Position numbers and translations under genes: made by a program
In this document: piece after piece, positions 1 to 64,000 of the stretch
Position numbering within the stretch: position 1 is the first letter of the stretch
Layout of the letters: each line of letters begins with the position of its first letter
DNA from: Microvirga roseola
Lineage (GTDB): Bacteria; Pseudomonadota; Alphaproteobacteria; Rhizobiales; Beijerinckiaceae
Length of the DNA: 64,000 nucleotides
Assembly: GCF_020866965.1 (NCBI RefSeq)
Contig: NZ_JAJATX010000005.1
Location: 62,001-126,000 of the forward strand
Reading direction: 5' to 3'
The notes under the pieces: generated by a model
What the model was told of the DNA's origin: nothing
The model's database searches: none
What the model saw: the letters and a program-made list of their open reading frames with translations, nothing else

Positions 1-801
1 ATCCTGCCGCTCATGGCGTGGCTCTTCTGGCAGGGTGATCTCATCAACTCCATCAGGACGAAGAACATCGCCGGGCACTTCAAGCGCGGGCTCATCGGCA
101 CAAGCGGCATGTATCTGGGATTTGCCGCCCTCGCCTATCTGCCGCTCCACGATGCGATCGCGATCGGCTACGCATCGCCCCTGATCGTCGTGATCCTCGC
201 AGCGCTCATCCTGAAGGAACAGGTCCGGGCCTATCGCTGGTCCGCCGTCGCAGTGGGCTTCATCGGCGTCCTGATCATGCTCGCGCCCTACCTGAACGTC
301 GGCACCTTCAGCGGCGGCCTGAGCGGGGGGCCGACCCTCGGCGCCGTCTGCGCCCTGGCGGGCGCCTTCTGTTCGGCCGGAGCCATGATCCAGGTGCGCC
401 GCCTGACGGCCACCGAGAAGACCGGCGCCATCGTCTTCTATTTCTTCATCCTGGCCTCGGTCCTCTCCCTCTGCACAGCCCTCCTCGGCTGGCGCAAGCC
501 CGACGCCATGGATCTCGCCCTGTTCGTCGTCGGCGGTATTCTGGGGGGAATCGGGCAGATCCTGCTCACCCAGAGCTACCGTTTCGCCGATACCTCGGTG
601 ATCGCGCCCTTCGAGTACACGACGATGATCTGGGCGCTCCTGTTCGGCTGGTTTGTTTTCGGCGACCTTCCGACCGTCACCATGCTGATCGGAGCCTCCA
701 TCGTCGCCGCCACGGGTCTCTTCATCGTCTGGCGCGAGCATCGGCTCGGGATGATGCGCACGAAGGAGTTCGCCGCCGCCCCGCAGAGGCCCGGCGTCTG
801 A
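1..801 (+). CDS. DMT (EamA) family transporter, 5' end cut by window
   Basis: This is an inner-membrane permease of the drug/metabolite transporter superfamily, probably an exporter of a small metabolite. The frame is open from base 1, so the true start lies upstream and at least 266 codons are present. Repeated hydrophobic segments and the internal EamA duplication are visible: a first half with the motif IGYASPLIVVILAALILKE and a second half ending in FEYTTMIWALLFGWFVFGD, which is the usual place for the conserved acidic-end helix. It runs in the same direction as the XRE-cupin regulator that follows about 110 bases later, so the regulator may control it. The substrate cannot be read from the sequence. 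Confidence 0.85.
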   Translation: MLPLMAWLFWQGDLINSIRTKNIAGHFKRGLIGTSGMYLGFAALAYLPLHDAIAIGYASPLIVVILAALILKEQVRAYRWSAVAVGFIGVLIMLAPYLNVGTFSGGLSGGPTLGAVCALAGAFCSAGAMIQVRRLTATEKTGAIVFYFFILASVLSLCTALLGWRKPDAMDLALFVVGGILGGIGQILLTQSYRFADTSVIAPFEYTTMIWALLFGWFVFGDLPTVTMLIGASIVAATGLFIVWREHRLGMMRTKEFAAAPQRPGV

Positions 802-873
802 GGGAAAAGCGGCTCCGCGACCTCCCGGGTGCTTGACCCGGTCCGTCTGTTACCGCACAACCGTTTTGAGGAA

Positions 874-883
874 CGAACGTTCG
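874..883. promoter_or_regulatory. Palindrome before the XRE-cupin gene, possible operator
   Basis: The sequence CGAACGTTCG is a perfect 10-bp inverted repeat centred about 31 bases upstream of the ATG chosen for the regulator. Position and symmetry fit an autoregulatory operator. This is inference: short GC-rich palindromes also occur by chance. Confidence 0.35.
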
Positions 884-909
884 GTTTTTCAGGACATAAG
901 GCGGGCACG

Positions 910-1527
910 ATGGGCGTCGAGGGCAAGGAACGGCACCGGGAACTGGAAACGGGAGCCCAGGTCTTGTCCGGCAATATGGGCAAGACCATCCAGCGCCTGC
1001 GCAAGGCCTACAACCTGTCCCTGTCGGAGCTTGCCGAGCAGTCCGGCGTGGCGAAGTCGATCATCAGCCAGATCGAGCGCAACGAGACCAACCCGACGCT
1101 CGCGACCATCTGGCGGCTGAGCCAGGCCCTCGACGTGTCCATCGAGCGCGTGCTGGCATCCGGGGACGAGGAGCCCTTCATCGAGAAGTCGTCCAAGGCC
1201 GACACCCCGATCCTGGTCTCCGAAGACGGCAAGGTGCGCCTCGCCATCGTCGGCTGGCTGAAGACCATCGAGTGGCTGCAATGGTACGACGTCCAGGCGG
1301 AGCCGGGCGGCGCCCTCGATTCCGACGGCCACCAGCGGGGATCCGTCGAGTGCCTCTCCGTTCTGGAGGGTGAGTTCGAGGTCGAGGTGGGCGGCGTCGT
1401 CCAGCAGGCCAAGACCGGCGAAACCCTGCGCTATCGCTGCGACCGTCCGCATTCCGTGCGCTGCATCGGCGACAAGCCCGGACGCGCTTCCATGGTCTGC
1501 ATTCTCAAGGCGGCCGTGATGGACTGA
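910..1527 (+). CDS. XRE family transcriptional regulator with cupin domain
   Basis: A 205-residue DNA-binding regulator. The N-terminal half carries an XRE helix-turn-helix (about residues 22-76) with the typical core LSELAEQSGVAKSIISQIER. The C-terminal half (about 110-200) is a small cupin beta-barrel, usually the ligand-sensing part in this family. An upstream GTG at 829 in the same frame would add 27 residues, but the ATG at 910 leaves the palindrome at 874-883 outside the gene and starts just before the conserved domain, so I prefer it. Members of this architecture often control a neighbouring transporter or amino-acid/amine catabolic gene; here the DMT transporter just upstream is the obvious candidate target. 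Confidence 0.85.
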   Translation: MGVEGKERHRELETGAQVLSGNMGKTIQRLRKAYNLSLSELAEQSGVAKSIISQIERNETNPTLATIWRLSQALDVSIERVLASGDEEPFIEKSSKADTPILVSEDGKVRLAIVGWLKTIEWLQWYDVQAEPGGALDSDGHQRGSVECLSVLEGEFEVEVGGVVQQAKTGETLRYRCDRPHSVRCIGDKPGRASMVCILKAAVMD

Positions 1528-1548
1528 GGTCCGGCCGCGGCCGAACCC

Positions 1549-2496
1549 CTATTCGGCCGCCTTGAACCCTTCCCGTGGCGGAAGGGACAGGATGTACTCC
1601 GCCATCGCCCGACGGTCGGCATCGGACAATTGGGCCGTGTTGGCCACAACCGATCCCATCGGCCCGCCGACCGTATCGAAGAGGGGCGTCTCGCCCGTCT
1701 TGAGCAGGGTCTTCAGCTCGCCCGCAGACCATCCTCCGATGCCGGTCGGGTGAGGCGTGATGTTGGGAACGACGCCCCTGCCCTCCGGATCGGGCCCGCC
1801 GGCGAAACGCCTCTCCTCGATGATGGCGCCCGCAGCGTTGCGCTCGCTGTGGCACTCGGCGCAATGGCCCGGCCCGTTCACCAGGTACGCGCCCCGCTTC
1901 CAGCTGGCCGGTTTCGTCGGATCGGCCACGAAGACCTGCCCGTCCAGGAAGGCGAGCTTCCAGACGCCGACCCCGCGGCGGATGTTGTAGGGGAAAGGCA
2001 GGTCATGCGCCGGCGCGCGGCCTTCCACGGCCGGCAGCGTCATCATGAAGGCGAAGAGATCGGCCAGGTCCTCCGCCGGCATTCTCTGATACGAGGTGTA
2101 TGGAAAGGCTGGATAGTAATGCCGTCCGTCCGGAGATATGCCCTCGCGCATGGCGCGGATGAAATCGGCCGTGCTCCAGGCCCCGATCCCATCCTGCCGA
2201 TGGGGCGAGATGTTCGGGACGTAGAACGTGCCGAAGGGCGAGTTCAGCGGATAGCCGCCGCCCAGCCGCAGCTTGTCGTCCTGGTTCGGCGTGGCGTGGC
2301 AGGAGATGCAGCCTCCTGCATAGAAAAGACTGCGCCCGTTCTCGAGATCGGGCTGGCGCCCCTGCGCGACAGCCGCTTCCCACGCCGTCGCCTCGTCGCC
2401 GCGAATAACGGCGTAGGCCTGCGGGGACGTCAGGGCCCAGAAGCCCAAAGCGCCCAGAACGATCAGGACCAACAACGCCAGTATCGCTTTTCGCAT
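1549..2496 (-). CDS. Diheme c-type cytochrome, membrane anchored
   Basis: A 315-residue periplasmic electron carrier with two CXXCH heme sites: CISCH at residues 63-67 and CAECH at about 210. Residues 4-22 form an uncleaved-looking hydrophobic anchor. The architecture resembles the cytochrome subunits that accept electrons from membrane-bound or periplasmic dehydrogenases. The ATG at 2496 is chosen because the hydrophobic segment begins immediately after it and a GAGGGCAGGG-type ribosome site precedes it; the longer reading frame upstream has no signal. It lies next to a cytochrome c' gene and close to the urate oxidase PuuD, whose own cytochrome domain needs an electron acceptor. That link is inference. 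Confidence 0.85.
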   Translation of the reverse strand: MRKAILALLVLIVLGALGFWALTSPQAYAVIRGDEATAWEAAVAQGRQPDLENGRSLFYAGGCISCHATPNQDDKLRLGGGYPLNSPFGTFYVPNISPHRQDGIGAWSTADFIRAMREGISPDGRHYYPAFPYTSYQRMPAEDLADLFAFMMTLPAVEGRAPAHDLPFPYNIRRGVGVWKLAFLDGQVFVADPTKPASWKRGAYLVNGPGHCAECHSERNAAGAIIEERRFAGGPDPEGRGVVPNITPHPTGIGGWSAGELKTLLKTGETPLFDTVGGPMGSVVANTAQLSDADRRAMAEYILSLPPREGFKAAE

Positions 2497-2557
2497 CCCT
2501 GCCCTCAAAACAAGAAGGGCGGCCCTGACGGCCGCCCGAATTGGATCCGCGCCGTCC

Positions 2558-2992
2558 TCAGGTCTTCTGGCGGAAGGTGTTGTGGCACGCGCCGCAGTTC
2601 TGGAGAACGCCGGGCATCGCCGCCTTGAAGGAAGCCTCGTCCCTGACGGAAGCGAGGGCAGCCTGGGCATCCTGGTTCATCTTCTGGAAGATGGAATCGA
2701 AATGGGCCTTGTTCTCCCAGATTGCCGGCAGGGCGCCGGTCTTCTCGACGGTCCTCGAGCTTTCGGGGAAGAGCGGCAGGGCTTTCTGTGAGTTCTCGGC
2801 GAGAATCCTGAGCCCGGACTGGGCCTGGGCGAGATCGAAGGGAGCCTGCCCGCGCAGCATGCCGCCGAGCGTGCGAACCTGGGCTCCCATCTCCTTCATG
2901 AGGGCCTGGCGCTGTTCGACGACATTGCCTTGCGCGATGGCCGCGGTGACGCCGAACGCCAGAAGCCCGGCGACGAAAATTGAACGCTTCAT
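2558..2992 (-). CDS. Cytochrome c' (class II cytochrome c)
   Basis: A 144-residue periplasmic protein with a cleavable signal peptide (residues 1-21, ending AIAQ) and a four-helix class II fold. The single heme site, CGACH, lies at the extreme C terminus, which is diagnostic for cytochrome c' rather than class I. Family members bind NO or transfer electrons. The ATG at 2992 follows a GAGGG ribosome site and gives the usual family length. It is followed at 61 bases by the diheme cytochrome gene on the same strand, suggesting co-transcription. Confidence 0.88.
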   Translation of the reverse strand: MKRSIFVAGLLAFGVTAAIAQGNVVEQRQALMKEMGAQVRTLGGMLRGQAPFDLAQAQSGLRILAENSQKALPLFPESSRTVEKTGALPAIWENKAHFDSIFQKMNQDAQAALASVRDEASFKAAMPGVLQNCGACHNTFRQKT

Positions 2993-3137
2993 GTAGATAT
3001 TACCCTCTTGTGGATCCCGCTTGGGGGGACTTCTCACGGGGCCCCCATCCGCATGCGGCATTAGCGCACAACTCTCGAAGCTTGAGCACTCTTGCCGAGA
3101 ACACATCTCCGTGAAGTGCCGCTACCGGAATTGCCAG

Positions 3138-3458
3138 CTACTCAACCGGCTCGCCTGCAGCCGCCCAGTCCTTGAAGCCCCCCTTGTAATGCTCGTGGAG
3201 GTCCCGCCCGGCGGCCTGCGCGAACTCGATGGCACGGACCGACCTCACGCCGGCGGCGCAGGAAAAGACGATCCGCTTGCCCCCGGGCAGCTCCGACGGA
3301 TCGAAGGACGATAGGGGATTCGAAACCGAGCCCGGAATGTGTCCCGCGGCGAATTCGTGGGGCTCGCGCACGTCCACCAGGAGGATGGAGCCATCGGCCA
3401 GCCCCTGCTTGACCTCATCTCGGTCGAGGTCGACGATCCGGGGCATATCTTGGTTCAT
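3138..3458 (-). CDS. Rhodanese-like domain protein
   Basis: A 106-residue single-domain rhodanese (sulfurtransferase fold), cytoplasmic. The motif VDVREPHEFAAGHIPG (about residues 28-43) is the CH2A region and the active-site loop is CAAGVRS starting at Cys67, six residues as in sulfurtransferases. It probably carries sulfane sulfur; the partner is unknown. It sits 32 bases downstream of the ureide genes on the same strand and could be the end of that operon, although nothing in purine breakdown obviously needs it. Confidence 0.85.
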   Translation of the reverse strand: MNQDMPRIVDLDRDEVKQGLADGSILLVDVREPHEFAAGHIPGSVSNPLSSFDPSELPGGKRIVFSCAAGVRSVRAIEFAQAAGRDLHEHYKGGFKDWAAAGEPVE

Positions 3459-3490
3459 GGGATTTCCTTCAAAACAGTCTTTGATGTGCG

Positions 3491-4933
3491 TCAGGCCAGG
3501 GTCGAGAACACCTCGGCCAGGGACGGCAGACGGTCCTTGAGCCTGAGGAGTGCGATCAGCTCGATCTGGACGATGGCCGTGTCGAACTCCTCGCCTGGAT
3601 CGTGCTCAAGCCTTTCCTCGAAAGCTGTCAGGATCTCCTCCTTCGAGCGGCCCTTGACCGCCATGATGAAGGGGAAGCCGAATTTCTCCTTGTAGAGGTC
3701 GTTGAGCGCAAGGAATCGGTCCCGCTCCTCCTCCGTCAGACTGTCGAGGCCCGCCGAGGCCTGCTCGTTCTGGGAATCGGCGGTCAGGTCGGCGAGCTTC
3801 AGCCGTCCGGCGAGATCGGGATGCGCCCGGATGAGGGTGAGCTTCTGCTCGCGGCCCGCTTCAGAGAGCACATGGACCATGGCGGCGTGGAGGCCCTCCG
3901 CCGTGTCCTGGGTGGAGGTGAGCCCGGCATCGTAAGCCCGCTCCGCGATCCAGGGCGAATGCTCGAAGACATCGCCGTAAAGCTCCACGAACATGGCCCG
4001 GCTCATGACGCTCGGCTTCAGGTCCACAGGGCGGTGGTGACGGATCCAGTGGCGGGCGATATCGATGCGGCGCGCGACCCAGACGCCCTCGTGGGACGCG
4101 ACATGATCGAGGAAGCGGGCGAGAGCAGCCGCGCGGCCCGGACGCCCGACGAGGCGGCAATGGAGGCCCACCGACATCATCTTCGGCGCGGTCTCGCCCT
4201 CCGCATAGAGCGTGTCGAAGGTGTCCTTCAGGTAGGCATAGAACTGGTCGCCGGAGTTGAAGCCCTGGGGCGTCGCGAAGCGCATGTCGTTGGCGTCGAG
4301 CGTATAGGGCACGATGAGTTGCCGGCGTCGGCCGTGCTCCTCCCAGTAGGGCAATTCGTCCGCGTAGGAATCGGCGCTGTAGAGGAAGCCGCCCTCCTCC
4401 GCCACGAGGCGGTTGGTGTGCTCCGAAGTGCGGCCCGTGTACCACCCGCGGGGGCGTTCGCCGGTCACCTCCGTGTGGATGCGGATGGCTTCGTGCATAT
4501 GCGCCCTCTCCTCGTCGGAGGAGAAGTCGCGGTAGTCGATCCATTTGAGGCCATGGCTCGCGATCTCCCAGTCCGCCTCCTTCATGGCGGCCACGGCTTC
4601 CGGGTTTCGCATGAGGGCGGTGGCGACCCCGTAGACGGTCACGGGCATGTTGCGCTCCGTGAACATGCGCCACAGCCGCCAGAAGCCGGCGCGGGAGCCG
4701 TATTCGTAGATCGACTCCATGCTCATGTGCCGCTGGCCCGGCCAGGGCTGCGCCCCGACGATCTCCGACAGAAAGGCCTCGGAAGCCCTGTCGCCGTGGA
4801 GAATGTTGTTCTCGCCCCCTTCCTCGTAATTGATGACGAACTGGACGCAGATCCGGGCGTCGTTCGGCCAGCGGGGATGGGGCGGCGTGCGGCCGTAGCC
4901 GACGAGGTCGCGGGGATAGGAGGTTTCGGGCAC
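3491..4933 (-). CDS. puuE: Bifunctional allantoinase (PuuE) / OHCU decarboxylase (UraD) fusion
   Basis: A 480-residue fusion. Residues 1 to about 300 are a polysaccharide-deacetylase-fold allantoinase of the PuuE type (FVINYEEGGENN near the start), which opens the allantoin ring to allantoate. Residues from about 305 are 2-oxo-4-hydroxy-4-carboxy-5-ureidoimidazoline decarboxylase, with the catalytic histidine in IRAHPDLAGR and the NEQASAGL segment. UraD acts one step before PuuE, so the fusion places consecutive steps in one chain. UraH, the step before UraD, is encoded 2 bases upstream on the same strand. Such fusions are known in Proteobacteria. No deletion is apparent in either half. Confidence 0.93.
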   Translation of the reverse strand: MPETSYPRDLVGYGRTPPHPRWPNDARICVQFVINYEEGGENNILHGDRASEAFLSEIVGAQPWPGQRHMSMESIYEYGSRAGFWRLWRMFTERNMPVTVYGVATALMRNPEAVAAMKEADWEIASHGLKWIDYRDFSSDEERAHMHEAIRIHTEVTGERPRGWYTGRTSEHTNRLVAEEGGFLYSADSYADELPYWEEHGRRRQLIVPYTLDANDMRFATPQGFNSGDQFYAYLKDTFDTLYAEGETAPKMMSVGLHCRLVGRPGRAAALARFLDHVASHEGVWVARRIDIARHWIRHHRPVDLKPSVMSRAMFVELYGDVFEHSPWIAERAYDAGLTSTQDTAEGLHAAMVHVLSEAGREQKLTLIRAHPDLAGRLKLADLTADSQNEQASAGLDSLTEEERDRFLALNDLYKEKFGFPFIMAVKGRSKEEILTAFEERLEHDPGEEFDTAIVQIELIALLRLKDRLPSLAEVFSTLA

Positions 4934-4935
4934 GG

Positions 4936-5289
4936 TCAGCTTCCCCGATAGGTGGAGTAGCTCCAGGGCGAGACGAGGAGCGGCACGTGGTAGTTTCCAT
5001 CAGGCTCCGCGATGGCGAAGCGGATCGGCACGATGTCCAGGAAAGGCGGATCGGCCATCGGGGTCCCGAGGCCTTTGAAATAGGCGCCGACCTCGAAGAC
5101 GAGCTCATAGGCTCCCGTCCTGAAGGCATCGCCCGCCATCAGGGGCGCATCGGTCCGCCCGTCGGCATTGGTGCTCGTGCGGGCAATGGAGCGGCGCTGC
5201 CCGCCCTCGACGGCGAAGAGCTCAATGGCGACGCCCTTCGCGGGCTTGCCGTTGACGGTATCCAAGACATGGGTGGACAGGCGGCCCAT
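4936..5289 (-). CDS. uraH: 5-hydroxyisourate hydrolase (transthyretin-related protein)
   Basis: A 117-residue enzyme that hydrolyses 5-hydroxyisourate, the product of urate oxidation, to OHCU. The N-terminal STHVLDT with the catalytic histidine, the central VPIRF arginine region and the C-terminal YRGS tetrapeptide are the family signature. It overlaps no gene but lies only 2 bases before the PuuE-UraD fusion, consistent with translational coupling. It is divergent from puuD across about 200 bases, so one intergenic region should control both halves of the urate pathway. Confidence 0.95.
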
Positions 5290-5435
5290 GAAACCTCTCA
5301 GGAGCGGGAAAATCAGTCGTCTCGATCAGGAATCTTTCGGTCCGCCGCCCTGGCGTCAAGCGGCATTCCGACGACGCGGGGCGAAGCGAGGGCCTCGCGG
5401 GACCGGGTTCCCTGTTGAAAAAGGCGGCTGGCGGA

Positions 5436-5453
5436 CCTTCCGCAAACGGAAGG
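5436..5453. promoter_or_regulatory. Inverted repeat upstream of puuD
   Basis: CCTTCCG-caaa-CGGAAGG is a perfect 7+7 inverted repeat with a 4-base loop, 43 bases before the puuD ATG in the uraH-puuD divergent region. It could be an operator for a purine-responsive regulator or a hairpin in the 5' leader. A TATATT hexamer follows at about 5466. No second copy was found by eye elsewhere in the window. Confidence 0.4.
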
Positions 5454-5495
5454 GGCGCTCTAGGCTATATTTTCCTTTTCATTTCAAGTTGCTGC

Positions 5496-6722
5496 ATGTT
5501 CGACCCGCAAATTTCCGAATGGATCAGTCAGATCCTCCGCTGGATCCACGTGATCACGGCCATCGCCTGGATCGGCTCGTCCTTCTACTTCATCCATCTG
5601 GATCTCAGCCTGAAGAAGCGGGAGGGGCTGGCGCAAGGCGTCGGCGGCGAGGCCTGGCAGGTCCATGGCGGCGGCTTCTACAACATGCGCAAATATCTCG
5701 TGGCGCCGCCCGAGATGCCCAAGGACCTGACCTGGTTCAAGTGGGAGAGCTATTCCACCTGGATCAGCGGCTTTTTCCTGATCGTCTGGATCTACTATCT
5801 CCAGGCCAGCCTCTACACCATCGACCCGTCGGTGCTCGTCCTCGCCCCCTGGCAGGCCGCTGCCATCGGCATCGGCGGCATCGCCGTGAGCTGGCTGGTC
5901 TATGAAGGCCTGTGCCGCTCTCCCCTGGGCAAGAACGGCCTTGTGCTCGGAATCGTGCTGTTCTTCTACATTCTCGCCGCGTCCTATGCCTTCACCCAGG
6001 TCTTCAACGGCCGCGCCGCCTTTCTTCATACGGGTGCGATGATCGCCACCTGGATGTCGGCGAGCGTGTTCTTCGTCATCATCCCGAACCAGAAGAAGGT
6101 GGTGGCCGATCTCCTGGCCGACCGCTCGCCCGACCCCAAGCTCGGGAAAGAGGCGAAGCTGCGCTCCACGCACAACAATTATCTCACCCTGCCGGTGATC
6201 TTCCTGATGCTCTCGAACCATTATCCGCTGGCGTGGTCGTCGCGCTATGCGGTCGGGATCGTGGGGCTCATCCTGATCGCCGGCGCGCTGGTGCGGCACT
6301 TCTTCAATTCCCGCCACGCGGACAAGGGGTCACCCTGGTGGACCTGGGGCGTGGCGGCGGCCTGCGTCGCGCTCGCGGTCTGGCTCTCCATCATCGGCAA
6401 GCCGGGAAACGCCAACCTGGCCGCGGCTCCGGCGGACGGACAGCCGGTGGAGCTCGCCGCCGCCTTCGACGAGGCCGTTCTCACGATCCAGTCCCGCTGC
6501 TCCATGTGCCATATGGAGGGGCCTGTCTGGGAGGGCATTCCCGTTCCGCCGAAGGGTGTGCGCCTCGATACGCCCGAGGAGATCGCCCGCCATGCGGAGC
6601 TGATCCGGATCCAGAGCGTCCTGACCCATGCCATGCCGCCCAACAACATCACCGAGATGACCCTGGAGGAGCGGAGGGCCGTGGCGACATGGCTCGAAGC
6701 GCGGGAAGCCGCAACCCGCTAG
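5496..6722 (+). CDS. puuD: Membrane-bound cytochrome c urate oxidase PuuD
   Basis: A 408-residue integral membrane urate hydroxylase. About eight hydrophobic segments fill residues 1-320, with conserved histidines and HVITAIAWIGSSFYFIH in the first helices; the C-terminal 80 residues are a class I cytochrome c with heme site CSMCH and an axial-methionine region (HAMPPNN). PuuD oxidises urate to 5-hydroxyisourate and passes electrons to the respiratory chain rather than to oxygen. The ATG at 5496 is used because MFDPQISEWI matches the family start; an upstream in-frame ATG at 5415 would add a poor 27-residue leader overlapping the inverted repeat. It works with UraH and UraD encoded divergently. 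Confidence 0.93.
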   Translation: MFDPQISEWISQILRWIHVITAIAWIGSSFYFIHLDLSLKKREGLAQGVGGEAWQVHGGGFYNMRKYLVAPPEMPKDLTWFKWESYSTWISGFFLIVWIYYLQASLYTIDPSVLVLAPWQAAAIGIGGIAVSWLVYEGLCRSPLGKNGLVLGIVLFFYILAASYAFTQVFNGRAAFLHTGAMIATWMSASVFFVIIPNQKKVVADLLADRSPDPKLGKEAKLRSTHNNYLTLPVIFLMLSNHYPLAWSSRYAVGIVGLILIAGALVRHFFNSRHADKGSPWWTWGVAAACVALAVWLSIIGKPGNANLAAAPADGQPVELAAAFDEAVLTIQSRCSMCHMEGPVWEGIPVPPKGVRLDTPEEIARHAELIRIQSVLTHAMPPNNITEMTLEERRAVATWLEAREAATR

Positions 6723-6773
6723 GGACCACCTGCTCTCTACGCCCAAGAACTGACCCGCCAAAGGAGGAACGGG

Positions 6774-7208
6774 ATGACCGAGCTCACCCTGCAGATTGCC
6801 CAGACCATCGCCGCTGCGACCCTGAAAACCGGCCGGGAGAAATCCTTCAAGCCCCTGTCCGTGGCCGTTTACGACGCCCGCGGCGCGATCAAGGCGCTGC
6901 TCTCGGAGGACGGCACCAGCCTCAAGCGCGCCGAGATCGCCATGGGCAAGGCCTACGGCGCCCTGGCCCTCGGGGTCGGCTCCCGCGCGCTCAACAAGAT
7001 GGCGGTGGACCGCCCCTTCTTCATCGCCTCCGCGACCCATGCGGTCGGCGGCCTGCTCGTCCCCGTGCCCGGCGGGGCCCTGATCAAGGACCGGCAGGGC
7101 CAAATCCTTGGAGCCGTCGGGGTCTCGGGCGACACTTCTGACAATGACGAGATTGCCGCGACAGGCGGGGTCGAAGCCGCCGGACTGGTCTCCGACACCG
7201 GCGCGTGA
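6774..7208 (+). CDS. GlcG/HbpS family heme-binding-like protein
   Basis: A 144-residue small alpha/beta protein of the GlcG/HbpS (DUF336) family. The conserved stretches are SVAVYDARGAIKALLSEDG, KAYGALALG and GGALIKDRQGQILGAVGVSG. Family members bind heme or corrinoids or accompany oxidases. It lacks a signal peptide. It starts 52 bases after puuD with an AGGAGG-like site (aaaggagg about 8 bases upstream), so it is probably co-transcribed with puuD. A role in heme supply or protection for PuuD is inference only. Confidence 0.85.
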   Translation: MTELTLQIAQTIAAATLKTGREKSFKPLSVAVYDARGAIKALLSEDGTSLKRAEIAMGKAYGALALGVGSRALNKMAVDRPFFIASATHAVGGLLVPVPGGALIKDRQGQILGAVGVSGDTSDNDEIAATGGVEAAGLVSDTGA

Positions 7209-7281
7209 AGCCTCTCTACGAGCCCGGAAGCGGTACCGAACTAAGTTTCAGAAATCGCCAGGATAGTACTGGACATAAACA

Positions 7282-7295
7282 GTTGTTTGAACAAC
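7282..7295. promoter_or_regulatory. Inverted repeat upstream of the Opp operon
   Basis: GTTGTT-tg-AACAAC is a perfect 6+6 inverted repeat with a 2-base centre, 83 bases before the oppA-like ATG, in a relatively AT-rich patch of the 169-base intergenic region. A regulator site is plausible; the factor is unknown. Confidence 0.35.
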
Positions 7296-7377
7296 AAATA
7301 GGACAAGGTCGCTGCCTTATCGGCTTGGACCGAGGCATTTTTGGCTTCAAGAGAACAGCAAAAAGGGAACGCGTCTA

Positions 7378-8964
7378 ATGTCATCATGGATCAAACGCAC
7401 GGCGCTCGCAGCCGTCGCCACAGCCGCCCTCATGGGCGCCGCATCGGCCCAGGTCGTCTATAACCGCGGCAATACCGGCGAGCCCGAGACGCTCGATACC
7501 CACAAGACCTCAACGGTCCAGGAAGCCCACATCCTGCGCGACCTTCTCGAAGGCCTTGTGACCTACAACGCCAAGGGCGAGGCGGTTCCGGGCCAGGCCG
7601 AGAAATGGGAAGTCAGCGACGACGGCCTCACCTACCGCTTCACACTCCGCGACGGCCTCAAGTGGTCGAACGGCGATCCGGTGAAGGCCTCCGACTTCGT
7701 CTATTCCTACCGCCGCATCATGAATCCGGAGACAGGCGCAAAATACGCGAACATCCTGTACCCGATCAAGAATGCTGAGAAGATCAACAAGGGCCAGGGC
7801 AAGCTCGAAGAGCTCGGCGTGAAGGCCGTCGACGACAAGACTGTCGAGATCACCCTTGAGAATCCGACCCCCTATTTCATCGAGCTCCTGACCCACCAGA
7901 CCAGCCTGCCCGTTCACCAGGCCTCAGTGGAGAAGTTCGGCAAGGACTTCGTGAAGGCCGGCAACATGGTGTCGAACGGCGCCTACAAGCTGGCCGAGTT
8001 CGTCCCGAACTCGCACATCAAGCTCGTGAAGAACGAGAACTACCGCGACGCCAAGAACGTCCAGATCGACACCGTCAACTTCATCCCGCATCCTGACCTT
8101 GCCGCGGCCGTGCGCCGCTACGAGGCCGGCGAGCTGGACACGATGGACGAGCTCCCGGCCGACCAGATCAAGTCGCTCAAGCAGCGCTTCAGCGATCAGG
8201 TCAAGCTCGGCCCGTATCTCGGCACCTGGTACCTCGTGACGAACTCGTCGAAGGCTCCGTTCAACGACGTCCGCGTGCGTCAGGCTCTCTCGATGGGCGT
8301 CGACCGCGAGTTCATCGCCGAGCAGATCTGGGGCGAGACCATGCAGCCCGGCTACTCCTTCATGCCCCCGGGCATCGGCAATTACGGCGAGCCGGCCTAC
8401 ATGGACTACAAGGACATGTCGCCGATCGACCGCGAGGACAAGGCCAAGGCGCTTCTCAAGGAAGCCGGCTTCGGTCCCGGCAAGCCGCTGAAGGTCGAGA
8501 TCCGCTACAACACGACGGACAACAACCGGAACTCAGTCGTGGCCATCGCCGATCAGTGGAAGCAGCTCGGCGTCGAGACCTCCTTCATCAACACCGACGG
8601 CAAGACGCACTTCGCTCACCTGCGCGACGGCGGCGATTTCGACATCGCCCGCTACGGCTGGATCGCCGACTACTCGGATCCGAACAACTTCCTGTTCCTG
8701 CTCAAGAGCGACAGCAAGGGCTTCAACTACGGCAAGTATAACAATCCGGAGTTTGACAAGCTTCTTGAGGACGCCGCAAAGGAGCTGGATCTCGAGAAGC
8801 GCGCAGACATCATGAAAAAGGCCGAGGCCATCCTCATGAAGGACATGCCCTGGATCCCGATCATGTACTACGGCAAGAGCAACCTGATCTCGCCGAAGAT
8901 CAAGGGCTTCGTGCAGAATACGCGCGGCGTCTACCCGAGCCGCTTCCTCTCGAAGACCCAGTAA
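7378..8964 (+). CDS. Peptide ABC transporter substrate-binding protein (OppA/DppA family)
   Basis: A 528-residue periplasmic solute-binding protein of SBP family 5 with a signal peptide (residues 1-24, cleavage near ASAQ). Typical features are TGEPETLDTHKTSTVQEA after the signal, WEVSDDGLTYRFTLRDGLKWSNGDPV, and the LTYKN-type ligand region. It delivers oligopeptides or similar ligands to the permeases encoded downstream. A strong hairpin separates it from the permease genes, as is common where the binding protein must be made in excess. Closeness to the urate genes raises the question of a ureide or peptide substrate, but sequence alone does not decide. Confidence 0.93.
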   Translation: MSSWIKRTALAAVATAALMGAASAQVVYNRGNTGEPETLDTHKTSTVQEAHILRDLLEGLVTYNAKGEAVPGQAEKWEVSDDGLTYRFTLRDGLKWSNGDPVKASDFVYSYRRIMNPETGAKYANILYPIKNAEKINKGQGKLEELGVKAVDDKTVEITLENPTPYFIELLTHQTSLPVHQASVEKFGKDFVKAGNMVSNGAYKLAEFVPNSHIKLVKNENYRDAKNVQIDTVNFIPHPDLAAAVRRYEAGELDTMDELPADQIKSLKQRFSDQVKLGPYLGTWYLVTNSSKAPFNDVRVRQALSMGVDREFIAEQIWGETMQPGYSFMPPGIGNYGEPAYMDYKDMSPIDREDKAKALLKEAGFGPGKPLKVEIRYNTTDNNRNSVVAIADQWKQLGVETSFINTDGKTHFAHLRDGGDFDIARYGWIADYSDPNNFLFLLKSDSKGFNYGKYNNPEFDKLLEDAAKELDLEKRADIMKKAEAILMKDMPWIPIMYYGKSNLISPKIKGFVQNTRGVYPSRFLSKTQ

Positions 8965-8977
8965 GAACCTGCAGATG

Positions 8978-9011
8978 GGGGCGGCCTGAGCTTTTCAGGC
9001 CGCCCCTTTTT
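8978..9011 (+). terminator. Hairpin plus T-run between oppA and oppB (attenuator-like)
   Basis: A perfect 12-bp stem (8978-8989 pairs with 8995-9006; left arm GGGGCGGCCTGA) with a 5-base loop is followed by five T residues. It has the form of an intrinsic terminator. Since oppB follows after 38 bases with no other obvious promoter, it most likely gives partial termination or protects the oppA message. Confidence 0.8.
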
Positions 9012-9049
9012 GCATTTTCATTTTTTATTCGAGACGGAGGAGCTTTCAG

Positions 9050-9970
9050 GTGCTCTCCTTCATCACCCGCCGCCTCTTCGCGGCCATTCCGACGCTGTTC
9101 ATCATCGTCACGATTTCGTTCTTCCTGATCCGGCTCGCGCCCGGCGGCCCCTTCGATCTCGAGCGTCCGCTCGAAGCGAAGGTGATGGAGAACCTCAACC
9201 GGATCTACCAGCTCGACCGTCCGCTGATCGAGCAGTACTGGCTCTATCTCAGCGCCGTCATGCGCGGGGATTTCGGCCCCTCCTTCATCCTGCGCGATTT
9301 CTCGGTCGCGGAACTCTTTGCGCGCGGGCTTCCCGTCTCGATGACCCTGGGCGCGCTGGCCCTGTCGCTTGCCATCATCGTCGGCGGGACCTTCGGCGCC
9401 ATTGCGGCCTTCCGCCAGAACAGCGCTGTCGACTACACCGTGACCGGAATGGGCGCCCTCGGCCTGACCATCCCGAACTTTGTGGTCGCTCCGGTCCTCC
9501 AGATCGTCTTCGGCCTGGCCCTCGCCTGGCTGCCGGTCGCAGGCTGGGCTTACGGGAGCCCGAGCCATCTCGTTCTGCCGGTGATCGTGCTGGCGCTGCC
9601 GCAGATCGCGGTCGTCGCGCGCATGACCCGCGCGGCCATGATCGAGAACCTGCGCTCCAACCACATCCGCACGCTCCGCTCCCTCGGGCTGCCCACGCGG
9701 GTGATCGTGGTCCACGCCCTGCGCGGTGCGGCGCTTCCCGTGGTGTCATATCTCGGCCCGGCGGCTGCGGCGCTCCTCACGGGCTCGGTGGTGGTGGAAA
9801 CCATCTTCGGCCTGCCGGGCATCGGACGCTACTTCGTCGAAGGCGCGCTCAACCGCGACTACACCCTCGTCATGGGCACGGTCGTCGTCATTGCGGTCTT
9901 CGTTCTCCTCTTCAACCTCGTGGTCGATATCCTCTATGCCCTGATCGATCCGCGCATCCGCTACGATTGA
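9050..9970 (+). CDS. Opp-type ABC transporter permease (OppB/DppB)
   Basis: A 306-residue inner-membrane permease starting with GTG at 9050, preceded by GGAGG about 9 bases upstream. About six membrane segments are visible and the binding-protein-dependent transport signature is in the segment SLGLPTRVIVVHALRGAALPV, the EAA loop that contacts the ATPase. The N terminus MLSFITRRLFAAIPTLFII is typical of OppB/DppB. It forms the channel with the OppC-like protein encoded 8 bases downstream. Confidence 0.93.
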   Translation: MLSFITRRLFAAIPTLFIIVTISFFLIRLAPGGPFDLERPLEAKVMENLNRIYQLDRPLIEQYWLYLSAVMRGDFGPSFILRDFSVAELFARGLPVSMTLGALALSLAIIVGGTFGAIAAFRQNSAVDYTVTGMGALGLTIPNFVVAPVLQIVFGLALAWLPVAGWAYGSPSHLVLPVIVLALPQIAVVARMTRAAMIENLRSNHIRTLRSLGLPTRVIVVHALRGAALPVVSYLGPAAAALLTGSVVVETIFGLPGIGRYFVEGALNRDYTLVMGTVVVIAVFVLLFNLVVDILYALIDPRIRYD

Positions 9971-9978
9971 GTTTTGCC

Positions 9979-11121
9979 ATGGCTCAAGGCGCAGTTCTTC
10001 CTGTCGAAACCATGAAAGGCCCGGTTGCGGGGCGTTCCCTCTGGGCCGAGGCCCGCGGGCGGCTTCTCCACAACAAGGCGGCGGTCACCAGCATCGTCGT
10101 CCTCGGCCTCATCGCCATCGCCTGCATTTTCGGGCCCTTCTTCACCGGACATCCCTTCGACCGCGTCTACAGCGAGTACGTGAAGGTGCCCGCCAGCCTG
10201 GAGGCCTACCCCAAGCCCGATCAGATCGAGCCCAATCTCGAGAGGATTGGATCGCGGGTGCGCGCGAAGCCGGAGAACATCGTCATCGGGGACGACAGCC
10301 TGCGCGTCACGCTGGTCAGCTCGAGCAGCCGCCCCATCGACGAGCGGCTTCTGGCCTATTTCGAGCGCTCCGACCTGTTCGGCACCGCCCAGGTCGTGGA
10401 GCGCCTGGAGGAAGGACGGCGGCTCGTCGTCGATGTGCCGATCAAGCGGCAATACTTCTTCTTCGGCACGGATACCAACGGCCGCGACCTGCTCACCCGC
10501 ACCATGAAGGCGGGGCAGATCTCGCTCGCCATCGGCCTCCTCGCCACCTTCGTCGCCATCCTCATCGGCGTGATCTACGGCGCGACCGCGGGCTATCTCG
10601 GCGGGCGGGTCGATCTGGTGATGATGCGCATCGTCGACATTCTCTATTCCCTGCCCTTCATCTTCTTCGTGATCATGCTGGTCGTGTTCTTCGGCCGCAA
10701 TTTCATCCTGATGTTCATCGCCGTCGGCGCGGTGGAGTGGCTCGACATGGCCCGCATCGTCCGCGGGCAGACGCTCTCGATCAAGCGGCAGGAATACGTG
10801 CAGGCCGCGGAAGCCCTCGGCGTCGAGACGAAGGGCATCATCCGCCGTCACGTGATCCCCAACACGCTCGGCCCCGTGGTCGTTTACATGACTCTTCTGG
10901 TGCCGAAGGTGATCCTGCTGGAGAGCTTCCTGTCCTTCCTCGGCCTCGGCGTCCAGGAGCCCAATACCAGCCTCGGCGTCCTGATTTCGGAGGGCGCCAA
11001 GAACATCCAGGGCGCAACCTGGATGCTGATCTACCCGTCCCTCACGCTCGTCGCGATCCTGTTCTGCCTCAACTTCATCGGCGACGGCCTGCGCGATGCG
11101 CTCGACCCGAAGGATCGCTGA
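9979..11121 (+). CDS. Opp-type ABC transporter permease (OppC family, with large N-terminal domain)
   Basis: A 380-residue permease. The ATG at 9979 is chosen because the OppC N-terminal arm (WAEARGRLLHNKAAVTS) follows it; the open frame extends upstream but only through oppB in another frame. After the first membrane segment there is a soluble insert of roughly 100 residues before IKRQYFFFGTDTNGRD, larger than in DppC and typical of the OppC branch used by some Alphaproteobacteria. The EAA loop is EALGVETKGIIRRHVIPNTLGP. It ends 1 base before the start of the fused ATPase gene. Confidence 0.93.
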   Translation: MAQGAVLPVETMKGPVAGRSLWAEARGRLLHNKAAVTSIVVLGLIAIACIFGPFFTGHPFDRVYSEYVKVPASLEAYPKPDQIEPNLERIGSRVRAKPENIVIGDDSLRVTLVSSSSRPIDERLLAYFERSDLFGTAQVVERLEEGRRLVVDVPIKRQYFFFGTDTNGRDLLTRTMKAGQISLAIGLLATFVAILIGVIYGATAGYLGGRVDLVMMRIVDILYSLPFIFFVIMLVVFFGRNFILMFIAVGAVEWLDMARIVRGQTLSIKRQEYVQAAEALGVETKGIIRRHVIPNTLGPVVVYMTLLVPKVILLESFLSFLGLGVQEPNTSLGVLISEGAKNIQGATWMLIYPSLTLVAILFCLNFIGDGLRDALDPKDR

Positions 11122-11122
11122 C

Positions 11123-12757
11123 ATGACAGAACCCGTTCTCTCGGTCCGCAATCTCCACGTCCGCTTCCGCACGGGCGATGGCATCCTTCATGCGGTGAAG
11201 GGCATCGATATCGACATCAATCCCGGCGAGACCGTCGCCATCGTCGGAGAATCCGGCTCCGGCAAAAGCCAAACCATGATGTCCGTCATGGGCCTGCTGG
11301 CCTCCAACGGCTGGGCGGAAGGCTCGGTGAAGTATCGCGGAGAGGAGCTCGTGGGCCTGTCTCCCGAGAAGCTCAACCGCTATCGCGGCTCGAAGCTCAC
11401 CATGATCTTCCAGGAGCCCATGACCTCGCTCGATCCGCTCTACCGGATCGGCGACCAGCTCAGCCTGCCGCTGACGACTCATGGCGGAATGAGCAAGCGC
11501 AACGCGCGCAAGCGCGCCATCGAGCTCCTGGAACTCGTGCAGATCCCGGACCCTGCCCGCCGGATCGACGCCTATCCGCACGAACTCTCCGGCGGCCAGC
11601 GCCAGCGCGTGATGATCGCCATGGCGCTCGCGAACAATCCCGACGTGCTGATCGCCGACGAGCCGACCACGGCTCTCGACGTGACGGTCCAGGCGCGCAT
11701 CCTCGAGCTTCTGGCCGATCTCCAGAAGCGCCTCGGCATGTCCATCGTCTTCATCACCCACGATCTCGGCGTCGTGCGCCGGTTCGCCGACCGCACCTAT
11801 GTGATGAAGCGCGGCGAGGTGGTGGAGAGCGGCCGGACCGGCGACCTCTTCGCCGCGCCGAAGCACCCCTATACGCAGATGCTCATCGACGCCGAACCGA
11901 CGGGACGCAAGGAGCCCGTTTCGGCCGATGCGCCCATGGTGCTGGACGCCAGGAACGTCGAGGTCACCTTCGGCCTGAAGAAGAGCCTGTTCGGCACGAC
12001 CACCCATGTGCTTCGCGCCGTGGACGGCGTGAGCCTCACGGTGCGCGCCGGCGAGACGGTGGGCGTGGTGGGCGAATCCGGATCGGGCAAGTCGACGCTG
12101 GGCCGTGCGATCCTGAAGCTCCAGCAGGCTTCCGGCATGGTTCGCTTCGAGGATCGCAACTTGATGCCGCTCGACCGGTCCGGCATGCGGCCCCTGCGGC
12201 GGCATCTCCAGCTTGTCTTCCAGGACCCGTTCGGCTCTCTCTCGCCGCGCATGACGTCAGGCGAGATCGTGACCGAAGGACTTCTGGTCCACGAGCCCAG
12301 CATCTCCCGCAAGGAGCGCGACCGGCGGGCGGCCCAGGCCTTCGAGGAAGTCCAGCTCGATCCCGCCTGGCGCAACCGCTTCCCTCACGAATTCTCCGGC
12401 GGCCAGAGGCAGCGCATCGCGATCGCCCGCGCCATGATCCTCCACCCGAAGCTGGTCGTTCTCGACGAGCCGACCTCGGCTCTCGACCGTTCGGTGCAGA
12501 AGGAGATCGTGGAGTTGCTGCGCGGCCTGCAGAAGGCCCATGGCCTCGCCTATGTCTTCATCAGCCACGATCTCGCAGTCGTGCGCGCGCTCTCCGACGA
12601 GATCATGGTGATGAAGAGCGGCAAGGTGGTGGAGCGCGGCACGGCCGAGCAGATCTTCGAGCGTCCGCAGGAGGACTACACCCGCGACCTGATCGCAGCC
12701 GCCTTCCTCAGCGAGCGCAGCAAGGCCGAAGCCCAGGGCGAGCCCCTGGCCTCCTGA
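11123..12757 (+). CDS. Fused double-ATPase of Opp/Dpp ABC transporter (OppD-OppF fusion)
   Basis: A 544-residue cytoplasmic protein that joins the two ATPase subunits of an oligopeptide importer. The first domain has Walker [10 protein letters not shown] at about 42-50 and signature LSGGQRQRV at about 155; the second has Walker [10 protein letters not shown] at about 317-325 and signature FSGGQRQRI at about 424. The first Walker A ends in Q where T/S is usual, a variation common in OppD. The start at 11123 lies 1 base after the oppC stop. It energises import by the two permeases upstream. Confidence 0.94.
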
Positions 12758-12797
12758 GGCCGGAACCGAAAGCCTGGCGCGGATTTGACTCGGCGCC

Positions 12798-13793
12798 ATG
12801 GCAAAGCCCGCTGACGACACTTCCTCCGCCCCTGGCGCGCGAACCGGAAAGGCGAGGCGGCAAGCGCCGCCTGCGAAGAAACGCGCCTCCTCGGAACGCA
12901 AAGGAACCAAGCCCGAAACCGCGGATGTGGCCGGGGTCTCTCTCACAAATCCGGATCGGATCCTGTGGGAGGACCAGGGCCTCACGAAGCGGGAACTGGC
13001 CGAGTTCTACGTGAGCATCGCCGAGTGGGTCCTCCCGCATCTGGCAGGCCGTCCCCTCACCTTGATCCGCTGCCCTGCCGGCGCGCAGAAGAAATGCTTC
13101 GTGCAGCGCCACCCTTGGGCGGGCATCAGCGGCTTCATCCAGCGCACCCCGGCGCCGGATGAGCAGGAGATCCTGACTGTCCGGGATATTCAGGGCGTCG
13201 TCGCCCTCGTGCAGTCGGGCGTCCTGGAGATGCATGTCTGGGGCGCGACCATGGCCGATCTGGAGCGCCCCGACCGCCTCATCCTCGATCTCGATCCGGG
13301 AGACGGCCTGGAATGGTCCCATGTGATCGAGGCGGCCCGCGCCGTTCGCGAGCGCCTGAGGGCTCTGGGCCTGGAGAGCTTCGTCAAGACGACCGGAGGC
13401 AAGGGGCTTCATGTCGTCGCGCCGGTAAAGCCGAAGGCCACCTGGAAGGAGACCCTCGCCTTCACGAGAGGCCTCGCAGAGGCCATGGCGCGCGATGAGC
13501 CGGATCGCTACACGACCACATCCGTCAAGCAGGAGCGCGAGGGCCGGATCTTCATCGATTATCTGCGCAACAACCGGGAGGCCTCTGCGGTCGCCCCCTA
13601 CTCGACCCGCGCCCGGCCCGGCGCGCCCGTTGCCACGCCGCTCGCCTGGGAGGAGCTGACGCCCGATATCAGGCCGAACGGCTTCACCGTCCGGAACCTG
13701 GGCCAGCGCCTCGCATCCCTGAAACAGGATCCCTGGGCGGAGATCGGCAGGATCGATCAGGTCCTGCCGGAAACCCCGCGCCGGAAGACGTGA
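12798..13793 (+). CDS. ligD: Stand-alone LigD-type DNA polymerase/primase domain
   Basis: A 331-residue archaeo-eukaryotic primase-like polymerase of the bacterial non-homologous end-joining (NHEJ) LigD family. The metal-binding motif DLDPG is at residues 164-168 (D164 and D166), and SFVKTTGGKGLHVVAP is the conserved nucleotide-binding stretch. A basic, low-complexity N-terminal tail of about 45 residues (KARRQAPPAKKRASSERKG) precedes the domain. No ligase or phosphoesterase domain is fused and no Ku gene is in the window, so this is either one of several stand-alone LigD-Pol proteins or works with a ligase encoded elsewhere. It is convergent with the GST gene. Confidence 0.9.
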   Translation: MAKPADDTSSAPGARTGKARRQAPPAKKRASSERKGTKPETADVAGVSLTNPDRILWEDQGLTKRELAEFYVSIAEWVLPHLAGRPLTLIRCPAGAQKKCFVQRHPWAGISGFIQRTPAPDEQEILTVRDIQGVVALVQSGVLEMHVWGATMADLERPDRLILDLDPGDGLEWSHVIEAARAVRERLRALGLESFVKTTGGKGLHVVAPVKPKATWKETLAFTRGLAEAMARDEPDRYTTTSVKQEREGRIFIDYLRNNREASAVAPYSTRARPGAPVATPLAWEELTPDIRPNGFTVRNLGQRLASLKQDPWAEIGRIDQVLPETPRRKT

Positions 13794-13797
13794 GCGC

Positions 13798-14433
13798 TCA
13801 GAACAGGGGCGCCTGAATCCCCTCTGCGGCGAAAGCCTCCTGCACGGCGGGCCGTGCGACGACACGCTCGGCCAGGGCGTTCAGGGCGGGAATGCTGCGC
13901 GGCGGGCGCGGCATGCCGCGTCCCCAGCGGATCAGCATGAACAGGAAGAGATCGGCGGCGGAGAAGCGGTCGCCCAAGAGCCATGCCCTGTCGCCGAGCT
14001 GCTCGGCAATGACGTCGAACATGCGGTAGAGGCGCTGCTCCGCCGCCGCCTTGACGCTCGGCACTGCGGCTTCATCCGTGGTGTGCTCGTGCGGATAGAA
14101 CCAGGCGCGATATTCCGCCTGCGGCGTGTTCGTGAAATGGATCATCCACTTGTAGAACTCGGCCCGCTCCTTGGTGCCGATGGCGGGGGCGAGGCCCGCC
14201 TCCGGGAACTTGTCCGCGAGATGGAGCGCGACCGCGGCTGTCTCGAACAGGACGAGATCGCCATCGACCAGCACTGGGATGCGCCCATTCGGGTTGAGCC
14301 TGAGATAGTCCGCGCTCTTCTGCGCATTCTGGCTCCGGTCCACGAGGCGCAGTTCGAAGGGTGCGCCGATCTCCCGCAGCATCATGTGGGGCAGGAGGCT
14401 GGCATTGCCGGGATAGTAGTAGAGGGCGAGCAT
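13798..14433 (-). CDS. Glutathione S-transferase family protein
   Basis: A 211-residue soluble protein. An N-terminal thioredoxin-like domain (residues 1-78; LYYYPGNASLLPHMMLREIG, then NPNGRIPVLVDGDLVLFETAA) is followed by a helical C-terminal domain with WLLGDRFSAADLFLFMLIRWG. The frame is open far upstream on this strand, but only the ATG at 14433 begins the GST fold; everything before it is antisense to the PPK2 gene. The N-terminal S/N position suits glutathione binding, but the substrate is unknown. Confidence 0.88.
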   Translation of the reverse strand: MLALYYYPGNASLLPHMMLREIGAPFELRLVDRSQNAQKSADYLRLNPNGRIPVLVDGDLVLFETAAVALHLADKFPEAGLAPAIGTKERAEFYKWMIHFTNTPQAEYRAWFYPHEHTTDEAAVPSVKAAAEQRLYRMFDVIAEQLGDRAWLLGDRFSAADLFLFMLIRWGRGMPRPPRSIPALNALAERVVARPAVQEAFAAEGIQAPLF

Positions 14434-14574
14434 GGAAGGCGCCTTTGCGAACGTCACGGGTGCCCATTTGGTAAGCCGCGTGCGCGGAGCCGTAAAGGCG
14501 TATCCCGCCGCCATCCAGATCTTCCTTTCGCAGCGCCATGCTCTATCGTCCTGTCGGGAGATGAGGAGCAAAGG

Positions 14575-15399
14575 ATGACGGATCACGTTCGTGCCCTGCT
14601 GGACAAGGTCCTGGTGAAGCCGGGGGACCGCGTCCGCCTGAAGGAATGCGATCCGCGCGGTGCCTCGCTCTTCGAGGGCGAAAGCGAGACCAAGGCCGCC
14701 ACCGCCGCCCTCGCCAAGGACATCGACGCATTGCAGGACCGCCTTTATGCGGAGGGCTCGCGGGCGCTCCTCGTGGTACTGCAGGGGACGGATACCTCGG
14801 GCAAGGACGGCACCATCCGCAGCGTGTTCAATGCGACCGGCCCTCTCGGCGTCTCGGTCACGGCCTTCCGCAAGCCGTCGGAGACCGAGCTTGCGCACGA
14901 TTATCTCTGGCGCGTCCATGCCGTCTGCCCGCGCCGCGGGACCATTGGCATTTTCAACCGCTCCCATTACGAGGATGTGCTGATCGCGAAGGTGAGGTCG
15001 TTCGCTCCTGCGCAGGTCATCGAGCAGCGCTACGAGCAGATCAACGCCTTCGAGAAGATGCTGGTGGAGAACGGCACGACGATTCTCAAGTTCATGCTGC
15101 ACATCTCGAAGGACGAGCAGAAAGAGCGCCTGCAGGAGAGGCTCGACAACCCGAAGAAGCACTGGAAGTTCGATGCGGGCGACCTCGACGACAGGCAGCA
15201 CTGGGACGACTTCCAGGACGCCTACGAGACCATGCTGCACCGCTGCTCGACCCCATGGGCGCCCTGGCATGTCATCCCGGCCGACCGGAAGTGGGTCCGC
15301 AACGCCGCCGTCGCCTCCATCGTCAAGGCGACACTGGAAGAGATGAACCCTCTTTATCCGAAGGTTTCCTGGCAGCCCGGAGACTTCACGATCCCATAG
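14575..15399 (+). CDS. ppk2: Polyphosphate kinase 2 family protein
   Basis: A 274-residue PPK2-family phosphotransferase using polyphosphate to phosphorylate nucleotides (or the reverse). A Walker-A-like loop GTDTSGKDGTIRSV lies at about 69-82 and the family motif NRSHYEDVLIAKV follows. The ATG at 14575 has an aaagg site directly upstream and starts the conserved MTDHVRALLDKVLVKPGDRVRL region; the open frame further upstream is antisense to the GST gene. The length fits single-domain PPK2 (class I/III); class assignment needs alignment. Confidence 0.92.
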   Translation: MTDHVRALLDKVLVKPGDRVRLKECDPRGASLFEGESETKAATAALAKDIDALQDRLYAEGSRALLVVLQGTDTSGKDGTIRSVFNATGPLGVSVTAFRKPSETELAHDYLWRVHAVCPRRGTIGIFNRSHYEDVLIAKVRSFAPAQVIEQRYEQINAFEKMLVENGTTILKFMLHISKDEQKERLQERLDNPKKHWKFDAGDLDDRQHWDDFQDAYETMLHRCSTPWAPWHVIPADRKWVRNAAVASIVKATLEEMNPLYPKVSWQPGDFTIP

Positions 15400-15415
15400 G
15401 AGCGCCCACCCCGCC

Positions 15416-15449
15416 CCCGACCTTCGTCGGGACCCCTTGTCGGCAAGGG
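15416..15449 (+). terminator. Tandem short hairpins after the PPK2 gene
   Basis: Two adjacent stem-loops: CCCGAC-cttc-GTCGGG (15416-15431) and CCCTTG-tcgg-CAAGGG (15434-15449). The second has a stable UNCG-like tetraloop. They lie between the PPK2 stop and the universal stress protein start and may end or stabilise the ppk2 message. There is no T-run, so termination would not be classical. Confidence 0.4.
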
Positions 15450-15471
15450 ATTTAAGCGCGACAATAATCTC

Positions 15472-16305
15472 ATGAAAAGCATTCTCATTCCGGTCGAAGA
15501 CCACGGCATCCTCGAGCCTCAACTGGAAGCGGCGCTTCTGCTGGGCCGGATGTTCGACAGCTATATTGAGGGGATCGCCATCACCCCGGATTATCCGGTG
15601 GTCCTGCCGGTGGATATCGCCATCGGCGTTCCCTCGCCCATCACGCCTGAGAACCGCATCGAGATCGCCCGCACTTGTCGCGAGCGCTTCGAGGGCTTCA
15701 TGGTCACGCGGGAGATCCCCCGTTCCGCGGGCCTCGGCGGCCTCGGCTTCGGCTGGCGGCAGGACGGGCTGATGGAGGATGCGTTCCTGGGAGCCTATGG
15801 ACGTGTCTTCGACGTGATCGTCGTCGGACGTCCCGACGGATCGAACGGCCAGACGCGCCTCTCCACCGTCGAGGCGGCCCTCTTCGAGACCGGCCACCCC
15901 GTTCTGATCTCTCCTCCCAACTCACCGCGGAGCATCGGCGAAACCGTCGTGATCGCCTGGAACCGCAGCACCGAAACGGCGCGCACGATCCTGGGCTCCA
16001 TGCCGATCCTCTCCAAGGCCCGCCGCATCGTCATTCTCGAGATCGAGGACTGGGGTGTTCCGGGCCCATCGGGCGCGGAGCTGGCCCGTTTCCTGAGAAT
16101 GCGCGACATGCCCGCTGAAGCGGTGACGGTCACGGACACCGCCAACAGGCCCGGAGAGAAGATCCTGGCCGAGGCGGCCGCGCTTGGCTGCGACCTCCTG
16201 GTGAAGGGCGCCTATACGCAGAGCCGCCTCAGGCAGATGTTCTTCGGGGGAGCGACGAGCCACATCTTGAGCAACACGACGATGCCCGTCATCCTGGCTC
16301 ATTGA
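15472..16305 (+). CDS. Universal stress protein (UspA family)
   Basis: A 277-residue protein of the UspA fold, about twice the size of one domain. The N terminus MKSILIPVEDHG is the first beta strand, and the last 40 residues carry the ATP-binding-type glycine motif (VKGAYTQSRLRQMFFGGATSHIL). The middle is less conserved, so the first half may be a degenerate domain. It is likely a nucleotide-binding stress protein of the cytoplasm. It follows PPK2, another stress-linked gene, on the same strand, but hairpins separate them. Confidence 0.87.
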   Translation: MKSILIPVEDHGILEPQLEAALLLGRMFDSYIEGIAITPDYPVVLPVDIAIGVPSPITPENRIEIARTCRERFEGFMVTREIPRSAGLGGLGFGWRQDGLMEDAFLGAYGRVFDVIVVGRPDGSNGQTRLSTVEAALFETGHPVLISPPNSPRSIGETVVIAWNRSTETARTILGSMPILSKARRIVILEIEDWGVPGPSGAELARFLRMRDMPAEAVTVTDTANRPGEKILAEAAALGCDLLVKGAYTQSRLRQMFFGGATSHILSNTTMPVILAH

Positions 16306-16323
16306 TACAGGCGCGGGTTTTCG

Positions 16324-17238
16324 ATGTTCAGGGACGTGGCCGTTATTCTGGACGAGCGCTTCCGGAACCTGGTGATCCCGACGGCGCGGCTCGAGAAGCT
16401 GGCCGAGGGATGCCGCTGGGCGGAGGGCCCCGCCTATTTCCCGGCGGGCCGCTATCTCGTCTGGAGCGACGTGCCCAACGACCGCATGATGCGCTACGAC
16501 GAGACGTCGAACGCCGTCAGCGTCTTTCGCGCTCCCTCGGGCTATTCCAACGGCAATACGGTGGACAGGCAGGGCAGGCTCATGACCTGCGAGCATGGCA
16601 ACCGACGGGTGACCCGCACCGAGCATGACGGCTCCATCACCGTCATCGCCAGTCACTACCAGGGCAAGCGCCTCAACAGCCCCAACGACGTGGTCGTGAG
16701 ATCTGATGGCTCGATCTGGTTCACGGACCCGGCCTACGGCATCGATTCCGATTACGAGGGCCACAAGGCGCAGAGCGAGATGGGCGGCTGCCATGTCTAT
16801 CGCGTCGATCCGCAGAGCGGCGACATCGCCGTCGTCGCCGACGACTTCGTCCGTCCCAACGGGATTGCCTTCTCGCCCAACGAAAAGCGCCTCTATGTGG
16901 CGGATACGGGCGCAACGCATGTTGTGGACGGCCCCCGCCACATTCGCGCTTTCGATCTCACGGACAGCGGCAGCCTGACGGGAGGCGGCGTCTTCGCCAC
17001 CTGCACCGACGGGCTCTTCGACGGCTTCCGGCTGGACGAAGCCGGGCGGATCTGGGCGAGCGCGGGCGACGGCGTCCATTGCTACGATCCGGGCGGCACC
17101 CTGCTCGGCAAGGTTCTGGTGCCCGAGATCGTGGCGAACGTGGTCTTCGGGGGCGTGAAGCGCAATCGCCTCTACATCTGCGCCACCACGTCGCTTTACG
17201 CCATCATGCTCCCGGTGAACGGAGCCAGGACTTTCTAG
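16324..17238 (+). CDS. SMP-30/gluconolactonase/LRE family protein
   Basis: A 304-residue six-bladed beta-propeller lactonase-like enzyme that would hydrolyse sugar-acid lactones using a divalent metal. Metal-site positions are visible: Glu in CRWAEGPAYF, Asn in NSPNDVVVRSDG and Asp in TDGLFDGFRLDEAG. There is no signal peptide, so it acts in the cytoplasm. Start ATG at 16324 follows the stress protein by 18 bases. Actual substrate (gluconolactone or another aldonolactone) cannot be determined. Confidence 0.9.
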   Translation: MFRDVAVILDERFRNLVIPTARLEKLAEGCRWAEGPAYFPAGRYLVWSDVPNDRMMRYDETSNAVSVFRAPSGYSNGNTVDRQGRLMTCEHGNRRVTRTEHDGSITVIASHYQGKRLNSPNDVVVRSDGSIWFTDPAYGIDSDYEGHKAQSEMGGCHVYRVDPQSGDIAVVADDFVRPNGIAFSPNEKRLYVADTGATHVVDGPRHIRAFDLTDSGSLTGGGVFATCTDGLFDGFRLDEAGRIWASAGDGVHCYDPGGTLLGKVLVPEIVANVVFGGVKRNRLYICATTSLYAIMLPVNGARTF

Positions 17239-17396
17239 CCCCCCTGTAGGAGGGGCTTGTGAATTGCCGGCGCTTCGATATTGAGAGCGAACCCTCTCGG
17301 CTGCGGGCAGAGTCGTCCCTCGATGTCCCTTTCCAAGATCCATTCCACTGCAATCGGCCGGGCCGTCCGCCGGGCGAACCGTTGCGGTTGCCGCCC

Positions 17397-18332
17397 ATGA
17401 CCAGGCACGTGCTCCCGCCGGGACAGGCGATCCGCTCCGGCGCTCTCATCGGCATCGGCCTGATGCTGCTCGGGGTCTTTCTCTTCGCGGTCAACGACGT
17501 CATGGGGAAGTGGCTCGTCGCCACGTACTCCGTGGGTCAGGTGCTGCTGCTGCGCTCCATCGCGGCGCTCGCCGTTCTCCTGCCGATCATGCGCAAGCAG
17601 AACGTTCCCTTTAGGATTCCTCCCCAGCCGGGGCTCCACGCCGTCCGCATCACCCTGTCGACACTCGAGGTCGCCTGCTTCTACTGGGCCGTGACCTATC
17701 TGCCGCTGGCGGACGTCATGACCTATTACCTCGCCGGGCCGATCTATGTGGCGGCCTTTGCCTTCTTCTGGCTCGACGAGAGGCTCGATGCGCCGCGGAT
17801 CCTCGCGATTGCCGTCGGCTTCGTCGGAGTGCTCATCGCCCTTCGCCCCTCTCCGGCCACCCTGTCCCTGCCGGCGCTCATCGCGCTTGCGGGAAGCGTG
17901 TTCTATTCCCTGCTGATGATCACGACCCGCATGCTGCGGGAGACCCATGACGCCACGCTCGTTCTGGGCCAGATCATCGGCACGCTGATCTTCGGCATCG
18001 TGGCCGCGCCCCTCGCCTGGGTCACGCCGGGACCGCTCGACCTCGCGGCCCTGTTCCTCCTCGGCATCGTCTCCATGGCGGCCCATGCCTGCGTCAACCG
18101 CTCGCTCAAGATCGCGCCCGCCTCGGTCGTCGCGCCCTATCAGTACACCCTCATCGTCTGGGCAATCGTGCTCGGCTATCTCGCCTTCGGCGACATCGTC
18201 CAGTTCTGGACTCTCGTCGGTGCCGCCGTGATCTGCGGAGCCGGGATCGTCCTGCTTCTTCTGGAGCGCGAGGCAGCACGGCGTGGGCGTGTCGCCAAGG
18301 ACATCGAGCCCCCGGTGCTGCCAGAAGCCTGA
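17397..18332 (+). CDS. DMT (EamA) family transporter
   Basis: A 311-residue inner-membrane transporter with ten expected membrane segments and two EamA repeats: first half ending in MTYYLAGPIYVAAFAFFWLDERLD, second ending in YQYTLIVWAIVLGYLAFGD. The ATG at 17397 is preferred over an in-frame ATG at 17259 since the added 46 residues are polar and unlike a membrane-protein start. It is similar in plan to the partial transporter at the beginning of the window. Substrate unknown. Confidence 0.88.
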   Translation: MTRHVLPPGQAIRSGALIGIGLMLLGVFLFAVNDVMGKWLVATYSVGQVLLLRSIAALAVLLPIMRKQNVPFRIPPQPGLHAVRITLSTLEVACFYWAVTYLPLADVMTYYLAGPIYVAAFAFFWLDERLDAPRILAIAVGFVGVLIALRPSPATLSLPALIALAGSVFYSLLMITTRMLRETHDATLVLGQIIGTLIFGIVAAPLAWVTPGPLDLAALFLLGIVSMAAHACVNRSLKIAPASVVAPYQYTLIVWAIVLGYLAFGDIVQFWTLVGAAVICGAGIVLLLLEREAARRGRVAKDIEPPVLPEA

Positions 18333-18440
18333 GACCTGTGCCGTTTCGTCAGCTTTCCCCTCCACAGCGGGTCCAAGAGTTGAACTTGACAGGCGGAGGC
18401 GCAGAGCGGTCAATGGCGCCATAAGAACACGGGGAGTCCG

Positions 18441-19631
18441 ATGCGCCTGAAACTCAAAATCGCTGCCGCCACGGCAGGAATTTTCTTCGCGACCGCTGCT
18501 TTCGCCGAAGATATCAAGATCGCCCTGATCGCCGGCAAGACCGGCCCGCTGGAGGCTTACGCCAAGCAGACCGAAGCCGGCTTCATAATGGGGCTCGAAT
18601 ACCTCACCAAGGGCACCATGATGGTGAACGGTCGCAAGATCGACGTCATCGTGAAGGACGACCAGCTCAAGGCCGATCTCGCCAAGACCCTGCTGGAGCA
18701 GGCCTATAACGACGACAACGTGGATATCGCCGTCGGCACGACCTCTTCGGCCGCCGCGCTCGCCATGCTGCCGGTCGCCGAGGAGTACCAAAAGGTTCTG
18801 ATCGTGGAGCCTGCGGTCGCCGACGCCATCACCGGCGAGAAGTGGAACCGCTACATCTTCCGCACCTCGCGCAACTCGACGCAGGACGCCTACGGCGCAG
18901 CCGCTGCGATCCCGGAGAGCGGAGAGGTATCCATCGCGACGCTCGCGCAGGACTACGCCTTCGGCCGCGATGGCGTCGCCGCGCTCAAGGACGCGCTCGG
19001 TAAGATCCGTCCGAATGCGAAGGTCGTGTTCGAGGAATACGCTCCGCAGAACGCCACCGACTTCACCGCTTCCGCCCAGCGCATCTTCGACGCGCTCAAG
19101 GACAAGCCGGGCAAGAAGATCATCAACATCATCTGGGCCGGCCAGCATCCGCTGCCGAAGATCGCCGACCTCAAGCCGGAGCGCTTCGGCATCGAGATCG
19201 CCCCCGGCGGCAACATCCTGCCCGCCATGCAGATCTACAAGAACTATCCCGGCATGGAAGGCGCGATCTACTACTACCATGCCTTCCCGAAGAACCCGAT
19301 GAACGACTGGCTCGTGGCCGAGCACCAGAAGCGCTTCAATGCGCCGCCGGACTTCTTCACCGCGGGCGGCTTCGCTGCGGCCTCCGCTGCCCTGACCGCC
19401 ATCGAGAAGGCGGGCGGGACGGATCCGGAGAAACTCGTCAAAGCCATGGAGGGCATGAGCTTCGAGACGCCGAAGGGCACCATGACCTTCCGCAAGGAGG
19501 ATCACCAGGCGCTGCAGCCCATGTACCACTTCAAGGTCAAGGGTGAAGGCAAGGACGCGAACGACCTGCTCGATCTCCTCGCCACGATCCCGGCCGACAA
19601 GATGCCGATCCCGGTCCGGAACAAGCGCTAA
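18441..19631 (+). CDS. Branched-chain-type ABC transporter substrate-binding protein (operon 1)
   Basis: A 396-residue periplasmic binding protein (type I fold, LivK-like, family 5/6 of Leu/Ile/Val-binding proteins) with a signal peptide ending ATAAFAED. IALIAGKTGPLEAYAKQTEAG is the ligand-lobe start. An aromatic-compound, amide or amino acid ligand is possible. A TTGACA hexamer occurs at 18386, but no good matching -10 is visible. It begins a five-gene operon with two ATPases and two permeases; the order binding protein, LivG, LivF, LivH, LivM differs from the second transporter of this window. Confidence 0.92.
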   Translation: MRLKLKIAAATAGIFFATAAFAEDIKIALIAGKTGPLEAYAKQTEAGFIMGLEYLTKGTMMVNGRKIDVIVKDDQLKADLAKTLLEQAYNDDNVDIAVGTTSSAAALAMLPVAEEYQKVLIVEPAVADAITGEKWNRYIFRTSRNSTQDAYGAAAAIPESGEVSIATLAQDYAFGRDGVAALKDALGKIRPNAKVVFEEYAPQNATDFTASAQRIFDALKDKPGKKIINIIWAGQHPLPKIADLKPERFGIEIAPGGNILPAMQIYKNYPGMEGAIYYYHAFPKNPMNDWLVAEHQKRFNAPPDFFTAGGFAAASAALTAIEKAGGTDPEKLVKAMEGMSFETPKGTMTFRKEDHQALQPMYHFKVKGEGKDANDLLDLLATIPADKMPIPVRNKR

Positions 19632-19639
19632 GCAGACCT

Positions 19640-20416
19640 GTGATCCAGACGACGAAATCGCCCGCGCTGGAAACGCGCGGGCTTACCATTCGCTTCGGCG
19701 GCCACGTGGCCGTCAACGACGTGTCGTGCCGGTTCACTCCCGGCACGCTCACGGCCATCGTCGGCCCGAACGGCGCCGGCAAGACCACCTATTTCAATCT
19801 CATCTCCGGCCAGCTTCGCGCCACGTCGGGCGAAGTGATCGTCGGGGGCGAGGACATCACCGCCCTGCCCGCCTCCGCCCGGGCCAAGAAGGGCCTGGGG
19901 CGCGCCTTCCAGCTGACCAACCTCTTTCCCGACCTGACGGCGCTGGAGAACATCCGCCTCGCGGTCCAGAGCCGGGCCGATGCCGGATGGTCGCTGCTCA
20001 AAGTGTGGAACAGCCGCCGCGACCTCATCGAGAAGGCCGAGGACATCCTGGAAAGGGTGCGCCTCGAGGACAGGCGCCACATCGCTCCCAAGGCCCTTTC
20101 GCACGGCGACCAGCGCAAGCTCGAAGTCGCCCTCCTCCTCGCCATGGAGCCGAAGGTCTTCATGTTCGACGAGCCGACCGCAGGCATGAGCGTCGACGAG
20201 GTTCCGACGGTGCTCGAACTCATCAACGACATCAAGCAGCGCGGGGACGCCACCGTCCTCCTCGTGGAGCACAAGATGGACGTGGTGCGCTCGCTGGCCG
20301 ACCGCATCGTGGTTCTTCACAACGGCGCGCTCGTCGCCGACGGCGAACCGGCAGAGGTCATCGCATCGCCGGTGGTGCAGGAAGCCTATCTCGGACTGGA
20401 GGCCGCCCGTGATTGA
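19640..20416 (+). CDS. Branched-chain-type ABC transporter ATPase LivG (operon 1)
   Basis: A 258-residue ATPase starting with GTG at 19640. Walker A GPNGAGKTTYF, the LivG-specific GLGRAFQLTNLFPDLTALEN, and Walker B VFMFDEPTAGMS are clear; the signature loop is degenerate (LSHGDQRKLEVAL), as is normal for LivG. It overlaps livF by 8 bases. Works with LivF to drive import through the LivH/LivM pair. Confidence 0.94.
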   Translation: MIQTTKSPALETRGLTIRFGGHVAVNDVSCRFTPGTLTAIVGPNGAGKTTYFNLISGQLRATSGEVIVGGEDITALPASARAKKGLGRAFQLTNLFPDLTALENIRLAVQSRADAGWSLLKVWNSRRDLIEKAEDILERVRLEDRRHIAPKALSHGDQRKLEVALLLAMEPKVFMFDEPTAGMSVDEVPTVLELINDIKQRGDATVLLVEHKMDVVRSLADRIVVLHNGALVADGEPAEVIASPVVQEAYLGLEAARD

Positions 20417-21134
20417 GCCCCTCCTCAAGCTGAGCGACGTCCACACCCATGTCGGGCCCTATCACATCCTGCACGGTGTCTATTTCGACATTCCCGAGGG
20501 CGAGCTGACCATGCTGCTCGGGCGCAACGGAGCGGGCAAGACGACAACCCTGCGCACGATCATGGGGCTCTGGAAGGCCTCCTCCGGCGAGATCCGCTTC
20601 GGGGAGAAGGACATCACGGCGATGTCGACCCCGGACATTGCCCGCTCGGGCATCGCCTACGTGCCGGAATCCATGGGCATCTTCACGGATCTCACCGTCC
20701 GCGAAAACATCGTGCTGGCGGCCCGCAGCGGCCCCGTGGACAGCGCGCGCCTCGACTGGATCCTCGGCCTCTTGCCCGCCCTCAAGCGGTTCTGGAACCT
20801 GCCGGCCGGCAATCTTTCCGGCGGGCAGAAGCAGATGCTGGCCATTGCCCGCGCCATTGCCGAGCCGCGCCGCCTCCTGCTGGTGGACGAGCCCACCAAG
20901 GGCCTCGCGCCCGTGATGGTGCGCAGCATGATCGAGGCCTTCAAGGCCCTCAAGGCAGCCGGCGAGACGATCCTGCTCGTGGAGCAGAGTTTCTATGCGG
21001 CCTCCGCCCTTGGCGACAATGTGCTGGTGATGGACGATGGCCGCATCGTGCATTCCGGCGCCATGAGCGATCTCGTGGCGGACAAAGCCCTGCAACAGCG
21101 CCTGCTCGGCCTTTCTCTGGATGCTCACCAATGA
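20409..21134 (+). CDS. Branched-chain-type ABC transporter ATPase LivF (operon 1)
   Basis: A 241-residue ATPase starting at GTG 20409 inside the end of livG. Walker A GRNGAGKTTTLR, signature LSGGQKQMLAIARAI, Walker B LLVDEPTKGLAP and the switch region LVEQSF are intact. It ends overlapping the start of livH by 4 bases (ATGA), so translation is probably coupled along the operon. Confidence 0.94.
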   Translation: MIEPLLKLSDVHTHVGPYHILHGVYFDIPEGELTMLLGRNGAGKTTTLRTIMGLWKASSGEIRFGEKDITAMSTPDIARSGIAYVPESMGIFTDLTVRENIVLAARSGPVDSARLDWILGLLPALKRFWNLPAGNLSGGQKQMLAIARAIAEPRRLLLVDEPTKGLAPVMVRSMIEAFKALKAAGETILLVEQSFYAASALGDNVLVMDDGRIVHSGAMSDLVADKALQQRLLGLSLDAHQ

Positions 21135-22153
21135 CCGATATGGCCGTCGATACCTCCGCGACCGCCGAGCTGCCGCGCACGAAGACGGACTGGCTTCCGC
21201 TTCTCCTCGTGCCGGCCCTCGCCCTCGCCGCCCTGCCCTTCGTCGGCAGCGGCTCGACCTGGGTCACGCTCACCGTGGCGGGTCTCGCCATGGGCATGAT
21301 GATCTTCCTGATGGCCTCGGGGCTGACCCTCGTCTTCGGCCTGATGGACATCATCAATTTCGGCCACGGTGTCTTCATCTCGCTCGGAGCCTACGCCACC
21401 CTCCTCGTCCTGGGGCCTCTGGCCGGCTGGGCAGCGGCGGAATCCCTCGGGCTGAACCTCGCCCTCCTGGGTCTCTGCATCGTCGCGGCCATGGCCGTGA
21501 CGGGGGTTGTCGGGGCGGTCTTCGAGCGGGTCATCGTCCGCCCGGTCTATGGCAGCCATCTCAAGCAGATCCTGGTCACCATGGGCGGCCTGATCGTGGC
21601 CGAGCAGGCCATCCACGCCATCTGGGGCGCCTCTCCGATCCCGATCCCTCTGCCGGAGACCCTGCGCGGGGCCTTCGTCTTCGGCGACATCGTCGTGGAG
21701 CGCTACCGGGTCGTCGCGGTCGGAATCGGCCTCGTCGTCTTCATCGGCATGCAGTTGCTGCTCAACCGCACCCGCATCGGACTCCTGATCCGGGCCGGGG
21801 TCGAGAACCCCGAAATGGTGGAGGCCCTGGGCTATCGGATTCGCCGCCTCTTCGTCAGCGTGTTCGTGGCGGGCTCTGCGCTGGCCGGTCTCGGCGGCGT
21901 CATGTGGGCCTTCTACCGCCAGACCCTCACCGCCGGCATGGGCATGGAGGTGATGGTGCTGGTCTTCATCGTCATCATCGTCGGCGGCCTCGGCTCCGTG
22001 GGCGGCTGCTTCGTCGGCTCGATCCTGGTCGCGCTGGTGGCGAACTATGTCGGCTTCGTCGCGCCGAAGCTGGCGCTCATCTCCAACATCCTCGTGATGG
22101 CCCTCGTCCTGATCTGGCGTCCGCAGGGCCTCTTTCCGGTAGCGCGCCGATGA
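21131..22153 (+). CDS. Branched-chain-type ABC transporter permease LivH (operon 1)
   Basis: A 340-residue permease with around eight membrane helices. The GLTLVFGLMDIINFGHGVFISLGAY segment is the LivH hallmark, and RAGVENPEMVEALGYRIRRLF is the ATPase-contact loop. Its N terminus carries about 15 extra hydrophilic residues. Overlaps the preceding ATPase gene and the following permease gene by ATGA junctions. Confidence 0.93.
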   Translation: MTDMAVDTSATAELPRTKTDWLPLLLVPALALAALPFVGSGSTWVTLTVAGLAMGMMIFLMASGLTLVFGLMDIINFGHGVFISLGAYATLLVLGPLAGWAAAESLGLNLALLGLCIVAAMAVTGVVGAVFERVIVRPVYGSHLKQILVTMGGLIVAEQAIHAIWGASPIPIPLPETLRGAFVFGDIVVERYRVVAVGIGLVVFIGMQLLLNRTRIGLLIRAGVENPEMVEALGYRIRRLFVSVFVAGSALAGLGGVMWAFYRQTLTAGMGMEVMVLVFIVIIVGGLGSVGGCFVGSILVALVANYVGFVAPKLALISNILVMALVLIWRPQGLFPVARR

Positions 22154-23265
22154 GCATGTCCTCCGCCCTCACACTCCCTCCCGACGAGACCCGCCGCAGC
22201 GGGTTCTTCAGCCGGATCCTCTCGTCGGATCCCCCGCGGTCGTGGGTCCTGAGCCTCATTCTGCTGGCCATCCTCCTGGTCCTCGCAGCAACCCCCTTCC
22301 TGTTCTCGGGAAGCCAGCCCCTCAGCACGGCGGCGAAGATCTGCGTCTTCATCGTTCTGGTCGCGAGCTACGACCTTCTGCTCGGCTATTCCGGCATCGT
22401 TTCCTTCGCCCACACCATGTTCTTCGGCATCGGCGGCTACGGCATCGCCATTGCGCTGGAGCAAATCGAGCCCACCTGGGCCTCAGCCGGGATCGGCCTT
22501 GTGGCAGCTCTTGCTCTCTCAGCCGTCCTGGCCGCCGCCATCGGCCTCCTGTCGCTGCGGGTCCGGGCGATCTTCTTCTCGATGATCACCCTTGCTGTCG
22601 CCTCCGCCGTCGCGGTGCTGGCCTCCCAGATGTCGGAGATCACGGGCGGCGAGGACGGCTTGTCGTTCCAGCTTCCCTTCGAGCTTCGCCCCGCCTTCCG
22701 CCCTCTCGAGGACCAGCTCTTCGGCGTCACGGTCAACGGGCGCATCCTCGCCTATTACCTGATCTTCTTCGTCGCGCTCTTCGTCTTCCTGCTTCTGCTG
22801 CGCATCGTGAACTCGCCCTTCGGGCGCGTGCTCCAGGCCATCCGCGAGAACGAGTTCCGCGCCGAGGCCCTGGGCTACCGGGTGGTCGCCTACCGGACTG
22901 CCGCCTCCGTGCTCTCGGCGCTCGCCGCGACGGTCGCGGGCGCGCTGATGGCCCTGTGGCTGCGCTATAACGGGCCCGATACGACCCTCTCCTTCTCGAT
23001 CATGATCGACATCCTGCTCATGGTCGTGATCGGCGGCATGGGGACCATGTACGGGGCCGTCATCGGCGCGACCCTGTTCGTCCTGGCGCAGAGCTACCTG
23101 CAGGTGCTCATGGCGGCCGGGAGCGAAGCCCTGGAGGGTATTCCGATCCTTCCCATCCTCATCCACCCGGATCGCTGGCTCCTCTGGCTCGGCGCCCTGT
23201 TCATCATCAGCGTCTATGCCTTCCCGGGCGGAATTGTCGGCCGCCTGAGGCAAGCGAAGCAATAA
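22150..23265 (+). CDS. Branched-chain-type ABC transporter permease LivM (operon 1)
   Basis: A 371-residue permease. LLGYSGIVSFAHTMFFGIGGYG and the contact loop IRENEFRAEALGYRVVAYR identify LivM. The ATG at 22150 overlaps the livH stop (ATGA); the frame is open further upstream only as a shadow of livH. It is the last gene of the first branched-chain-type operon. Confidence 0.93.
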   Translation: MSMSSALTLPPDETRRSGFFSRILSSDPPRSWVLSLILLAILLVLAATPFLFSGSQPLSTAAKICVFIVLVASYDLLLGYSGIVSFAHTMFFGIGGYGIAIALEQIEPTWASAGIGLVAALALSAVLAAAIGLLSLRVRAIFFSMITLAVASAVAVLASQMSEITGGEDGLSFQLPFELRPAFRPLEDQLFGVTVNGRILAYYLIFFVALFVFLLLLRIVNSPFGRVLQAIRENEFRAEALGYRVVAYRTAASVLSALAATVAGALMALWLRYNGPDTTLSFSIMIDILLMVVIGGMGTMYGAVIGATLFVLAQSYLQVLMAAGSEALEGIPILPILIHPDRWLLWLGALFIISVYAFPGGIVGRLRQAKQ

Positions 23266-23379
23266 AGGCTAATTCGGGAAACTTAAGCAGAGTTCGAGCC
23301 GTTACCTCCTCAAGCATCGCCCCGGACCTGGATTCCACTTCTGGGAAAGACGAGGCGTGACAGAACGGAGGAAACCTCG

Positions 23380-23847
23380 ATGAGCCGTGCCTTTGTTCGC
23401 GAATCCGAAGGCGGAGAAGCCTTCGAGGATCTGCCCGACCGGACCGTCAGCCCGCATCATCTCGTCACGCCCTCGGGCCTTGCCCGGATGGACGAGGAGA
23501 TCGAGGCCTTGAACAAGCGTCTCGCCGAGGCCCAGGAAGCGGACGACAAGGCCGAGATCGCGCGCGTCTCCCGCGACCTGCGCTACTGGTCCCTGCGCCG
23601 GACGACGGCGGAGGTCGCTCCCGTTCCCACGGATACGGAGCACGTCCGCTTCGGCTCGAAGGTCACTTTCGAGCGGGACGGTGGCCGCCAGCAGAGCTAC
23701 CGGATCGTGGGAGAGGACGAGGCCGACCCGGCCCAGGGCACCATCTCCTATGTCTCTCCGCTCGCCCAGTCCCTCATGGGGAAAGAGGTCGGAGACACCG
23801 TGCCTGTCGGACAGGGTCAGGCGGAGATCGTCGCCATCGACATCTGA
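23380..23847 (+). CDS. GreA/GreB-family transcription elongation factor, short coiled coil
   Basis: A 155-residue Gre-type protein. The N-terminal half (residues about 25-75) has a coiled coil with an acidic patch EADDKAE that could be the tip acting in the RNA polymerase secondary channel; the C-terminal half is the FKBP-like domain with VRFGSKVTFERDGG and ISYVSPLAQSLMGKEVGDTV. The coiled coil is shorter than in classical GreA. It may modulate RNA cleavage or act as a Gre-like regulator. It is unlinked to its neighbours as far as can be seen. Confidence 0.82.
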   Translation: MSRAFVRESEGGEAFEDLPDRTVSPHHLVTPSGLARMDEEIEALNKRLAEAQEADDKAEIARVSRDLRYWSLRRTTAEVAPVPTDTEHVRFGSKVTFERDGGRQQSYRIVGEDEADPAQGTISYVSPLAQSLMGKEVGDTVPVGQGQAEIVAIDI

Positions 23848-23863
23848 GGGCGCGGGGACTGGC

Positions 23864-25594
23864 TCAGGCCGGGTCCTTCAGCGGCACGACGTTGTCGGCC
23901 GAGGGAGCCTCCTCGGCTCTGGCCGCGGCAAGCATCCTGTCCCGCAGCATGAGATCGATCTCCTGCTGGATCCTCAGGAAGTCGTCCCATTTCGAGGTCG
24001 CGATCAGGGCGTGGATCTCCACCTTCGGCTTTTCCTCGTGTCCTTCCCGCAGCCGCGCCTGGACCGAGCCGGGCTCGATCTTCGGATGCTCCGCCACCAG
24101 GGCTGCGACGGCCTCAATTTCGTGGCGGATGGCTGCGGTATCGGCCGCGCGGATGCCGACCACCCGGTCATAGGGCATCCGGTCGCGGCTGGTCAGGTTG
24201 ATGATGTTCATGTTCACGAAGGTGGCGTTCGGGATCGTGATCAGCGTCCGGTCGAGCCCTCTGATCCGGGTCGAGCGGATCCCGATCTCCTCGACCCTGC
24301 CTTCGAGATTGCCGAACCGGCAGAGATCGCCCACGCGCACCGGCCTGTCCGCATAGAGGATCAGGCCGCCGATGAAGTTCTCCAGGGTGGGCTTGGCGGC
24401 AAGGGCGACGGCCAGACCGCCGACGCCGAGACCTGCCAGAAGGCCTGCGAGAGGAATGCCAAGATGGGAGGCGCCGTAGATCAGGAGCACGAGAGCGACC
24501 GCGATCCCCCCGATGCGCACGGCGGCCCTCGCGAGGTGGGCGTCGATGCTCTTCGTGGCGGAGAAGTAGAGACGTCCCGCCAGGGCGTTCGAGAAGGCGA
24601 GAACCGCCCAGATCATGGCAATGTAGGCGATCCCCTGGGCGATCTCCTCGACACCGTTGTTGACCCGGCCCGTCAGGTTGATCTGGCTGTCGGTCATATA
24701 GCGCACGAACAGAGCGGCCACCGCGAGACTGCCCGGCAGGATCATCGGCGGCAGGAGCTGCACCGTTCCGCTCCGGGAGGAGCCGGCACCTCGTGCCAGA
24801 GAGCGCATGCCAAGGACCGCGCCGATGGCGAGGCCTGTCACCAGGGCGAAGGCGATCCATTGCCAGACCGCCTGGCCCTCAATCTCGACCTTCAGCGGAG
24901 CCGGCAGAGCCTCGACGAGGCTGTACCATTTCGGCGGCAGCAGGTGGCCGGGCGACTGGCTGAAGAAGTCGTAGAAATCGCCCGGAACGCCGCTCAGCTT
25001 CGGCTCACTGCGGATCAGGCGATAGAAGTCCTCCAGCCGCAGAACCGTCTCGCTGGAGAAGAGATACTCCCCCGCCCGCGGCCCGTCGGCGATGCGGATG
25101 ATCCTGATTTCCGTGCCCGGCACATTCCAGGCCGGCACCGGCTTTGCCGCGATCTCCCCGTCTCCGGGGACGGCGCTCGGGTCCGGCAGGGGCACCCGGT
25201 CGAGGACCTCCTGCAGGAGAAGGACGGATTCGAGCCGCCGGTGCTCGAGCTCCACCGGCGGAATGTCTCGCAGATCGAGGGACCGGGAGGCCTTTGCCAG
25301 GAGGGCATCGGCTTCCGCCACCTTTGCTGAAACGCTCTCGCTCCAGGAGACGCCCGGCTCGGACACGTTCTGCCGGTAGGCCCCCATGAGCAGGGCCGTC
25401 GCCTGCGAGACGTCGGCCCGGAAGCCCTCCAGGGTCGCCCGGGGACTCGAGGTCTGCGCCGGAGCGATGAAGCCGAGACTGCCGAGGGCCTGGGGCGATC
25501 CGAGGAACTGAAGGGCGACGAACAGGACGACGAGAAGGGCAGCGACCAGGGGCGCTGCCGCCTCGCGGAGAGGCCGTCGCGAAGAGATGGTCAT
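23864..25594 (-). CDS. Mechanosensitive ion channel family protein (MscS-like)
   Basis: A 576-residue membrane protein. A signal/anchor helix (about residues 12-32) is followed by a periplasmic region of roughly 200 residues, then about four to five helices, and the MscS core: a Gly/Ala-rich pore helix (LLAGLGVGGLAVALAAK) followed by the beta domain (NATFVNMNIINLTSRD) and C-terminal alpha/beta cage. It should release solutes under membrane tension. It is larger than E. coli MscS (286) because of the N-terminal periplasmic part. Convergent with the Gre-like gene. Confidence 0.9.
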   Translation of the reverse strand: MTISSRRPLREAAAPLVAALLVVLFVALQFLGSPQALGSLGFIAPAQTSSPRATLEGFRADVSQATALLMGAYRQNVSEPGVSWSESVSAKVAEADALLAKASRSLDLRDIPPVELEHRRLESVLLLQEVLDRVPLPDPSAVPGDGEIAAKPVPAWNVPGTEIRIIRIADGPRAGEYLFSSETVLRLEDFYRLIRSEPKLSGVPGDFYDFFSQSPGHLLPPKWYSLVEALPAPLKVEIEGQAVWQWIAFALVTGLAIGAVLGMRSLARGAGSSRSGTVQLLPPMILPGSLAVAALFVRYMTDSQINLTGRVNNGVEEIAQGIAYIAMIWAVLAFSNALAGRLYFSATKSIDAHLARAAVRIGGIAVALVLLIYGASHLGIPLAGLLAGLGVGGLAVALAAKPTLENFIGGLILYADRPVRVGDLCRFGNLEGRVEEIGIRSTRIRGLDRTLITIPNATFVNMNIINLTSRDRMPYDRVVGIRAADTAAIRHEIEAVAALVAEHPKIEPGSVQARLREGHEEKPKVEIHALIATSKWDDFLRIQQEIDLMLRDRMLAAARAEEAPSADNVVPLKDPA

Positions 25595-25686
25595 GGGATC
25601 CTCCCGTTCATCGTTCTGGCCAGAAGATCGCCCGCCCTCATCCTAGCCCAACCGGGAATCCCCTCCAACGAGCGGAATCCCGCGCG

Positions 25687-27183
25687 TTATGATGCTGCGG
25701 CCCGGCTGCCATCCTTGATGGATTTATGATAGGCCCGCTTCGCCTCGTACATCATCAGGTCGGCCCGCGTCACCACGGATTCCAGCCGCTCGCCGGGCTG
25801 GCTGGTGGCCGCGCCCATGGCGAAGCTTAGCTCCAGGCTGGAATAGAACTGGTTGTTGACCTCGAGCAGGTTCTCGATGCTCTCCAGCACCGTCTTGCCG
25901 TCGCGCTCGTCAGTGGCCGGCAAAAGCAGCGCGAACTCGTCTCCGCCGATGCGGGCCGCATAGGACGGCTTGTCGACCGCCTTGCTCAGCACTTCGCCCG
26001 CTCGGCGCAGCAGGTCGTCGCCCGCGGCATGACCCAGCTGATCGTTGACGGCCTTCAGGCCGTTCAGGTCGATCATGATGATGGTGACGGGGAACGGGCC
26101 CTTGCGCTCCAGGCGGTTCAGCTCGTCGGCAAAGAAGGAGCGGTTGTAGAGCTTGGTCAGCACGTCGTGCTTGCCGAGATATTCCAAATAGGCCTCGGCT
26201 CGCTTGCGGGCGGTGATATCCGTCAGCGCCACCTGGACCAGGGACCAGTCGTGCTCGTAGCCGGGGAGCACCGAGAACTGCAGGTGAAGGTGCAGCTCGT
26301 CGCCGTCCAGCGTGTAGTTCACGACCTCGCGCTGCTGGAAGATCCTGCCATGCCAGAGATCGACCAGCTGCTCCCGGAAGTGGTCACTCATCTCTTCCCT
26401 GAGCACGTCGGTGAGGCGGCGCAGGAGCATCTGCTTGTCCGGGGCGGCGAAGAGTTCGAGCGTGTGGCGGTTCACGTCGACGACGCGGATCTCGGCCATG
26501 CAGCGCTCGACGAATTCGGGATGCACGTCGGTGAAGACGCGGAAATCGGAAATGCCCTGCTGACGCACCTCGTCGAGCAGCTGCTTCACGGCGCTGAAAT
26601 CCTCCACCCAGAGCGACACCGGGGAGTGCTCGAAGAGGCCCCGCGCATATTCCTCGCTGATGGTCAGCTTGCGCCTTGCCGTTTCGCGCTCCGTCACGTC
26701 CTCGATTGCGACGAGAACCCGGTCCCAGTTGTCCTCGTGGCCGGGCAGGATCGTTGCCTTCAGCTGGATGTCGAGCCGCTTGCCCGACAGGGTGTAGTTC
26801 ACGGTATTGCTGGAGATCTCGGCCTTTCCGTCCCACAGCTGAACGAGCTCATCGACATAGGTCGTGAACATGTCCTTGCTGAGGATACGGCCGAGATTCT
26901 CCACCAGATGGTTCAGGCTGTCCGCCTCGAAGAGACTGAGCGTCTTGCTGTTGACCTTGAGGACGCGGATCTGATCCGAGCAGGCCTTTACGCGTCCCAC
27001 ATCCGCCAGCAGGTACTCCCTCAAGGAGGTGACGCCGGCCTCACGCCACTCGTCGAAGAGGCGTTTGAGACCGCTGTAATCCTCGAGCCAGAGCGAGACC
27101 GGCGCCAGCTCGAACATCTCGGCATAGTCATGGAGCTCGCCTTCGGACGAGGTGCCCGAACGGTTGTCGTTGAGTCGGAGCAT
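25687..27183 (-). CDS. Diguanylate cyclase with two PAS-like domains (PAS-PAS-GGDEF)
   Basis: A 498-residue soluble signalling protein. Two repeated PAS-like units (about residues 22-160 and 180-320) each begin with a PVSLWLEDYSG/PVSLWVEDFSA motif and end in VTERE/DITARKR-type linkers. The C-terminal GGDEF domain contains RIGGDEFALLLPA at about 410-422, so the active site is intact. The RxxD inhibitory site expected just before GGDEF is absent (KPSYAA instead), so product inhibition is unlikely. No EAL domain. Input ligand unknown. Its 5' region holds a small hairpin at 27259-27274. Confidence 0.92.
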   Translation of the reverse strand: MLRLNDNRSGTSSEGELHDYAEMFELAPVSLWLEDYSGLKRLFDEWREAGVTSLREYLLADVGRVKACSDQIRVLKVNSKTLSLFEADSLNHLVENLGRILSKDMFTTYVDELVQLWDGKAEISSNTVNYTLSGKRLDIQLKATILPGHEDNWDRVLVAIEDVTERETARRKLTISEEYARGLFEHSPVSLWVEDFSAVKQLLDEVRQQGISDFRVFTDVHPEFVERCMAEIRVVDVNRHTLELFAAPDKQMLLRRLTDVLREEMSDHFREQLVDLWHGRIFQQREVVNYTLDGDELHLHLQFSVLPGYEHDWSLVQVALTDITARKRAEAYLEYLGKHDVLTKLYNRSFFADELNRLERKGPFPVTIIMIDLNGLKAVNDQLGHAAGDDLLRRAGEVLSKAVDKPSYAARIGGDEFALLLPATDERDGKTVLESIENLLEVNNQFYSSLELSFAMGAATSQPGERLESVVTRADLMMYEAKRAYHKSIKDGSRAAAS

Positions 27184-27258
27184 GGAAGACCTGCAGCCTG
27201 TGCGGATTCACAGGCGCAATTCACACTCTTTGGCCTGTGTAACACTAGATCAAGCCTG

Positions 27259-27274
27259 ATGCCTTTTTAGGCAT
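27259..27274. promoter_or_regulatory. Short inverted repeat upstream of the GGDEF gene
   Basis: ATGCCT-tttt-AGGCAT, a perfect 6+6 inverted repeat 76 bases upstream of the diguanylate cyclase start (minus strand) and downstream of the Rid gene stop. It could be an operator or an end signal for the Rid-terminal operon. Weak evidence either way. Confidence 0.3.
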
Positions 27275-27333
27275 AGGTGAACGTTGTGTTGAAACGGTGC
27301 ACACAGGCAACAGGATCGGCGGCAGCCTGGGCG

Positions 27334-27777
27334 TCATTCGGAACGCTGCACGATCGCCGTCGCCTCGATTTCGACCCGGGCCGCCTTCTCCACGAGGCGC
27401 ACGACCTGGACGAGCGCCATGGCGGGGTAATGGGTGCCGAACACCTCCCGGTAGGCCCGGCCCAGCTCGCGCAGATTGGCGAGGTATTCATCGATGTCGA
27501 CGACATACCATGTGAGCCTCACGAGATGCCGGGGCTGCGCGCCGCCCTCGGCCAGGATGGCGCAGATGTTGGTAAAGATCTGCCGCGCCTGTGCGACGAA
27601 GCCATCCGCGAAGACGCCGTTCTCGTCCCACCCGACGATCCCGCCGGTGACGAGCACACGGCCCTCGCCCATCATCCCGTTGGCATAGCCCTTCGGGACG
27701 GGCCAGTTTCGGGGGTGAAGGGTCTCGGGTCCGTCGTCGGATTCGAGTTTATCCGCTGAGCCCACAAAGGCGGTCAC
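27334..27777 (-). CDS. Rid family protein lacking the canonical arginine
   Basis: A 147-residue member of the RidA/YjgF/UK114 family, which includes enamine/imine deaminases. The fold is clear from GGIVGWDENGVFADGFVAQARQIFTNI and VRLTWYVVDIDEYLANL. At the position of the catalytic arginine of E. coli RidA (PARSCVEVARL) this protein reads PAMALVQVVRL, so the classical arginine is methionine; it belongs to another Rid subgroup. It is the last gene of the aryl-CoA operon, 20 bases after the acyl-CoA dehydrogenase gene. A role with enamine-type intermediates of 2-aminobenzoyl-CoA breakdown is an attractive inference. Confidence 0.85.
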   Translation of the reverse strand: MTAFVGSADKLESDDGPETLHPRNWPVPKGYANGMMGEGRVLVTGGIVGWDENGVFADGFVAQARQIFTNICAILAEGGAQPRHLVRLTWYVVDIDEYLANLRELGRAYREVFGTHYPAMALVQVVRLVEKAARVEIEATAIVQRSE

Positions 27778-27797
27778 TGGCGTCTCTCCATCGTTTC

Positions 27798-29003
27798 TTA
27801 TTCGGCGGCCGTGCGGCTTGTCGCAGCGCGCTGGCCCTCCAGCATCTTCAGAAGCTCGCGGGCGATCACGATCTTCTGGACCTCGGTCGCACCCTCATAG
27901 ATGCGCAAGGCCCGGATCTCGCGGTAGAGCTCCTCGACCTTCACGCCCTTGGTGACGCCGAGTCCGCCGAAGATCTGCATCGCCCTGTCGATGACGGCTT
28001 GAGCGGTTTCGGTTGCCTGCATCTTCGCCATGGCGGCTTCGCGGGTGACCCGCTCTGCGCCCTGATCCTTGGTCCAGGCGGCGCGGTACACGAGCAGAGC
28101 CGCCGCATCGACCCCGGTCGCCATGTCGGCAAGTGCGCCTTGGGTCATCTGAAGGTCGGACAGGGGCGCACCGAACAGCTTGCGGGAGGAGGCATGGCTC
28201 AGGGCCTCGTCCATGGCCCGGCGCGCGAAGCCCAGGGCCGCTGCGCCTACCGTGGAGCGGAACACGTCGAGGGTCCCCATGGCGACCTTGAATCCCTCCC
28301 CCGGCCCGCCGACCCTTTGCGACAGGGGCAGCCGGCAGCCCTCGAAGCGCAGAGTCGCGAGAGGATGCGGCGCGATCACGTCGATGCGCTCTTGGACGGT
28401 CAGTCCCGGCGTCTCCGCATCGACCACATAGGCCGACAGCCCCTTCGCCCCCGGAGCCTCCCCCGAACGGGCGAAGACCACATAGTGGTCGGCAATCCCG
28501 CCATTCGAGATCCAGGTCTTCGCGCCATCCAGGCGGACGTGATCCGGCCCGTCGGGCGTTGCGGTGGTGCTCATGGCGGCCACGTCCGAACCGGCTTCCG
28601 GCTCCGAGAGCGCGAAGGCGGCAATGGCCTCGCCCCGCGCTACCGGCGGCAGGTAGCGGCTCTTCAGCTCCTCCGAGCCGAAGAGCGTGATCGGCCCCGT
28701 GCCGAGGCCCTGCATGGCGAAGGCAAAATCCGCCAGCCCGTCCCGATAGGCCAGGGTCTCGCGGGCAAGGCAGAGGGTGCGGACGTCGAAAGCGGGATAG
28801 AGCCCTCCATAGGCCTGCGGCACCACTGCCTTCAGCCAGCCGCCCTCGCCCAGTCTCCGCACGAGGCGGCGGCAGGAGGCATCAACGTCGTGGTGATCGA
28901 CCACGAGGCTGACCTCCTTCTCGGCCCAGGAAGCCAGAACTTCAGCGAAGCGCCGATGGCGATCCTCGAAGAACGGCCAGGAGAGAAAGCTTGCATCGAT
29001 CAT
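27798..29003 (-). CDS. Acyl-CoA dehydrogenase family protein
   Basis: A 401-residue flavoprotein that oxidises an acyl-Co[16 protein letters not shown] and [15 protein letters not shown] are the FAD/substrate signatures in the middle domain; the catalytic glutamate should be in [17 protein letters not shown] near the C terminus. The last ten residues are polar and variable. It starts 1 base from the crotonase stop, so the two are tightly coupled. In this operon it would oxidise a ring-derived (cyclohexenoyl or glutaryl-like) CoA ester. Confidence 0.92.
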
Positions 29004-29004
29004 C

Positions 29005-29841
29005 TCAATCCCCCTGGAAGACCGGCTTTTCCTTGGCGGCGAAGGCCCGGTAGGCGCGGGCGAAGTCTTCCGTTGTCATGCACAGGGCCTGCGCCACGGC
29101 TTCCGCCTCGATGGCTTCCTCCACCGACATGGCCCATTCCATGGCGAGCATCCGCTTCGTCATGGTGTTGGCATAGGTCGGGCCGGTGCCGATGGCGCGC
29201 GCGAGACCGCCGGCCTCGCTCAGGAGACTGCCAGCATCGGCAAGACGGCTGAAAAAGCCCCAGCGCTCCCCCTCCTCAGCCGACATGAAGCGGCCGGTAT
29301 AGAGCAGTTCCGAAGCGCGGCCTTGGCCGATGATGCGGGGCAGGATGGCGCAGGCTCCCATATCGCAGCCTGCGAGCCCCACTTTGTTGAACAGGAACGC
29401 CACCTTGGCGCCGGGCGCGGCAAGCCGAACGTCCGAGGCCATGGCGATGATCGCGCCGGCGCCCGCGCAGACGCCTTCGACAGCGGCGACGATGGGCTGA
29501 GGCGCGGCGCGCATCGCCTTCACCAGCTCCCCGGTCATGCGGGTGAAGGCGGTCAGCTCCTTGGTGTCCATCTCCACCAGCGGCCCGATGATCTCGAACA
29601 CGTCGCCGCCGGACGAGAAGTTGCCCCCTGCCCCGGTGATGACGATGGCCTTCACCTGATCGTCCTTGGCGCAGGCGTGAAAGAAATCCGTCAGCTCGCG
29701 ATAGCTCTCGAAGGTGAGCGGGTTCTTCTTTTCCGGCCGGTTGAGCGTGACGGTCGCAACGGGCCCGTCGACCGACAGCAGAAAGTGCCGGGGCTCGTAG
29801 GAAGCGAGCGGCAGGGTGACTGAGTTGGCGTAAGTCGTCAC
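29005..29841 (-). CDS. Crotonase-fold (enoyl-CoA hydratase family) protein without the usual catalytic glutamates
   Basis: A 278-residue crotonase superfamily member. The CoA-binding/oxyanion segments [20 protein letters not shown] and [15 protein letters not shown] are present. By hand alignment the two hydratase glutamates (GGGCELA and PEV motifs) are replaced: [12 protein letters not shown] and [14 protein letters not shown]. It is thus probably not a simple hydratase and may be a C-C or thioester hydrolase or isomerase. GTG at 29841 overlaps the MarR stop (GTGA), giving translational coupling; the open frame further upstream is antisense-free but out of the family. Confidence 0.87.
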
Positions 29842-30347
29842 GAGGCGTCTCCCACGATGGCGCGCCGGGCCGACCCTTTGGTCTTGGCGAGCAGGCGCAT
29901 GAGGTCCTTCTGGTCTTTCGGGGTCAGGTCCGCGAAGAGTTCGGCGATCCAGCCCTCGTGCTCCGCCGCCATAGCGCGGAACTCCGCCCGCCCGGCTTCC
30001 GTCAGGCTGACGACCTGCGCCCGCCGGTCGGTCGAGGAGACGCGTCGGTCGAGATGGCCCGAAGCCATGAGCCGGTCGACGAGACCGGTCAGGTTGCCGT
30101 TCGATACCATCATGCGCCTGGAGAGGTCGGACAGCGTCATGCCGTCGGGGGCCTTGTCGAGCTGAGCCATCAGGTCGAAGCGGGGCAGCGTCACGTCGAA
30201 GCTCTCGCGCAGGCGGCGGCGCACCTCGCCTTCGATGAGGGTGGTGCAGGTGAGAAGGCGAAGCCACAGGCGCAGCTCGTCCCGGTGGTGCTCCGGCATT
30301 TCGACCGCCTTGGTCTCGGCGTCGAGGGGGATCATCCTGTCGTCCAT
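29838..30347 (-). CDS. MarR family transcriptional regulator of the aryl-CoA operon
   Basis: A 169-residue winged-helix regulator. The recognition part is [19 protein letters not shown] with the wing [14 protein letters not shown] choose the ATG at 30347, since GGAGAG lies 7 bases upstream and it starts 1 base after the SDR stop; the upstream ATG at 30362 overlaps the SDR gene and lacks such a site. It lies inside the catabolic operon. MarR proteins controlling CoA-dependent aromatic pathways usually bind a palindrome and are released by the pathway aryl-CoA; the paired 18-bp palindromes at 33501 and 35315 are the obvious targets (inference). Confidence 0.9.
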
Positions 30348-30348
30348 G

Positions 30349-31116
30349 TCAGATCTCTCCACCGGCCACCACGATGGCCTGCCCGGTCACGGAACGGGCC
30401 TGCTCGCCGCAGAGCCAGAGCACGGTATTCGCAATCTCCGCCGGGTCGATAAGCCGGCCCTGCGGGTTGTGCCTCGTCAGCTCGCTTAGAGCTTCCTCGC
30501 GGCTGCGGCCAGTCTTCGCCATGATGGTCCTGAGGCTCTCCGCCACCAGATCCGTATCCGTGAAGCCGGGGCAGACGGCATTGACCGTCACGCCGGTTTT
30601 CGCAGTCTCGAGCGCGAGCGCCTTCACGAAGCCGATGACGGCGTGCTTGGAGGCGCAATAGGCGCTCACATAGGGATAGCCCTTGAGGCCTGCCGTGGAG
30701 GCCACGGCCACGATACGTCCGAAGCCGCGTTCGCTCATGGAGCCGAGGACCGCCTGCACTACGTTGGTGACCCCGAGGAGGTTCACGTCCAGCATGTTCC
30801 GGAACACTTCGGGACCGGACTTCAGGAAGGGTGCAGAGACCGCCGCGCCCGCATTGGCGATCATCAGGTCGATGGGGCCATACCGTTCGACGGCCTCATG
30901 CACGGCAGCCTGCACGGCCGCCATATCCGTCACGTCGGCCATGACGGCGGCATGGGCGTCGCCCGCGTTCAGAGCCTCGTCCAGAGAAGCGGGCTTGCGC
31001 CCGACGATGGTGACGGTGGCGCCGGCCTTCACAAGGGAGGCGGCCACCGCGCGTCCGATGCCCCGGCCGCCGCCGGTGACGAGGGCATGACGGCCCTTTA
31101 AGCTTTTCGTGCCCAT
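30349..31116 (-). CDS. SDR family oxidoreductase (3-hydroxyacyl-CoA dehydrogenase-like)
   Basis: A 255-residue NAD(P)-dependent short-chain dehydrogenase. Cofactor motif TGGGRGIGRAVA near residue 14, NAGAAVSAPF, and the catalytic YCASK tetrad tyrosine/lysine are intact. It is located between the monooxygenase (1 base upstream) and the MarR gene, all on the minus strand. In the pathway it would oxidise or reduce a hydroxyl/keto group of the de-aromatised CoA ester, in the manner of 3-hydroxyacyl-CoA dehydrogenase. Exact step not known. Confidence 0.9.
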   Translation of the reverse strand: MGTKSLKGRHALVTGGGRGIGRAVAASLVKAGATVTIVGRKPASLDEALNAGDAHAAVMADVTDMAAVQAAVHEAVERYGPIDLMIANAGAAVSAPFLKSGPEVFRNMLDVNLLGVTNVVQAVLGSMSERGFGRIVAVASTAGLKGYPYVSAYCASKHAVIGFVKALALETAKTGVTVNAVCPGFTDTDLVAESLRTIMAKTGRSREEALSELTRHNPQGRLIDPAEIANTVLWLCGEQARSVTGQAIVVAGGEI

Positions 31117-31117
31117 G

Positions 31118-33472
31118 TCATTCAGCAGCGAGAGGCTTCTCGCCGGCCTCCATCTTGAGTTCGGCCCGGGTCTTCGGCTTGGCCTTGATCTTGAGATCCT
31201 CGAGGTCCTGCCGGTCGCGCACGGAGTTTCGGACGATCTGATCCTTGCCCGCGAGATATTGCGGCGGACAGTGGATGTCGGTCGCGCCGTACCATGCCGC
31301 CGCCTTCATGGTGAAGAAGGGATCGACCAGATGCGGCCGGCCGAGCGCGACGAGATCGGCACGTCCGGCCGCCAGGATCGTATTGACCTGGTCCGCCGTG
31401 GTGATGTTGCCGACGCACATGGTGGCGACCTGCGCCTCGTTGCGGACCTGATCCGAGAACGGCGTCTGGAACATGCGCCCGTAGATCGGCCGCGCCTCGC
31501 GCACGGTCTGGCCCGTGGAGATATCGACGAGGTCGACGCCGTGCTCGGAGAAGGCGCGGGCGATCTCGACCGCATCCTCGCCAGTAACGCCGCCCTCGGC
31601 CCAGTCGGTGGCGGAAATGCGCACGGACATGGGCTTATTCGCGGGCCACACCTCCCGCATGGCGTCGAAGATCTCGAGCGGGAAGCGCAACCTGTTCTCC
31701 AGGGAGCCGCCGTACTCGTCCGTGCGGCGGTTGGTGAGCGGAGAGATGAAGCTCGCCAGCAGGTAGCCGTGGGCGCAGTGCAGCTCCAGCATGTCGAAAC
31801 CGGCGCGGTCGCCGCGCTCGGCTGCGGCCACGAACTGGCTCTTGACAAGATCCATATCGGCGCGGGTCGCCTGGCGCGGCACCTTGCTGTCGGGGAAGTA
31901 GGGAATGGGCGAGGCGGAGCAGATGTCCCAGGCCCCGGATTCGAGCGGGCGGTCGATGCCCTCCCACATGAGCTTCGTCGCGCCCTTTCGCCCCGCATGG
32001 CCGAGCTGGAGGCAGATTTTCGCCGCCGAGTTCGCGTGAACGAAATCGACGATGCGTTTCCAGGCCGCCTCCTGCTCCTCGTTCCACAGGCCGGTGCAGC
32101 CGAGCGTGATGCGGGCCTCCGGCGAGACGCAGGTCATCTCGGTGAAGATGAGTCCCGCGCCGCCCGTGGCGCGGGAGCCGTAATGGACGAGATGCCAATC
32201 GCCGGGAACGCCGTCCGTGGCCGAATACATGTCCATCGGGGACATGACGACGCGATTGGGCACCACCATGTCCCGCAGGCGGAAGGGCTGGAACATGGGG
32301 ACCTGCGGCTTCTCGACGGAGACATCGAAGCCGCTCGCCTTCACTTGGCTCGCGAAGGTCTTGTCGACGGCCTCCACGAAATCCGGCGCGCGCAGGCGCA
32401 GATTGTCGTAGGTGATGGCCTTGGCGCGGGTCATGACGCCGAAGGCGAACTGCACGGGATCGAAATCCCAGAAGCGCGCCACATGCTCGAACCACACCAG
32501 CGACACGTCGGCGGCGTGCTGGGTCTTCTCCACCTCCTCGCGGCGTCCCGTCTCGTAGAGCGAGAGCGCACCCTCGACGGTGGAATCGCGGCGGAAGGCC
32601 TCGTAGAGCGCAATCGCGTCCTCCATGGCGAGCTTGGTGCCCGACCCGATGGAGAAATGCGCGGAGGCCTTGGCGTCGCCCAGGAGCACCTTGTTGCCCA
32701 TGACCCAGCGCTTGTTGCGGATCATCGGGAAATTGCGCCAGATCGAGCGGTTGGTGAGGACCTTGTGGCCGTTGAGGAACCAGCCGAAGATCCGCTCCAT
32801 CAGCGCCGCCGACTCCAGCTCGCTCATCCGGTCGAGGCCGGCGCGGGCGAAGGTCTCGGGGTCGGTCTCGAAGACCCAGGTCGAGCGGTTCGCCTCGTAC
32901 TGGTAGGCGTGGGCGATGAACGGGCCCCACTCGGTCTCCTGGAAGATGAAGGTGAAGGCGTCGAGCGGCCGTGTCGAACCCATCCAGGCGAACTTGTTGG
33001 GGCGAAGATCCACCTCCGGCTGGAAGTGCTCGGCATAGCGGTCGCGGAAGCGGCTGTTGATGCCGTCCGCCACCACCACGAGGTCGGCATCGCTGAACAG
33101 GCTCTCGTCGTCCACGTCCACGTCGTAGCGCAGCTTCACGCCGAGCTCGGCCGCGCGGTCCTGCAGGATGAGGAGCAGCGTGCGGCGCGAGCAGCCGCAG
33201 AACCCGTTGCCGCCGATGCGGTGTTCGCTTCCCTTGAAGTGGATGGCGATGTCGTCCCAGTAGGCGAATTCGCGCGTGATGCGCTGATAGCTCGGCAGGT
33301 CGTGCTTTTCGAAATTGTCGAGGGTGGCGTCGGAGAACACGACGCCGAAGCCGAAGGTCTCGTCGGCGCGGTTGCGCTCATAGACCGTGATCTCCGCCTC
33401 CGGACGGAGCTTCTTCATGAGGATCGCGAAATAAAGTCCCGCGGGGCCGCCGCCGATGATCGCCGTTTTCAT
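31118..33472 (-). CDS. Bifunctional flavin monooxygenase / old-yellow-enzyme reductase acting on an aryl-CoA (2-aminobenzoyl-CoA or salicylyl-CoA type)
   Basis: A 784-residue fusion. Residues 1 to about 385 are an FAD aromatic hydroxylase ([10 protein letters not shown] at 6-15; later [11 protein letters not shown] and [14 protein letters not shown]). Residues from about 394 are an NADH:flavin oxidoreductase of the old yellow enzyme family ([47 protein letters not shown]). This architecture is that of 2-aminobenzoyl-CoA monooxygenase/reductase of Azoarcus evansii and of proteins annotated salicylyl-CoA 5-hydroxylase. It would hydroxylate and reduce the CoA-activated ring without oxygenolytic cleavage. 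First gene of its operon; palindrome 33501-33518 lies 29 bases upstream. Confidence 0.92.
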
Positions 33473-33500
33473 GAGAACCCAATCCGAACGTTTCCGAATT

Positions 33501-33518
33501 TATTTTAAGCTTGAAATA
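33501..33518. promoter_or_regulatory. 18-bp palindromic operator, copy B (upstream of the monooxygenase)
   Basis: TATTTTAAGCTTGAAATA fits the symmetric pattern TATTTNAAGCTTNAAATA perfectly, mismatched only at the two N positions. It lies 29 bases before the monooxygenase ATG (minus strand), where a repressor would cover the promoter or transcript start. The same pattern recurs at 35315-35332. Assignment to the MarR protein of the operon is inference. Confidence 0.75.
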
Positions 33519-33548
33519 ACTGCCGATCAACCGTGGCAGGCTGCCGTC

Positions 33549-35198
33549 CTATGCGCTCGCGGCGAGACCCGGCCTGCCCTGCTCCTGCGCCATGCGGCGC
33601 AACGCGAAGCGCTGGAGCTTGCCAGTCTGCGTGCGCGGCAGAGCCTCCACGAATTCGATGATGCGCGGATACTTGTAGGGGGCGATCTCGGCCTTCACGT
33701 GATCCTGGAGCGCCTTGGTGAGGTCGGCGCCCGGCGCGTGGCCGGAGCGCAGGACCACATAGGCCTTCACGACCATGCCCCGTCCGTCGTCCGGGGCGCC
33801 GACCACGCCGCATTCCGCAACCGCCGGATGTGTCAGGAGCGCAGCCTCCACCTCGGGCCCCGCGATGTTGTAGCCCGACGAGATGATCATGTCGTCGGAG
33901 CGCGCCTGATACCAGAAGTACCCGTCCTCATCCATGAGATAGGTGTCGCCGGTGACGTTCCAGCCGTTCTGGACATACTTGGCCTGCCGCTCGTCGGCGA
34001 GATAGCGGCACCCGGTCGGGCCGCGAACGGCCAAGCGGCCGATGCTCCCCGGCGGAAGCTCCCTTCCCTCCTCGTCCACCACCCGCGCCTCGTAGCCGGG
34101 GACCGGCTTGCCGGTGGCGCCGGGACGGATCTCCTCCTCCCGCGCGGCGATGAAGATGTGGAGCATCTCGGTTGCGCCGATGCCATCCATCAGCCGGATA
34201 TTGGTGGCGGCGCGCCACGCCTCGTAGGTACCCTTCGGCAGCGGCTCTCCGGCGGAGACGCATTTGCGCAGGCTGGAAATGTCGTAGTTGTCGAGCTTCG
34301 AGAGCATGGCGCGATAGGCAGTGGGCGCCGTGAAGCAGATCGTCGCCTTGTACTGCATGATCGCGGGCAGGAGATCGTCCGGGCCCGCCTTCTCGAGAAG
34401 CACCGTCGATACGCCGATCCGCATGGGGAAGAGCACGATGCCGCCGAGCCCGAAGGTGAAGGCGAGCGGCGGCGAACCGATGAAGCGGTCTGTCGGCTCT
34501 GCGCGCAGCACGTTCTTCCCGTAGGCGTCGCAGATCGCCAGCATGTCGCGGTGGAAATGCATCGTGCCCTTGGGCTCGCCCGTGGTGCCCGAAGTAAAGC
34601 CGATGAGGCATACGTCATCCGCCGCCGTATCCACGGCCTCGAAGTCAGGCGGCACGTCCTCCATCAGACCTTCGAGATTGTCCGGCGCTCCCGAGCCCCA
34701 ATAGACGACGTGCTTTAGGTCGGGAGACAGCGCCTTCGCACGCTCCATCTCATCCGCGAGGCGGTGGTCGCAGAAGGCGATGGCGATTTTCGCCTTAGCG
34801 ATCGGATAGGCGATCTCCCTCGCACGCAGCAGCGGCATGGTGGCGACGACGACGCCTCCGGCCTTGAGCACCGCAAGATAGGTCGCCACCATCATCGGGT
34901 TGTTGGCGGAGCGCAGCAGAACCCGGTTGCCCGGCACGAAGCCGAGCTTCTGGACGAGCACGTTGCAGATCCGGTTCACCCGCTCCTGAAGCTGGCGGTA
35001 GGTGAGCGTCTCGGCGGGACTGATCAGACAGGGCTCGTCGCTCCTGCCCTCCCGGACCCAGCGGTCGAGAAACTCCGCAGCGCAGTTGAGGCGGTCCGGG
35101 TACTGCAGCTCCGGCCGGTCGAACAAGAAAGTCGGCCAAAGGCCTGGAGGCGGAAGGTTGTCCCTCGCGAAGGTGTCGACATGAGCCGTGTACGCCAT
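33549..35198 (-). CDS. Aryl-CoA ligase, 2-aminobenzoate-CoA ligase type
   Basis: A 549-residue AMP-forming acyl-CoA synthetase that activates an aromatic acid with CoA and ATP. The P-loop FTSGTTGEPKGT is at about 202-213, then MDGIGATEML, the hinge region TGDTYLMDEDGYFWYQARSDDMI and the catalytic lysine in PRTQTGKLQRF near the C terminus. The N terminus (VDTFARDNLPP) resembles proteins annotated as 2-aminobenzoate- or benzoate-CoA ligases. Pairing with the monooxygenase/OYE fusion supports 2-aminobenzoate over benzoate, but salicylate cannot be excluded. It reads towards the monooxygenase and away from the Liv operon. Confidence 0.9.
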   Translation of the reverse strand: MAYTAHVDTFARDNLPPPGLWPTFLFDRPELQYPDRLNCAAEFLDRWVREGRSDEPCLISPAETLTYRQLQERVNRICNVLVQKLGFVPGNRVLLRSANNPMMVATYLAVLKAGGVVVATMPLLRAREIAYPIAKAKIAIAFCDHRLADEMERAKALSPDLKHVVYWGSGAPDNLEGLMEDVPPDFEAVDTAADDVCLIGFTSGTTGEPKGTMHFHRDMLAICDAYGKNVLRAEPTDRFIGSPPLAFTFGLGGIVLFPMRIGVSTVLLEKAGPDDLLPAIMQYKATICFTAPTAYRAMLSKLDNYDISSLRKCVSAGEPLPKGTYEAWRAATNIRLMDGIGATEMLHIFIAAREEEIRPGATGKPVPGYEARVVDEEGRELPPGSIGRLAVRGPTGCRYLADERQAKYVQNGWNVTGDTYLMDEDGYFWYQARSDDMIISSGYNIAGPEVEAALLTHPAVAECGVVGAPDDGRGMVVKAYVVLRSGHAPGADLTKALQDHVKAEIAPYKYPRIIEFVEALPRTQTGKLQRFALRRMAQEQGRPGLAASA

Positions 35199-35508
35199 CG
35201 TCCGCTCCTCTGGTCTTGATTTTTTTTGCGGGAGACCTTGCCGTGAGCACCGGTCACGTCTCCGTCAGCCCGCCTGTCTTCCTCTGCGGAATCCGCTTGA
35301 AGAAATCTTAAAATTATTTAAAGCTTCAAATATTGCTTGGCAATCCCAAACATGGGGATGCGGGCAACCGGCTCGAACGAAAGGAGTGTTCGGCAGGCTC
35401 AAATTACGGCAGAGTACCGCCGACCTCGGCAGAGGCCACAAGGTCCGCCGGAGACAATCACGCAGCACGGCACACCGTGCGCAGGGAACAGCCATTCGGG
35501 AGTTCATG
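35199..35508. promoter_or_regulatory. Divergent regulatory region between the aryl-CoA ligase and Liv operon 2
   Basis: About 310 bases without a gene. The middle third (35300-35345) is distinctly AT-rich and contains the palindrome at 35315-35332 and a smaller TTGC-ttg-GCAA repeat at 35333-35343. Both flanking genes should be transcribed away from this region. A GGGAG ribosome site sits just before the Liv binding-protein start. Outside these I see no further structure. Confidence 0.7.
35315..35332. promoter_or_regulatory. 18-bp palindromic operator, copy A (ligase / Liv operon divergent promoter)
   Basis: TATTTAAAGCTTCAAATA matches TATTTNAAGCTTNAAATA with the same 16 fixed positions as copy B at 33501-33518. 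Position is central in the divergent region, 117 bases from the ligase start and about 177 from the binding-protein start. Two exact occurrences of a 16-position AT-rich pattern within 2 kb of a GC-rich genome, both in promoter regions of one pathway, point to a common regulator. Confidence 0.78.
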
Positions 35509-36684
35509 ATGAAACTGACTGTCAAAACCCTTGGCCTCGCGGCCGCCTTCAGCATCGCCGCCGTACCGGCCCTGGCGCAGGAAAAGGTGAAGGTCGGCCT
35601 GCTGCTGACCCTCTCCGGCCCGTCGGCGGTTCTGGGCCAGCATGCGCGGGACGGCTTCCAGCTCGCCCTGAAGGATCTCGGCAACAAGCTCGGTGGCCGC
35701 GAGGTCGAACTGATCGTCGTCGACGACGAGCTCAAGCCCGACGTTGCCGTGCAGAAGGCGAAGGGCCTCGTCGAGCGCGACCAGGTCGACTTCGTGGTCG
35801 GGCCGATCTTCTCCAACGTGGCGGTCGCCACCCACAAGCCGATCACCGACTCCAAGACCTTCTACATCAGTCCCAATGCCGGCCCGTCGAACCTCGCCGG
35901 CAAGAGCTGCGACCCCTACTTCTTCGCGACGTCCTACCAGAACGACCAGAACCACGAGGTTCTGGGCAAGGTCGCCGAGAACCGCGGCTACAAGCGCGTT
36001 TATCTCCTCGCCCCGAACTATCAGGCGGGCAAGGATGCGCTCTCGGGCTTCAAGCGGCACTACAAGGGCGAGATCGTCGAGGAATCCTACGTTCCGCTCA
36101 ACACCCTCGACTTCCAGTCGGAGCTCGCCAACATCGCGGCGCTGCAGCCGGATGCGATCTTCACCTTCATGCCCGGCGGCATGGGCGTGAACCTCGTCAA
36201 GCAGTACCGCGCGGCGGGCCTTGCGGATCGCGTGCCGTTCCTCTCCGCCTTCACGGTCGATGAATCGACGCTGCCGGCGCAGCAGGATGCGGCGCTCGGC
36301 ATGTTCGGCGGCTCCAACTGGGCTCCGAACCTCGACACGCCGCAGAACAAGAAGTTCGTGCAGGACTACGTTTCGGCCTACAATTCCGTGCCGGCCTCCT
36401 ACGCCATGCACGCCTACGATGCGGCGCTCCTCATCGACAGTGCCCTCAAGGCGACGGGCGGAAAGACCGACGACAAGGAGGCCCTGCGCGCCGCCCTCAA
36501 GAAGGCGGACTTCAAGTCCCTGCGCGGCGACTTCAAGTTCGGCGCAAACAACTTCCCCGTTCAGGACTTCTACCTCGTGAAGGTCGGAAAGCGCGACGAC
36601 GGCAAGTTCCAGACCGAGATCGTCGAGAAGGTGTTCGACGATTACGCGGACGCCTATGCGAAGGAATGTGCGGCGACGAACTGA
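35509..36684 (+). CDS. Branched-chain-type ABC transporter substrate-binding protein (operon 2, aromatic acid uptake)
   Basis: A 391-residue periplasmic binding protein with signal peptide ending VPALAQEK. VGLLLTLSGPSAVLGQHARDGFQLAL begins the first lobe; the type I fold is as in LivK and in binders of aromatic acids. Two ATGs abut (35506 and 35509); the second has better spacing (6) from GGGAG. It is transcribed divergently from the aryl-CoA ligase with palindrome A in between, so it probably imports the pathway substrate. A bulged hairpin follows the gene. Confidence 0.92.
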   Translation: MKLTVKTLGLAAAFSIAAVPALAQEKVKVGLLLTLSGPSAVLGQHARDGFQLALKDLGNKLGGREVELIVVDDELKPDVAVQKAKGLVERDQVDFVVGPIFSNVAVATHKPITDSKTFYISPNAGPSNLAGKSCDPYFFATSYQNDQNHEVLGKVAENRGYKRVYLLAPNYQAGKDALSGFKRHYKGEIVEESYVPLNTLDFQSELANIAALQPDAIFTFMPGGMGVNLVKQYRAAGLADRVPFLSAFTVDESTLPAQQDAALGMFGGSNWAPNLDTPQNKKFVQDYVSAYNSVPASYAMHAYDAALLIDSALKATGGKTDDKEALRAALKKADFKSLRGDFKFGANNFPVQDFYLVKVGKRDDGKFQTEIVEKVFDDYADAYAKECAATN

Positions 36685-36703
36685 GCCGCATTCCGACACC
36701 TGC

Positions 36704-36738
36704 CCGCCCCGTTCAGGCCTGCGCCTGATACGGGGCGG
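36704..36738 (+). terminator. Hairpin after the operon-2 binding protein (attenuator-like)
   Basis: Left arm 36704-36718 (CCGCCCCGTTCAGGC) pairs with 36723-36738 with one bulged base and a 4-base loop, followed by ccctttat. As with the Opp operon, a stem-loop separates the binding-protein gene from its permeases; partial termination or mRNA protection would raise binding-protein level. The T-run is weak. Confidence 0.55.
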
Positions 36739-36828
36739 CCCTTTATCCCGCGTACGCCGCCGGCATTCTCGCCGCAGGGCTGACGAGCCAAGGCTCGCCG
36801 GTGAACGTCCGCCGCCAGTGAAGCGCCG

Positions 36829-37749
36829 ATGACCGCAACCCTCCTTCTGATCCAGACCCTGAACGGCCTTCAGTTCGGCCTCATCCTGTTCCTGATCGCC
36901 GCCGGGCTGACGCTGGTCTTCGGCGTCATGGACTTCATCAATCTGGCGCACGGCGTCCAGTACATGATTGGCGCCTACCTGATCGCGGCCTTCAGCGCGT
37001 GGACAGGCAGCTTCGGCTGGGGGCTCGTCCTCGCCCTTCCGACGGCGCTGGCCTTCGGGCTTCTTCTCGAAGTGCTCATCTTCCGTCATCTCTACGAGAG
37101 GGATCACCTCGATCAGGTGCTCGCCACCTTCGGCGTGATCCTGTTCCTGAACCAGGGCGTGAAGTTCGTCTGGGGCGCAGCCCCCCTCAGCGTGCCGGTG
37201 CCGGAGATCCTGTCGGGCTCCGTCGAGATCGCGGACGGGCTGCTCTATCCGGTCTATCGCCTCGCCATCATTGCGGCGGGCCTCCTCGTCGCCGCCCTGC
37301 TCTACGTGCTCGTCAATTACACCCGGGTCGGCATGCTGGTGCGCGCGGGCGCAACGAACCCGCAGATGGTGTCGGCGCTCGGCGTCAACATCAAGCGGCT
37401 GTTCATGATCGTCTTCGGCTTCGGAGCCATGCTCGCGGGCTTTGCGGGCGCCATGGTCGCCCCCATCCTCTCGGTCCAGCCCGGCATGGGCGACAACATC
37501 CTCATCCTGGCCTTCGTGGTGATCGTGATCGGCGGCATCGGCTCGATCCGCGGGGCCTTCCTGGCGGCGCTCCTGATCGGCCTCGTCGACACCATCGGCC
37601 GCTCCTTCGCCCCGAACCTGCTCAGGCTCGTTCTCGACCCTTCGGCGGCGAGCCAGACCGGACGGGCGATTGCGCCGATGCTCATCTACATCTTCATGGC
37701 GGCGGTGCTGTTCTTCCGCCCCTCCGGCCTGTTCCCGGTGAAAAGGTAA
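36829..37749 (+). CDS. Branched-chain-type ABC transporter permease LivH (operon 2)
   Basis: A 306-residue permease with eight or so membrane helices. GLTLVFGVMDFINLAHGVQYMIGAY is the LivH hallmark and RAGATNPQMVSALGVNIKRLF the ATPase-contact loop. It follows the binding-protein gene after 144 bases containing the hairpin, and the next gene begins 9 bases after its stop. Confidence 0.93.
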   Translation: MTATLLLIQTLNGLQFGLILFLIAAGLTLVFGVMDFINLAHGVQYMIGAYLIAAFSAWTGSFGWGLVLALPTALAFGLLLEVLIFRHLYERDHLDQVLATFGVILFLNQGVKFVWGAAPLSVPVPEILSGSVEIADGLLYPVYRLAIIAAGLLVAALLYVLVNYTRVGMLVRAGATNPQMVSALGVNIKRLFMIVFGFGAMLAGFAGAMVAPILSVQPGMGDNILILAFVVIVIGGIGSIRGAFLAALLIGLVDTIGRSFAPNLLRLVLDPSAASQTGRAIAPMLIYIFMAAVLFFRPSGLFPVKR

Positions 37750-37758
37750 CGCGCGGCC

Positions 37759-38790
37759 ATGACGGAACTCACCGGAACGCAGACAGCCCCGGCGCCCTCC
37801 TCGGGCATGCGGATCGACATCATCCCTATCATTCTGTTCGCCGCCTTTGCCGCCGCCCCCCTCTTGGCCTCCGCCTCGGGTGCGGAGGGATATGTCCTCT
37901 CGCTCCTCACCCGCGTGATGATCTTCGGCCTTGCGGCCATGTCGCTCGATCTCATCCTCGGCTACGGCGCGCTCGTGAGCTTCGGGCATGCGGCCTTCCT
38001 CGGCATCGGGGCCTATGCCGTCGGCATCCTGGCGAGCCATGGGGTGGAGGACGCGCTGATCCAGATCCCGGTCGCGCTCGCGGCCTCCGCCCTTTTCGCG
38101 CTGGCGACGGGCGCGATCTCGCTGCGGACGAAGGGGGTCTATTTCATCATGATCACCCTCGCCTTCGCGCAGATGCTGTTCTTCCTCGCCACATCCCTTG
38201 GACCCTATGGCGGCGACGACGGCATGACGCTCCCGACCCGCAGCCTCGTGGCGGGCGCCGGATTCCTGGAGAACGATTACGCCTTCTACGCCGCAACCCT
38301 CCTCTGCCTCATCGGGGCCTATCTGCTGTCGCGAGCCATCGTCACGTCGCGCTTCGGGCGCGTGCTGCGCGGTACGAAGGAGAACGCCGTGCGCATGGAG
38401 GCCATCGGCTTCCAGCCCTTCCGCTTCCAGCTTGCAGCCTATGTCGTCAGCGGCATGATCGCGGGACTTGCAGGCTGCCTCATGGCCAACCAGGCGGAGT
38501 TCATCAGCCCGGCCTTCATGACCTGGCAGCGCTCGGGCGAGCTGATCTTCATGGTGGTGCTCGGCGGGCTCGGCTCCCTGCATGGCGCGATCATCGGGGC
38601 CGCCGCATTCCTGCTCCTCGAGGAGTTCCTGCCGGAAATGCTTCATGCGGCGAGCTTCTTCCTGAACGACGACGTCCGCTGGCGGCTGACGGAAAACTGG
38701 CAGATGGCCTTCGGCCCCATCCTGATCCTGATCGTGCTGTTCGCCCGAGGCGGCATCATGGGCGTGTTGCGGAGAGGTTCCCATGGCTGA
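37759..38790 (+). CDS. Branched-chain-type ABC transporter permease LivM (operon 2)
   Basis: A 343-residue permease. LILGYGALVSFGHAAFLGIGAYA and TKENAVRMEAIGFQPFRFQ identify LivM. The C-terminal third has an extended segment (FLPEMLHAASFFLNDDVRWRLTENWQ) typical of permeases in aromatic-acid uptake systems. The gene overlaps the following ATPase gene by 8 bases. Confidence 0.93.
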   Translation: MTELTGTQTAPAPSSGMRIDIIPIILFAAFAAAPLLASASGAEGYVLSLLTRVMIFGLAAMSLDLILGYGALVSFGHAAFLGIGAYAVGILASHGVEDALIQIPVALAASALFALATGAISLRTKGVYFIMITLAFAQMLFFLATSLGPYGGDDGMTLPTRSLVAGAGFLENDYAFYAATLLCLIGAYLLSRAIVTSRFGRVLRGTKENAVRMEAIGFQPFRFQLAAYVVSGMIAGLAGCLMANQAEFISPAFMTWQRSGELIFMVVLGGLGSLHGAIIGAAAFLLLEEFLPEMLHAASFFLNDDVRWRLTENWQMAFGPILILIVLFARGGIMGVLRRGSHG

Positions 38791-39538
38791 GCCCCTGCTC
38801 GAACTGCGCTCCCTGCGGAAGGCTTATGGCGCGCTCGCCGTCACGGACGACGTGAGCCTGTCCATCAGGCCCGGCGAACTGCACGCCATCATCGGCCCGA
38901 ACGGTGCAGGCAAGACGACGCTGATCCACCAGATTTCCGGCATGCTGCCTTCCGATTCCGGACAGATCCTGTTCGATGGGGAGAACGTCACCCATCTCTC
39001 CATGCCCCAGCGGGTAAGGAGAGGGCTCGCCCGCTCGTTCCAGATCACCTCGATCCTGCCGGGCTTCTCGGCGCTCGAAAACGTGGCGCTCGCAGTCCAG
39101 GCGCGGCACGGCTCGAGCTTCCGCTTCTTCGGCAACGCGGCACAGGAGCAGGCGCTGAACGAGCCCGCCATGCAGCACCTGAACACGGTCGGGCTCGGTG
39201 GCCGCGCCAGCATCCCTGCGGGTCTTCTCTCTCACGGCGAGAAGCGGCAGCTCGAACTTGCCATCGCGCTGGCGACGGAGCCGAAGCTTCTCCTGCTCGA
39301 CGAGCCTCTGGCGGGCACCGGCCATGAGGAATCCCTGCGGGTCGTCGAAACGCTGCGGCGTCTGAAGGGGCGCATCACCATCGTGCTGATCGAGCACGAC
39401 ATGGACGCGGTGTTCTCGCTCGCCGACCGGGTCAGCGTCGTCGTCTATGGCCGCGTGATCGCAACCGATACACCCGAAAGCGTAAGGGCGAACGAGGACG
39501 TGCGCACCGCCTATCTCGGCGAGGAGGAAACGGTCTGA
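38783..39538 (+). CDS. Branched-chain-type ABC transporter ATPase LivG (operon 2)
   Basis: A 251-residue ATPase. Walker A GPNGAGKTTLIHQ, GLARSFQITSILPGFSALEN, degenerate signature LSHGEKRQLELAI and Walker B LLLDEPLAGTGHEE. LivG-type. The Walker B tail has TGHEE where most LivG proteins have N or M after G, a small deviation. It ends sharing one base with the LivF start (TGATG). Confidence 0.93.
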   Translation: MAEPLLELRSLRKAYGALAVTDDVSLSIRPGELHAIIGPNGAGKTTLIHQISGMLPSDSGQILFDGENVTHLSMPQRVRRGLARSFQITSILPGFSALENVALAVQARHGSSFRFFGNAAQEQALNEPAMQHLNTVGLGGRASIPAGLLSHGEKRQLELAIALATEPKLLLLDEPLAGTGHEESLRVVETLRRLKGRITIVLIEHDMDAVFSLADRVSVVVYGRVIATDTPESVRANEDVRTAYLGEEETV

Positions 39539-40236
39539 TGCTCACCGTGCGCCAGCTCCAGGCATCCTACGGGGCAGCCCAGGTCCTCTTCGACATCTCG
39601 CTCGATGTCGGCGCAGGCGAAGTCGTGACACTGCTCGGCCGCAACGGCATGGGCAAGACCACCACCGTGCGCTCCATCATGGGCCTGCTGCGCCCGCGCG
39701 GCGGCGAGATCCGCTTCGACGGCGTCGCCGTGACGGGGCTCGCACCCTATCGCGTGGCGAAGGCGGGCATCGGGCTCGTGCCGGAAGGGCGGCAGATCTT
39801 CCCGACCCTGACGGTGGAGGAGAACCTCGTTGCGACCGCATCCGCCCGCAGCGGCGCCCGGCGCTGGACGCTGGATTCGGTCTATGAGCTCTTCCCGCGC
39901 CTGAAGGAGCGGCGCGGCAATCTGGGAACGCAGCTCTCCGGCGGCGAGCAGCAGATGCTCGCCATCGGGCGCGCGCTGATGACGAACCCGAAGCTCCTCA
40001 TCCTCGACGAAGCGACGGAGGGTCTGGCACCCCTGATCCGCGCGGAGATCTGGTCCTGTCTCAAGCGGCTTCGCGGCGAGCAGCAATCCATCCTGGTGAT
40101 CGACAAGAACGTGGATGCGCTGGCAGGCTTCGCCGACCGGCATGTCATCATCGAGAAAGGCCGCTCGGTCTGGACCGGCACGAGCGCGGAGCTGGTGGCC
40201 GATGCAGGCCTCAAGGACCGGTATCTCCACGTCTGA
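39538..40236 (+). CDS. Branched-chain-type ABC transporter ATPase LivF (operon 2)
   Basis: A 232-residue ATPase. Walker A GRNGMGKTTTVR, signature LSGGEQQMLAIGRAL, Walker B LLILDEATEGLAP. In the switch region the usual Q/E-x-N is VIDKNVDAL, consistent with LivF. ATG at 39538 overlaps the previous stop by one base. The formamidase-like hydrolase gene follows 12 bases later. Confidence 0.93.
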   Translation: MLTVRQLQASYGAAQVLFDISLDVGAGEVVTLLGRNGMGKTTTVRSIMGLLRPRGGEIRFDGVAVTGLAPYRVAKAGIGLVPEGRQIFPTLTVEENLVATASARSGARRWTLDSVYELFPRLKERRGNLGTQLSGGEQQMLAIGRALMTNPKLLILDEATEGLAPLIRAEIWSCLKRLRGEQQSILVIDKNVDALAGFADRHVIIEKGRSVWTGTSAELVADAGLKDRYLHV

Positions 40237-40248
40237 ACGGGGCGCAGC

Positions 40249-41067
40249 ATGGTGAGCGACATCGACTTCGAGGCGGAATACAACAACCGGGCCCGCGTTC
40301 CCGATCATCCCGCCCACATCGCAGGCTGGCAGCGGGATGCCGCCACCTACCGCGAAAAGGCCTCCTGCGAACTCGATCTCGCCTATGGGCCGGGCGAGCG
40401 CCACCGGCTCGACCTGTTCCACCCGCCCGGCGGCGACAGCGGCGGCCCCGTCGTTCTGTTCATTCATGGCGGCTACTGGCAGGCCTTCGACAAGTCGTCG
40501 TCCAGCCACCTCGCGCGCGGGGCGAACGAGCGGGGGCTAATGGTCGCCATACCGAGCTACGATCTCGCCCCCTCCGTGAAACTCGCCGACATCGTCGCAG
40601 AGATCGAAGCGGCGGCGGATTTCGTCATGCAGCGCACCGGCCGCCCCCTCGTTGCAACCGGTCACTCGGCGGGCGGACACCTTGCCGCCTGCCTCATGGC
40701 GCGGCGCACGCCTGCGCCGATGCCGGTGCGGTCCGCCATGCCGATCTCCGGCCTCTTCGACCTCGCGCCTCTCATTCCGACTTCGATCAACCGGGCGCTC
40801 GGGCTCGACGAGGGTGAGGCTCGTGAGATGAGTCCCCTCGCCTGGGATCCTCCGGCAGCTGGTCGCCTCGTCGCCGTGGTCGGCGGCGCAGAGAGCAGCG
40901 AATTCCTGCGCCAGTCGCACAGCATCGTCGAGGGCTGGGGCAAGGCGGGCGTCGCCACGCGCTACCATGAAGTGCCGGGTGCGCATCACTTCGACGTGAT
41001 CGCCGGGCTCGCGGAGCCTGCGGACCCGCTCGTCGGTATTCTCGTGGATCTTGCCGCGGACGCTTAG
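40249..41067 (+). CDS. Alpha/beta hydrolase resembling kynurenine formamidase (arylformamidase)
   Basis: A 272-residue alpha/beta-hydrolase. The N-terminal AEYNNRARVPDHP, the oxyanion motif HGGYWQAFDK and the nucleophile elbow GHSAGGHLAA are those of animal/fungal-type N-formylkynurenine formamidases; a late aspartate and the histidine in PGAHHFDVI complete the triad. No signal peptide. As the last gene of Liv operon 2 it would release an aryl amine, such as anthranilate or kynurenine, from its N-formyl form, feeding the 2-aminobenzoyl-CoA route. The family similarity is good; the physiological substrate is inferred. Confidence 0.82.
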   Translation: MVSDIDFEAEYNNRARVPDHPAHIAGWQRDAATYREKASCELDLAYGPGERHRLDLFHPPGGDSGGPVVLFIHGGYWQAFDKSSSSHLARGANERGLMVAIPSYDLAPSVKLADIVAEIEAAADFVMQRTGRPLVATGHSAGGHLAACLMARRTPAPMPVRSAMPISGLFDLAPLIPTSINRALGLDEGEAREMSPLAWDPPAAGRLVAVVGGAESSEFLRQSHSIVEGWGKAGVATRYHEVPGAHHFDVIAGLAEPADPLVGILVDLAADA

Positions 41068-41114
41068 AGCATCGTGCGGAAAAGTGGATTCGGTTTTCCG
41101 CACTCAGCGATGCT
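41068..41114. repeat. Nested intergenic palindrome, REP-like
   Basis: AGCATCG (41068-41074) pairs with CGATGCT (41108-41114) and TGCGGAAAA (41075-41083) with TTTTCCGCA (41094-41102), separated by a small asymmetric bulge. It begins immediately after the stop codon of the hydrolase. The form, and the AGCATCG/TGCGGAAAA words, resemble rhizobial intergenic palindromic repeats. It could also act as a terminator. Confidence 0.7.
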
Positions 41115-41127
41115 GTCATCATAAGAG

Positions 41128-41187
41128 AAAGCATCGGATGGGATCCCAAAAGTGCAAGTCCACTTTTGGGATCCCATCCGATGCTTT
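41128..41187. repeat. Perfect 27-bp inverted repeat with 6-base loop
   Basis: Bases 41128-41154 are the exact reverse complement of 41161-41187, with loop CAAGTC. The arms contain GCATCGGATGGGATCC, itself carrying the AGCATCG word of the adjacent palindrome. It sits 14 bases from that element, between two genes on the same strand. Likely a repetitive extragenic palindrome mobilised in the genome; an RNA hairpin of this length would be very stable. Confidence 0.85.
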
Positions 41188-41248
41188 AGCCCCTCCCCAT
41201 CGCGCGAGCCTGCTCCATCTGCCGTGTCGTCCTTCATGGAGGTGACCG

Positions 41249-41806
41249 ATGCGCTTTGCTCTTGCCCTGACGATCCTGGCTGCAACAGCGCTCGCGCAGC
41301 CGCTCGCCGCATCGGAAGCCGCATGGCAGGCGTTGCGCGATGGCGGCACCGTCGCCCTCCTCCGTCATGCCCGCGCGCCGGGCACCGGCGACCCGGCAGG
41401 CTTCAAGCTCGAAGACTGCTCCACCCAACGTAATCTCTCCGAGGAGGGCCGGGAGCAGGCGCGCCAGCTGGGCGAGACGTTCGGGGACAGGCAGATTCCC
41501 GTCACACGGGTGCTTTCGAGCCGGTGGTGCCGCTCGCTCGACACCGCCCGCCTCGCCTTCGGCGACAGGGCCGAGCCCTATCCGCCTCTCGATTCCTTCT
41601 TCCGCAGCCGGGGAGATCGGGAGGCCCAGACGGAGGCTGTCCGGGAACTCGTCCGCGGCTGGAGCTCCGAGGGCGTACTGGTCCTCGTCACGCATCAGGT
41701 CAACATCACTGCGCTGACGGATGTCTTTCCGGCCGAGGGCGAGGTGATCGTGCTGAGGCCGAAGGCCGAAGACGGCTTCGACCTTGTGGGCAGGATCAGG
41801 ATGTGA
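41249..41806 (+). CDS. Secreted histidine phosphatase family protein
   Basis: A 185-residue protein of the phosphoglycerate-mutase-like/histidine phosphatase superfamily with a signal peptide (1-21, ending LAAS). The phosphohistidine motif is LLRHARAPG, followed by LSEEGREQARQLG, the SSRWCRSLDTA arginine region and the second histidine in VLVTHQVN. It should be a periplasmic phosphomonoesterase; substrate unknown. The start ATG at 41249 follows GGAGG (agg tgacc region). Confidence 0.9.
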   Translation: MRFALALTILAATALAQPLAASEAAWQALRDGGTVALLRHARAPGTGDPAGFKLEDCSTQRNLSEEGREQARQLGETFGDRQIPVTRVLSSRWCRSLDTARLAFGDRAEPYPPLDSFFRSRGDREAQTEAVRELVRGWSSEGVLVLVTHQVNITALTDVFPAEGEVIVLRPKAEDGFDLVGRIRM

Positions 41807-41815
41807 GGGAAGGCC

Positions 41816-42043
41816 TCAATCCCCGGCTTGCCACTGATCGACCATTCCCTGGCTCATATAGGGATGTCCGGCCTCGTTCAGGGCCCGATCCAGGGTCTCG
41901 ATGGCGACGAGCACCTTGGTCAGCTCCTCGGCCATCTCGACCGAGGGCAGCGGAGCTTCGGCAACATGCCGCGCCATCTCGCTTCGGCGCTTCACGAGGC
42001 TCTCGCGGGCTGCATTCAGTTCCTTGATTTCCTCAGGCGTCAT
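41816..42043 (-). CDS. Small conserved-looking hypothetical protein (75 aa)
   Basis: A 75-residue, charged, probably helical protein starting MTPEEIKELNAARES. No signal peptide, cysteine pattern or recognised domain. Upstream of the ATG is ggcgaggagac, an acceptable ribosome site. Codon use looks like the neighbours. It is located after the Mfd-like gene (55 bases) on the same strand, and could share its transcript. Confidence 0.6.
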   Translation of the reverse strand: MTPEEIKELNAARESLVKRRSEMARHVAEAPLPSVEMAEELTKVLVAIETLDRALNEAGHPYMSQGMVDQWQAGD

Positions 42044-42097
42044 CGTCTCCTCGCCCTTCCATCGGTTGCAGGGGTAAGTCGGGTCGGTGAAATAGGT

Positions 42098-45000
42098 TCA
42101 TCCCTCGAGACGGTCCAGCAGTTCGACGATCTGCTGCAGGCGCTTCTCGGGCCGCTCGTCGGAACGCTCGAAGATCAGCCGCTCGCCGCTCCAGCGAAGC
42201 TCGTCCGGAGCATCGCCGATGACCTGCTCGACCGGGAACCGGCGCACGGCCCCGGGCCGGAATGTCAAGGCAATGGCCTGCGGCCCGGCATCGATGCGGG
42301 CGATGCCGATGCGAAGGCAGAGCCGTTTCAGGTTCGTGAGATCAAGCAGGTTCTGCACCGGCTCCGGCATGGGCCCGAAGCGGTCCTCGACCTCGGCGGC
42401 GAGATCGTCGATCGTTTCGCTCGCATCGGATCGCGTAAGGCGGGCATAGAGATTGATCCGCACCTCCGGCTCGGCGACGTAATCCTCCGGGATCGTCCCG
42501 TTGAGCCCGATATTGAGCTCAGGCGTCCAGTGGTCGCCGAGGGCTTCGCCGCGCAGGGCGCGCTTGAGCATGTGCTGGTAGAGATCGGCCCCGATGAGCT
42601 TCATATGGCCCGCCTGTTCCTCGCCCAGAAGCGCGCCCGCGCCGCGCTGGTCGAGATCCTTCGCGCTGATGGCGAAGCCTGCGCCGAGCCGGTCGAGCGC
42701 CTCCAGTGTCTTGAGGCGCCTTTCCGTCGCCTCGGAGAGTGTCTGGCCCGGCTCCGTCAGCAGATACGCCGCACCGCGAACGCGCCCGCGCCCGACGCGT
42801 CCCCTCAACTGGTGCAGCTGCGACAGACCGAACCTGTCGGCGCGCCAGACCAGCATGGTGTTGGCGCGCGGCACGTCGAGGCCGCTCTCGATGATATTGG
42901 TGGCGAGCAGGACGTCGCCCTCGCCATCGGCAAAGCGCACCATGGCCTCATCCGTCTCGGCGGGCGGCATCTGGCCGTGGGCGACGAGAACATCGAGTTC
43001 CGGGACGATCCGGGCCAGTTGCTCTCGCATCGGCTCGATATCCTCCACCTGCGGACAGACCACGAAGCTCTGCCCTCCCCTGCGACGCTCCCGCATCAGC
43101 GCCTCGCGAGCGGCCGCGGGATCGAAGGCTGTCAGGAATGTGCGGATCGGCTGGCGTCGGGCCGGAGGGGTCGCGATGATGCTGAGTTCCTGCAAGCCCA
43201 CCAGGGCCGATTGCATCGTGCGTGGAATCGGCGTTGCGGTGAGCGTCAGGATATGCCCGCCCGCCGCCATGTCCCGCAGCTTTCCCTTGTGGGCGACCCC
43301 GAAGCGCTGTTCCTCGTCGATTACGAGAAGACCCAGATCCTTGAAGGTCACGCCCCTGGCCGCAAGCGCATGCGTCCCGATGACGACGCGGATCGATCCG
43401 TCGGCCAGCCCCTTCTTCACCAAGCGCGCCTCGGCCGGTTTCACGAGGCGCGAGAGATGCGCCACCTCGATGCCCAGGCCTGCGAAGCGGCGCTCGAACG
43501 TCCGCAGGTGCTGTCGCACCAGAACCGTTGTCGGCGCGGCGACGGCTACCTGCCGTCCGGCAAGCGCAGCCGCCGCGGCCGCGCGCAGCGCAACCTCCGT
43601 CTTGCCGAAACCAACATCGCCGCAGACGAGCCGGTCCATCGGGCGGCCCGATGTCAGGTCGTCGAGGACCTCGTCGATAGCGCGCTGCTGGTCCGGCGTC
43701 TCGGGATACGGAAAGCGGGCGACAAAGCGCTCGTAATCGCGACCCGGCGGAACGAGCGGCTCGAGTTTCCTGGTCTTGCGGGCCTCGACCGTCTCGGTCA
43801 GCCGTCTCGCCGTTTCCTGAAGATCGGCATCGACCTTTTCCCGTCGCTTCGGCCAGGATTCCCCATTCAGCTTGTCGAGCGTCAGGGATTCCGAAGCCGA
43901 CCCGTAACGCCAGATGCGACCGATCTCGGCGACGGGAACCATGAGCTTGTCATCACCTGCATAGGACAGCCTGATCGTGTCGTGGCTTTCCGTCTCCCCT
44001 ACGGAGATGGTCTCGATCCCTTCCAGAAGGCCGATGCCGTGATCGGTATGAATGACGGCGTCGCCGATACGAAACTCAAGATCGGTGAATTGCAGGGCAG
44101 CAAGATTGGCCTCGCGCTCGGAATCGTGCGTTGTCCGACTGCCCAAGAGGTCAGGCGCTGCGATGACGGCGACGCCGTTCTGCTGATCGACGAAGCCGCC
44201 CGTCAGGTCAGCTTCCAGCATGAACCATGCTCCGGAGTCCCCACCGGCAACCTCGCGCCAGTGTTCGGCAAGCGCGGGCACGACCTGCAGATTTTGCACC
44301 CGGCGCTTGAGCCTGTTGAGATCCTGACGCGTCGCTGCTGCGAGAACGATCTTCCGGCCTGCCTTCATCTGCGCCTGCGCGAAGTCGGCTAGAGCCCGCG
44401 ACGGCCGCGGCAAGCGCGCAAAGCGTGGAACGGCGACTTTCTCCGCCTCATCGCGAGGGAGCGACTTAAGAAACGTGAGGCGGCGTTGCGCCGTCGAGGC
44501 ATTCCACTCGTCATCCTGGATGAAAAGGCGCTCGGGCGCGACGGCGGACGGCATTGCGGACGTCTCCCTGCGAAATCGCGTGCTGCTCTCGTAGGCGTCG
44601 GCAATCTGCTGCATCACGAGCCTTCGCCGCTCCTCTGCTCGCTCCTCGATGACCATTGCGGCCTCGGGCCGGTAATCGAAAATGGTCTCGAGACAGGGAT
44701 AGAACTCCGGCAGGCGATGTTCGATTCCAGAAGCGCGCTCGGTCTGCTCATCACCTCCAGGGGCATCCTCGAAGAGGACCTCGGAAGCAGGTTCCAGATC
44801 CAGTGTTTCGACGTCGGACAGGGTGCGCTGCGAAACCGGATCGTAGCAGCGGATCGCGACGATACGGTCCTCGTCGTGCTCGGCCCGGTAAGGGAGCCGG
44901 CTGTCGGCCGGAAAAAGGTCGATGACCTGACTGCGGATCGCAGCCTCGCCCGGTTCGTCGACCCGCTCGTCGAGGATGTAGCCGGTACGATGCAGATAGG

Positions 45001-45433
45001 TTTCAAGTGCGGCCTGCGAATAGGCCTCACCGGCTCTGAACGTAAAGGTCGAATTCGCCCAGGTTTCGCGTGGCGGCACACGCTGAACGAGAGCGGCCGG
45101 GCTCGTGATCAGCAGGTGCGGGCCCAGTCCGGGCCCGGCCAGACGGCGAAGAACCGATGTGCGTCGTCCCATCACCTCGCGGGAGGGCGACACGCTGTCG
45201 TAGGGAAGGCAATCCCAAGGCGGAAGGAGATGCACGTCCAGATCCGGAGCCAGCCCCTTCAAGGCCTGCGCCACCTGCTCCGCCCGGCGCTCATCCTCCG
45301 CTATATAGATCAGCCCGCCCGGCCCAGCCTCCTCGGCCCAGCCGATAAGGCGAACCGCGTGCAGCCCTGCCGAGGGCGGCAAGGAGAGGTCGATCCGCCT
45401 GATATCCTGCGGCACGGCGGGCTTCGCTTCCAT
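42098..45433 (-). CDS. Mfd-like transcription-repair coupling helicase (probable paralogue)
   Basis: A 1111-residue superfamily 2 helicase of the Mfd type. Order: UvrB-like N-terminal region, CarD-like RNA polymerase-interaction domain (DAVIHTDHGIGLLEGIET, YAGDDKLMVPV), RecG-like ATPase with Walker A GDVGFGKTEVAL, DEEQ box, SATs-like TLTATPIPRTMQ, and C-terminal LRGRVGRG motif VI, then TRCF domain. It is somewhat shorter than classical Mfd (about 1150-1170) and several motifs differ (TIRLSYAGDDKL), suggesting a diverged second copy. ATG at 45433 gives the family start; an in-frame ATG at 45499 adds 22 residues. Confidence 0.87.
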   Translation of the reverse strand: MEAKPAVPQDIRRIDLSLPPSAGLHAVRLIGWAEEAGPGGLIYIAEDERRAEQVAQALKGLAPDLDVHLLPPWDCLPYDSVSPSREVMGRRTSVLRRLAGPGLGPHLLITSPAALVQRVPPRETWANSTFTFRAGEAYSQAALETYLHRTGYILDERVDEPGEAAIRSQVIDLFPADSRLPYRAEHDEDRIVAIRCYDPVSQRTLSDVETLDLEPASEVLFEDAPGGDEQTERASGIEHRLPEFYPCLETIFDYRPEAAMVIEERAEERRRLVMQQIADAYESSTRFRRETSAMPSAVAPERLFIQDDEWNASTAQRRLTFLKSLPRDEAEKVAVPRFARLPRPSRALADFAQAQMKAGRKIVLAAATRQDLNRLKRRVQNLQVVPALAEHWREVAGGDSGAWFMLEADLTGGFVDQQNGVAVIAAPDLLGSRTTHDSEREANLAALQFTDLEFRIGDAVIHTDHGIGLLEGIETISVGETESHDTIRLSYAGDDKLMVPVAEIGRIWRYGSASESLTLDKLNGESWPKRREKVDADLQETARRLTETVEARKTRKLEPLVPPGRDYERFVARFPYPETPDQQRAIDEVLDDLTSGRPMDRLVCGDVGFGKTEVALRAAAAAALAGRQVAVAAPTTVLVRQHLRTFERRFAGLGIEVAHLSRLVKPAEARLVKKGLADGSIRVVIGTHALAARGVTFKDLGLLVIDEEQRFGVAHKGKLRDMAAGGHILTLTATPIPRTMQSALVGLQELSIIATPPARRQPIRTFLTAFDPAAAREALMRERRRGGQSFVVCPQVEDIEPMREQLARIVPELDVLVAHGQMPPAETDEAMVRFADGEGDVLLATNIIESGLDVPRANTMLVWRADRFGLSQLHQLRGRVGRGRVRGAAYLLTEPGQTLSEATERRLKTLEALDRLGAGFAISAKDLDQRGAGALLGEEQAGHMKLIGADLYQHMLKRALRGEALGDHWTPELNIGLNGTIPEDYVAEPEVRINLYARLTRSDASETIDDLAAEVEDRFGPMPEPVQNLLDLTNLKRLCLRIGIARIDAGPQAIALTFRPGAVRRFPVEQVIGDAPDELRWSGERLIFERSDERPEKRLQQIVELLDRLEG

Positions 45434-45517
45434 GACAAACTCTTGAGACGGGTAGTGGACGGCAGGGAAGTCAACGCCGCTCGCCGATGCCGGTTGCACA
45501 TCTCCCGATCGCGGGCC

Positions 45518-46174
45518 CTACTTGGTGATGCGGCACTTGGGCGGATCGAATTCGAGCGGCGTCTTGCCGAGTTCCGCAAAGAAGTCGTCGAAGGCTGTCC
45601 TGACCCCGTCCCAGTAGGGATAGTCGTCGCCGATGAGAATGCCGCCGGGGCGGATCATGGGCCACCATTCCGAGAGATCGGAGACGACGGCGTTGTAGTC
45701 ATGCCCGCCGTCGATGTGAACGATATCCGGCTCCACGCCGAAATGCCGGAGGACATTGGCGGCATTGGTGGAGTCCAACGGCAGAGGCAGCACATAATCC
45801 TGCAGACCGGCCTCGACCACATTCGTGGCGAAGGTGCGGTAGAGCGCAGGATACCCGTTGACGAGGTTAAGGTGCTCGAACCACTCGTCGGTGATCCAGT
45901 GGTCCCAGGCCCCGAGCCATGTATCGACTGCGATGACGACGCCATCCAGATCGAGCGCCTTCATCGCCGATGCCATCGTGATGGTGGAATTACCCTTCCA
46001 GACGCCGATTTCGACGACAATGGAAGGCTTCAGGCTCTCGATTGCTTCGGTGAGATAGTGATGGGTCGAGCCCCAGCCCTGCCGGTCGGGCCGGTAGAGT
46101 CGCGCCGGGTAATCCCGGAGCGGGTCCTGACCGCGCCAAAGGCGTTGAACCAGTGCATCTCTGGCCTTGGTCAT
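45518..46174 (-). CDS. Class I SAM-dependent methyltransferase family protein
   Basis: A 218-residue protein with the Rossmann motif I VVEIGVWKGNSTITMA and motif II/III region GVVIAVDTWLG; DIVHIDGGHDYNAVVSDL and GGILIGDDYPYWDGV complete the family (Methyltransf_24-like) signature. These enzymes often modify sugars, cephalosporin-type or phenolic compounds. It is on the same strand as the Mfd-like gene, about 84 bases upstream. Substrate unknown. Confidence 0.85.
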   Translation of the reverse strand: MTKARDALVQRLWRGQDPLRDYPARLYRPDRQGWGSTHHYLTEAIESLKPSIVVEIGVWKGNSTITMASAMKALDLDGVVIAVDTWLGAWDHWITDEWFEHLNLVNGYPALYRTFATNVVEAGLQDYVLPLPLDSTNAANVLRHFGVEPDIVHIDGGHDYNAVVSDLSEWWPMIRPGGILIGDDYPYWDGVRTAFDDFFAELGKTPLEFDPPKCRITK

Positions 46175-46259
46175 TCCGTGCGCCTCCCCTTCGGTCCCGA
46201 TATCGCCTCAGGTTCAACGCCAAGCTACGGCTTTCGCTCCGTCCGACCGCACCGGGTCT

Positions 46260-46634
46260 TCAGAGGCTTTTCCGCCTCAGCAACATGCCCGTTCGCGGAA
46301 CGGGAATGGAGGCCCGGCGCAATGCAAGCACTGCATCCTGGAAGAGATCGACGGCGGAGATGGCCTGCGCACGCGCAAGGGCGATCGACGCAGGATCGCG
46401 TTCGGAAAAGCGATTCGCCACGCGAACGAGAAAGCCGCACCGTTCCTCGACGATGCGCCTGGTCTCGTCGAGACGCGGATGGGGTATGAGCGCCGGCGTC
46501 AGGCGATCGCAGATCCGCAGCACATCGCGTACGAGATCCTCGTGCGGATACAACCCGTTGTAGTGACGGATCATTTCGCGCGCGCCATCGAGCGCCTGCC
46601 GGGTTTCCTGCCGCAAAACCTTGTTGATGTTCAT
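46260..46634 (-). CDS. Hypothetical protein (124 aa)
   Basis: A 124-residue soluble, arginine-rich, mostly helical protein (MNINKVLRQETRQALDGAREM). No signal peptide or known domain found by eye. It is separated from the methyltransferase gene by 85 bases and runs the same way. Codon use resembles the genome. Upstream sequence cttgatgtt offers only a weak ribosome site, so the start is uncertain. Confidence 0.55.
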   Translation of the reverse strand: MNINKVLRQETRQALDGAREMIRHYNGLYPHEDLVRDVLRICDRLTPALIPHPRLDETRRIVEERCGFLVRVANRFSERDPASIALARAQAISAVDLFQDAVLALRRASIPVPRTGMLLRRKSL

Positions 46635-46724
46635 CGCGTCATTTCGAGAGAAACGAAAACCACATGCCCGCCTCTGGCAGGCGATCTCGCCTAAGGAGCT
46701 GCGGCAAGGAAAAGAAGCGGGGCG

Positions 46725-46922
46725 CTAGCCCTGACTTTCGACCTGGAGCGCCACGGGCTCAGGCAAGCGGAACACGGGCTCGGTGCTATGCTCCGACACG
46801 GTCACTGGCGACAGCCAGAGTCTCTGCAGGATAGGTCCTGCAACGATGCTCGCAATAAACGCAAACGCAGCGACAATCAGTCCGAGTCGCCCGTAAAGGG
46901 CCACGAGATCCTTGCGCGCCAT
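46725..46922 (-). CDS. Small single-pass membrane protein (65 aa)
   Basis: A 65-residue protein with one membrane helix (about residues 10-31, LGLIVAAFAFIASIVAGPIL) and a short C-terminal tail. The ATG at 46922 is chosen over the in-frame ATG at 47027 because GAGGA lies 7 bases upstream and the extra 35 residues are low quality. No family recognised. Confidence 0.6.
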   Translation of the reverse strand: MARKDLVALYGRLGLIVAAFAFIASIVAGPILQRLWLSPVTVSEHSTEPVFRLPEPVALQVESQG

Positions 46923-47313
46923 CAGCGTGTCCTCACATTGCTTCGCTTGGACGAATCTTAGAGAGCAATTCCCGGTCCGCCAAGAGTCCGAGGCACCGGA
47001 ACTCCGGGACGGATCGCGAGAAAGCATTAAGAAAGGGGTTGAAAGCCTGGAAAAGCCGCATCTTTTCCGACCGGCTCGCGGGCAAAAAAATTCTGGGAGG
47101 CGTCATCCACTCGCCTCCTGTTGATAATATTTCATCCGCAATGCGAAAGCCCTTTCGATTGCCCGTCCTGGTTACCTCCTGAGGTGAATTGCCTGCCACG
47201 GAGATTCACCGTTGCGTTCCTTTGCAGGCCGATGGTCCGCCGCACTTTCCTGTATCGGAGGGAGGCATGATCGAGATTGCAATGGCGGCTCTTGCAGCTT
47301 TTCCGGAGCCGGC
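46923..47313. other. Intergenic region, lower GC, with an inverted repeat
   Basis: About 390 bases separate two divergent genes. The part 47030-47160 is richer in A/T than its surroundings (runs of A at 47091, TTGATAATATTTCATC near 47121). GGTGAAT (47183-47189) and ATTCACC (47204-47210) form a 7+7 inverted repeat. A very short ORF at 47267-47317 is listed separately. I see no recognisable structural RNA. Confidence 0.5.
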
Positions 47314-47317
47314 ATGA
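47267..47317 (+). CDS. Candidate 16-residue leader peptide overlapping the next gene
   Basis: ATG at 47267 is preceded by GGAGGGAGG, the strongest ribosome site of the area, and runs MIEIAMAALAAFPEPA before a TGA that overlaps the ATG of the following 177-residue protein (ATGA). This is the layout of a translated leader or coupling peptide. Being so short it may be chance, though the site plus exact overlap is suggestive. Confidence 0.4.
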   Translation: MIEIAMAALAAFPEPA

Positions 47318-47847
47318 AACAGGCAGGACGCGAGGCGCTCGTGACGGCAGCCTTCGCAATCGCGATGGGTGGGGAAGGATCCGCTTCTCCTGCGCCCTTC
47401 CGCAAATCGCCACGGGAGTTCGACGCCCTTGCGAACAAGGCTTTGAAGCAAGTCGATTCGGATCTCCGCTTCAAACTCGAGGCTTGCAGCGGAAGCGACA
47501 GCCTGGAATGCCGTTTCTCGTCGGATCATGTTGCTGTTCTCGTGCAGGGACGCTCCAATCCGCCGCGTACCGGCAGAATTGTGCTCGAAGCGGATCTCCT
47601 GCAGGACCGCCCCGGTGCGGATGCGGTTGCGGCGATCACCGATACGGTTCTGTCTCTCGGTGCAACGGTGGTGAGCTTCGATCCTGGCCTTCCCGCGGAG
47701 AAACGCGTTGAACTCATTTCGGAGTTGACGAACGACGCGCTCGACAAAGGCCAAAGCGAAGCCTCCGGACAGGATGCGACATATGCGGCAACGTTCGACC
47801 GTCAGACCGATGGGCGGATCGCAATCACCGTGACGCCCAAGGAATGA
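47314..47847 (+). CDS. Exported hypothetical protein (177 aa), first gene of a FecR/cyclase cluster
   Basis: A 177-residue protein with a signal-like N terminus (MKQAGREALVTAAFAIAMGGEGSASPAP). The mature part contains two cysteines nine residues apart (LEACSGSDSLECRF), likely a disulfide in the periplasm. No known domain. The ATG at 47314 overlaps the end of a tiny upstream ORF; the longer in-frame start at 47212 gives a poor leader. It reads into a FecR-domain gene 101 bases later and then a CHASE2 cyclase, so it may be part of the same signalling unit. Confidence 0.65.
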   Translation: MKQAGREALVTAAFAIAMGGEGSASPAPFRKSPREFDALANKALKQVDSDLRFKLEACSGSDSLECRFSSDHVAVLVQGRSNPPRTGRIVLEADLLQDRPGADAVAAITDTVLSLGATVVSFDPGLPAEKRVELISELTNDALDKGQSEASGQDATYAATFDRQTDGRIAITVTPKE

Positions 47848-47948
47848 GCCTTTCATCTGTCTCAGGATCATATCATACGGAATATCCTGCTTCCCTTGGC
47901 GAGCTGGGCTATCATGCGGAGCACCTGTCACGAACAGGGAGATATGTC

Positions 47949-48506
47949 ATGGGATGGGCATTGGCGCGTTGCCCGGTCCGCATCGCAAGCCCGCAGGCCC
48001 TGGCGGCATTCGCCCTTCTTGGCTTCCTGCTGGCGGCGTTCGAAGCGGGAGCGCAGGCCCCGGCCTGTGTGCTGCAGCCAGCGGCCGGGGCTCCGGCGCG
48101 ACAGATTCTGCATTGCCGCGATGGGCTGACGATCGAGGCCGAAGCCGGGGCCAATTACACGCTTCTCGACAGCAGCGGGGACGGCAGCCCCGACTCCGCA
48201 ACCTTGCGCAGCCGCGCGCTCCTGATCGATGTCCAGGACAGCGTCCGGCGAGGCGGCTTCCGCGTTCTCACGCCCCAGGCCATTGCGGCCGTGCGCGGCA
48301 CGCAATGGGTGGTGGACGTGGCAGGCGGACGAAGCTCAGTCTTCGTGGTTACCGGCCGGGTCGTGGTCAGACGTCCCCCCGCCCGCACCGGCGTGCGTCT
48401 CGGCCCCGGTGAGGGCGTCGACGTCGAAGCCGGCACGGGTCCCCTGACGGTCAGGCGTTGGCCCGCTGCCCGCGCCAATGCCCTGCTGGCCCGCTTCGGG
48501 CGCTGA
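47949..48506 (+). CDS. FecR domain-containing periplasmic protein
   Basis: A 185-residue protein with an N-terminal signal/anchor (residues about 15-35, AAFALLGFLLAAFEAGAQAP) and a FecR fold: LRSRALLIDVQDSVRRGGFRVLTPQAIAAVRGTQWVVDVAGGRSSVFVVTGRVVV. FecR domains relay signals in the periplasm; it lacks the cytoplasmic anti-sigma part. ATG at 47949 has GGGAG 6 bases upstream. The CHASE2 cyclase starts 7 bases after its stop, so the two should act together, with FecR possibly acting on the CHASE2 sensor (inference). Confidence 0.85.
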   Translation: MGWALARCPVRIASPQALAAFALLGFLLAAFEAGAQAPACVLQPAAGAPARQILHCRDGLTIEAEAGANYTLLDSSGDGSPDSATLRSRALLIDVQDSVRRGGFRVLTPQAIAAVRGTQWVVDVAGGRSSVFVVTGRVVVRRPPARTGVRLGPGEGVDVEAGTGPLTVRRWPAARANALLARFGR

Positions 48507-48513
48507 AGAACCA

Positions 48514-50388
48514 ATGCGCGGCAAGCGCCATTTCGCCACTCTCATCGCAGCCGGACTTGCGGGTTTCTGGGGCGCGTCCCTCGCCTTTTCTCACTGGCGC
48601 GGCGGCATTTCCTTTCTCGACCGTATTGAAGGGACATTGACGGATCTGCGATTTCTGATCCAGGGCGAGCGGCCAGCGCCCGATACGGTGACGATCGTCG
48701 CCATCGACGACGAAACGGTGCAGGAGGCAGGCTCCTACCCGCTTCCTCGCATCACCGTCGCAAAACTCCTCGACGGGATCGGACGACATAACCCCAAGGT
48801 CGTGGCCATAGACATTCTGTTTGTCGATGCCGGGCCACAGGACGGCGACGAGGCCCTCGCCCGCAGCCTCGAAAAGACGCCGAGCGTGCTCGCCGCAGCG
48901 GGCACTTTCGAGCGCGCCGTCCAGACCCTTTCCTTTTCGGATGGAAACGATCTCGCGAGCGTGCCGGTGGCGAAAGACCTGCTGGTCCCTGTATCTTCGC
49001 TTGGAATGCGCGCCGCCCTCGGCGTGGTCAATGTCACAACGGACCCCTCAGGCACTCCGCGCCATATTCCCCTCCTGCTCCGCTCCGATGGGCAGCTGGT
49101 CCCCTCATTTCCCTTAAGGGCAGCCTCCGTCGCGATTGCGCAGGATCCCGTCCTCGACCGCGGCCTCATCATGCTCGGACCGGTTCGGATCGGCACCGAT
49201 CTCGGCTACGCATTGCCTTTGCGCTTCTATGGTCCGCGCGGCGCCATCCGCACGATCAGCGCAATCGAGGTCCTTCGCAACAGGCCGAACGCAGAGGACA
49301 TTCGCGACAGGATCGTGGTGGTGGGCGGCATCGTCACGGGAGGCGGCGACGTCTTTCCGACGCCCTTCGATCCCGTCCTGCCGGGAGTGGAGGTCATGGC
49401 CACTGCGATTGCGCATCTAACGACAGGCGACGGGCTGATCCGCGACCGGCGCGTGCGGATGGCCGACGCCGCTGTGGCCGTTCTGCTGCCGATCCTCCTT
49501 GTGCTGCTGCTCGCCTGGCACCGCAGTTCCCTGGGTTTTGCGCTCATCGGCACCGTCGCCTTGCTCTGGATTGGCGCGACGGCCATAGCCTTCTCGCATG
49601 GCATCTGGCTGAGTGCCACGCTTCCCCTGGCTGCAGCAGCGCCGCCGGCCACCCTCTTTGGCGCGGCTCGCCTCTGGCTCGACCGACGGCGAGCGGAGAA
49701 GTTCGCAGCGGAGAGTTCCACCCTCAGGCAGTTCCAGCCGCCGCGACTGGCCGCGCGGCTGGCGCAGGATCCAGGCTTCCTCACGCAACCGGTCAGACAG
49801 AAGGCTGCCCTGGTTTTCATTGATCTTTCCGGCTTCACGGGTCTGAGCGAAGACCTGAGCCCGGATGAGACGCGGGAGATCGTCAAGGGTTTTCACGCGC
49901 TCGTCGATGACGAGGCCGTGCTCCACCACGACCCTGTCGTCAGCTTCATGGGCGACGGCGCAATGCTGATCTTCGGCCTGCCCGAGCCCGGCCCGGAAGA
50001 TGCCTGCCATGCCGTGGAGGCCTGCGTCGGGCTCTGCTCGCGCATGCAAGCCTGGCTGGCTTCATTGCCGGAGCACCTCTCGTCGCGCATCGGGTTCAAG
50101 ATCGGGGCGCATTACGGCGTCATCGTCGCATCGCGCCTGGGCGGCGGCAGCCATCAGCATATCACTGCCATCGGCGACACGGTGAACGTGGCAAGCCGGT
50201 TGATGGAAGTGGCGGCGGCCCACCATGCCCATGTCGCCCTCACGGACGAGCTATATGAGGCCGCCGGAGCAGCCTGCTCCGTCTTCGATTCCGGCGTGCT
50301 CGACGGAACCATTCAGACTTCGATCCGCGGGCGCGTCGGTGCGCTGCCGGTCTGGCTCTGGCAGGCACGGTGCAACGGAAAGCATTGA
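48514..50388 (+). CDS. CHASE2 domain adenylate/guanylate cyclase
   Basis: A 624-residue membrane sensor. One N-terminal helix (about 7-26), a large extracytoplasmic CHASE2 domain (about 35-310), three helices (about 318-390), then a class III cyclase domain. The metal aspartates are in VFIDLSGFT (about 431-439) and FMGDGAMLIFG; GDTVNVASRL at about 551 supplies transition-state residues. It should make cAMP or cGMP in response to a periplasmic signal. ATG at 48514 has gaag upstream and is preferred to 48478. Cyclases with a preceding FecR gene recur in Alphaproteobacteria. Confidence 0.92.
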   Translation: MRGKRHFATLIAAGLAGFWGASLAFSHWRGGISFLDRIEGTLTDLRFLIQGERPAPDTVTIVAIDDETVQEAGSYPLPRITVAKLLDGIGRHNPKVVAIDILFVDAGPQDGDEALARSLEKTPSVLAAAGTFERAVQTLSFSDGNDLASVPVAKDLLVPVSSLGMRAALGVVNVTTDPSGTPRHIPLLLRSDGQLVPSFPLRAASVAIAQDPVLDRGLIMLGPVRIGTDLGYALPLRFYGPRGAIRTISAIEVLRNRPNAEDIRDRIVVVGGIVTGGGDVFPTPFDPVLPGVEVMATAIAHLTTGDGLIRDRRVRMADAAVAVLLPILLVLLLAWHRSSLGFALIGTVALLWIGATAIAFSHGIWLSATLPLAAAAPPATLFGAARLWLDRRRAEKFAAESSTLRQFQPPRLAARLAQDPGFLTQPVRQKAALVFIDLSGFTGLSEDLSPDETREIVKGFHALVDDEAVLHHDPVVSFMGDGAMLIFGLPEPGPEDACHAVEACVGLCSRMQAWLASLPEHLSSRIGFKIGAHYGVIVASRLGGGSHQHITAIGDTVNVASRLMEVAAAHHAHVALTDELYEAAGAACSVFDSGVLDGTIQTSIRGRVGALPVWLWQARCNGKH

Positions 50389-50486
50389 CCACCTGCTCTC
50401 ACAGCGAACAACAGCCAACATTTTAACCTTGGCAATATTCCAGTTATATTTATCAACCACAGCGATAGTCCCGCAAGCAAGCATTC

Positions 50487-50504
50487 CTACTTAAAGTAGT
50501 TTTT
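50487..50504 (+). terminator. Weak hairpin with T-run after the cyclase gene
   Basis: CTACT-taa-AGTAG followed by TTTTTA, in the AT-rich 215-base gap after the cyclase stop. It has the shape of a small intrinsic terminator ending the FecR/cyclase transcript. The stem is short and AT-containing, so efficiency would be modest. Confidence 0.35.
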
Positions 50505-50603
50505 AGTCCAATTCGGGAACGATATTCCTAAAGCAACGTCATTCTACAAAGCCGTTCGCTCATTCGCGGATAATCATCATATCTTCAACTATGTAGGTGA
50601 ACC

Positions 50604-51569
50604 ATGAAGCGTTCGCACGCTATCGCTTTGTCTTGCACCGGTCTGTTCCTGACATCTTCCTCATCTTTGTATGCAGCCGATCTGGCGGCGAATTGGCGGA
50701 GGCCAGTTCAACAATGCGTGCCGGCGGTTCCCAATCCGTCAGCCTATGGCGATTGCCGCGTTCGCATCATCCGGGGCGAGGAGACCTGCAGCTGCGCGCT
50801 CGTCCCGCAGGCGCATCCTGGACTCGGGCCCGACGTGACCGCCACCGGCTCGGTGAATGTCGCCCCCGCTCCCTTGGGCCGCCTTGGACCCGTCGGCGCT
50901 CCGCCGGCCGTCCGCTTCTCGGATAGCCACTACATGTACAACGATGGCTGGGTGAACCCCGCAACCGGATTGCCCGGCCGTCAGGCTGGAGGCTCGGGAG
51001 GAGGCACTGTCGCTGACAGCCGAGGCGATGGCGGCGACAACGGTGGCGGCGGCGCAGGCGGCGGAGGCGCAGGCGTCGGAAATGCCGGCGGAGGCGGTAG
51101 CGGCGGAGGGAACTCCGGCGGCGGAGGCTCTGGCGGAGGAAGCGGCGGCAGTTCCGGAGGGGGCGGGAACACCGGGGGTGGCAATTCCGGAGGGAACTCG
51201 AACGGAGGCGACACCGGCGGGAACGACGGCGGCTCCGGAAATGATGGTGGCACCGGCGGAAACGGCGGAAACGGCGGCGACACCGGCAACGGCGGCGATA
51301 ATGGTGGCGACACCGGGAACGGCGGCAATGATGGCGGCGATACCGGTAACGGTGGCGACAATGGAAACGGGGGAGATAACGGCGGCAATGACGGTGGCCA
51401 TGGAGACGGCCACGGCGGTGGACACCACGGTGGCGGGCATGGCGGTGGACATCATGGAGGTGGACACGGCGGCGGCCACCACGGGGGCGGTCATGGCGGC
51501 GGACACCACGGAGGCCATGACGGACACGGTGGTGGTCATGGCGGAGGAAAAGGCGGCAAGAACCGCTAA
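50604..51569 (+). CDS. Secreted Gly/Asn/His-rich repeat protein
   Basis: A 321-residue exported protein: signal peptide about 1-25 (cleavage near SLYA-AD), a non-repetitive part to about 125 with four cysteines (QQC, GDC, ETCSC), then about 190 residues of low complexity. First come Gly/Ser/Ala repeats, then Gly/Asn/Asp/Thr repeats, then residues 269-304 as four exact copies of a 9-residue unit GHGGGHHGG and a His/Lys tail. Sixteen histidines in the last 58 residues suggest metal binding or a surface matrix role. No family recognised. It is preceded by an AT-rich 215-base gap and has an AGGTGA ribosome site. Confidence 0.8.
   Translation: MKRSHAIALSCTGLFLTSSSSLYAADLAANWRRPVQQCVPAVPNPSAYGDCRVRIIRGEETCSCALVPQAHPGLGPDVTATGSVNVAPAPLGRLGPVGAPPAVRFSDSHYMYNDGWVNPATGLPGRQAGGSGGGTVADSRGDGGDNGGGGAGGGGAGVGNAGGGGSGGGNSGGGGSGGGSGGSSGGGGNTGGGNSGGNSNGGDTGGNDGGSGNDGGTGGNGGNGGDTGNGGDNGGDTGNGGNDGGDTGNGGDNGNGGDNGGNDGGHGDGHGGGHHGGGHGGGHHGGGHGGGHHGGGHGGGHHGGHDGHGGGHGGGKGGKNR
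51408..51515 (+). repeat. Four tandem 27-bp units encoding GHGGGHHGG
   Basis: Four consecutive 27-base units encode the identical nonapeptide GHGGGHHGG. The units differ from each other only at wobble positions (for example GGC/GGG/GGA/GGT and CAC/CAT), so the peptide is conserved while the DNA has drifted. This points to selection on the protein rather than a recent slippage event. Confidence 0.85.
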
Positions 51570-51589
51570 GACCACATAGTTGGCCCAAG

Positions 51590-51616
51590 GCTCCCGGCTG
51601 TCACGCAGCCGGGAGC
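51590..51616 (+). terminator. Strong hairpin after the Gly/His-rich gene
   Basis: GCTCCCGGCTG (51590-51600) is the perfect complement of CAGCCGGGAGC (51606-51616) with a 5-base loop. It follows the stop of the repeat protein by 20 bases. The T-run (cgtttt) is displaced by a few bases, so it is terminator-like rather than canonical. Confidence 0.6.
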
Positions 51617-51644
51617 ACGTCGTTTTCAGGTCAAGTGTGTCGCG

Positions 51645-51719
51645 TCACCACGCGCGCAGGGTCAGGCCCTGCACAATGATGGTGAAGATCACCACAGCAC
51701 AGGTCGCAGCCAGTATTGA
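51645..51719 (-). pseudogene. Remnant of a CPA1-type Na+/H+ antiporter C terminus
   Basis: On the minus strand, 24 codons ending in TGA at 51645 read ILAATCAVVIFTIIVQGLTL plus RAW. The AVVIFTIIVQGLTL segment is the conserved last transmembrane helix of NhaP/CPA1 sodium-proton antiporters. Two TAG codons directly precede it in frame and no start is nearby, so this is a broken-gene fragment about 10 bases from the SDR stop. The call rests on one short motif. Confidence 0.5.
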
Positions 51720-51730
51720 CTACTAAGCCT

Positions 51731-52714
51731 TCAGCGGGACGATCGCATGCCGAGCACTGCCGTGGTTCCGGCCACCAGGGTCGCGGCGGCAAGGGCGAAG
51801 CCGAGATAGCGCGAGCGCCCTGAACGTCCCCTCCTCCGACGCAGGCCTCCGCTGACGCTGCGGCCTTGTGGAGATGAGCGCATCACGGTCCCTTCCGTCC
51901 TGGAGGCGGGCTCCGCATTCCTGAGATAGCGGCGCATCGCGACGCCCATCAGATGCTCGGTCGGGCCCGGCGCCAGGGCATAGGCGATCTGCGCAGCCCG
52001 GGCGGGCCAGCCAACCGCGGTCTCGTCTCTGGGATGAGCGACAAGGCCTATGAAGGTTTCCGCCACATCCTCCGGCGCATAGATCGTGCCCCCCGGCTCG
52101 AGGACGCGCCCGGAAACATTCGCGCCATGAGAGAAGCCAGGCGTGTCCACGATAGCGGGAAAAACGGCGCAGACATGGATCTCCGGATAGTCCTCGAGTT
52201 CCTGCCGGATGCTGGCGGTGAATCCGCGCAGGCCGAACTTGCTGGCCGTATAGGCCGCCGCGAAGGGCATCGGCGCCCACCCGCCCAGGGAGATGTTGTT
52301 GATGAGAGTACCGTGCCCCTGCCGCTGGAAAACCGGCAGCACGGCGGCTGTTCCGTACATGGTCCCGAGCAGATTGGTCTCGATCACGCGCCGATGCAGT
52401 TCGATCCGCGCCTGCGTGTAGGATCCGAAGACGCCGATGCCGGCATTGTTGATCCAGATGTCGATTCCACCGTAGGCGTCGATAGCGGCCCTCGCGAGCT
52501 GGGTGACGGCGTCCGCATCCGTGACATCGGTCGGAACAACGATGGCCTCTCCGCCGAACTGCTCGCACTCCTTCGCCACATCGCGCAACACATTCTCGCG
52601 GCGGGCAGCAAGAACGAGGTTGGCGCCGCGTTGGGCGAAGGCACGCGCCGCAGCGCGGCCGATGCCGCTCGATGCGCCGGTGATCACGACGACGGCTCCG
52701 GTGAGGTCAGGCAT
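51731..52714 (-). CDS. SDR family oxidoreductase with C-terminal membrane tail
   Basis: A 327-residue short-chain dehydrogenase. TGASSGIGRAAARAFAQRGA (cofactor), NNAGIGVFGSYT and the YTASK catalytic pair are intact in the first 250 residues. The last 70 residues are unusual: a basic stretch (SGGLRRRRGRSGRSR) followed by a hydrophobic helix (YLGFALAAATLVAGTTAVLG), which would fix the enzyme to the membrane face. Substrate unknown. It is next to an antiporter remnant on the same strand. Confidence 0.88.
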   Translation of the reverse strand: MPDLTGAVVVITGASSGIGRAAARAFAQRGANLVLAARRENVLRDVAKECEQFGGEAIVVPTDVTDADAVTQLARAAIDAYGGIDIWINNAGIGVFGSYTQARIELHRRVIETNLLGTMYGTAAVLPVFQRQGHGTLINNISLGGWAPMPFAAAYTASKFGLRGFTASIRQELEDYPEIHVCAVFPAIVDTPGFSHGANVSGRVLEPGGTIYAPEDVAETFIGLVAHPRDETAVGWPARAAQIAYALAPGPTEHLMGVAMRRYLRNAEPASRTEGTVMRSSPQGRSVSGGLRRRRGRSGRSRYLGFALAAATLVAGTTAVLGMRSSR

Positions 52715-53055
52715 AGGGGCGTCTCCTGAGGCTGGGACTGACAGTCGGGCACTCGGTACAAACCCGGCACTCCCGACATCTATTCCTGCACCAGATCAAT
52801 GCTTCAGACGTGATGGGGAGAGTTTCGCGCCGAGATCATGGGCGAGATCATGGGAAAGCGGTCGGCGATATGATCAGCAGCAGAATGATCGCTGCAATCG
52901 CCGCCGCCAGCATGATCCAGACCCGCGTGCTCATCCCGTTCTCCACTTCCGTTGGCCAGCGCGGCAGCACCCGCCGGGCGCCTGCCTCTCAGGCGGAACA
53001 GTTTGGCCGTGCTCGTGTTCCCATCGGCAGGATCGTCCTGCCAAGGAGTACTGTA
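52715..53055. other. Gap with one tiny candidate ORF
   Basis: Between the divergent SDR and DUF3309-like genes there are about 340 bases. Besides a possible 28-residue membrane peptide on the minus strand (listed) I find no convincing gene or structured RNA. The direct repeat GAGATCATGGGCGAGATCATGGG lies near 52832-52854 and is written here only as two copies of GAGATCATGGG. Confidence 0.5.
52848..52934 (-). CDS. Candidate 28-residue membrane peptide
   Basis: ATG at 52934 has GGAG 6 bases upstream and encodes 28 residues, mostly hydrophobic (WIMLAAAIAAIILLLIISP), stopping at 52848. Size and plan match small single-helix membrane peptides. It is too short to rule out chance, but ribosome site plus a full helix make it worth listing. 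Confidence 0.4.
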   Translation of the reverse strand: MSTRVWIMLAAAIAAIILLLIISPTAFP

Positions 53056-53211
53056 TTGCTGCCCTATAGTGCCATTCTCATCGGCGTCGTCGTGTTCTTC
53101 ATTATCGCGACAGTGCCCGTCTGGCCGTACAGCCGGACGTGGGGGCTCTGGCCCAGCGGCGCACTCGGTCTCCTCCTCGTCATCCTCGTCGGCCTGCTCG
53201 TCTTGGGGTGA
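53056..53211 (+). CDS. DUF3309-like small membrane protein, TTG start
   Basis: A 51-residue protein with two hydrophobic segments around the motif VPVWPYSRTWGLWPSG, which matches the DUF3309 pattern (xPxWPxSxxWGxxPSGxLG) common in Proteobacteria. The TTG at 53056 is chosen because AAGGAG lies exactly 7 bases upstream; the open frame continues upstream without family similarity. Function of the family is unknown; members are often stress-linked membrane peptides. Confidence 0.75.
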   Translation: MLPYSAILIGVVVFFIIATVPVWPYSRTWGLWPSGALGLLLVILVGLLVLG

Positions 53212-53428
53212 TCCGCCTCGCCCGTCGGCGAATTCTCCTGCCCTGCCCCCGCCGAACCTGAACTTGGTACCCCAGCGAACGATGGCGGCGCAGACCTCGC
53301 ACTGCGGCGCAAAACCGGCGATCCGCCGGGCCTGGATGCTGGAACTCCACAAGCTCCGTCAGGCTTGAGCTTTTGTTGATGCTTTAAGAGCGAGAGCGCC
53401 GCAGGCGCCGGAGATCAATGAAGCTGCC

Positions 53429-55354
53429 ATGACGGATCCTGCCTCACTCGCGTCGAAACAGAACTCGCCACCGGCAGCATCCACAGGCCTCGAGCAGGAG
53501 GCCAAGCTTGCACGCCCGGATCACCTGGAAACCGCGGGACCGCCACGCCGCAGCGGAGGGTCCGGGGGCCGGAAGGACGGGGAGAACGTCGCCCGCGAGA
53601 TGTACGTGCTGTTTCGCGACATGGTCCAAGGCCGTAAGGGCTGGCCCATGCTGCGCCTGGCCCTGGCGATCCTCGTCATTCTCATCGGCAACATGATCGG
53701 CCAGGTGCGCCTCAATGAGTGGAACGGCGCCTTCTTCGATGCGGTCGAGAAGCGGAACTCGAACGCCTTTTCGTGGCAGCTGGTGGTGTTTCTGGGCATC
53801 ATCGCCTTCCTGCTGACGATGGTGGTCGCGCAGACCTGGCTGCAGGAGCGGCTCAAGATCCGCCTGCGCGAGTGCCTGACCCATATTCTCCTCGATCTCT
53901 GGCTAAGGCCGAACCGGGCTTATCAGCTTGGGCTCGTCGGACAGGCCGGCGCGCAGCCCGACCAGCGCATGCAGGAGGATTGCCGCCTTTTCTCCGAGTT
54001 CACGACCGAGCTCGGGGTCGGCATGCTCCAGGCGCTGATGCTCCTCGTCAGCTTCATCGGGGTGCTCTGGACGCTTTCCTCCTACGCGACCTTCATGATC
54101 AACGGCGAGGAAGTCGTCATTCCCGGCTACATGGTCTGGGTCGCCATCGGCTATGCGGGCATCGGTTCGGGTCTCACCTGGCTCGTGGGTCGCCCGCTGA
54201 TCCGCCTCAACACGCTTCGCTATGCCAGGGAGGCCGACCTGCGCTTCGCTCTGGTGCGGGTGAACGAGAGCGCCGAGAGCGTGGCGCTCTACTCGGGCGA
54301 GCCGGACGAGCGAAGAAGCCTCGACCGTGTCGTCGACACGGTCCTGCATGCGACGCGCAGGCTGTCGGGCGCCCTTGCTCGTCTGACCTGGATCACCTCG
54401 GGCTACGGTTGGCTCGCCATCGTGGTGCCGATCCTGGCGGCAGCGCCCGGCTATTTCACGGGGCAGCTGACCTTCGGCGAGCTGATGATGGTGGTCGGGG
54501 CCTTCAATCAGGTGCAGGCTGCACTTCGCTATTTCGTCGACAATTTCCCGAAGATCGCCGATTGGCGCTCCGCGGTTCTGCGCGTCGCCACCTTCCGCCA
54601 GGCTGCGCTCGACCTCGACCGCGTCATCGAGGAGAACCGGCGCATCGAAATTCGCCGCCATCCTCAGGATTGGCTGAGCTTTGAAAATCTCTCGATTGCG
54701 CTGAGCGATGGCAGCATCATCATCGAGGACGCCACCGCCGAGGTCCAGATCGGAGAGCGGGTGCTGATCGTCGGCGAGTCGGGCTCGGGAAAGAGCACCC
54801 TGTTCCGGGCCATCGCCAGCCTCTGGCCGTGGGGGTCGGGGGTGATTCAGATCCCGCAGCCCGAGTACATGATGTTCCTGCCGCAGCGCCCCTATCTGCC
54901 GCTCGGAACCCTTCGCGCCGCCCTGTGCTATCCCGCGGCTCCGGGCACCTTCAACGACGAAATGGTCAAGGCCGCCCTGGAGCGCTGCGGGCTTGCCGAT
55001 TTCATCGGCCACCTGGACGAGGAGAAGCGCTGGGACCAGTCGCTGTCCCTCGGCCAGCAGCAGCGGGTTGCCTTTGCGCGCGTTCTCCTGCACAAGCCGC
55101 GCTGGGTCTTCATGGACGAGGCGACGTCTGCCCTCGACGACGATAACCAAGCCTCCATGCTGGCGCTCTTCGAAGACGAACTCGCCGGCGCTTCGGTGCT
55201 CTCCATCGGCCACAGGCCGGGCCTGGAGGAATTCCACACCCGCACCCTCCACATCCGCAAGACGCGCGAGGGCGCGGTGCTACTCGCAAGGCCGCGCCCG
55301 CAGCCGCGACCCTTCGCCGACTGGCTGCGGCGGCTGCGCCCGAGATCGGGCTAG
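53429..55354 (+). CDS. ABC transporter ATP-binding protein/permease (YddA/SbmA-BacA-like fused type)
   Basis: A 641-residue half-transporter. After a roughly 60-residue hydrophilic N-terminal tail come about six membrane helices of the SbmA/BacA-like fold (WLQERLKIRLRECLTHILLDLWLRPNRAYQL) to about residue 390, then an ATPase: Walker [10 protein letters not shown] at about 449-457, signature SLGQQQRVAFARV, Walker B WVFMDEATSALDD. It resembles YddA and peroxisomal ABCD proteins. Substrate may be an acyl-CoA-like or peptide/vitamin compound. Its TAG stop overlaps the stop of the convergent DedA gene. Confidence 0.9.
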   Translation: MTDPASLASKQNSPPAASTGLEQEAKLARPDHLETAGPPRRSGGSGGRKDGENVAREMYVLFRDMVQGRKGWPMLRLALAILVILIGNMIGQVRLNEWNGAFFDAVEKRNSNAFSWQLVVFLGIIAFLLTMVVAQTWLQERLKIRLRECLTHILLDLWLRPNRAYQLGLVGQAGAQPDQRMQEDCRLFSEFTTELGVGMLQALMLLVSFIGVLWTLSSYATFMINGEEVVIPGYMVWVAIGYAGIGSGLTWLVGRPLIRLNTLRYAREADLRFALVRVNESAESVALYSGEPDERRSLDRVVDTVLHATRRLSGALARLTWITSGYGWLAIVVPILAAAPGYFTGQLTFGELMMVVGAFNQVQAALRYFVDNFPKIADWRSAVLRVATFRQAALDLDRVIEENRRIEIRRHPQDWLSFENLSIALSDGSIIIEDATAEVQIGERVLIVGESGSGKSTLFRAIASLWPWGSGVIQIPQPEYMMFLPQRPYLPLGTLRAALCYPAAPGTFNDEMVKAALERCGLADFIGHLDEEKRWDQSLSLGQQQRVAFARVLLHKPRWVFMDEATSALDDDNQASMLALFEDELAGASVLSIGHRPGLEEFHTRTLHIRKTREGAVLLARPRPQPRPFADWLRRLRPRSG

Positions 55355-55953
55355 GCCGCCTTGGGACGGAAAGTGATGACCCGGTAGAGATACCAGAGCA
55401 CGGCAAGACCGATGATGACGTTCGTGATGGGGTTAAGCCAGCCCGATACGGCCTGGTATTGCGATCCGAGGAGATAGCCGGCCCCCGCCAGGAGCGAGAC
55501 CCAGAAGAGGGTTCCCACGGTGGAGTAGAGCAGAAAGCGGCCCAGACCCATCGCCACGATCCCGGCGGGAACGGAGATCAGGGTCCGTACGGCGGGGATC
55601 AGGCGCCCGATGAGGACGGCCTTTCCACAGTGGCGTTCGAAGAAGCGCTGGGTCCGGTCGAGTTCCTCCGGCGTCAGGGTCAGCCAGCGCCCATGACGGG
55701 CGGCAAAGGACCTCAGGCGTTCCAAACCGATCCAGCGCCCGAGAAAATACCAGACGGTCGTGCCGGCGACGGAGCCGATGCTCCCGGCCAGAATGACGCC
55801 GACGAGGCTGAGGCTTCCCTGCTTTGCGGTGAATCCGGCGAGCGGCATGATGATTTCGGACGGAATGGGCGGAAACACGTTCTCGGCCAGCATCAGGAAT
55901 GCTATGCCGAAATAGCCGCTCGTCTCGACGAAGCCCGTGATCCAGTCGAACAT
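55351..55953 (-). CDS. DedA family inner-membrane protein
   Basis: A 200-residue membrane protein of the DedA/SNARE-associated family. The signatures are FPPIPSEIIMPLAGF near the start, then FLGRWIG and the late GRLIPAVRTLISVPAGI amphipathic segment. DedA proteins flip or recycle phospholipid carriers and support proton-motive-force homeostasis. The start ATG at 55953 has AGGAGA upstream. Convergent with the ABC gene and divergent from the respiratory island. Confidence 0.9.
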   Translation of the reverse strand: MFDWITGFVETSGYFGIAFLMLAENVFPPIPSEIIMPLAGFTAKQGSLSLVGVILAGSIGSVAGTTVWYFLGRWIGLERLRSFAARHGRWLTLTPEELDRTQRFFERHCGKAVLIGRLIPAVRTLISVPAGIVAMGLGRFLLYSTVGTLFWVSLLAGAGYLLGSQYQAVSGWLNPITNVIIGLAVLWYLYRVITFRPKAA

Positions 55954-56198
55954 TCAGCCTCTCCTTTGCAGTCTGACGGTTTCTCTTCAGGCGCGACCAT
56001 TCCATGGCGGCAGGCACTTCGGTGGAATGGGTCGTCGGAGCGATGGTTCCAGTGAAGCTGCAGAGCGTCTGGCCCGGATCGCCGGCGCAGAATCGTCCGC
56101 TACCGTACGGAGCAGCAAGAAGCTGTGCCGTGTCCGACGGAACAAGCGGGGCAGCAATTGGTTCCCTCTCACAGCCCGTCCGGTCACAGGAAACAAGT

Positions 56199-57023
56199 GT
56201 GCCTGCCATTCACCCCAGCATCGCCTTCGCGGCCCTTGCGGCCGGTCTTCTATTCGTGACGGTTGGGCAGGCCCAGGACGGGCGCATCCAGACCATCGAG
56301 GCCTATGATGTCCGCAATGCCGACCTCGAGCGCGGGCGCGCCGTCGTGGTCGGAGCCTATGCGGTACCGCCGGGCCTGGATGCCGGCGAGGGCCGCCCCC
56401 CGATCCGCCCTGCCGAAGGCGCGTGCTTCCGCTGTCATGGAATCGATGGGCGGGGCGACAGGGCCGCCATCTTTCCGCGCCTGACCGATCAGACCTTCAA
56501 GTACCTCTACGATTCCCTCAAGGACTACGCGTCCGGCGTCCGGCAGAACGAGATCATGGGCCCCATCGCCAGGGCCCTGACAGACAGGCAGATGCGGGAT
56601 GTGTCGGCCTATTACGCGGCCCAGAAGGAGGCCGATTATCCGCCGCCCGAGAGGGTCGATCCGGAAGTCCTACAACTCGGAGCGGCTCTTGCCGCCATCG
56701 GCAATGCCCAGCGCGGCGTGCAGGGCTGCATCAACTGCCACGGACCGGACGGCATCGGCCTGCCGCCGACATATCCTTATCTGGCCGGTCAGTACGCCGC
56801 CTATCTCGAGGCGCAGATGCTGGCCTGGAAGACGGGCCGGCGGAAAGGCGATGGCTTCGGGATCATGGAGAACATTTCCAAGCGCCTGACCGACGAGGAG
56901 ATCCATGCGGTCTCGCAGTACTACGCCTCGATCCGTCCTCCCGTCGTTACGCCGGAGATCGCGGAGACCGGAGCGCCGATGACGCCGCTGCCCATCGTTC
57001 CCGTCCAACCAGTGAGGAGGTGA
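56199..57023 (+). CDS. Diheme cytochrome c, copy 1 of the GMC-dehydrogenase island
   Basis: A 274-residue periplasmic cytochrome with signal peptide (residues 1-25, ending GQAQ). Heme sites CFRCH at 76-80 and CINCH at 177-181 are 101 residues apart. GTG at 56199 with AGGA 7 bases upstream gives a clean signal peptide; the frame is open earlier without one. It closely resembles the second diheme cytochrome at 59940 (shared DYAxGxRxNxIMGPIA, NCHGPxGIG, YPYLAGQYA), which has identical heme spacing. It probably receives electrons from the GMC enzyme. Confidence 0.88.
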   Translation: MPAIHPSIAFAALAAGLLFVTVGQAQDGRIQTIEAYDVRNADLERGRAVVVGAYAVPPGLDAGEGRPPIRPAEGACFRCHGIDGRGDRAAIFPRLTDQTFKYLYDSLKDYASGVRQNEIMGPIARALTDRQMRDVSAYYAAQKEADYPPPERVDPEVLQLGAALAAIGNAQRGVQGCINCHGPDGIGLPPTYPYLAGQYAAYLEAQMLAWKTGRRKGDGFGIMENISKRLTDEEIHAVSQYYASIRPPVVTPEIAETGAPMTPLPIVPVQPVRR

Positions 57024-57026
57024 GCC

Positions 57027-57344
57027 GTGAGAAAATTTCTTTACGCAGTTGCCGCCTTCGCGCTGCTCACGATGCCAGTGCCCGCCATTGCCCAGCAAAA
57101 TCTCGGAGGCAGCCTCAGTCAGGACCGCCAGGGAGGGTCGGGCCAGTCGACGCAGGCCGAGACCGCGCAGGTTGGCGCCGGAACGACCAACGGGACCACC
57201 ACCGGCTACAGCGGACCGAAGGATTCCACCAGCGACGTGCGCGGAGAGAACACTTTGCCCCCGCTGCCCGGCCCGCAGCTCTGCGACGCCTACAGGGATC
57301 AGCCCTTCTACCAGTCCTGCCTGTGGGTGACGCTCAGGAATTGA
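57027..57344 (+). CDS. Secreted hypothetical protein (105 aa) in the respiratory island
   Basis: A 105-residue protein starting at GTG 57027, 3 bases after the cytochrome gene. Signal peptide about 1-22 (MPVPAIAQQ). The mature part is rich in Gln, Gly and Thr and ends in PGPQLCDAYRDQPFYQSCLWV, with two cysteines 13 residues apart that could form a disulfide. No family recognised. Its operon position suggests an accessory to the dehydrogenase or cytochrome. Confidence 0.75.
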   Translation: MRKFLYAVAAFALLTMPVPAIAQQNLGGSLSQDRQGGSGQSTQAETAQVGAGTTNGTTTGYSGPKDSTSDVRGENTLPPLPGPQLCDAYRDQPFYQSCLWVTLRN

Positions 57345-57364
57345 GCACCAGGAGAGAAAGAAAC

Positions 57365-58162
57365 ATGACCGAAAAACTCTCTCGTCGCGATCTCCTCCGG
57401 GCCGCCGGAGCAGCCGGCGTTGCAGCCACCGTGCCGGAGGCCGCCGCAGCCGAGGCGGGTCATCAGCAGGTTGCCCAGGCGAATGCCCCCGCCACCGTCA
57501 CCCTCTCGCCGGCGCCGCAGCAGAGTCCGACGGTCGAAACAGGCGTGCTGTTCTTCTTCAACGATCAGGAGGCAGCCTTCGTCGAGGCGGCCGTGGAGCG
57601 GCTCATCCCTGCCGACCCGGAATGGCCGGGCGCCGCATGGGCCGGCGTCCTCAACTTCATCGACCGCCAGCTGGCCGGCGCCTACGGCGCGGGCGCACGC
57701 ATGTATCTCAAAGGCCCCTGGGCTCCAGACGCCCCGCCGCAGCAGGGTTATCAGCTTCGCTATGCGCCGGCCGAACTCTACCGGATCGGCATCGAGGAAA
57801 CCCGCCAGTATGTCCGGCAGGCTCATGGCGGCCGGGAGTTCTGGGAACTCGGCGAACCCGTGATGGACCAGGTTCTGGCAGGGCTCGAGAGCGGCGAGAT
57901 CCAGCTGCCTTCCATCCCCTCTCCGGTGTTCTTCGAAACCCTGCTTGCCAATACCGTCGAAGGCTTCTTCGCCGACCCCGCTTATGGCGGCAACCGGGAC
58001 ATGGTCGCCTGGCGCATGATCGGATTTCCCGGAGCCTATGCGCAGTACGTCGACCTCGTGGAGCTCTACGACCTGCCCTACACGCGCCCGCCCATCAGCA
58101 TCTCGAACCAGACCGCACGCCTCGAGCATCTCGCCGGGCATGACGGCCACGTCCACAAGTAA
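57365..58162 (+). CDS. Gluconate 2-dehydrogenase subunit 3 family protein (Tat signal)
   Basis: A 265-residue small subunit. A twin-arginine signal, SRRDLLRAAGAAG, lies at residues 6-18, followed by a linker and the subunit-3 core (FFNDQEAAFVEAAVERLIPAD, WAGVLNFIDRQLAGAYG, FFADPAYGGNRDMVAWRMIGFPGA). In such complexes this subunit carries the partner GMC flavoprotein, which lacks its own signal, through Tat. ATG at 57365 has AGGAGAG upstream. The GMC gene follows 11 bases later. Confidence 0.92.
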   Translation: MTEKLSRRDLLRAAGAAGVAATVPEAAAAEAGHQQVAQANAPATVTLSPAPQQSPTVETGVLFFFNDQEAAFVEAAVERLIPADPEWPGAAWAGVLNFIDRQLAGAYGAGARMYLKGPWAPDAPPQQGYQLRYAPAELYRIGIEETRQYVRQAHGGREFWELGEPVMDQVLAGLESGEIQLPSIPSPVFFETLLANTVEGFFADPAYGGNRDMVAWRMIGFPGAYAQYVDLVELYDLPYTRPPISISNQTARLEHLAGHDGHVHK

Positions 58163-58173
58163 GGGGATACCGA

Positions 58174-59943
58174 ATGGCGATCCGCATGAAGCCTGTCGAC
58201 GTCGCTCTCATCGGCGGCGGCCTGACGGCATCCATCCTGGGCAAGGAACTGGCGGAGGCCGGCTATACGGTGGTCGCGCTGGAGCGCGGGCAGATGCGCC
58301 AGACCATCCCCGACTTCCAGTCGCCCACCATGCATGACGAGCTGAAATATTCGGTCCGCCATTCGCTGATGCAGGACCCGAACATCCAGACACTGACCTT
58401 CCGAAATTTCGTCGGACAGCCGGCTCTGCCTCTGCGCCAGCTCGGCTCCTTCCTGCCGGGCGAAGGCGTCGGCGGAGCGATGGTCCACTGGAACGGCCAG
58501 ACATGGCGGTTCCAGCCGGAATGGTTCGTACTGCGCTCATGGGTGAACGAGCGCTACGGGAGCGGTTTTCTCTCCGACGAAGTGACGATCCAGGATTGGG
58601 GCATCACCTACGACGAAATCGAGCCGTACTACTCGTTCTTCGAGAAGATCTGTGGCACGGGAGGCACGGCGGGCAATCTCAACGGCGTGATTCAGGAGGG
58701 TGGAAACCCGTTCGAGGGTCCTCGCAGCGATCCCTATCCAAACCCGCCGATGAAGCAGAGTCATTCGGGATACCTCTTCGAGCAGGGCGCGCGGGCCCTC
58801 GGCTATCGTCCCTTCCCGGTCCCGTCCTCGAATTCGACGCGGCACTACACGAACCCTTACGGGGCCGAGCTGAAGCCCTGCATGTATTGCGGATTCTGCG
58901 AAACCTATGGCTGCGAGCATTTCGCCAAGGCGAGCCCCCAGGTCTCCATCCTTCCCTATGCGCTCGCCAACAAGAACTTCGAGCTGCGCACCCGTGCCTA
59001 TGTGACCCGGATCGACTGGGACAGGCAGGCGAAGGTCGCCACGGGCGTCACCTATATCGACGCCCAAGGGCGCGAGACCTTCCAGCCCGCGAACATGGTG
59101 GTGCTCTGCGCCTTCGCGCACCACAACCCGATCCTCATGCTGCAATCGGGCATCGGCCAGCCCTATGACCCTGCGACGCGCACGGGAACCGTGGGCCGCA
59201 ATTATACCTACCAGACCATGACCTCGATCGACGTCTTCTACGACGGCCAGAAGCACATCAATCCGTTCATGGGAGCAGGCTCGCTCGGAACCGCCGTCGA
59301 CGAGTTCAACAACGGCAGCTTCGACCATTCGGGCCTCGGCTTCATCGGCGGGGCCTATATCGCGGCCTACCAGACGAGCGGCCGCCCGATCCATCACCAT
59401 CCGGTCCCCGACGGCACGCCGCGCTGGGGCCTGGAATGGAAACGGGCAGTGGCGCAGCACTACAACAGTACCGTCACGATCTCGATCCACGGCTCGTCGG
59501 TGCCTCATCCCAACAACTATATCGGCCTCGACCCGACCTACACCGATGCCTTCGGCCAGCCGCTCGGCATGATCACCTACGACTTTCCCTACAATGACCG
59601 GCTGATGTCGCGCTACGTGACGGAAAAGGCGTGGGATATCGCCAGGGCCATGGGCGGCCGCAGCGTCTCGGTCGGTTGGCTCGACGATCACTATTCCATC
59701 GTGCCTTACCAGACGACACACAATACCGGCGGTGCGATCATGGGCACCGACCCGACGACGAGCGTCGTGAACCGCTATCTCCAGTCCTGGGACCTGCACA
59801 ATCTGTGGGTCATGGGATCGAGCGTCTTTCCGCAGAACGCTGGCTACAACCCGACAGATACGGTGGGTGCGCTCGCCTATTGGGCGGTGGACGCCATGCT
59901 CAAGCAATACATGAAATCGCCACGTTCCCTGGTGCAGGCATGA
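58174..59943 (+). CDS. GMC family oxidoreductase (FAD sugar/alcohol dehydrogenase large subunit)
   Basis: A 589-residue FAD enzyme. The dinucleotide fold IGGGLTASILGKELAEAG starts at residue 13; the C-terminal GMC pattern (WVMGSSVFPQNAGYNPTDTVGALAYWAVDAM) is intact. A cysteine cluster C-x2-C-x2-C-x4-C at 236/239/242/247 suggests an iron-sulfur centre, as reported for FAD-dependent glucose dehydrogenases, though ligand identity needs checking. No signal peptide: export with subunit 3 is expected. It oxidises a sugar, sugar acid or alcohol in the periplasm. Confidence 0.9.
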   Translation: MAIRMKPVDVALIGGGLTASILGKELAEAGYTVVALERGQMRQTIPDFQSPTMHDELKYSVRHSLMQDPNIQTLTFRNFVGQPALPLRQLGSFLPGEGVGGAMVHWNGQTWRFQPEWFVLRSWVNERYGSGFLSDEVTIQDWGITYDEIEPYYSFFEKICGTGGTAGNLNGVIQEGGNPFEGPRSDPYPNPPMKQSHSGYLFEQGARALGYRPFPVPSSNSTRHYTNPYGAELKPCMYCGFCETYGCEHFAKASPQVSILPYALANKNFELRTRAYVTRIDWDRQAKVATGVTYIDAQGRETFQPANMVVLCAFAHHNPILMLQSGIGQPYDPATRTGTVGRNYTYQTMTSIDVFYDGQKHINPFMGAGSLGTAVDEFNNGSFDHSGLGFIGGAYIAAYQTSGRPIHHHPVPDGTPRWGLEWKRAVAQHYNSTVTISIHGSSVPHPNNYIGLDPTYTDAFGQPLGMITYDFPYNDRLMSRYVTEKAWDIARAMGGRSVSVGWLDDHYSIVPYQTTHNTGGAIMGTDPTTSVVNRYLQSWDLHNLWVMGSSVFPQNAGYNPTDTVGALAYWAVDAMLKQYMKSPRSLVQA

Positions 59944-60887
59944 GAACGGGAACCCTCATCTTTGCAGCATGCCTCGGGGCGTCGACCTTGAGCCTGCCGG
60001 TCCTGTCACAGGATTTCGGGCTTGAGCCGCGCCGAGGCAATGAACTCAGCCCCGGCGCCGACCCCAACCGCGGGCGCTTTCTCGCCTTCGGCGGCATTCA
60101 TGGAGAGCTCCGGGTTTCCTGCGCCCAATGCCATGAGCTCAACGGCGTCGGCAATACGAGCGGCGCCTTTCCACGCCTGAGCGATCAGGTCGGCTGGTAT
60201 CTCTACAAGACCCTTCAGGATTATGCGGTGGGCCTGCGTCCCAATAGCATCATGGGTCCCATCGCCAAGATGCTCACCCCTCAGCAGATGCAGGATCTTG
60301 CCGCCTATTACGCCTCGATCAAGGAGGCGCCCTATCCGCCGCCTCCGCCGGTCGATCTCAGAACCCGGCAGATCGGCGGCGCCATCGCAGCGGTCGGCAT
60401 TCCGGAACAGGGCGTTCCCGCCTGCAACGGCTGCCATGGTCCCAATGGCATCGGCCAGGCGCCGCTCTATCCGTATCTTGCCGGCCAGTACGCCAATTAC
60501 CTGGAACTGCAATTGTTGCTCTGGAAGCAGGGGCGGCGCGACGGCGACCCCATGAACGTCATGGAGCTCATATCCAAGGCGATGACGGACGAGCAGATCC
60601 GCGCCGTATCGCTCTATTACGCCTCCGTGCGCCCCCTGGAGGTAACACCCACGGAGGCCGACATCCCCTCGGCAACCGTGCCCAATGTCGAGATCCCGCA
60701 GACCTTTACGGGCAACCCGACATCGGTGGGAGCCGATCCCACCCCCCGCCCCAATCCGGGCAGCACCGTTCTGCCGGGGTTGGACGATGCGGCTTCCACA
60801 AACCTGAGGCCGCCCTATCTGCCACAACAGACCCGAGAGGGACCCAACCTGACGACCACGGGCCCAAGGCCGGACCCAAACCGCTAG
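59940..60887 (+). CDS. Diheme cytochrome c, copy 2 of the GMC-dehydrogenase island
   Basis: A 315-residue periplasmic cytochrome with signal peptide (ending VLSQ). Heme sites CAQCH at 61-65 and CNGCH at 162-166, again 101 apart. It is paralogous to the 56199 cytochrome over most of its length, with an added proline/threonine-rich C-terminal tail of about 70 residues. ATG at 59940 overlaps the GMC stop (ATGA), so it is translationally coupled to the dehydrogenase. Likely direct electron acceptor. Confidence 0.9.
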   Translation: MRTGTLIFAACLGASTLSLPVLSQDFGLEPRRGNELSPGADPNRGRFLAFGGIHGELRVSCAQCHELNGVGNTSGAFPRLSDQVGWYLYKTLQDYAVGLRPNSIMGPIAKMLTPQQMQDLAAYYASIKEAPYPPPPPVDLRTRQIGGAIAAVGIPEQGVPACNGCHGPNGIGQAPLYPYLAGQYANYLELQLLLWKQGRRDGDPMNVMELISKAMTDEQIRAVSLYYASVRPLEVTPTEADIPSATVPNVEIPQTFTGNPTSVGADPTPRPNPGSTVLPGLDDAASTNLRPPYLPQQTREGPNLTTTGPRPDPNR

Positions 60888-60903
60888 AGCTCGCGATCCG
60901 ATA

Positions 60904-61365
60904 ATGATGCAATGCAGGCCACAGCACGCAGGAAAGGCAAGGACGAGCCGGGCCGAGCAGGCCAGAGCCGCTCTCGCGTCGGCGCTTGTCTCTCTCCTGG
61001 CCGCATGCACCGGGAGCGAAGAGCCCGCGCAGAGCAGCAATGACAGCTTCCAGAGCTTTGATCCGCAGGTCCAGCGGATCGTGGGCGGGGATCCTGCGAT
61101 TGGCCGGGCCATCGCAGCAGCCTATGAATGCGGCGTGTGCCACGTCATCCCCGGCATCCGGGGCGCGCATGGCATCGTCGGCCCGCCGCTCACGGATTTC
61201 GCGCGGCGTCAGTATATCGGCGGGATTGTCCCTAATCACCCGACGGTCCTCGTGCGCTGGGTCAAGGATGCTCCTTCCATCGCCCCGAATACCGGCATGC
61301 CCAGTTTCGACATGACAGAGGATGAGGCCCGCCACGTGGCCGCCTATCTCTACACATTGCGGTGA
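60904..61365 (+). CDS. Lipoprotein cytochrome c (monoheme)
   Basis: A 153-residue protein with a lipoprotein signal (LVSLLAAC, modified Cys35) and one heme site CGVCH at 76-80 with the axial methionine likely in TGMPSFDMT. The domain GPPLTDFARRQYIGGIVPNHP is a class I fold. It is anchored to the membrane, placed between the dehydrogenase set and the oxidase, and would hand electrons to the oxidase. Its stop overlaps the region of the next start. Confidence 0.88.
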   Translation: MMQCRPQHAGKARTSRAEQARAALASALVSLLAACTGSEEPAQSSNDSFQSFDPQVQRIVGGDPAIGRAIAAAYECGVCHVIPGIRGAHGIVGPPLTDFARRQYIGGIVPNHPTVLVRWVKDAPSIAPNTGMPSFDMTEDEARHVAAYLYTLR

Positions 61366-61370
61366 CGACC

Positions 61371-62408
61371 ATGAGACGCTCCCGGTTCCTCGCCGCCTCC
61401 CTGTCATGCCTGACCGCCGCGATCGGCAGCATCTCCGCGGCCTCCGCGCAGCCCTCGGCCATTCTCGACCGGGCGCTCATGTGGATCCAGTCCACGATGG
61501 TGACATACGGGCCCAGCGCCGGAGCCATCGAGACCTTGAGCTGGATCATGTTCATCGGCGGGACGCTGATCTTCCTGCTCGTCCTGGGCCTGACCGCCTT
61601 CGCCATGTTCGCCCGGCCGGAACGGCGCCGGTGGATGACGAACAGGACCTTCATCATCTCGCTCGGCATCGTCTTCCCCGTGGTGACGCTGACCGCCCTG
61701 CTCATCTATGGGCTGATCCTGAACCGGACCATCGTCACGGGCGAACCGCCTGCGCTTCGGATCGAAGTGGTCGGCGAGCGGTGGTGGTGGCGCGTGCACT
61801 ACGTCGATGCCGAGGGCGAAATCCGCCTCGTCAGCGCCAACGAGATCAGGATCCCGACCGGCCGGCCGATCGAGTTCGTGCTCAAGACCCAGGACGTGAT
61901 CCACTCTTTCTGGGTGCCGAGCCTCGCGGGCAAGCTCGACATGATCCCGGGCGATGTGAACGTCACCCGCTTCTCCGCCGATCGGCCCGGCATCTATCGC
62001 GGTCAATGTGCCGAATATTGCGGCGAGCAGCACGCGCTGATGGCCTTCTACGTCGTCGCCATGCCCCAGGCCGAATTCGACGCCTGGTATGCCGTCGAGG
62101 CGGGACCTGCCCTCGAACCGACCATCCCCTTCATCGCGCGCGGACGCGAGCTTTTCATCGAGAACGGCTGCGGCGCCTGCCACACCGTGCGCGGAACGCC
62201 GGCTGACGGCGTGATCGGTCCCGACCTGACCCACATCGGCAGCAGGCTCTCGATTGCCGCCGGCACCTATCCCAACAATATCGGCACCCTCGCCGGCTGG
62301 ATTTCCTCGGCCCAGCACCTGAAGCCCGACAATCTCATGCCGTCCTTCGGGAATCTGCAGGGCGAGGAGTTGCGGGCCATCGCGGCCTACCTGGAGAGCC
62401 TTAAGTGA
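61371..62408 (+). CDS. ctaC: Cytochrome c oxidase subunit II with fused cytochrome c (caa3-type)
   Basis: A 345-residue subunit. Two N-terminal helices, then the CuA cupredoxin domain with the cysteines of GQCAEYCGEQHALM at 213 and 217, and a C-terminal class I heme site CGACH at 267-271. The fused cytochrome is the mark of caa3-type oxidases. The ATG at 61371 is listed; a GTG at 61362 that overlaps the previous stop is also possible. It takes electrons from the upstream cytochromes. Subunit I begins overlapping its stop (GTGA). Confidence 0.9.
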   Translation: MRRSRFLAASLSCLTAAIGSISAASAQPSAILDRALMWIQSTMVTYGPSAGAIETLSWIMFIGGTLIFLLVLGLTAFAMFARPERRRWMTNRTFIISLGIVFPVVTLTALLIYGLILNRTIVTGEPPALRIEVVGERWWWRVHYVDAEGEIRLVSANEIRIPTGRPIEFVLKTQDVIHSFWVPSLAGKLDMIPGDVNVTRFSADRPGIYRGQCAEYCGEQHALMAFYVVAMPQAEFDAWYAVEAGPALEPTIPFIARGRELFIENGCGACHTVRGTPADGVIGPDLTHIGSRLSIAAGTYPNNIGTLAGWISSAQHLKPDNLMPSFGNLQGEELRAIAAYLESLK

Positions 62409-64000
62409 GCGACACGACCTACGAAGGCGGGATTGCGGATACGCGGGCGAGGCAGCAGGACACGCCCGTTCACCTGCCCAATTCAACGCCACGGCCGGAA
62501 GGAGAGCTGGAGCGCCTCAAGCAGGTGTGGCGCGCCCCTCGCGGCTTTCACTTCCTCTCGGCGGTCAACAACAACTATGTCGGCGTCTGGTATGTCGGCG
62601 CGGCGCTCCTGTTCTTTGTCCTGGCGGGCGCCCTCGCTCTGATCATCCGCACCCAGCTAGCGCAGCCGGAGTTCCGGCTCATAGGGCACGATCTCTACAA
62701 CCAGCTCTTCACTATGCACGGAACGATCATGATGTTCCTGTTCGCCGTGCCGATGGTGGAGGCGATGGGCGTCTATCTTCTGCCCAACATGCAGGCCGCG
62801 CGCGATCTCCCGTTCCCCCGCCTTTCGGCCTACGCCTTCTGGGCCTATTTCATCGGCGGCACGGCCTTCTTCACGAGCCTTTTCTTCGGATTGGCCCCGA
62901 ACGGCGGCTGGTTCATGTACCCGCCGCTGACGAGCTACAAATACTCGCCCGGCATCAATGCCGATTTCTGGCTCCTCGGCATCGGCTTCATCGAGATCTC
63001 GGCCATTGCCGGCGCCATCGAGATCATCGTCGGCATCCTCAAGACACGCGCCCCCGGGCAGAGTCTCGACAAGCTGCCGATCTATTCGTGGGCCATGCTG
63101 ATCTTTGCGCTGATGATCGTTTTCGCCTTTCCGGCTATCATCACCGCAACCCTCCTGCTCGAGATCGAACGGGCCTTCCACTGGCCTTTCTTCATTGCGG
63201 AGCAAGGCGGCGATCCCCTTCTCTGGCAACACCTGTTCTGGTTCTTCGGGCACCCGGAGGTCTACGTGATCTTCCTGCCGGCCGCCGGCATGGTGTCCAT
63301 GATGGTGCCGACCATGGCGCAGACGCCGCTTTCCGGCTATCGCCTCGTCGTTCTTGCGATCATCGCCACGGGCTTCCTCAGCTTCGGCCTGTGGGTCCAC
63401 CACATGTTCACCACAGGGCTGCCGACGCTCTCCCTGAACTTCTTCTCGGCGGCGAGCATGGCGGTTGCGATCCCGAGCGGAATCCAGGTTTTCGCGTGGA
63501 TCTCGACCATCGCATCGGGCAAGCTCCAGATGCGGACGCCGACCTACTTCCTGCTGGGTTTCCTGTTCATCTTCGTGCTCGGCGGCCTCACCGGCGTGAT
63601 GGTGGCCGTCGTTCCCTTCGACTGGCAGGCGCACGACACCTACTTCGTCGTCGCACATTTCCATTACGTTCTGATCGGCGGAATGGTCTTCCCCATATTC
63701 GCGGCCTTCTATTACTGGGCGCCCACCGCCTCGTCGCGGCCCCTTTCCGAGACTCTCGGCAAGTGGGTGTTCTGGCTCATGTTCATCGGCGTGAATGTCA
63801 CCTTTTTCACGATGCACATCACCGGCCTGATGGGCATGCCCCGGCGCACCTACACCTATATTGCGGAAATGGGCTGGGGCACGCTGAACATGATCTCGAC
63901 GCTCGGCTCCTACATGATCGGGCTGGGTGTTCTGATCTTCCTCGTGGACCTTGCGAAGAACTTCCGGCCCTTCCGCGGCGAGAATGCAGGCAATGTCTGG
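62405..64000 (+). CDS. ctaD: Cytochrome c oxidase subunit I, 3' end cut by window
   Basis: At least 532 codons, open at the window end. GTG at 62405 overlaps the subunit II stop. Metal ligands are all visible: heme a His105 (TMHGTIMMF), CuB His283 with cross-linked Tyr287 (HPEVY), CuB His332 and His333 (VHHMFTTG), and heme His418/His420 (AHFHYVLIGG). About 45 residues of hydrophilic N-terminal extension precede the first helix. In caa3 oxidases subunit I is often fused to subunit III; whether this one is cannot be seen here. Confidence 0.93.
   Translation, partial: MSDTTYEGGIADTRARQQDTPVHLPNSTPRPEGELERLKQVWRAPRGFHFLSAVNNNYVGVWYVGAALLFFVLAGALALIIRTQLAQPEFRLIGHDLYNQLFTMHGTIMMFLFAVPMVEAMGVYLLPNMQAARDLPFPRLSAYAFWAYFIGGTAFFTSLFFGLAPNGGWFMYPPLTSYKYSPGINADFWLLGIGFIEISAIAGAIEIIVGILKTRAPGQSLDKLPIYSWAMLIFALMIVFAFPAIITATLLLEIERAFHWPFFIAEQGGDPLLWQHLFWFFGHPEVYVIFLPAAGMVSMMVPTMAQTPLSGYRLVVLAIIATGFLSFGLWVHHMFTTGLPTLSLNFFSAASMAVAIPSGIQVFAWISTIASGKLQMRTPTYFLLGFLFIFVLGGLTGVMVAVVPFDWQAHDTYFVVAHFHYVLIGGMVFPIFAAFYYWAPTASSRPLSETLGKWVFWLMFIGVNVTFFTMHITGLMGMPRRTYTYIAEMGWGTLNMISTLGSYMIGLGVLIFLVDLAKNFRPFRGENAGNVW

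Follow-up and report, generated by a model that had tools for sequence, protein, structure and literature searches.

A conserved putative MarR operator at proposed anthranilate uptake and 2-aminobenzoyl-CoA catabolism genes in Microvirga roseola and related Alphaproteobacteria

Two 18-bp palindromes in a 64,000-nucleotide stretch of the Microvirga roseola genome (hereafter the window) are very likely the operators of a MarR repressor that governs anthranilate uptake and 2-aminobenzoyl-CoA catabolism, and that would be released by a CoA ester of the pathway or by the free acid. In the sequences, both sites are tied to the MarR gene and to the pathway genes, and they overlap predicted promoters. 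That MarR proteins can control aromatic-CoA pathways is well established. The regulon described here, which sequence comparison supports well and for which an exact putative operator can be given, is new relative to the open-access literature that we searched.

A sequence-only reading had described two matching palindromes with a common pattern, one preceding the catabolic operon and the other in the divergent region between the ligase and Liv genes, and had taken them as the mark of a MarR regulon. Both sites were found where they had been placed (Table 1). Each fits the pattern TATTTNAAGCTTNAAATA exactly and has 8 of 9 symmetric pairs; in both 18-mers, the one non-complementary pair is formed by the two N positions of the pattern. 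Site 1 lies 28 bp before the monooxygenase ATG, within the 76-bp gap that follows the ligase gene. Site 2 lies upstream of two divergent genes, 116 bp from the start of the ligase and 173 bp from where the binding-protein gene likely begins. When up to 3 mismatches were allowed, the two sites were the only matches to the pattern in the window (mean of 0.01 in 100 shuffles) and also the only two places in the 5,082,216-base genome, where the reversed pattern gave one; about 6e-6 exact matches were expected genome-wide, under a dinucleotide model derived from the window. Since only two places were found in the genome at this threshold, a random scatter of the pattern is excluded. The pattern had also been offered as a search string for further regulon members. 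At up to 3 mismatches it yielded none in the window's own genome, and it did find more in relatives.

Table 1. Predicted operators, promoter and genes in the window (coordinates in the 64,000-nucleotide stretch).
Feature	Position	Strand	Basis or remark
Operator 1 (predicted), TATTTTAAGCTTGAAATA	33501..33518		Upstream of monooxygenase operon, overlaps predicted -10; same layout in relatives
Operator 2 (predicted), TATTTAAAGCTTCAAATA	35315..35332		Ligase/Liv divergent region
Predicted sigma-70-type promoter, monooxygenase operon	33502..33530	-	Consensus scan
MarR-family regulator, proposed repressor	29838..30362	-	Pfam MarR_2 and MarR over cut-off; winged-helix model
Fused FAD monooxygenase/OYE-type reductase (2-aminobenzoyl-CoA monooxygenase/reductase type)	31118..33472	-	NCBIfam PRK08255
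Short-chain dehydrogenase (SDR)	30349..31116	-	NCBIfam/Pfam profile searches
Enoyl-CoA hydratase family protein	29005..29841	-	PRK08258, 461.5 bits, cut-off 330
Acyl-CoA dehydrogenase	27798..29003	-	Pfam
RidA-family protein	27334..27777	-	Pfam PF01042
Aryl-CoA ligase, benzoate-CoA ligase family (proposed 2-aminobenzoate-CoA ligase)	33549..35198	-	TIGR02262, 381.4 bits, cut-off 375.25
ABC transporter substrate-binding protein, Liv type	35506..36684	+	Peripla_BP_6
Liv-type permeases and ATPases, four genes	36829..40236	+	ORFs named by reading; homologs adjoin site in relatives
Alpha/beta hydrolase, end of Liv operon, relative of kynurenine formamidase	40249..41067	+	PDB matches

On the minus strand, the cluster runs ligase, monooxygenase, SDR, MarR, enoyl-CoA hydratase, acyl-CoA dehydrogenase and RidA. 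As had been claimed, the MarR gene lies inside the putatively regulated operon, as its third gene, following those of the monooxygenase and the SDR. The monooxygenase scores 1147.7 bits (cut-off 1078) with NF006101, which NCBIfam names salicylyl-CoA 5-hydroxylase/oxidoreductase, and carries the Pfam domains FAD_binding_3 and Oxidored_FMN. For the hydrolase that closes the Liv operon, the closest PDB match was 2pbl (1.1e-46), followed by the lipase 9n8r (1.4e-35) and the kynurenine formamidase 4e11 (8.5e-21), and the score with the NCBIfam HaHSL model was under its cut-off. The regulator itself bears the MarR sequence signature (PF12802, 44.6 bits, cut-off 27; PF01047, 38.9 bits, cut-off 24.6). 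Structure prediction gives it the usual winged helix of MarR proteins (pLDDT 83.7), and the best Foldseek matches are MarR-type proteins, operator-DNA-bound MftR, MexR, MarR and 3boq among them. The closest solved sequence is 3boq, the structure of a Silicibacter pomeroyi MarR protein (2.1e-23; 31% in the fold match). Judged from this regulator, the genome falls near Microvirga (Methylobacteriaceae).

We quantified the association of the site with the MarR in a same-family sample of 149 genomes, with E-value limits of 1e-25 for the MarR and 1e-150 for the monooxygenase. The MarR was present in 63 genomes, the monooxygenase in 61 and both in 59. A site with 0-1 mismatch occurred in 35 of the 149 genomes, every one of them MarR-bearing (35/63 with the MarR versus 0/86 without; Fisher p 4e-17); the reversed pattern occurred in 3 genomes. 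The genome scan that had been suggested as a check therefore returned a pattern that is not scattered and that, at this stringency, is confined to MarR-bearing genomes. At 2 mismatches, the site was found in 57/63 MarR-bearing and 13/86 MarR-less genomes, with a reversed control of 39/149, i.e. a chance background. Genome-wide matches at 2 mismatches thus include chance ones, and distal targets were taken at 0-1 mismatch unless stated. No site at up to 2 mismatches was found in six MarR-positive family genomes, and none at 0-1 in 28 of the 63. Because the MarR and the monooxygenase are nearly always together, co-occurrence alone cannot part the regulator from its pathway.

The tie between site and MarR has a taxonomic limit. 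In a draw of 398 genomes across the phylum, with a strong MarR defined by E below 1e-30 and six genomes with weaker hits left out, 29 genomes had both MarR and site, 43 the MarR only, 19 the site only and 307 neither (reversed pattern, 14). The 135 genomes of the draw that belong to the class gave 28, 26, 6 and 75, respectively. Outside the class, the site was found in 1 of 18 MarR genomes, on another contig, and the tie is lost: the operon persists outside Alphaproteobacteria, mostly without the exact motif. In Betaproteobacteria, likewise, the operon is kept and the site has diverged from the motif of the window.

We then examined promoters in 69 family loci centred on the MarR gene and chosen independently of the motif. 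Briefly, a promoter was called readable if the gene start was at most 25 residues from the query start, the previous queried gene was at least 70 bp away, at least 120 bp of sequence was available and identity exceeded a per-gene floor; other promoters were dropped. A site at up to 2 mismatches was present in 76 of the 118 readable pathway-gene promoters: 36/44 for the SDR, 21/32 for the monooxygenase (ACMR), 15/19 for the binding protein (SBP) and 4/23 for the ligase (LIG), the ligase gene of many family loci being downstream of acyl-CoA dehydrogenase and without a site of its own. A readable promoter was present in 57 of the loci; 45 of these had a site at up to 2 mismatches and 51 at up to 3, the loci without one at this threshold being L033, L050, L052, L054, L064 and L072. 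In each locus set, 100 permuted control palindromes, from which permutations differing from the motif at 4 letters or fewer were excluded, gave zero promoters at up to 2 mismatches. A wider control set of 200 permutations, near-copies included, gave a mean of 0.24 promoters at 1 mismatch; two near-copies scored 28 and 20 promoters.

Results extended to other locus sets. In named loci from Microvirga, Bradyrhizobium and others (the best 80 among the matches listed), 106 of 258 promoters had a site at up to 2 mismatches; counted by locus, 61 of these best 80 among the matches listed had one at up to 2 mismatches, and 75 at up to 3. Eighteen further loci were fetched for their monooxygenase genes, with promoters new to the analysis. 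Of 17 monooxygenase promoters there, 9 had a site at up to 2 mismatches, 11 at 3 and 17 at 4, and the single ligase promoter had 4 mismatches at best. The consensus of 61 non-redundant sites, preselected at up to 3 mismatches, is TATTTTAAGCTTAAAATA, in which the inner TT and AA are invariant and the centre AAGCTT is looser. The pattern first proposed is thus exact for the two sites of the window but gives way, in relatives, to a consensus with a looser centre. A palindromic site is found in the promoter of the putatively regulated operon, and the co-occurrence with the MarR, together with sites at the promoters of the same genes in relatives, supports the proposal of a MarR regulon.

The position of the sites relative to promoters points to repression. 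Site 1 covers the -10 of a predicted promoter, TTGATC-17-TAAAAT, and a consensus promoter scan at this site found 1 promoter versus 0.3 expected in shuffles. At site 2, TTGCCA is followed by AT-rich, -10-like hexamers in the direction of the ligase; a stricter consensus scan did not list this ligase-side promoter. Among non-redundant relatives, 66 of 85 monooxygenase promoters (20/29 and 46/56) and 52 of 54 ligase promoters (3/5 and 49/49) have a TTG at the matching -35 distance, versus at most 5/29 and 10/56 (monooxygenase) and 1/5 and 26/49 (ligase) in shifted controls. This -35 spacing was mostly absent at SDR (3/40 and 4/30) and SBP (2/15 and 0/48) promoters.

We infer that the MarR protein is the binder and that it represses. 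Bound as a dimer, the MarR would cover the -10 elements at the promoters of the monooxygenase and the ligase, blocking RNA polymerase, and would also occupy the region shared with the Liv promoter. The operon would be kept off, MarR gene included, and control would be self-limiting if the MarR gene belongs to the operon, as its place suggests. Once anthranilate (2-aminobenzoate) is imported or made, the ligase would form 2-aminobenzoyl-CoA, and this ester, another CoA ester of the pathway or the free acid would bind the repressor and cause its release. A pathway CoA ester is probably what relieves the putative repressor; this reading of the inducer is drawn from proteins such as CouR, which passages of PMC4737184 describe as released by a CoA ester.

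Sites were also found elsewhere in the genomes of relatives. Loci outside the stretches first fetched for the MarR were selected by the motif, so that they give places only and not a test count. In such loci, a site lies before Liv operons (L102, L104-L106, L110, L112, L114, L121, L127 and L128) and before monooxygenase genes (L111, L116, L120, L122, L125, L131 and L132). In four genomes from two genera (L103, L107, L130 and L133), a gene for tryptophan 2,3-dioxygenase adjoins a site with 0-1 mismatch, which lies between it and a divergent class-V PLP gene; the L103 dioxygenase scores 405.2 bits with TIGR03036 (cut-off 390.7). At least one more genome (G058) has a site with 2 mismatches next to this gene. 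Among 36 dioxygenase-bearing genomes, 4 have the adjacent site at 0-1 mismatch and 32 do not, including that of the window, whose dioxygenase gene (C182) has no site within 3 mismatches. With the Pfam kynureninase C-terminal model (cut-off 27), the class-V PLP gene of L133 passes at 39.2 and that of L103 is just under at 26.6; as the latter also had no match to the NCBI kynureninase models, the class-V PLP gene is only a candidate kynureninase.

The link to tryptophan was also visible in 189 MarR-centred loci that were not chosen by the motif (69 family loci, the best 80 named loci among the matches listed and 40 hand-picked loci). The stretch fetched includes the dioxygenase in 14 of them and a formamidase-like hydrolase in 39. 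The hydrolase gene directly follows the MarR gene in 23 of the 39, all from the best 80 named loci listed, and in nine others a site at up to 2 mismatches is found within 300 bp before the hydrolase. The tryptophan 2,3-dioxygenase pathway leads to anthranilate via kynureninase, so that 2-aminobenzoyl-CoA is a more likely substrate than salicylyl-CoA.

Two other genes are candidate members of the regulon. One encodes a PRK07538-type FAD monooxygenase and is present within 70 of the 189 MarR-centred loci; in one genus, five genomes have a perfect site at this gene. The other encodes a luciferase-like monooxygenase, in three genomes of one genus and in L319, from another family; in L119, a luciferase-like monooxygenase gene is followed by a flavin reductase gene. 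A site is also located at divergent beta-oxidation genes in two genomes of one genus (L109 and L113), and these genes may be members. The loci L108, L123, L124, L126, L129 and L134, from one genome each, were not taken as members of the regulon.

How far do these data part the proposed repressor from other explanations? It is extremely improbable that the sites are chance palindromes or plain AT-rich promoter sequence. The right half of the site does double as a -10 element, and AT-rich stretches are common in promoters, but the two halves are similarly conserved, SDR and SBP sites are conserved though mostly without the -35 spacing, and palindromes permuted from the same letters gave none, where a few millionths of an exact match were expected in the genome. 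Unless the controls are biased, the shuffles, the reversed pattern and the control palindromes refute a chance origin. That the sites serve another regulator of the pathway, the embedded MarR having a different job, seems quite unlikely. The almost perfect co-occurrence of the MarR with the pathway genes leaves room for such a regulator; however, the MarR is inside or beside the site-bearing cluster in most fetched loci and is present in every family genome bearing a site with 0-1 mismatch. Possibly related palindromes, TACTTCAAGCATGAACTA and TAGTTCATGCCTGAAGTA, a weak likeness with 3-4 mismatches, moreover precede ligases beside paralogous MarRs. We also give very little credence to the MarR being an activator or anti-activator: some of the SDR and SBP sites lie 100-261 bp upstream of the estimated start of their gene, which would suit such a role, whereas coverage of the predicted -10 at ACMR and LIG promoters is the position of a repressor.

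The nature of the substrate calls for a separate weighing. The pathway might degrade salicylate or another aryl acid via its CoA ester, anthranilate esters not being the inducer, as the NCBIfam name of the monooxygenase would have it and as the lack of a 0-1 mismatch site at the tryptophan gene of most dioxygenase-bearing genomes would allow. We consider this unlikely, given that the same operator is found beside tryptophan 2,3-dioxygenase in at least 5 genomes (4 at 0-1 mismatch, one at 2), that the dioxygenase is near the MarR in 14 of the 189 motif-independent loci (the best 80 named among the matches listed included), and that the formamidase-like hydrolase is linked to the regulon. The fusion to an old-yellow-enzyme domain, which we take to be a hallmark of 2-aminobenzoyl-CoA monooxygenase/reductase, argues in the same direction.

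Among the closest known systems are the abm clusters of the Azoarcus evansii type, for aerobic 2-aminobenzoate degradation. Clusters of this type resemble that of the window in bringing together ligase, fused monooxygenase/reductase, enoyl-CoA hydratase, acyl-CoA dehydrogenase, SDR and RidA; the window indeed holds the fused monooxygenase/OYE reductase, a CoA ligase and beta-oxidation-type genes. In passages of PMC8388817, the CoA thioester is proposed as inducer of the downstream enzymes in such pathways. Our searches of the open PMC literature turned up no operator described for abm clusters and, for the 2-aminobenzoyl-CoA genes, neither an operator nor a MarR regulon; a key 2001 paper on the A. 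evansii clusters may mention a MarR gene. The passages seen of PMC6449761 name no MarR, and those of PMC13141888 and PMC10005059 no operator or MarR regulon for these genes. Arthrobacter sp. Rue61a, as described in passages of PMC3534580, has PaaX-related regulators near its 2-aminobenzoyl-CoA genes. It shares the catabolic step, with ligase, monooxygenase/reductase and a pathway regulator nearby, but differs in the regulator family, in being an actinobacterium and in a tie to quinaldine degradation.

In their mode of action, CouR, FerC and HcaR, MarR repressors of hydroxycinnamate catabolism (passages of PMC4737184 and PMC5487221), offer a parallel, since there too a MarR protein acts on an aromatic-CoA pathway via an inverted repeat. 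CoA esters are the signals for CouR and FerC in these passages, CouR being released by the CoA ester and not by the acid (PMC4737184). The MarR of the window is not close kin to CouR, as 6c28 matched only at 4.3e-4, behind many other MarR chains.

IadR and IadR2 are MarR regulators of indole-acetate degradation, and the iad pathway ends in anthranilate (passages of PMC9613470). IadR (7kfo) matches the MarR of the window only at 3e-5. In the Bradyrhizobium locus L323, a MarR matching PDB 7kym (1.3e-102) adjoins a second, IadR2-like MarR. From the passages of that paper and from neighbour genes named by reading, we infer that L323 is an iad locus and 7kym the B. japonicum IadR of PMC9613470. The second MarR of this iad-like locus is a distant sequence relative of that of the window (profile E 9.5e-33); its best PDB match is 3boq, which fits it better (2.4e-35) than it fits the MarR of the window. 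In the tree it sits on a long branch with an unsure placement, and L323, the one locus examined, has no site of the TATTTNAAGCTTNAAATA type (6 mismatches at best); IadR2 is at most a tentative ortholog. IadR2 was also considered for another second Bradyrhizobium MarR (L322 and L302) and set aside: a Pfam scan of six L322 genes found no dioxygenase, and a monooxygenase copy is present in these loci, with a site at 1 (L322) or 2 (L302) mismatches.

In soil and root bacteria, the breakdown routes of tryptophan, kynurenine, indole and auxin converge on anthranilate. The putative operator, precise and conserved, provides a string for genome searches and a promoter for reporters, together with a candidate biosensor for an aminoaryl-CoA. 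In a few genera it would join tryptophan 2,3-dioxygenase to the CoA route, and it offers a concrete, testable guess for the orphan IadR2 regulators of auxin degradation. More tentatively, one old MarR family may read 2-aminobenzoyl-CoA and, through one conserved operator, coordinate in Alphaproteobacteria the whole route from tryptophan or kynurenine through anthranilate, its uptake, CoA activation, dearomatisation and side oxidations by FAD and luciferase-like monooxygenases, with IadR2 perhaps an offshoot that responds to the same kind of signal.

The operator, i.e. the 18-bp palindrome proposed as the site of the window's MarR, was followed by a luciferase-like monooxygenase gene at four loci from relatives' genomes (L115, L118, L119 and L319), with two bacterial families represented; at L119, a flavin reductase gene accompanied it. 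At L323, an iad-like (indole-acetate degradation) locus, two MarR genes were found abutting: the first product matched PDB 7kym, and the second, IadR2-like, is related to the window's MarR.

The Liv operon of the window closes with a kynurenine-formamidase-like hydrolase gene. Such a gene immediately followed the MarR gene in 23 named relatives among the best 80 named loci, Bradyrhizobium for the most part. The stretches fetched around the anthranilate-CoA cluster of L060 and L063 included a tryptophan 2,3-dioxygenase gene. The window also holds a second Liv-type operon, whose genes other than the binding protein were named by reading; about 4 kb of DNA lies between its end and the catabolic operon, and no operator copy was detected there by a pattern scan of the 64-kb window (≤3 mismatches).

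Features located by coordinate
Sequence	Position	Feature
Window	18441-23265	Second Liv-type operon, including a binding-protein gene of its own
Window	40249-41067	Hydrolase gene (last of Liv operon)
L323	6507-7483	MarR gene pair
L322	8324	Second gene set
L302	8987	Second gene set

A MarR paralogue lay close to other CoA ligases at L066, L067 and L068, L067 also carrying pyruvate-ferredoxin-oxidoreductase-domain and TPP-domain genes. The palindromes TACTTCAAGCATGAACTA (L067) and TAGTTCATGCCTGAAGTA (L068) are possibly related to the operator. In two Bradyrhizobium-type genomes (L322, L302), a second monooxygenase/acyl-CoA dehydrogenase/RidA set came with its own MarR and an operator-type site at one or two mismatches.
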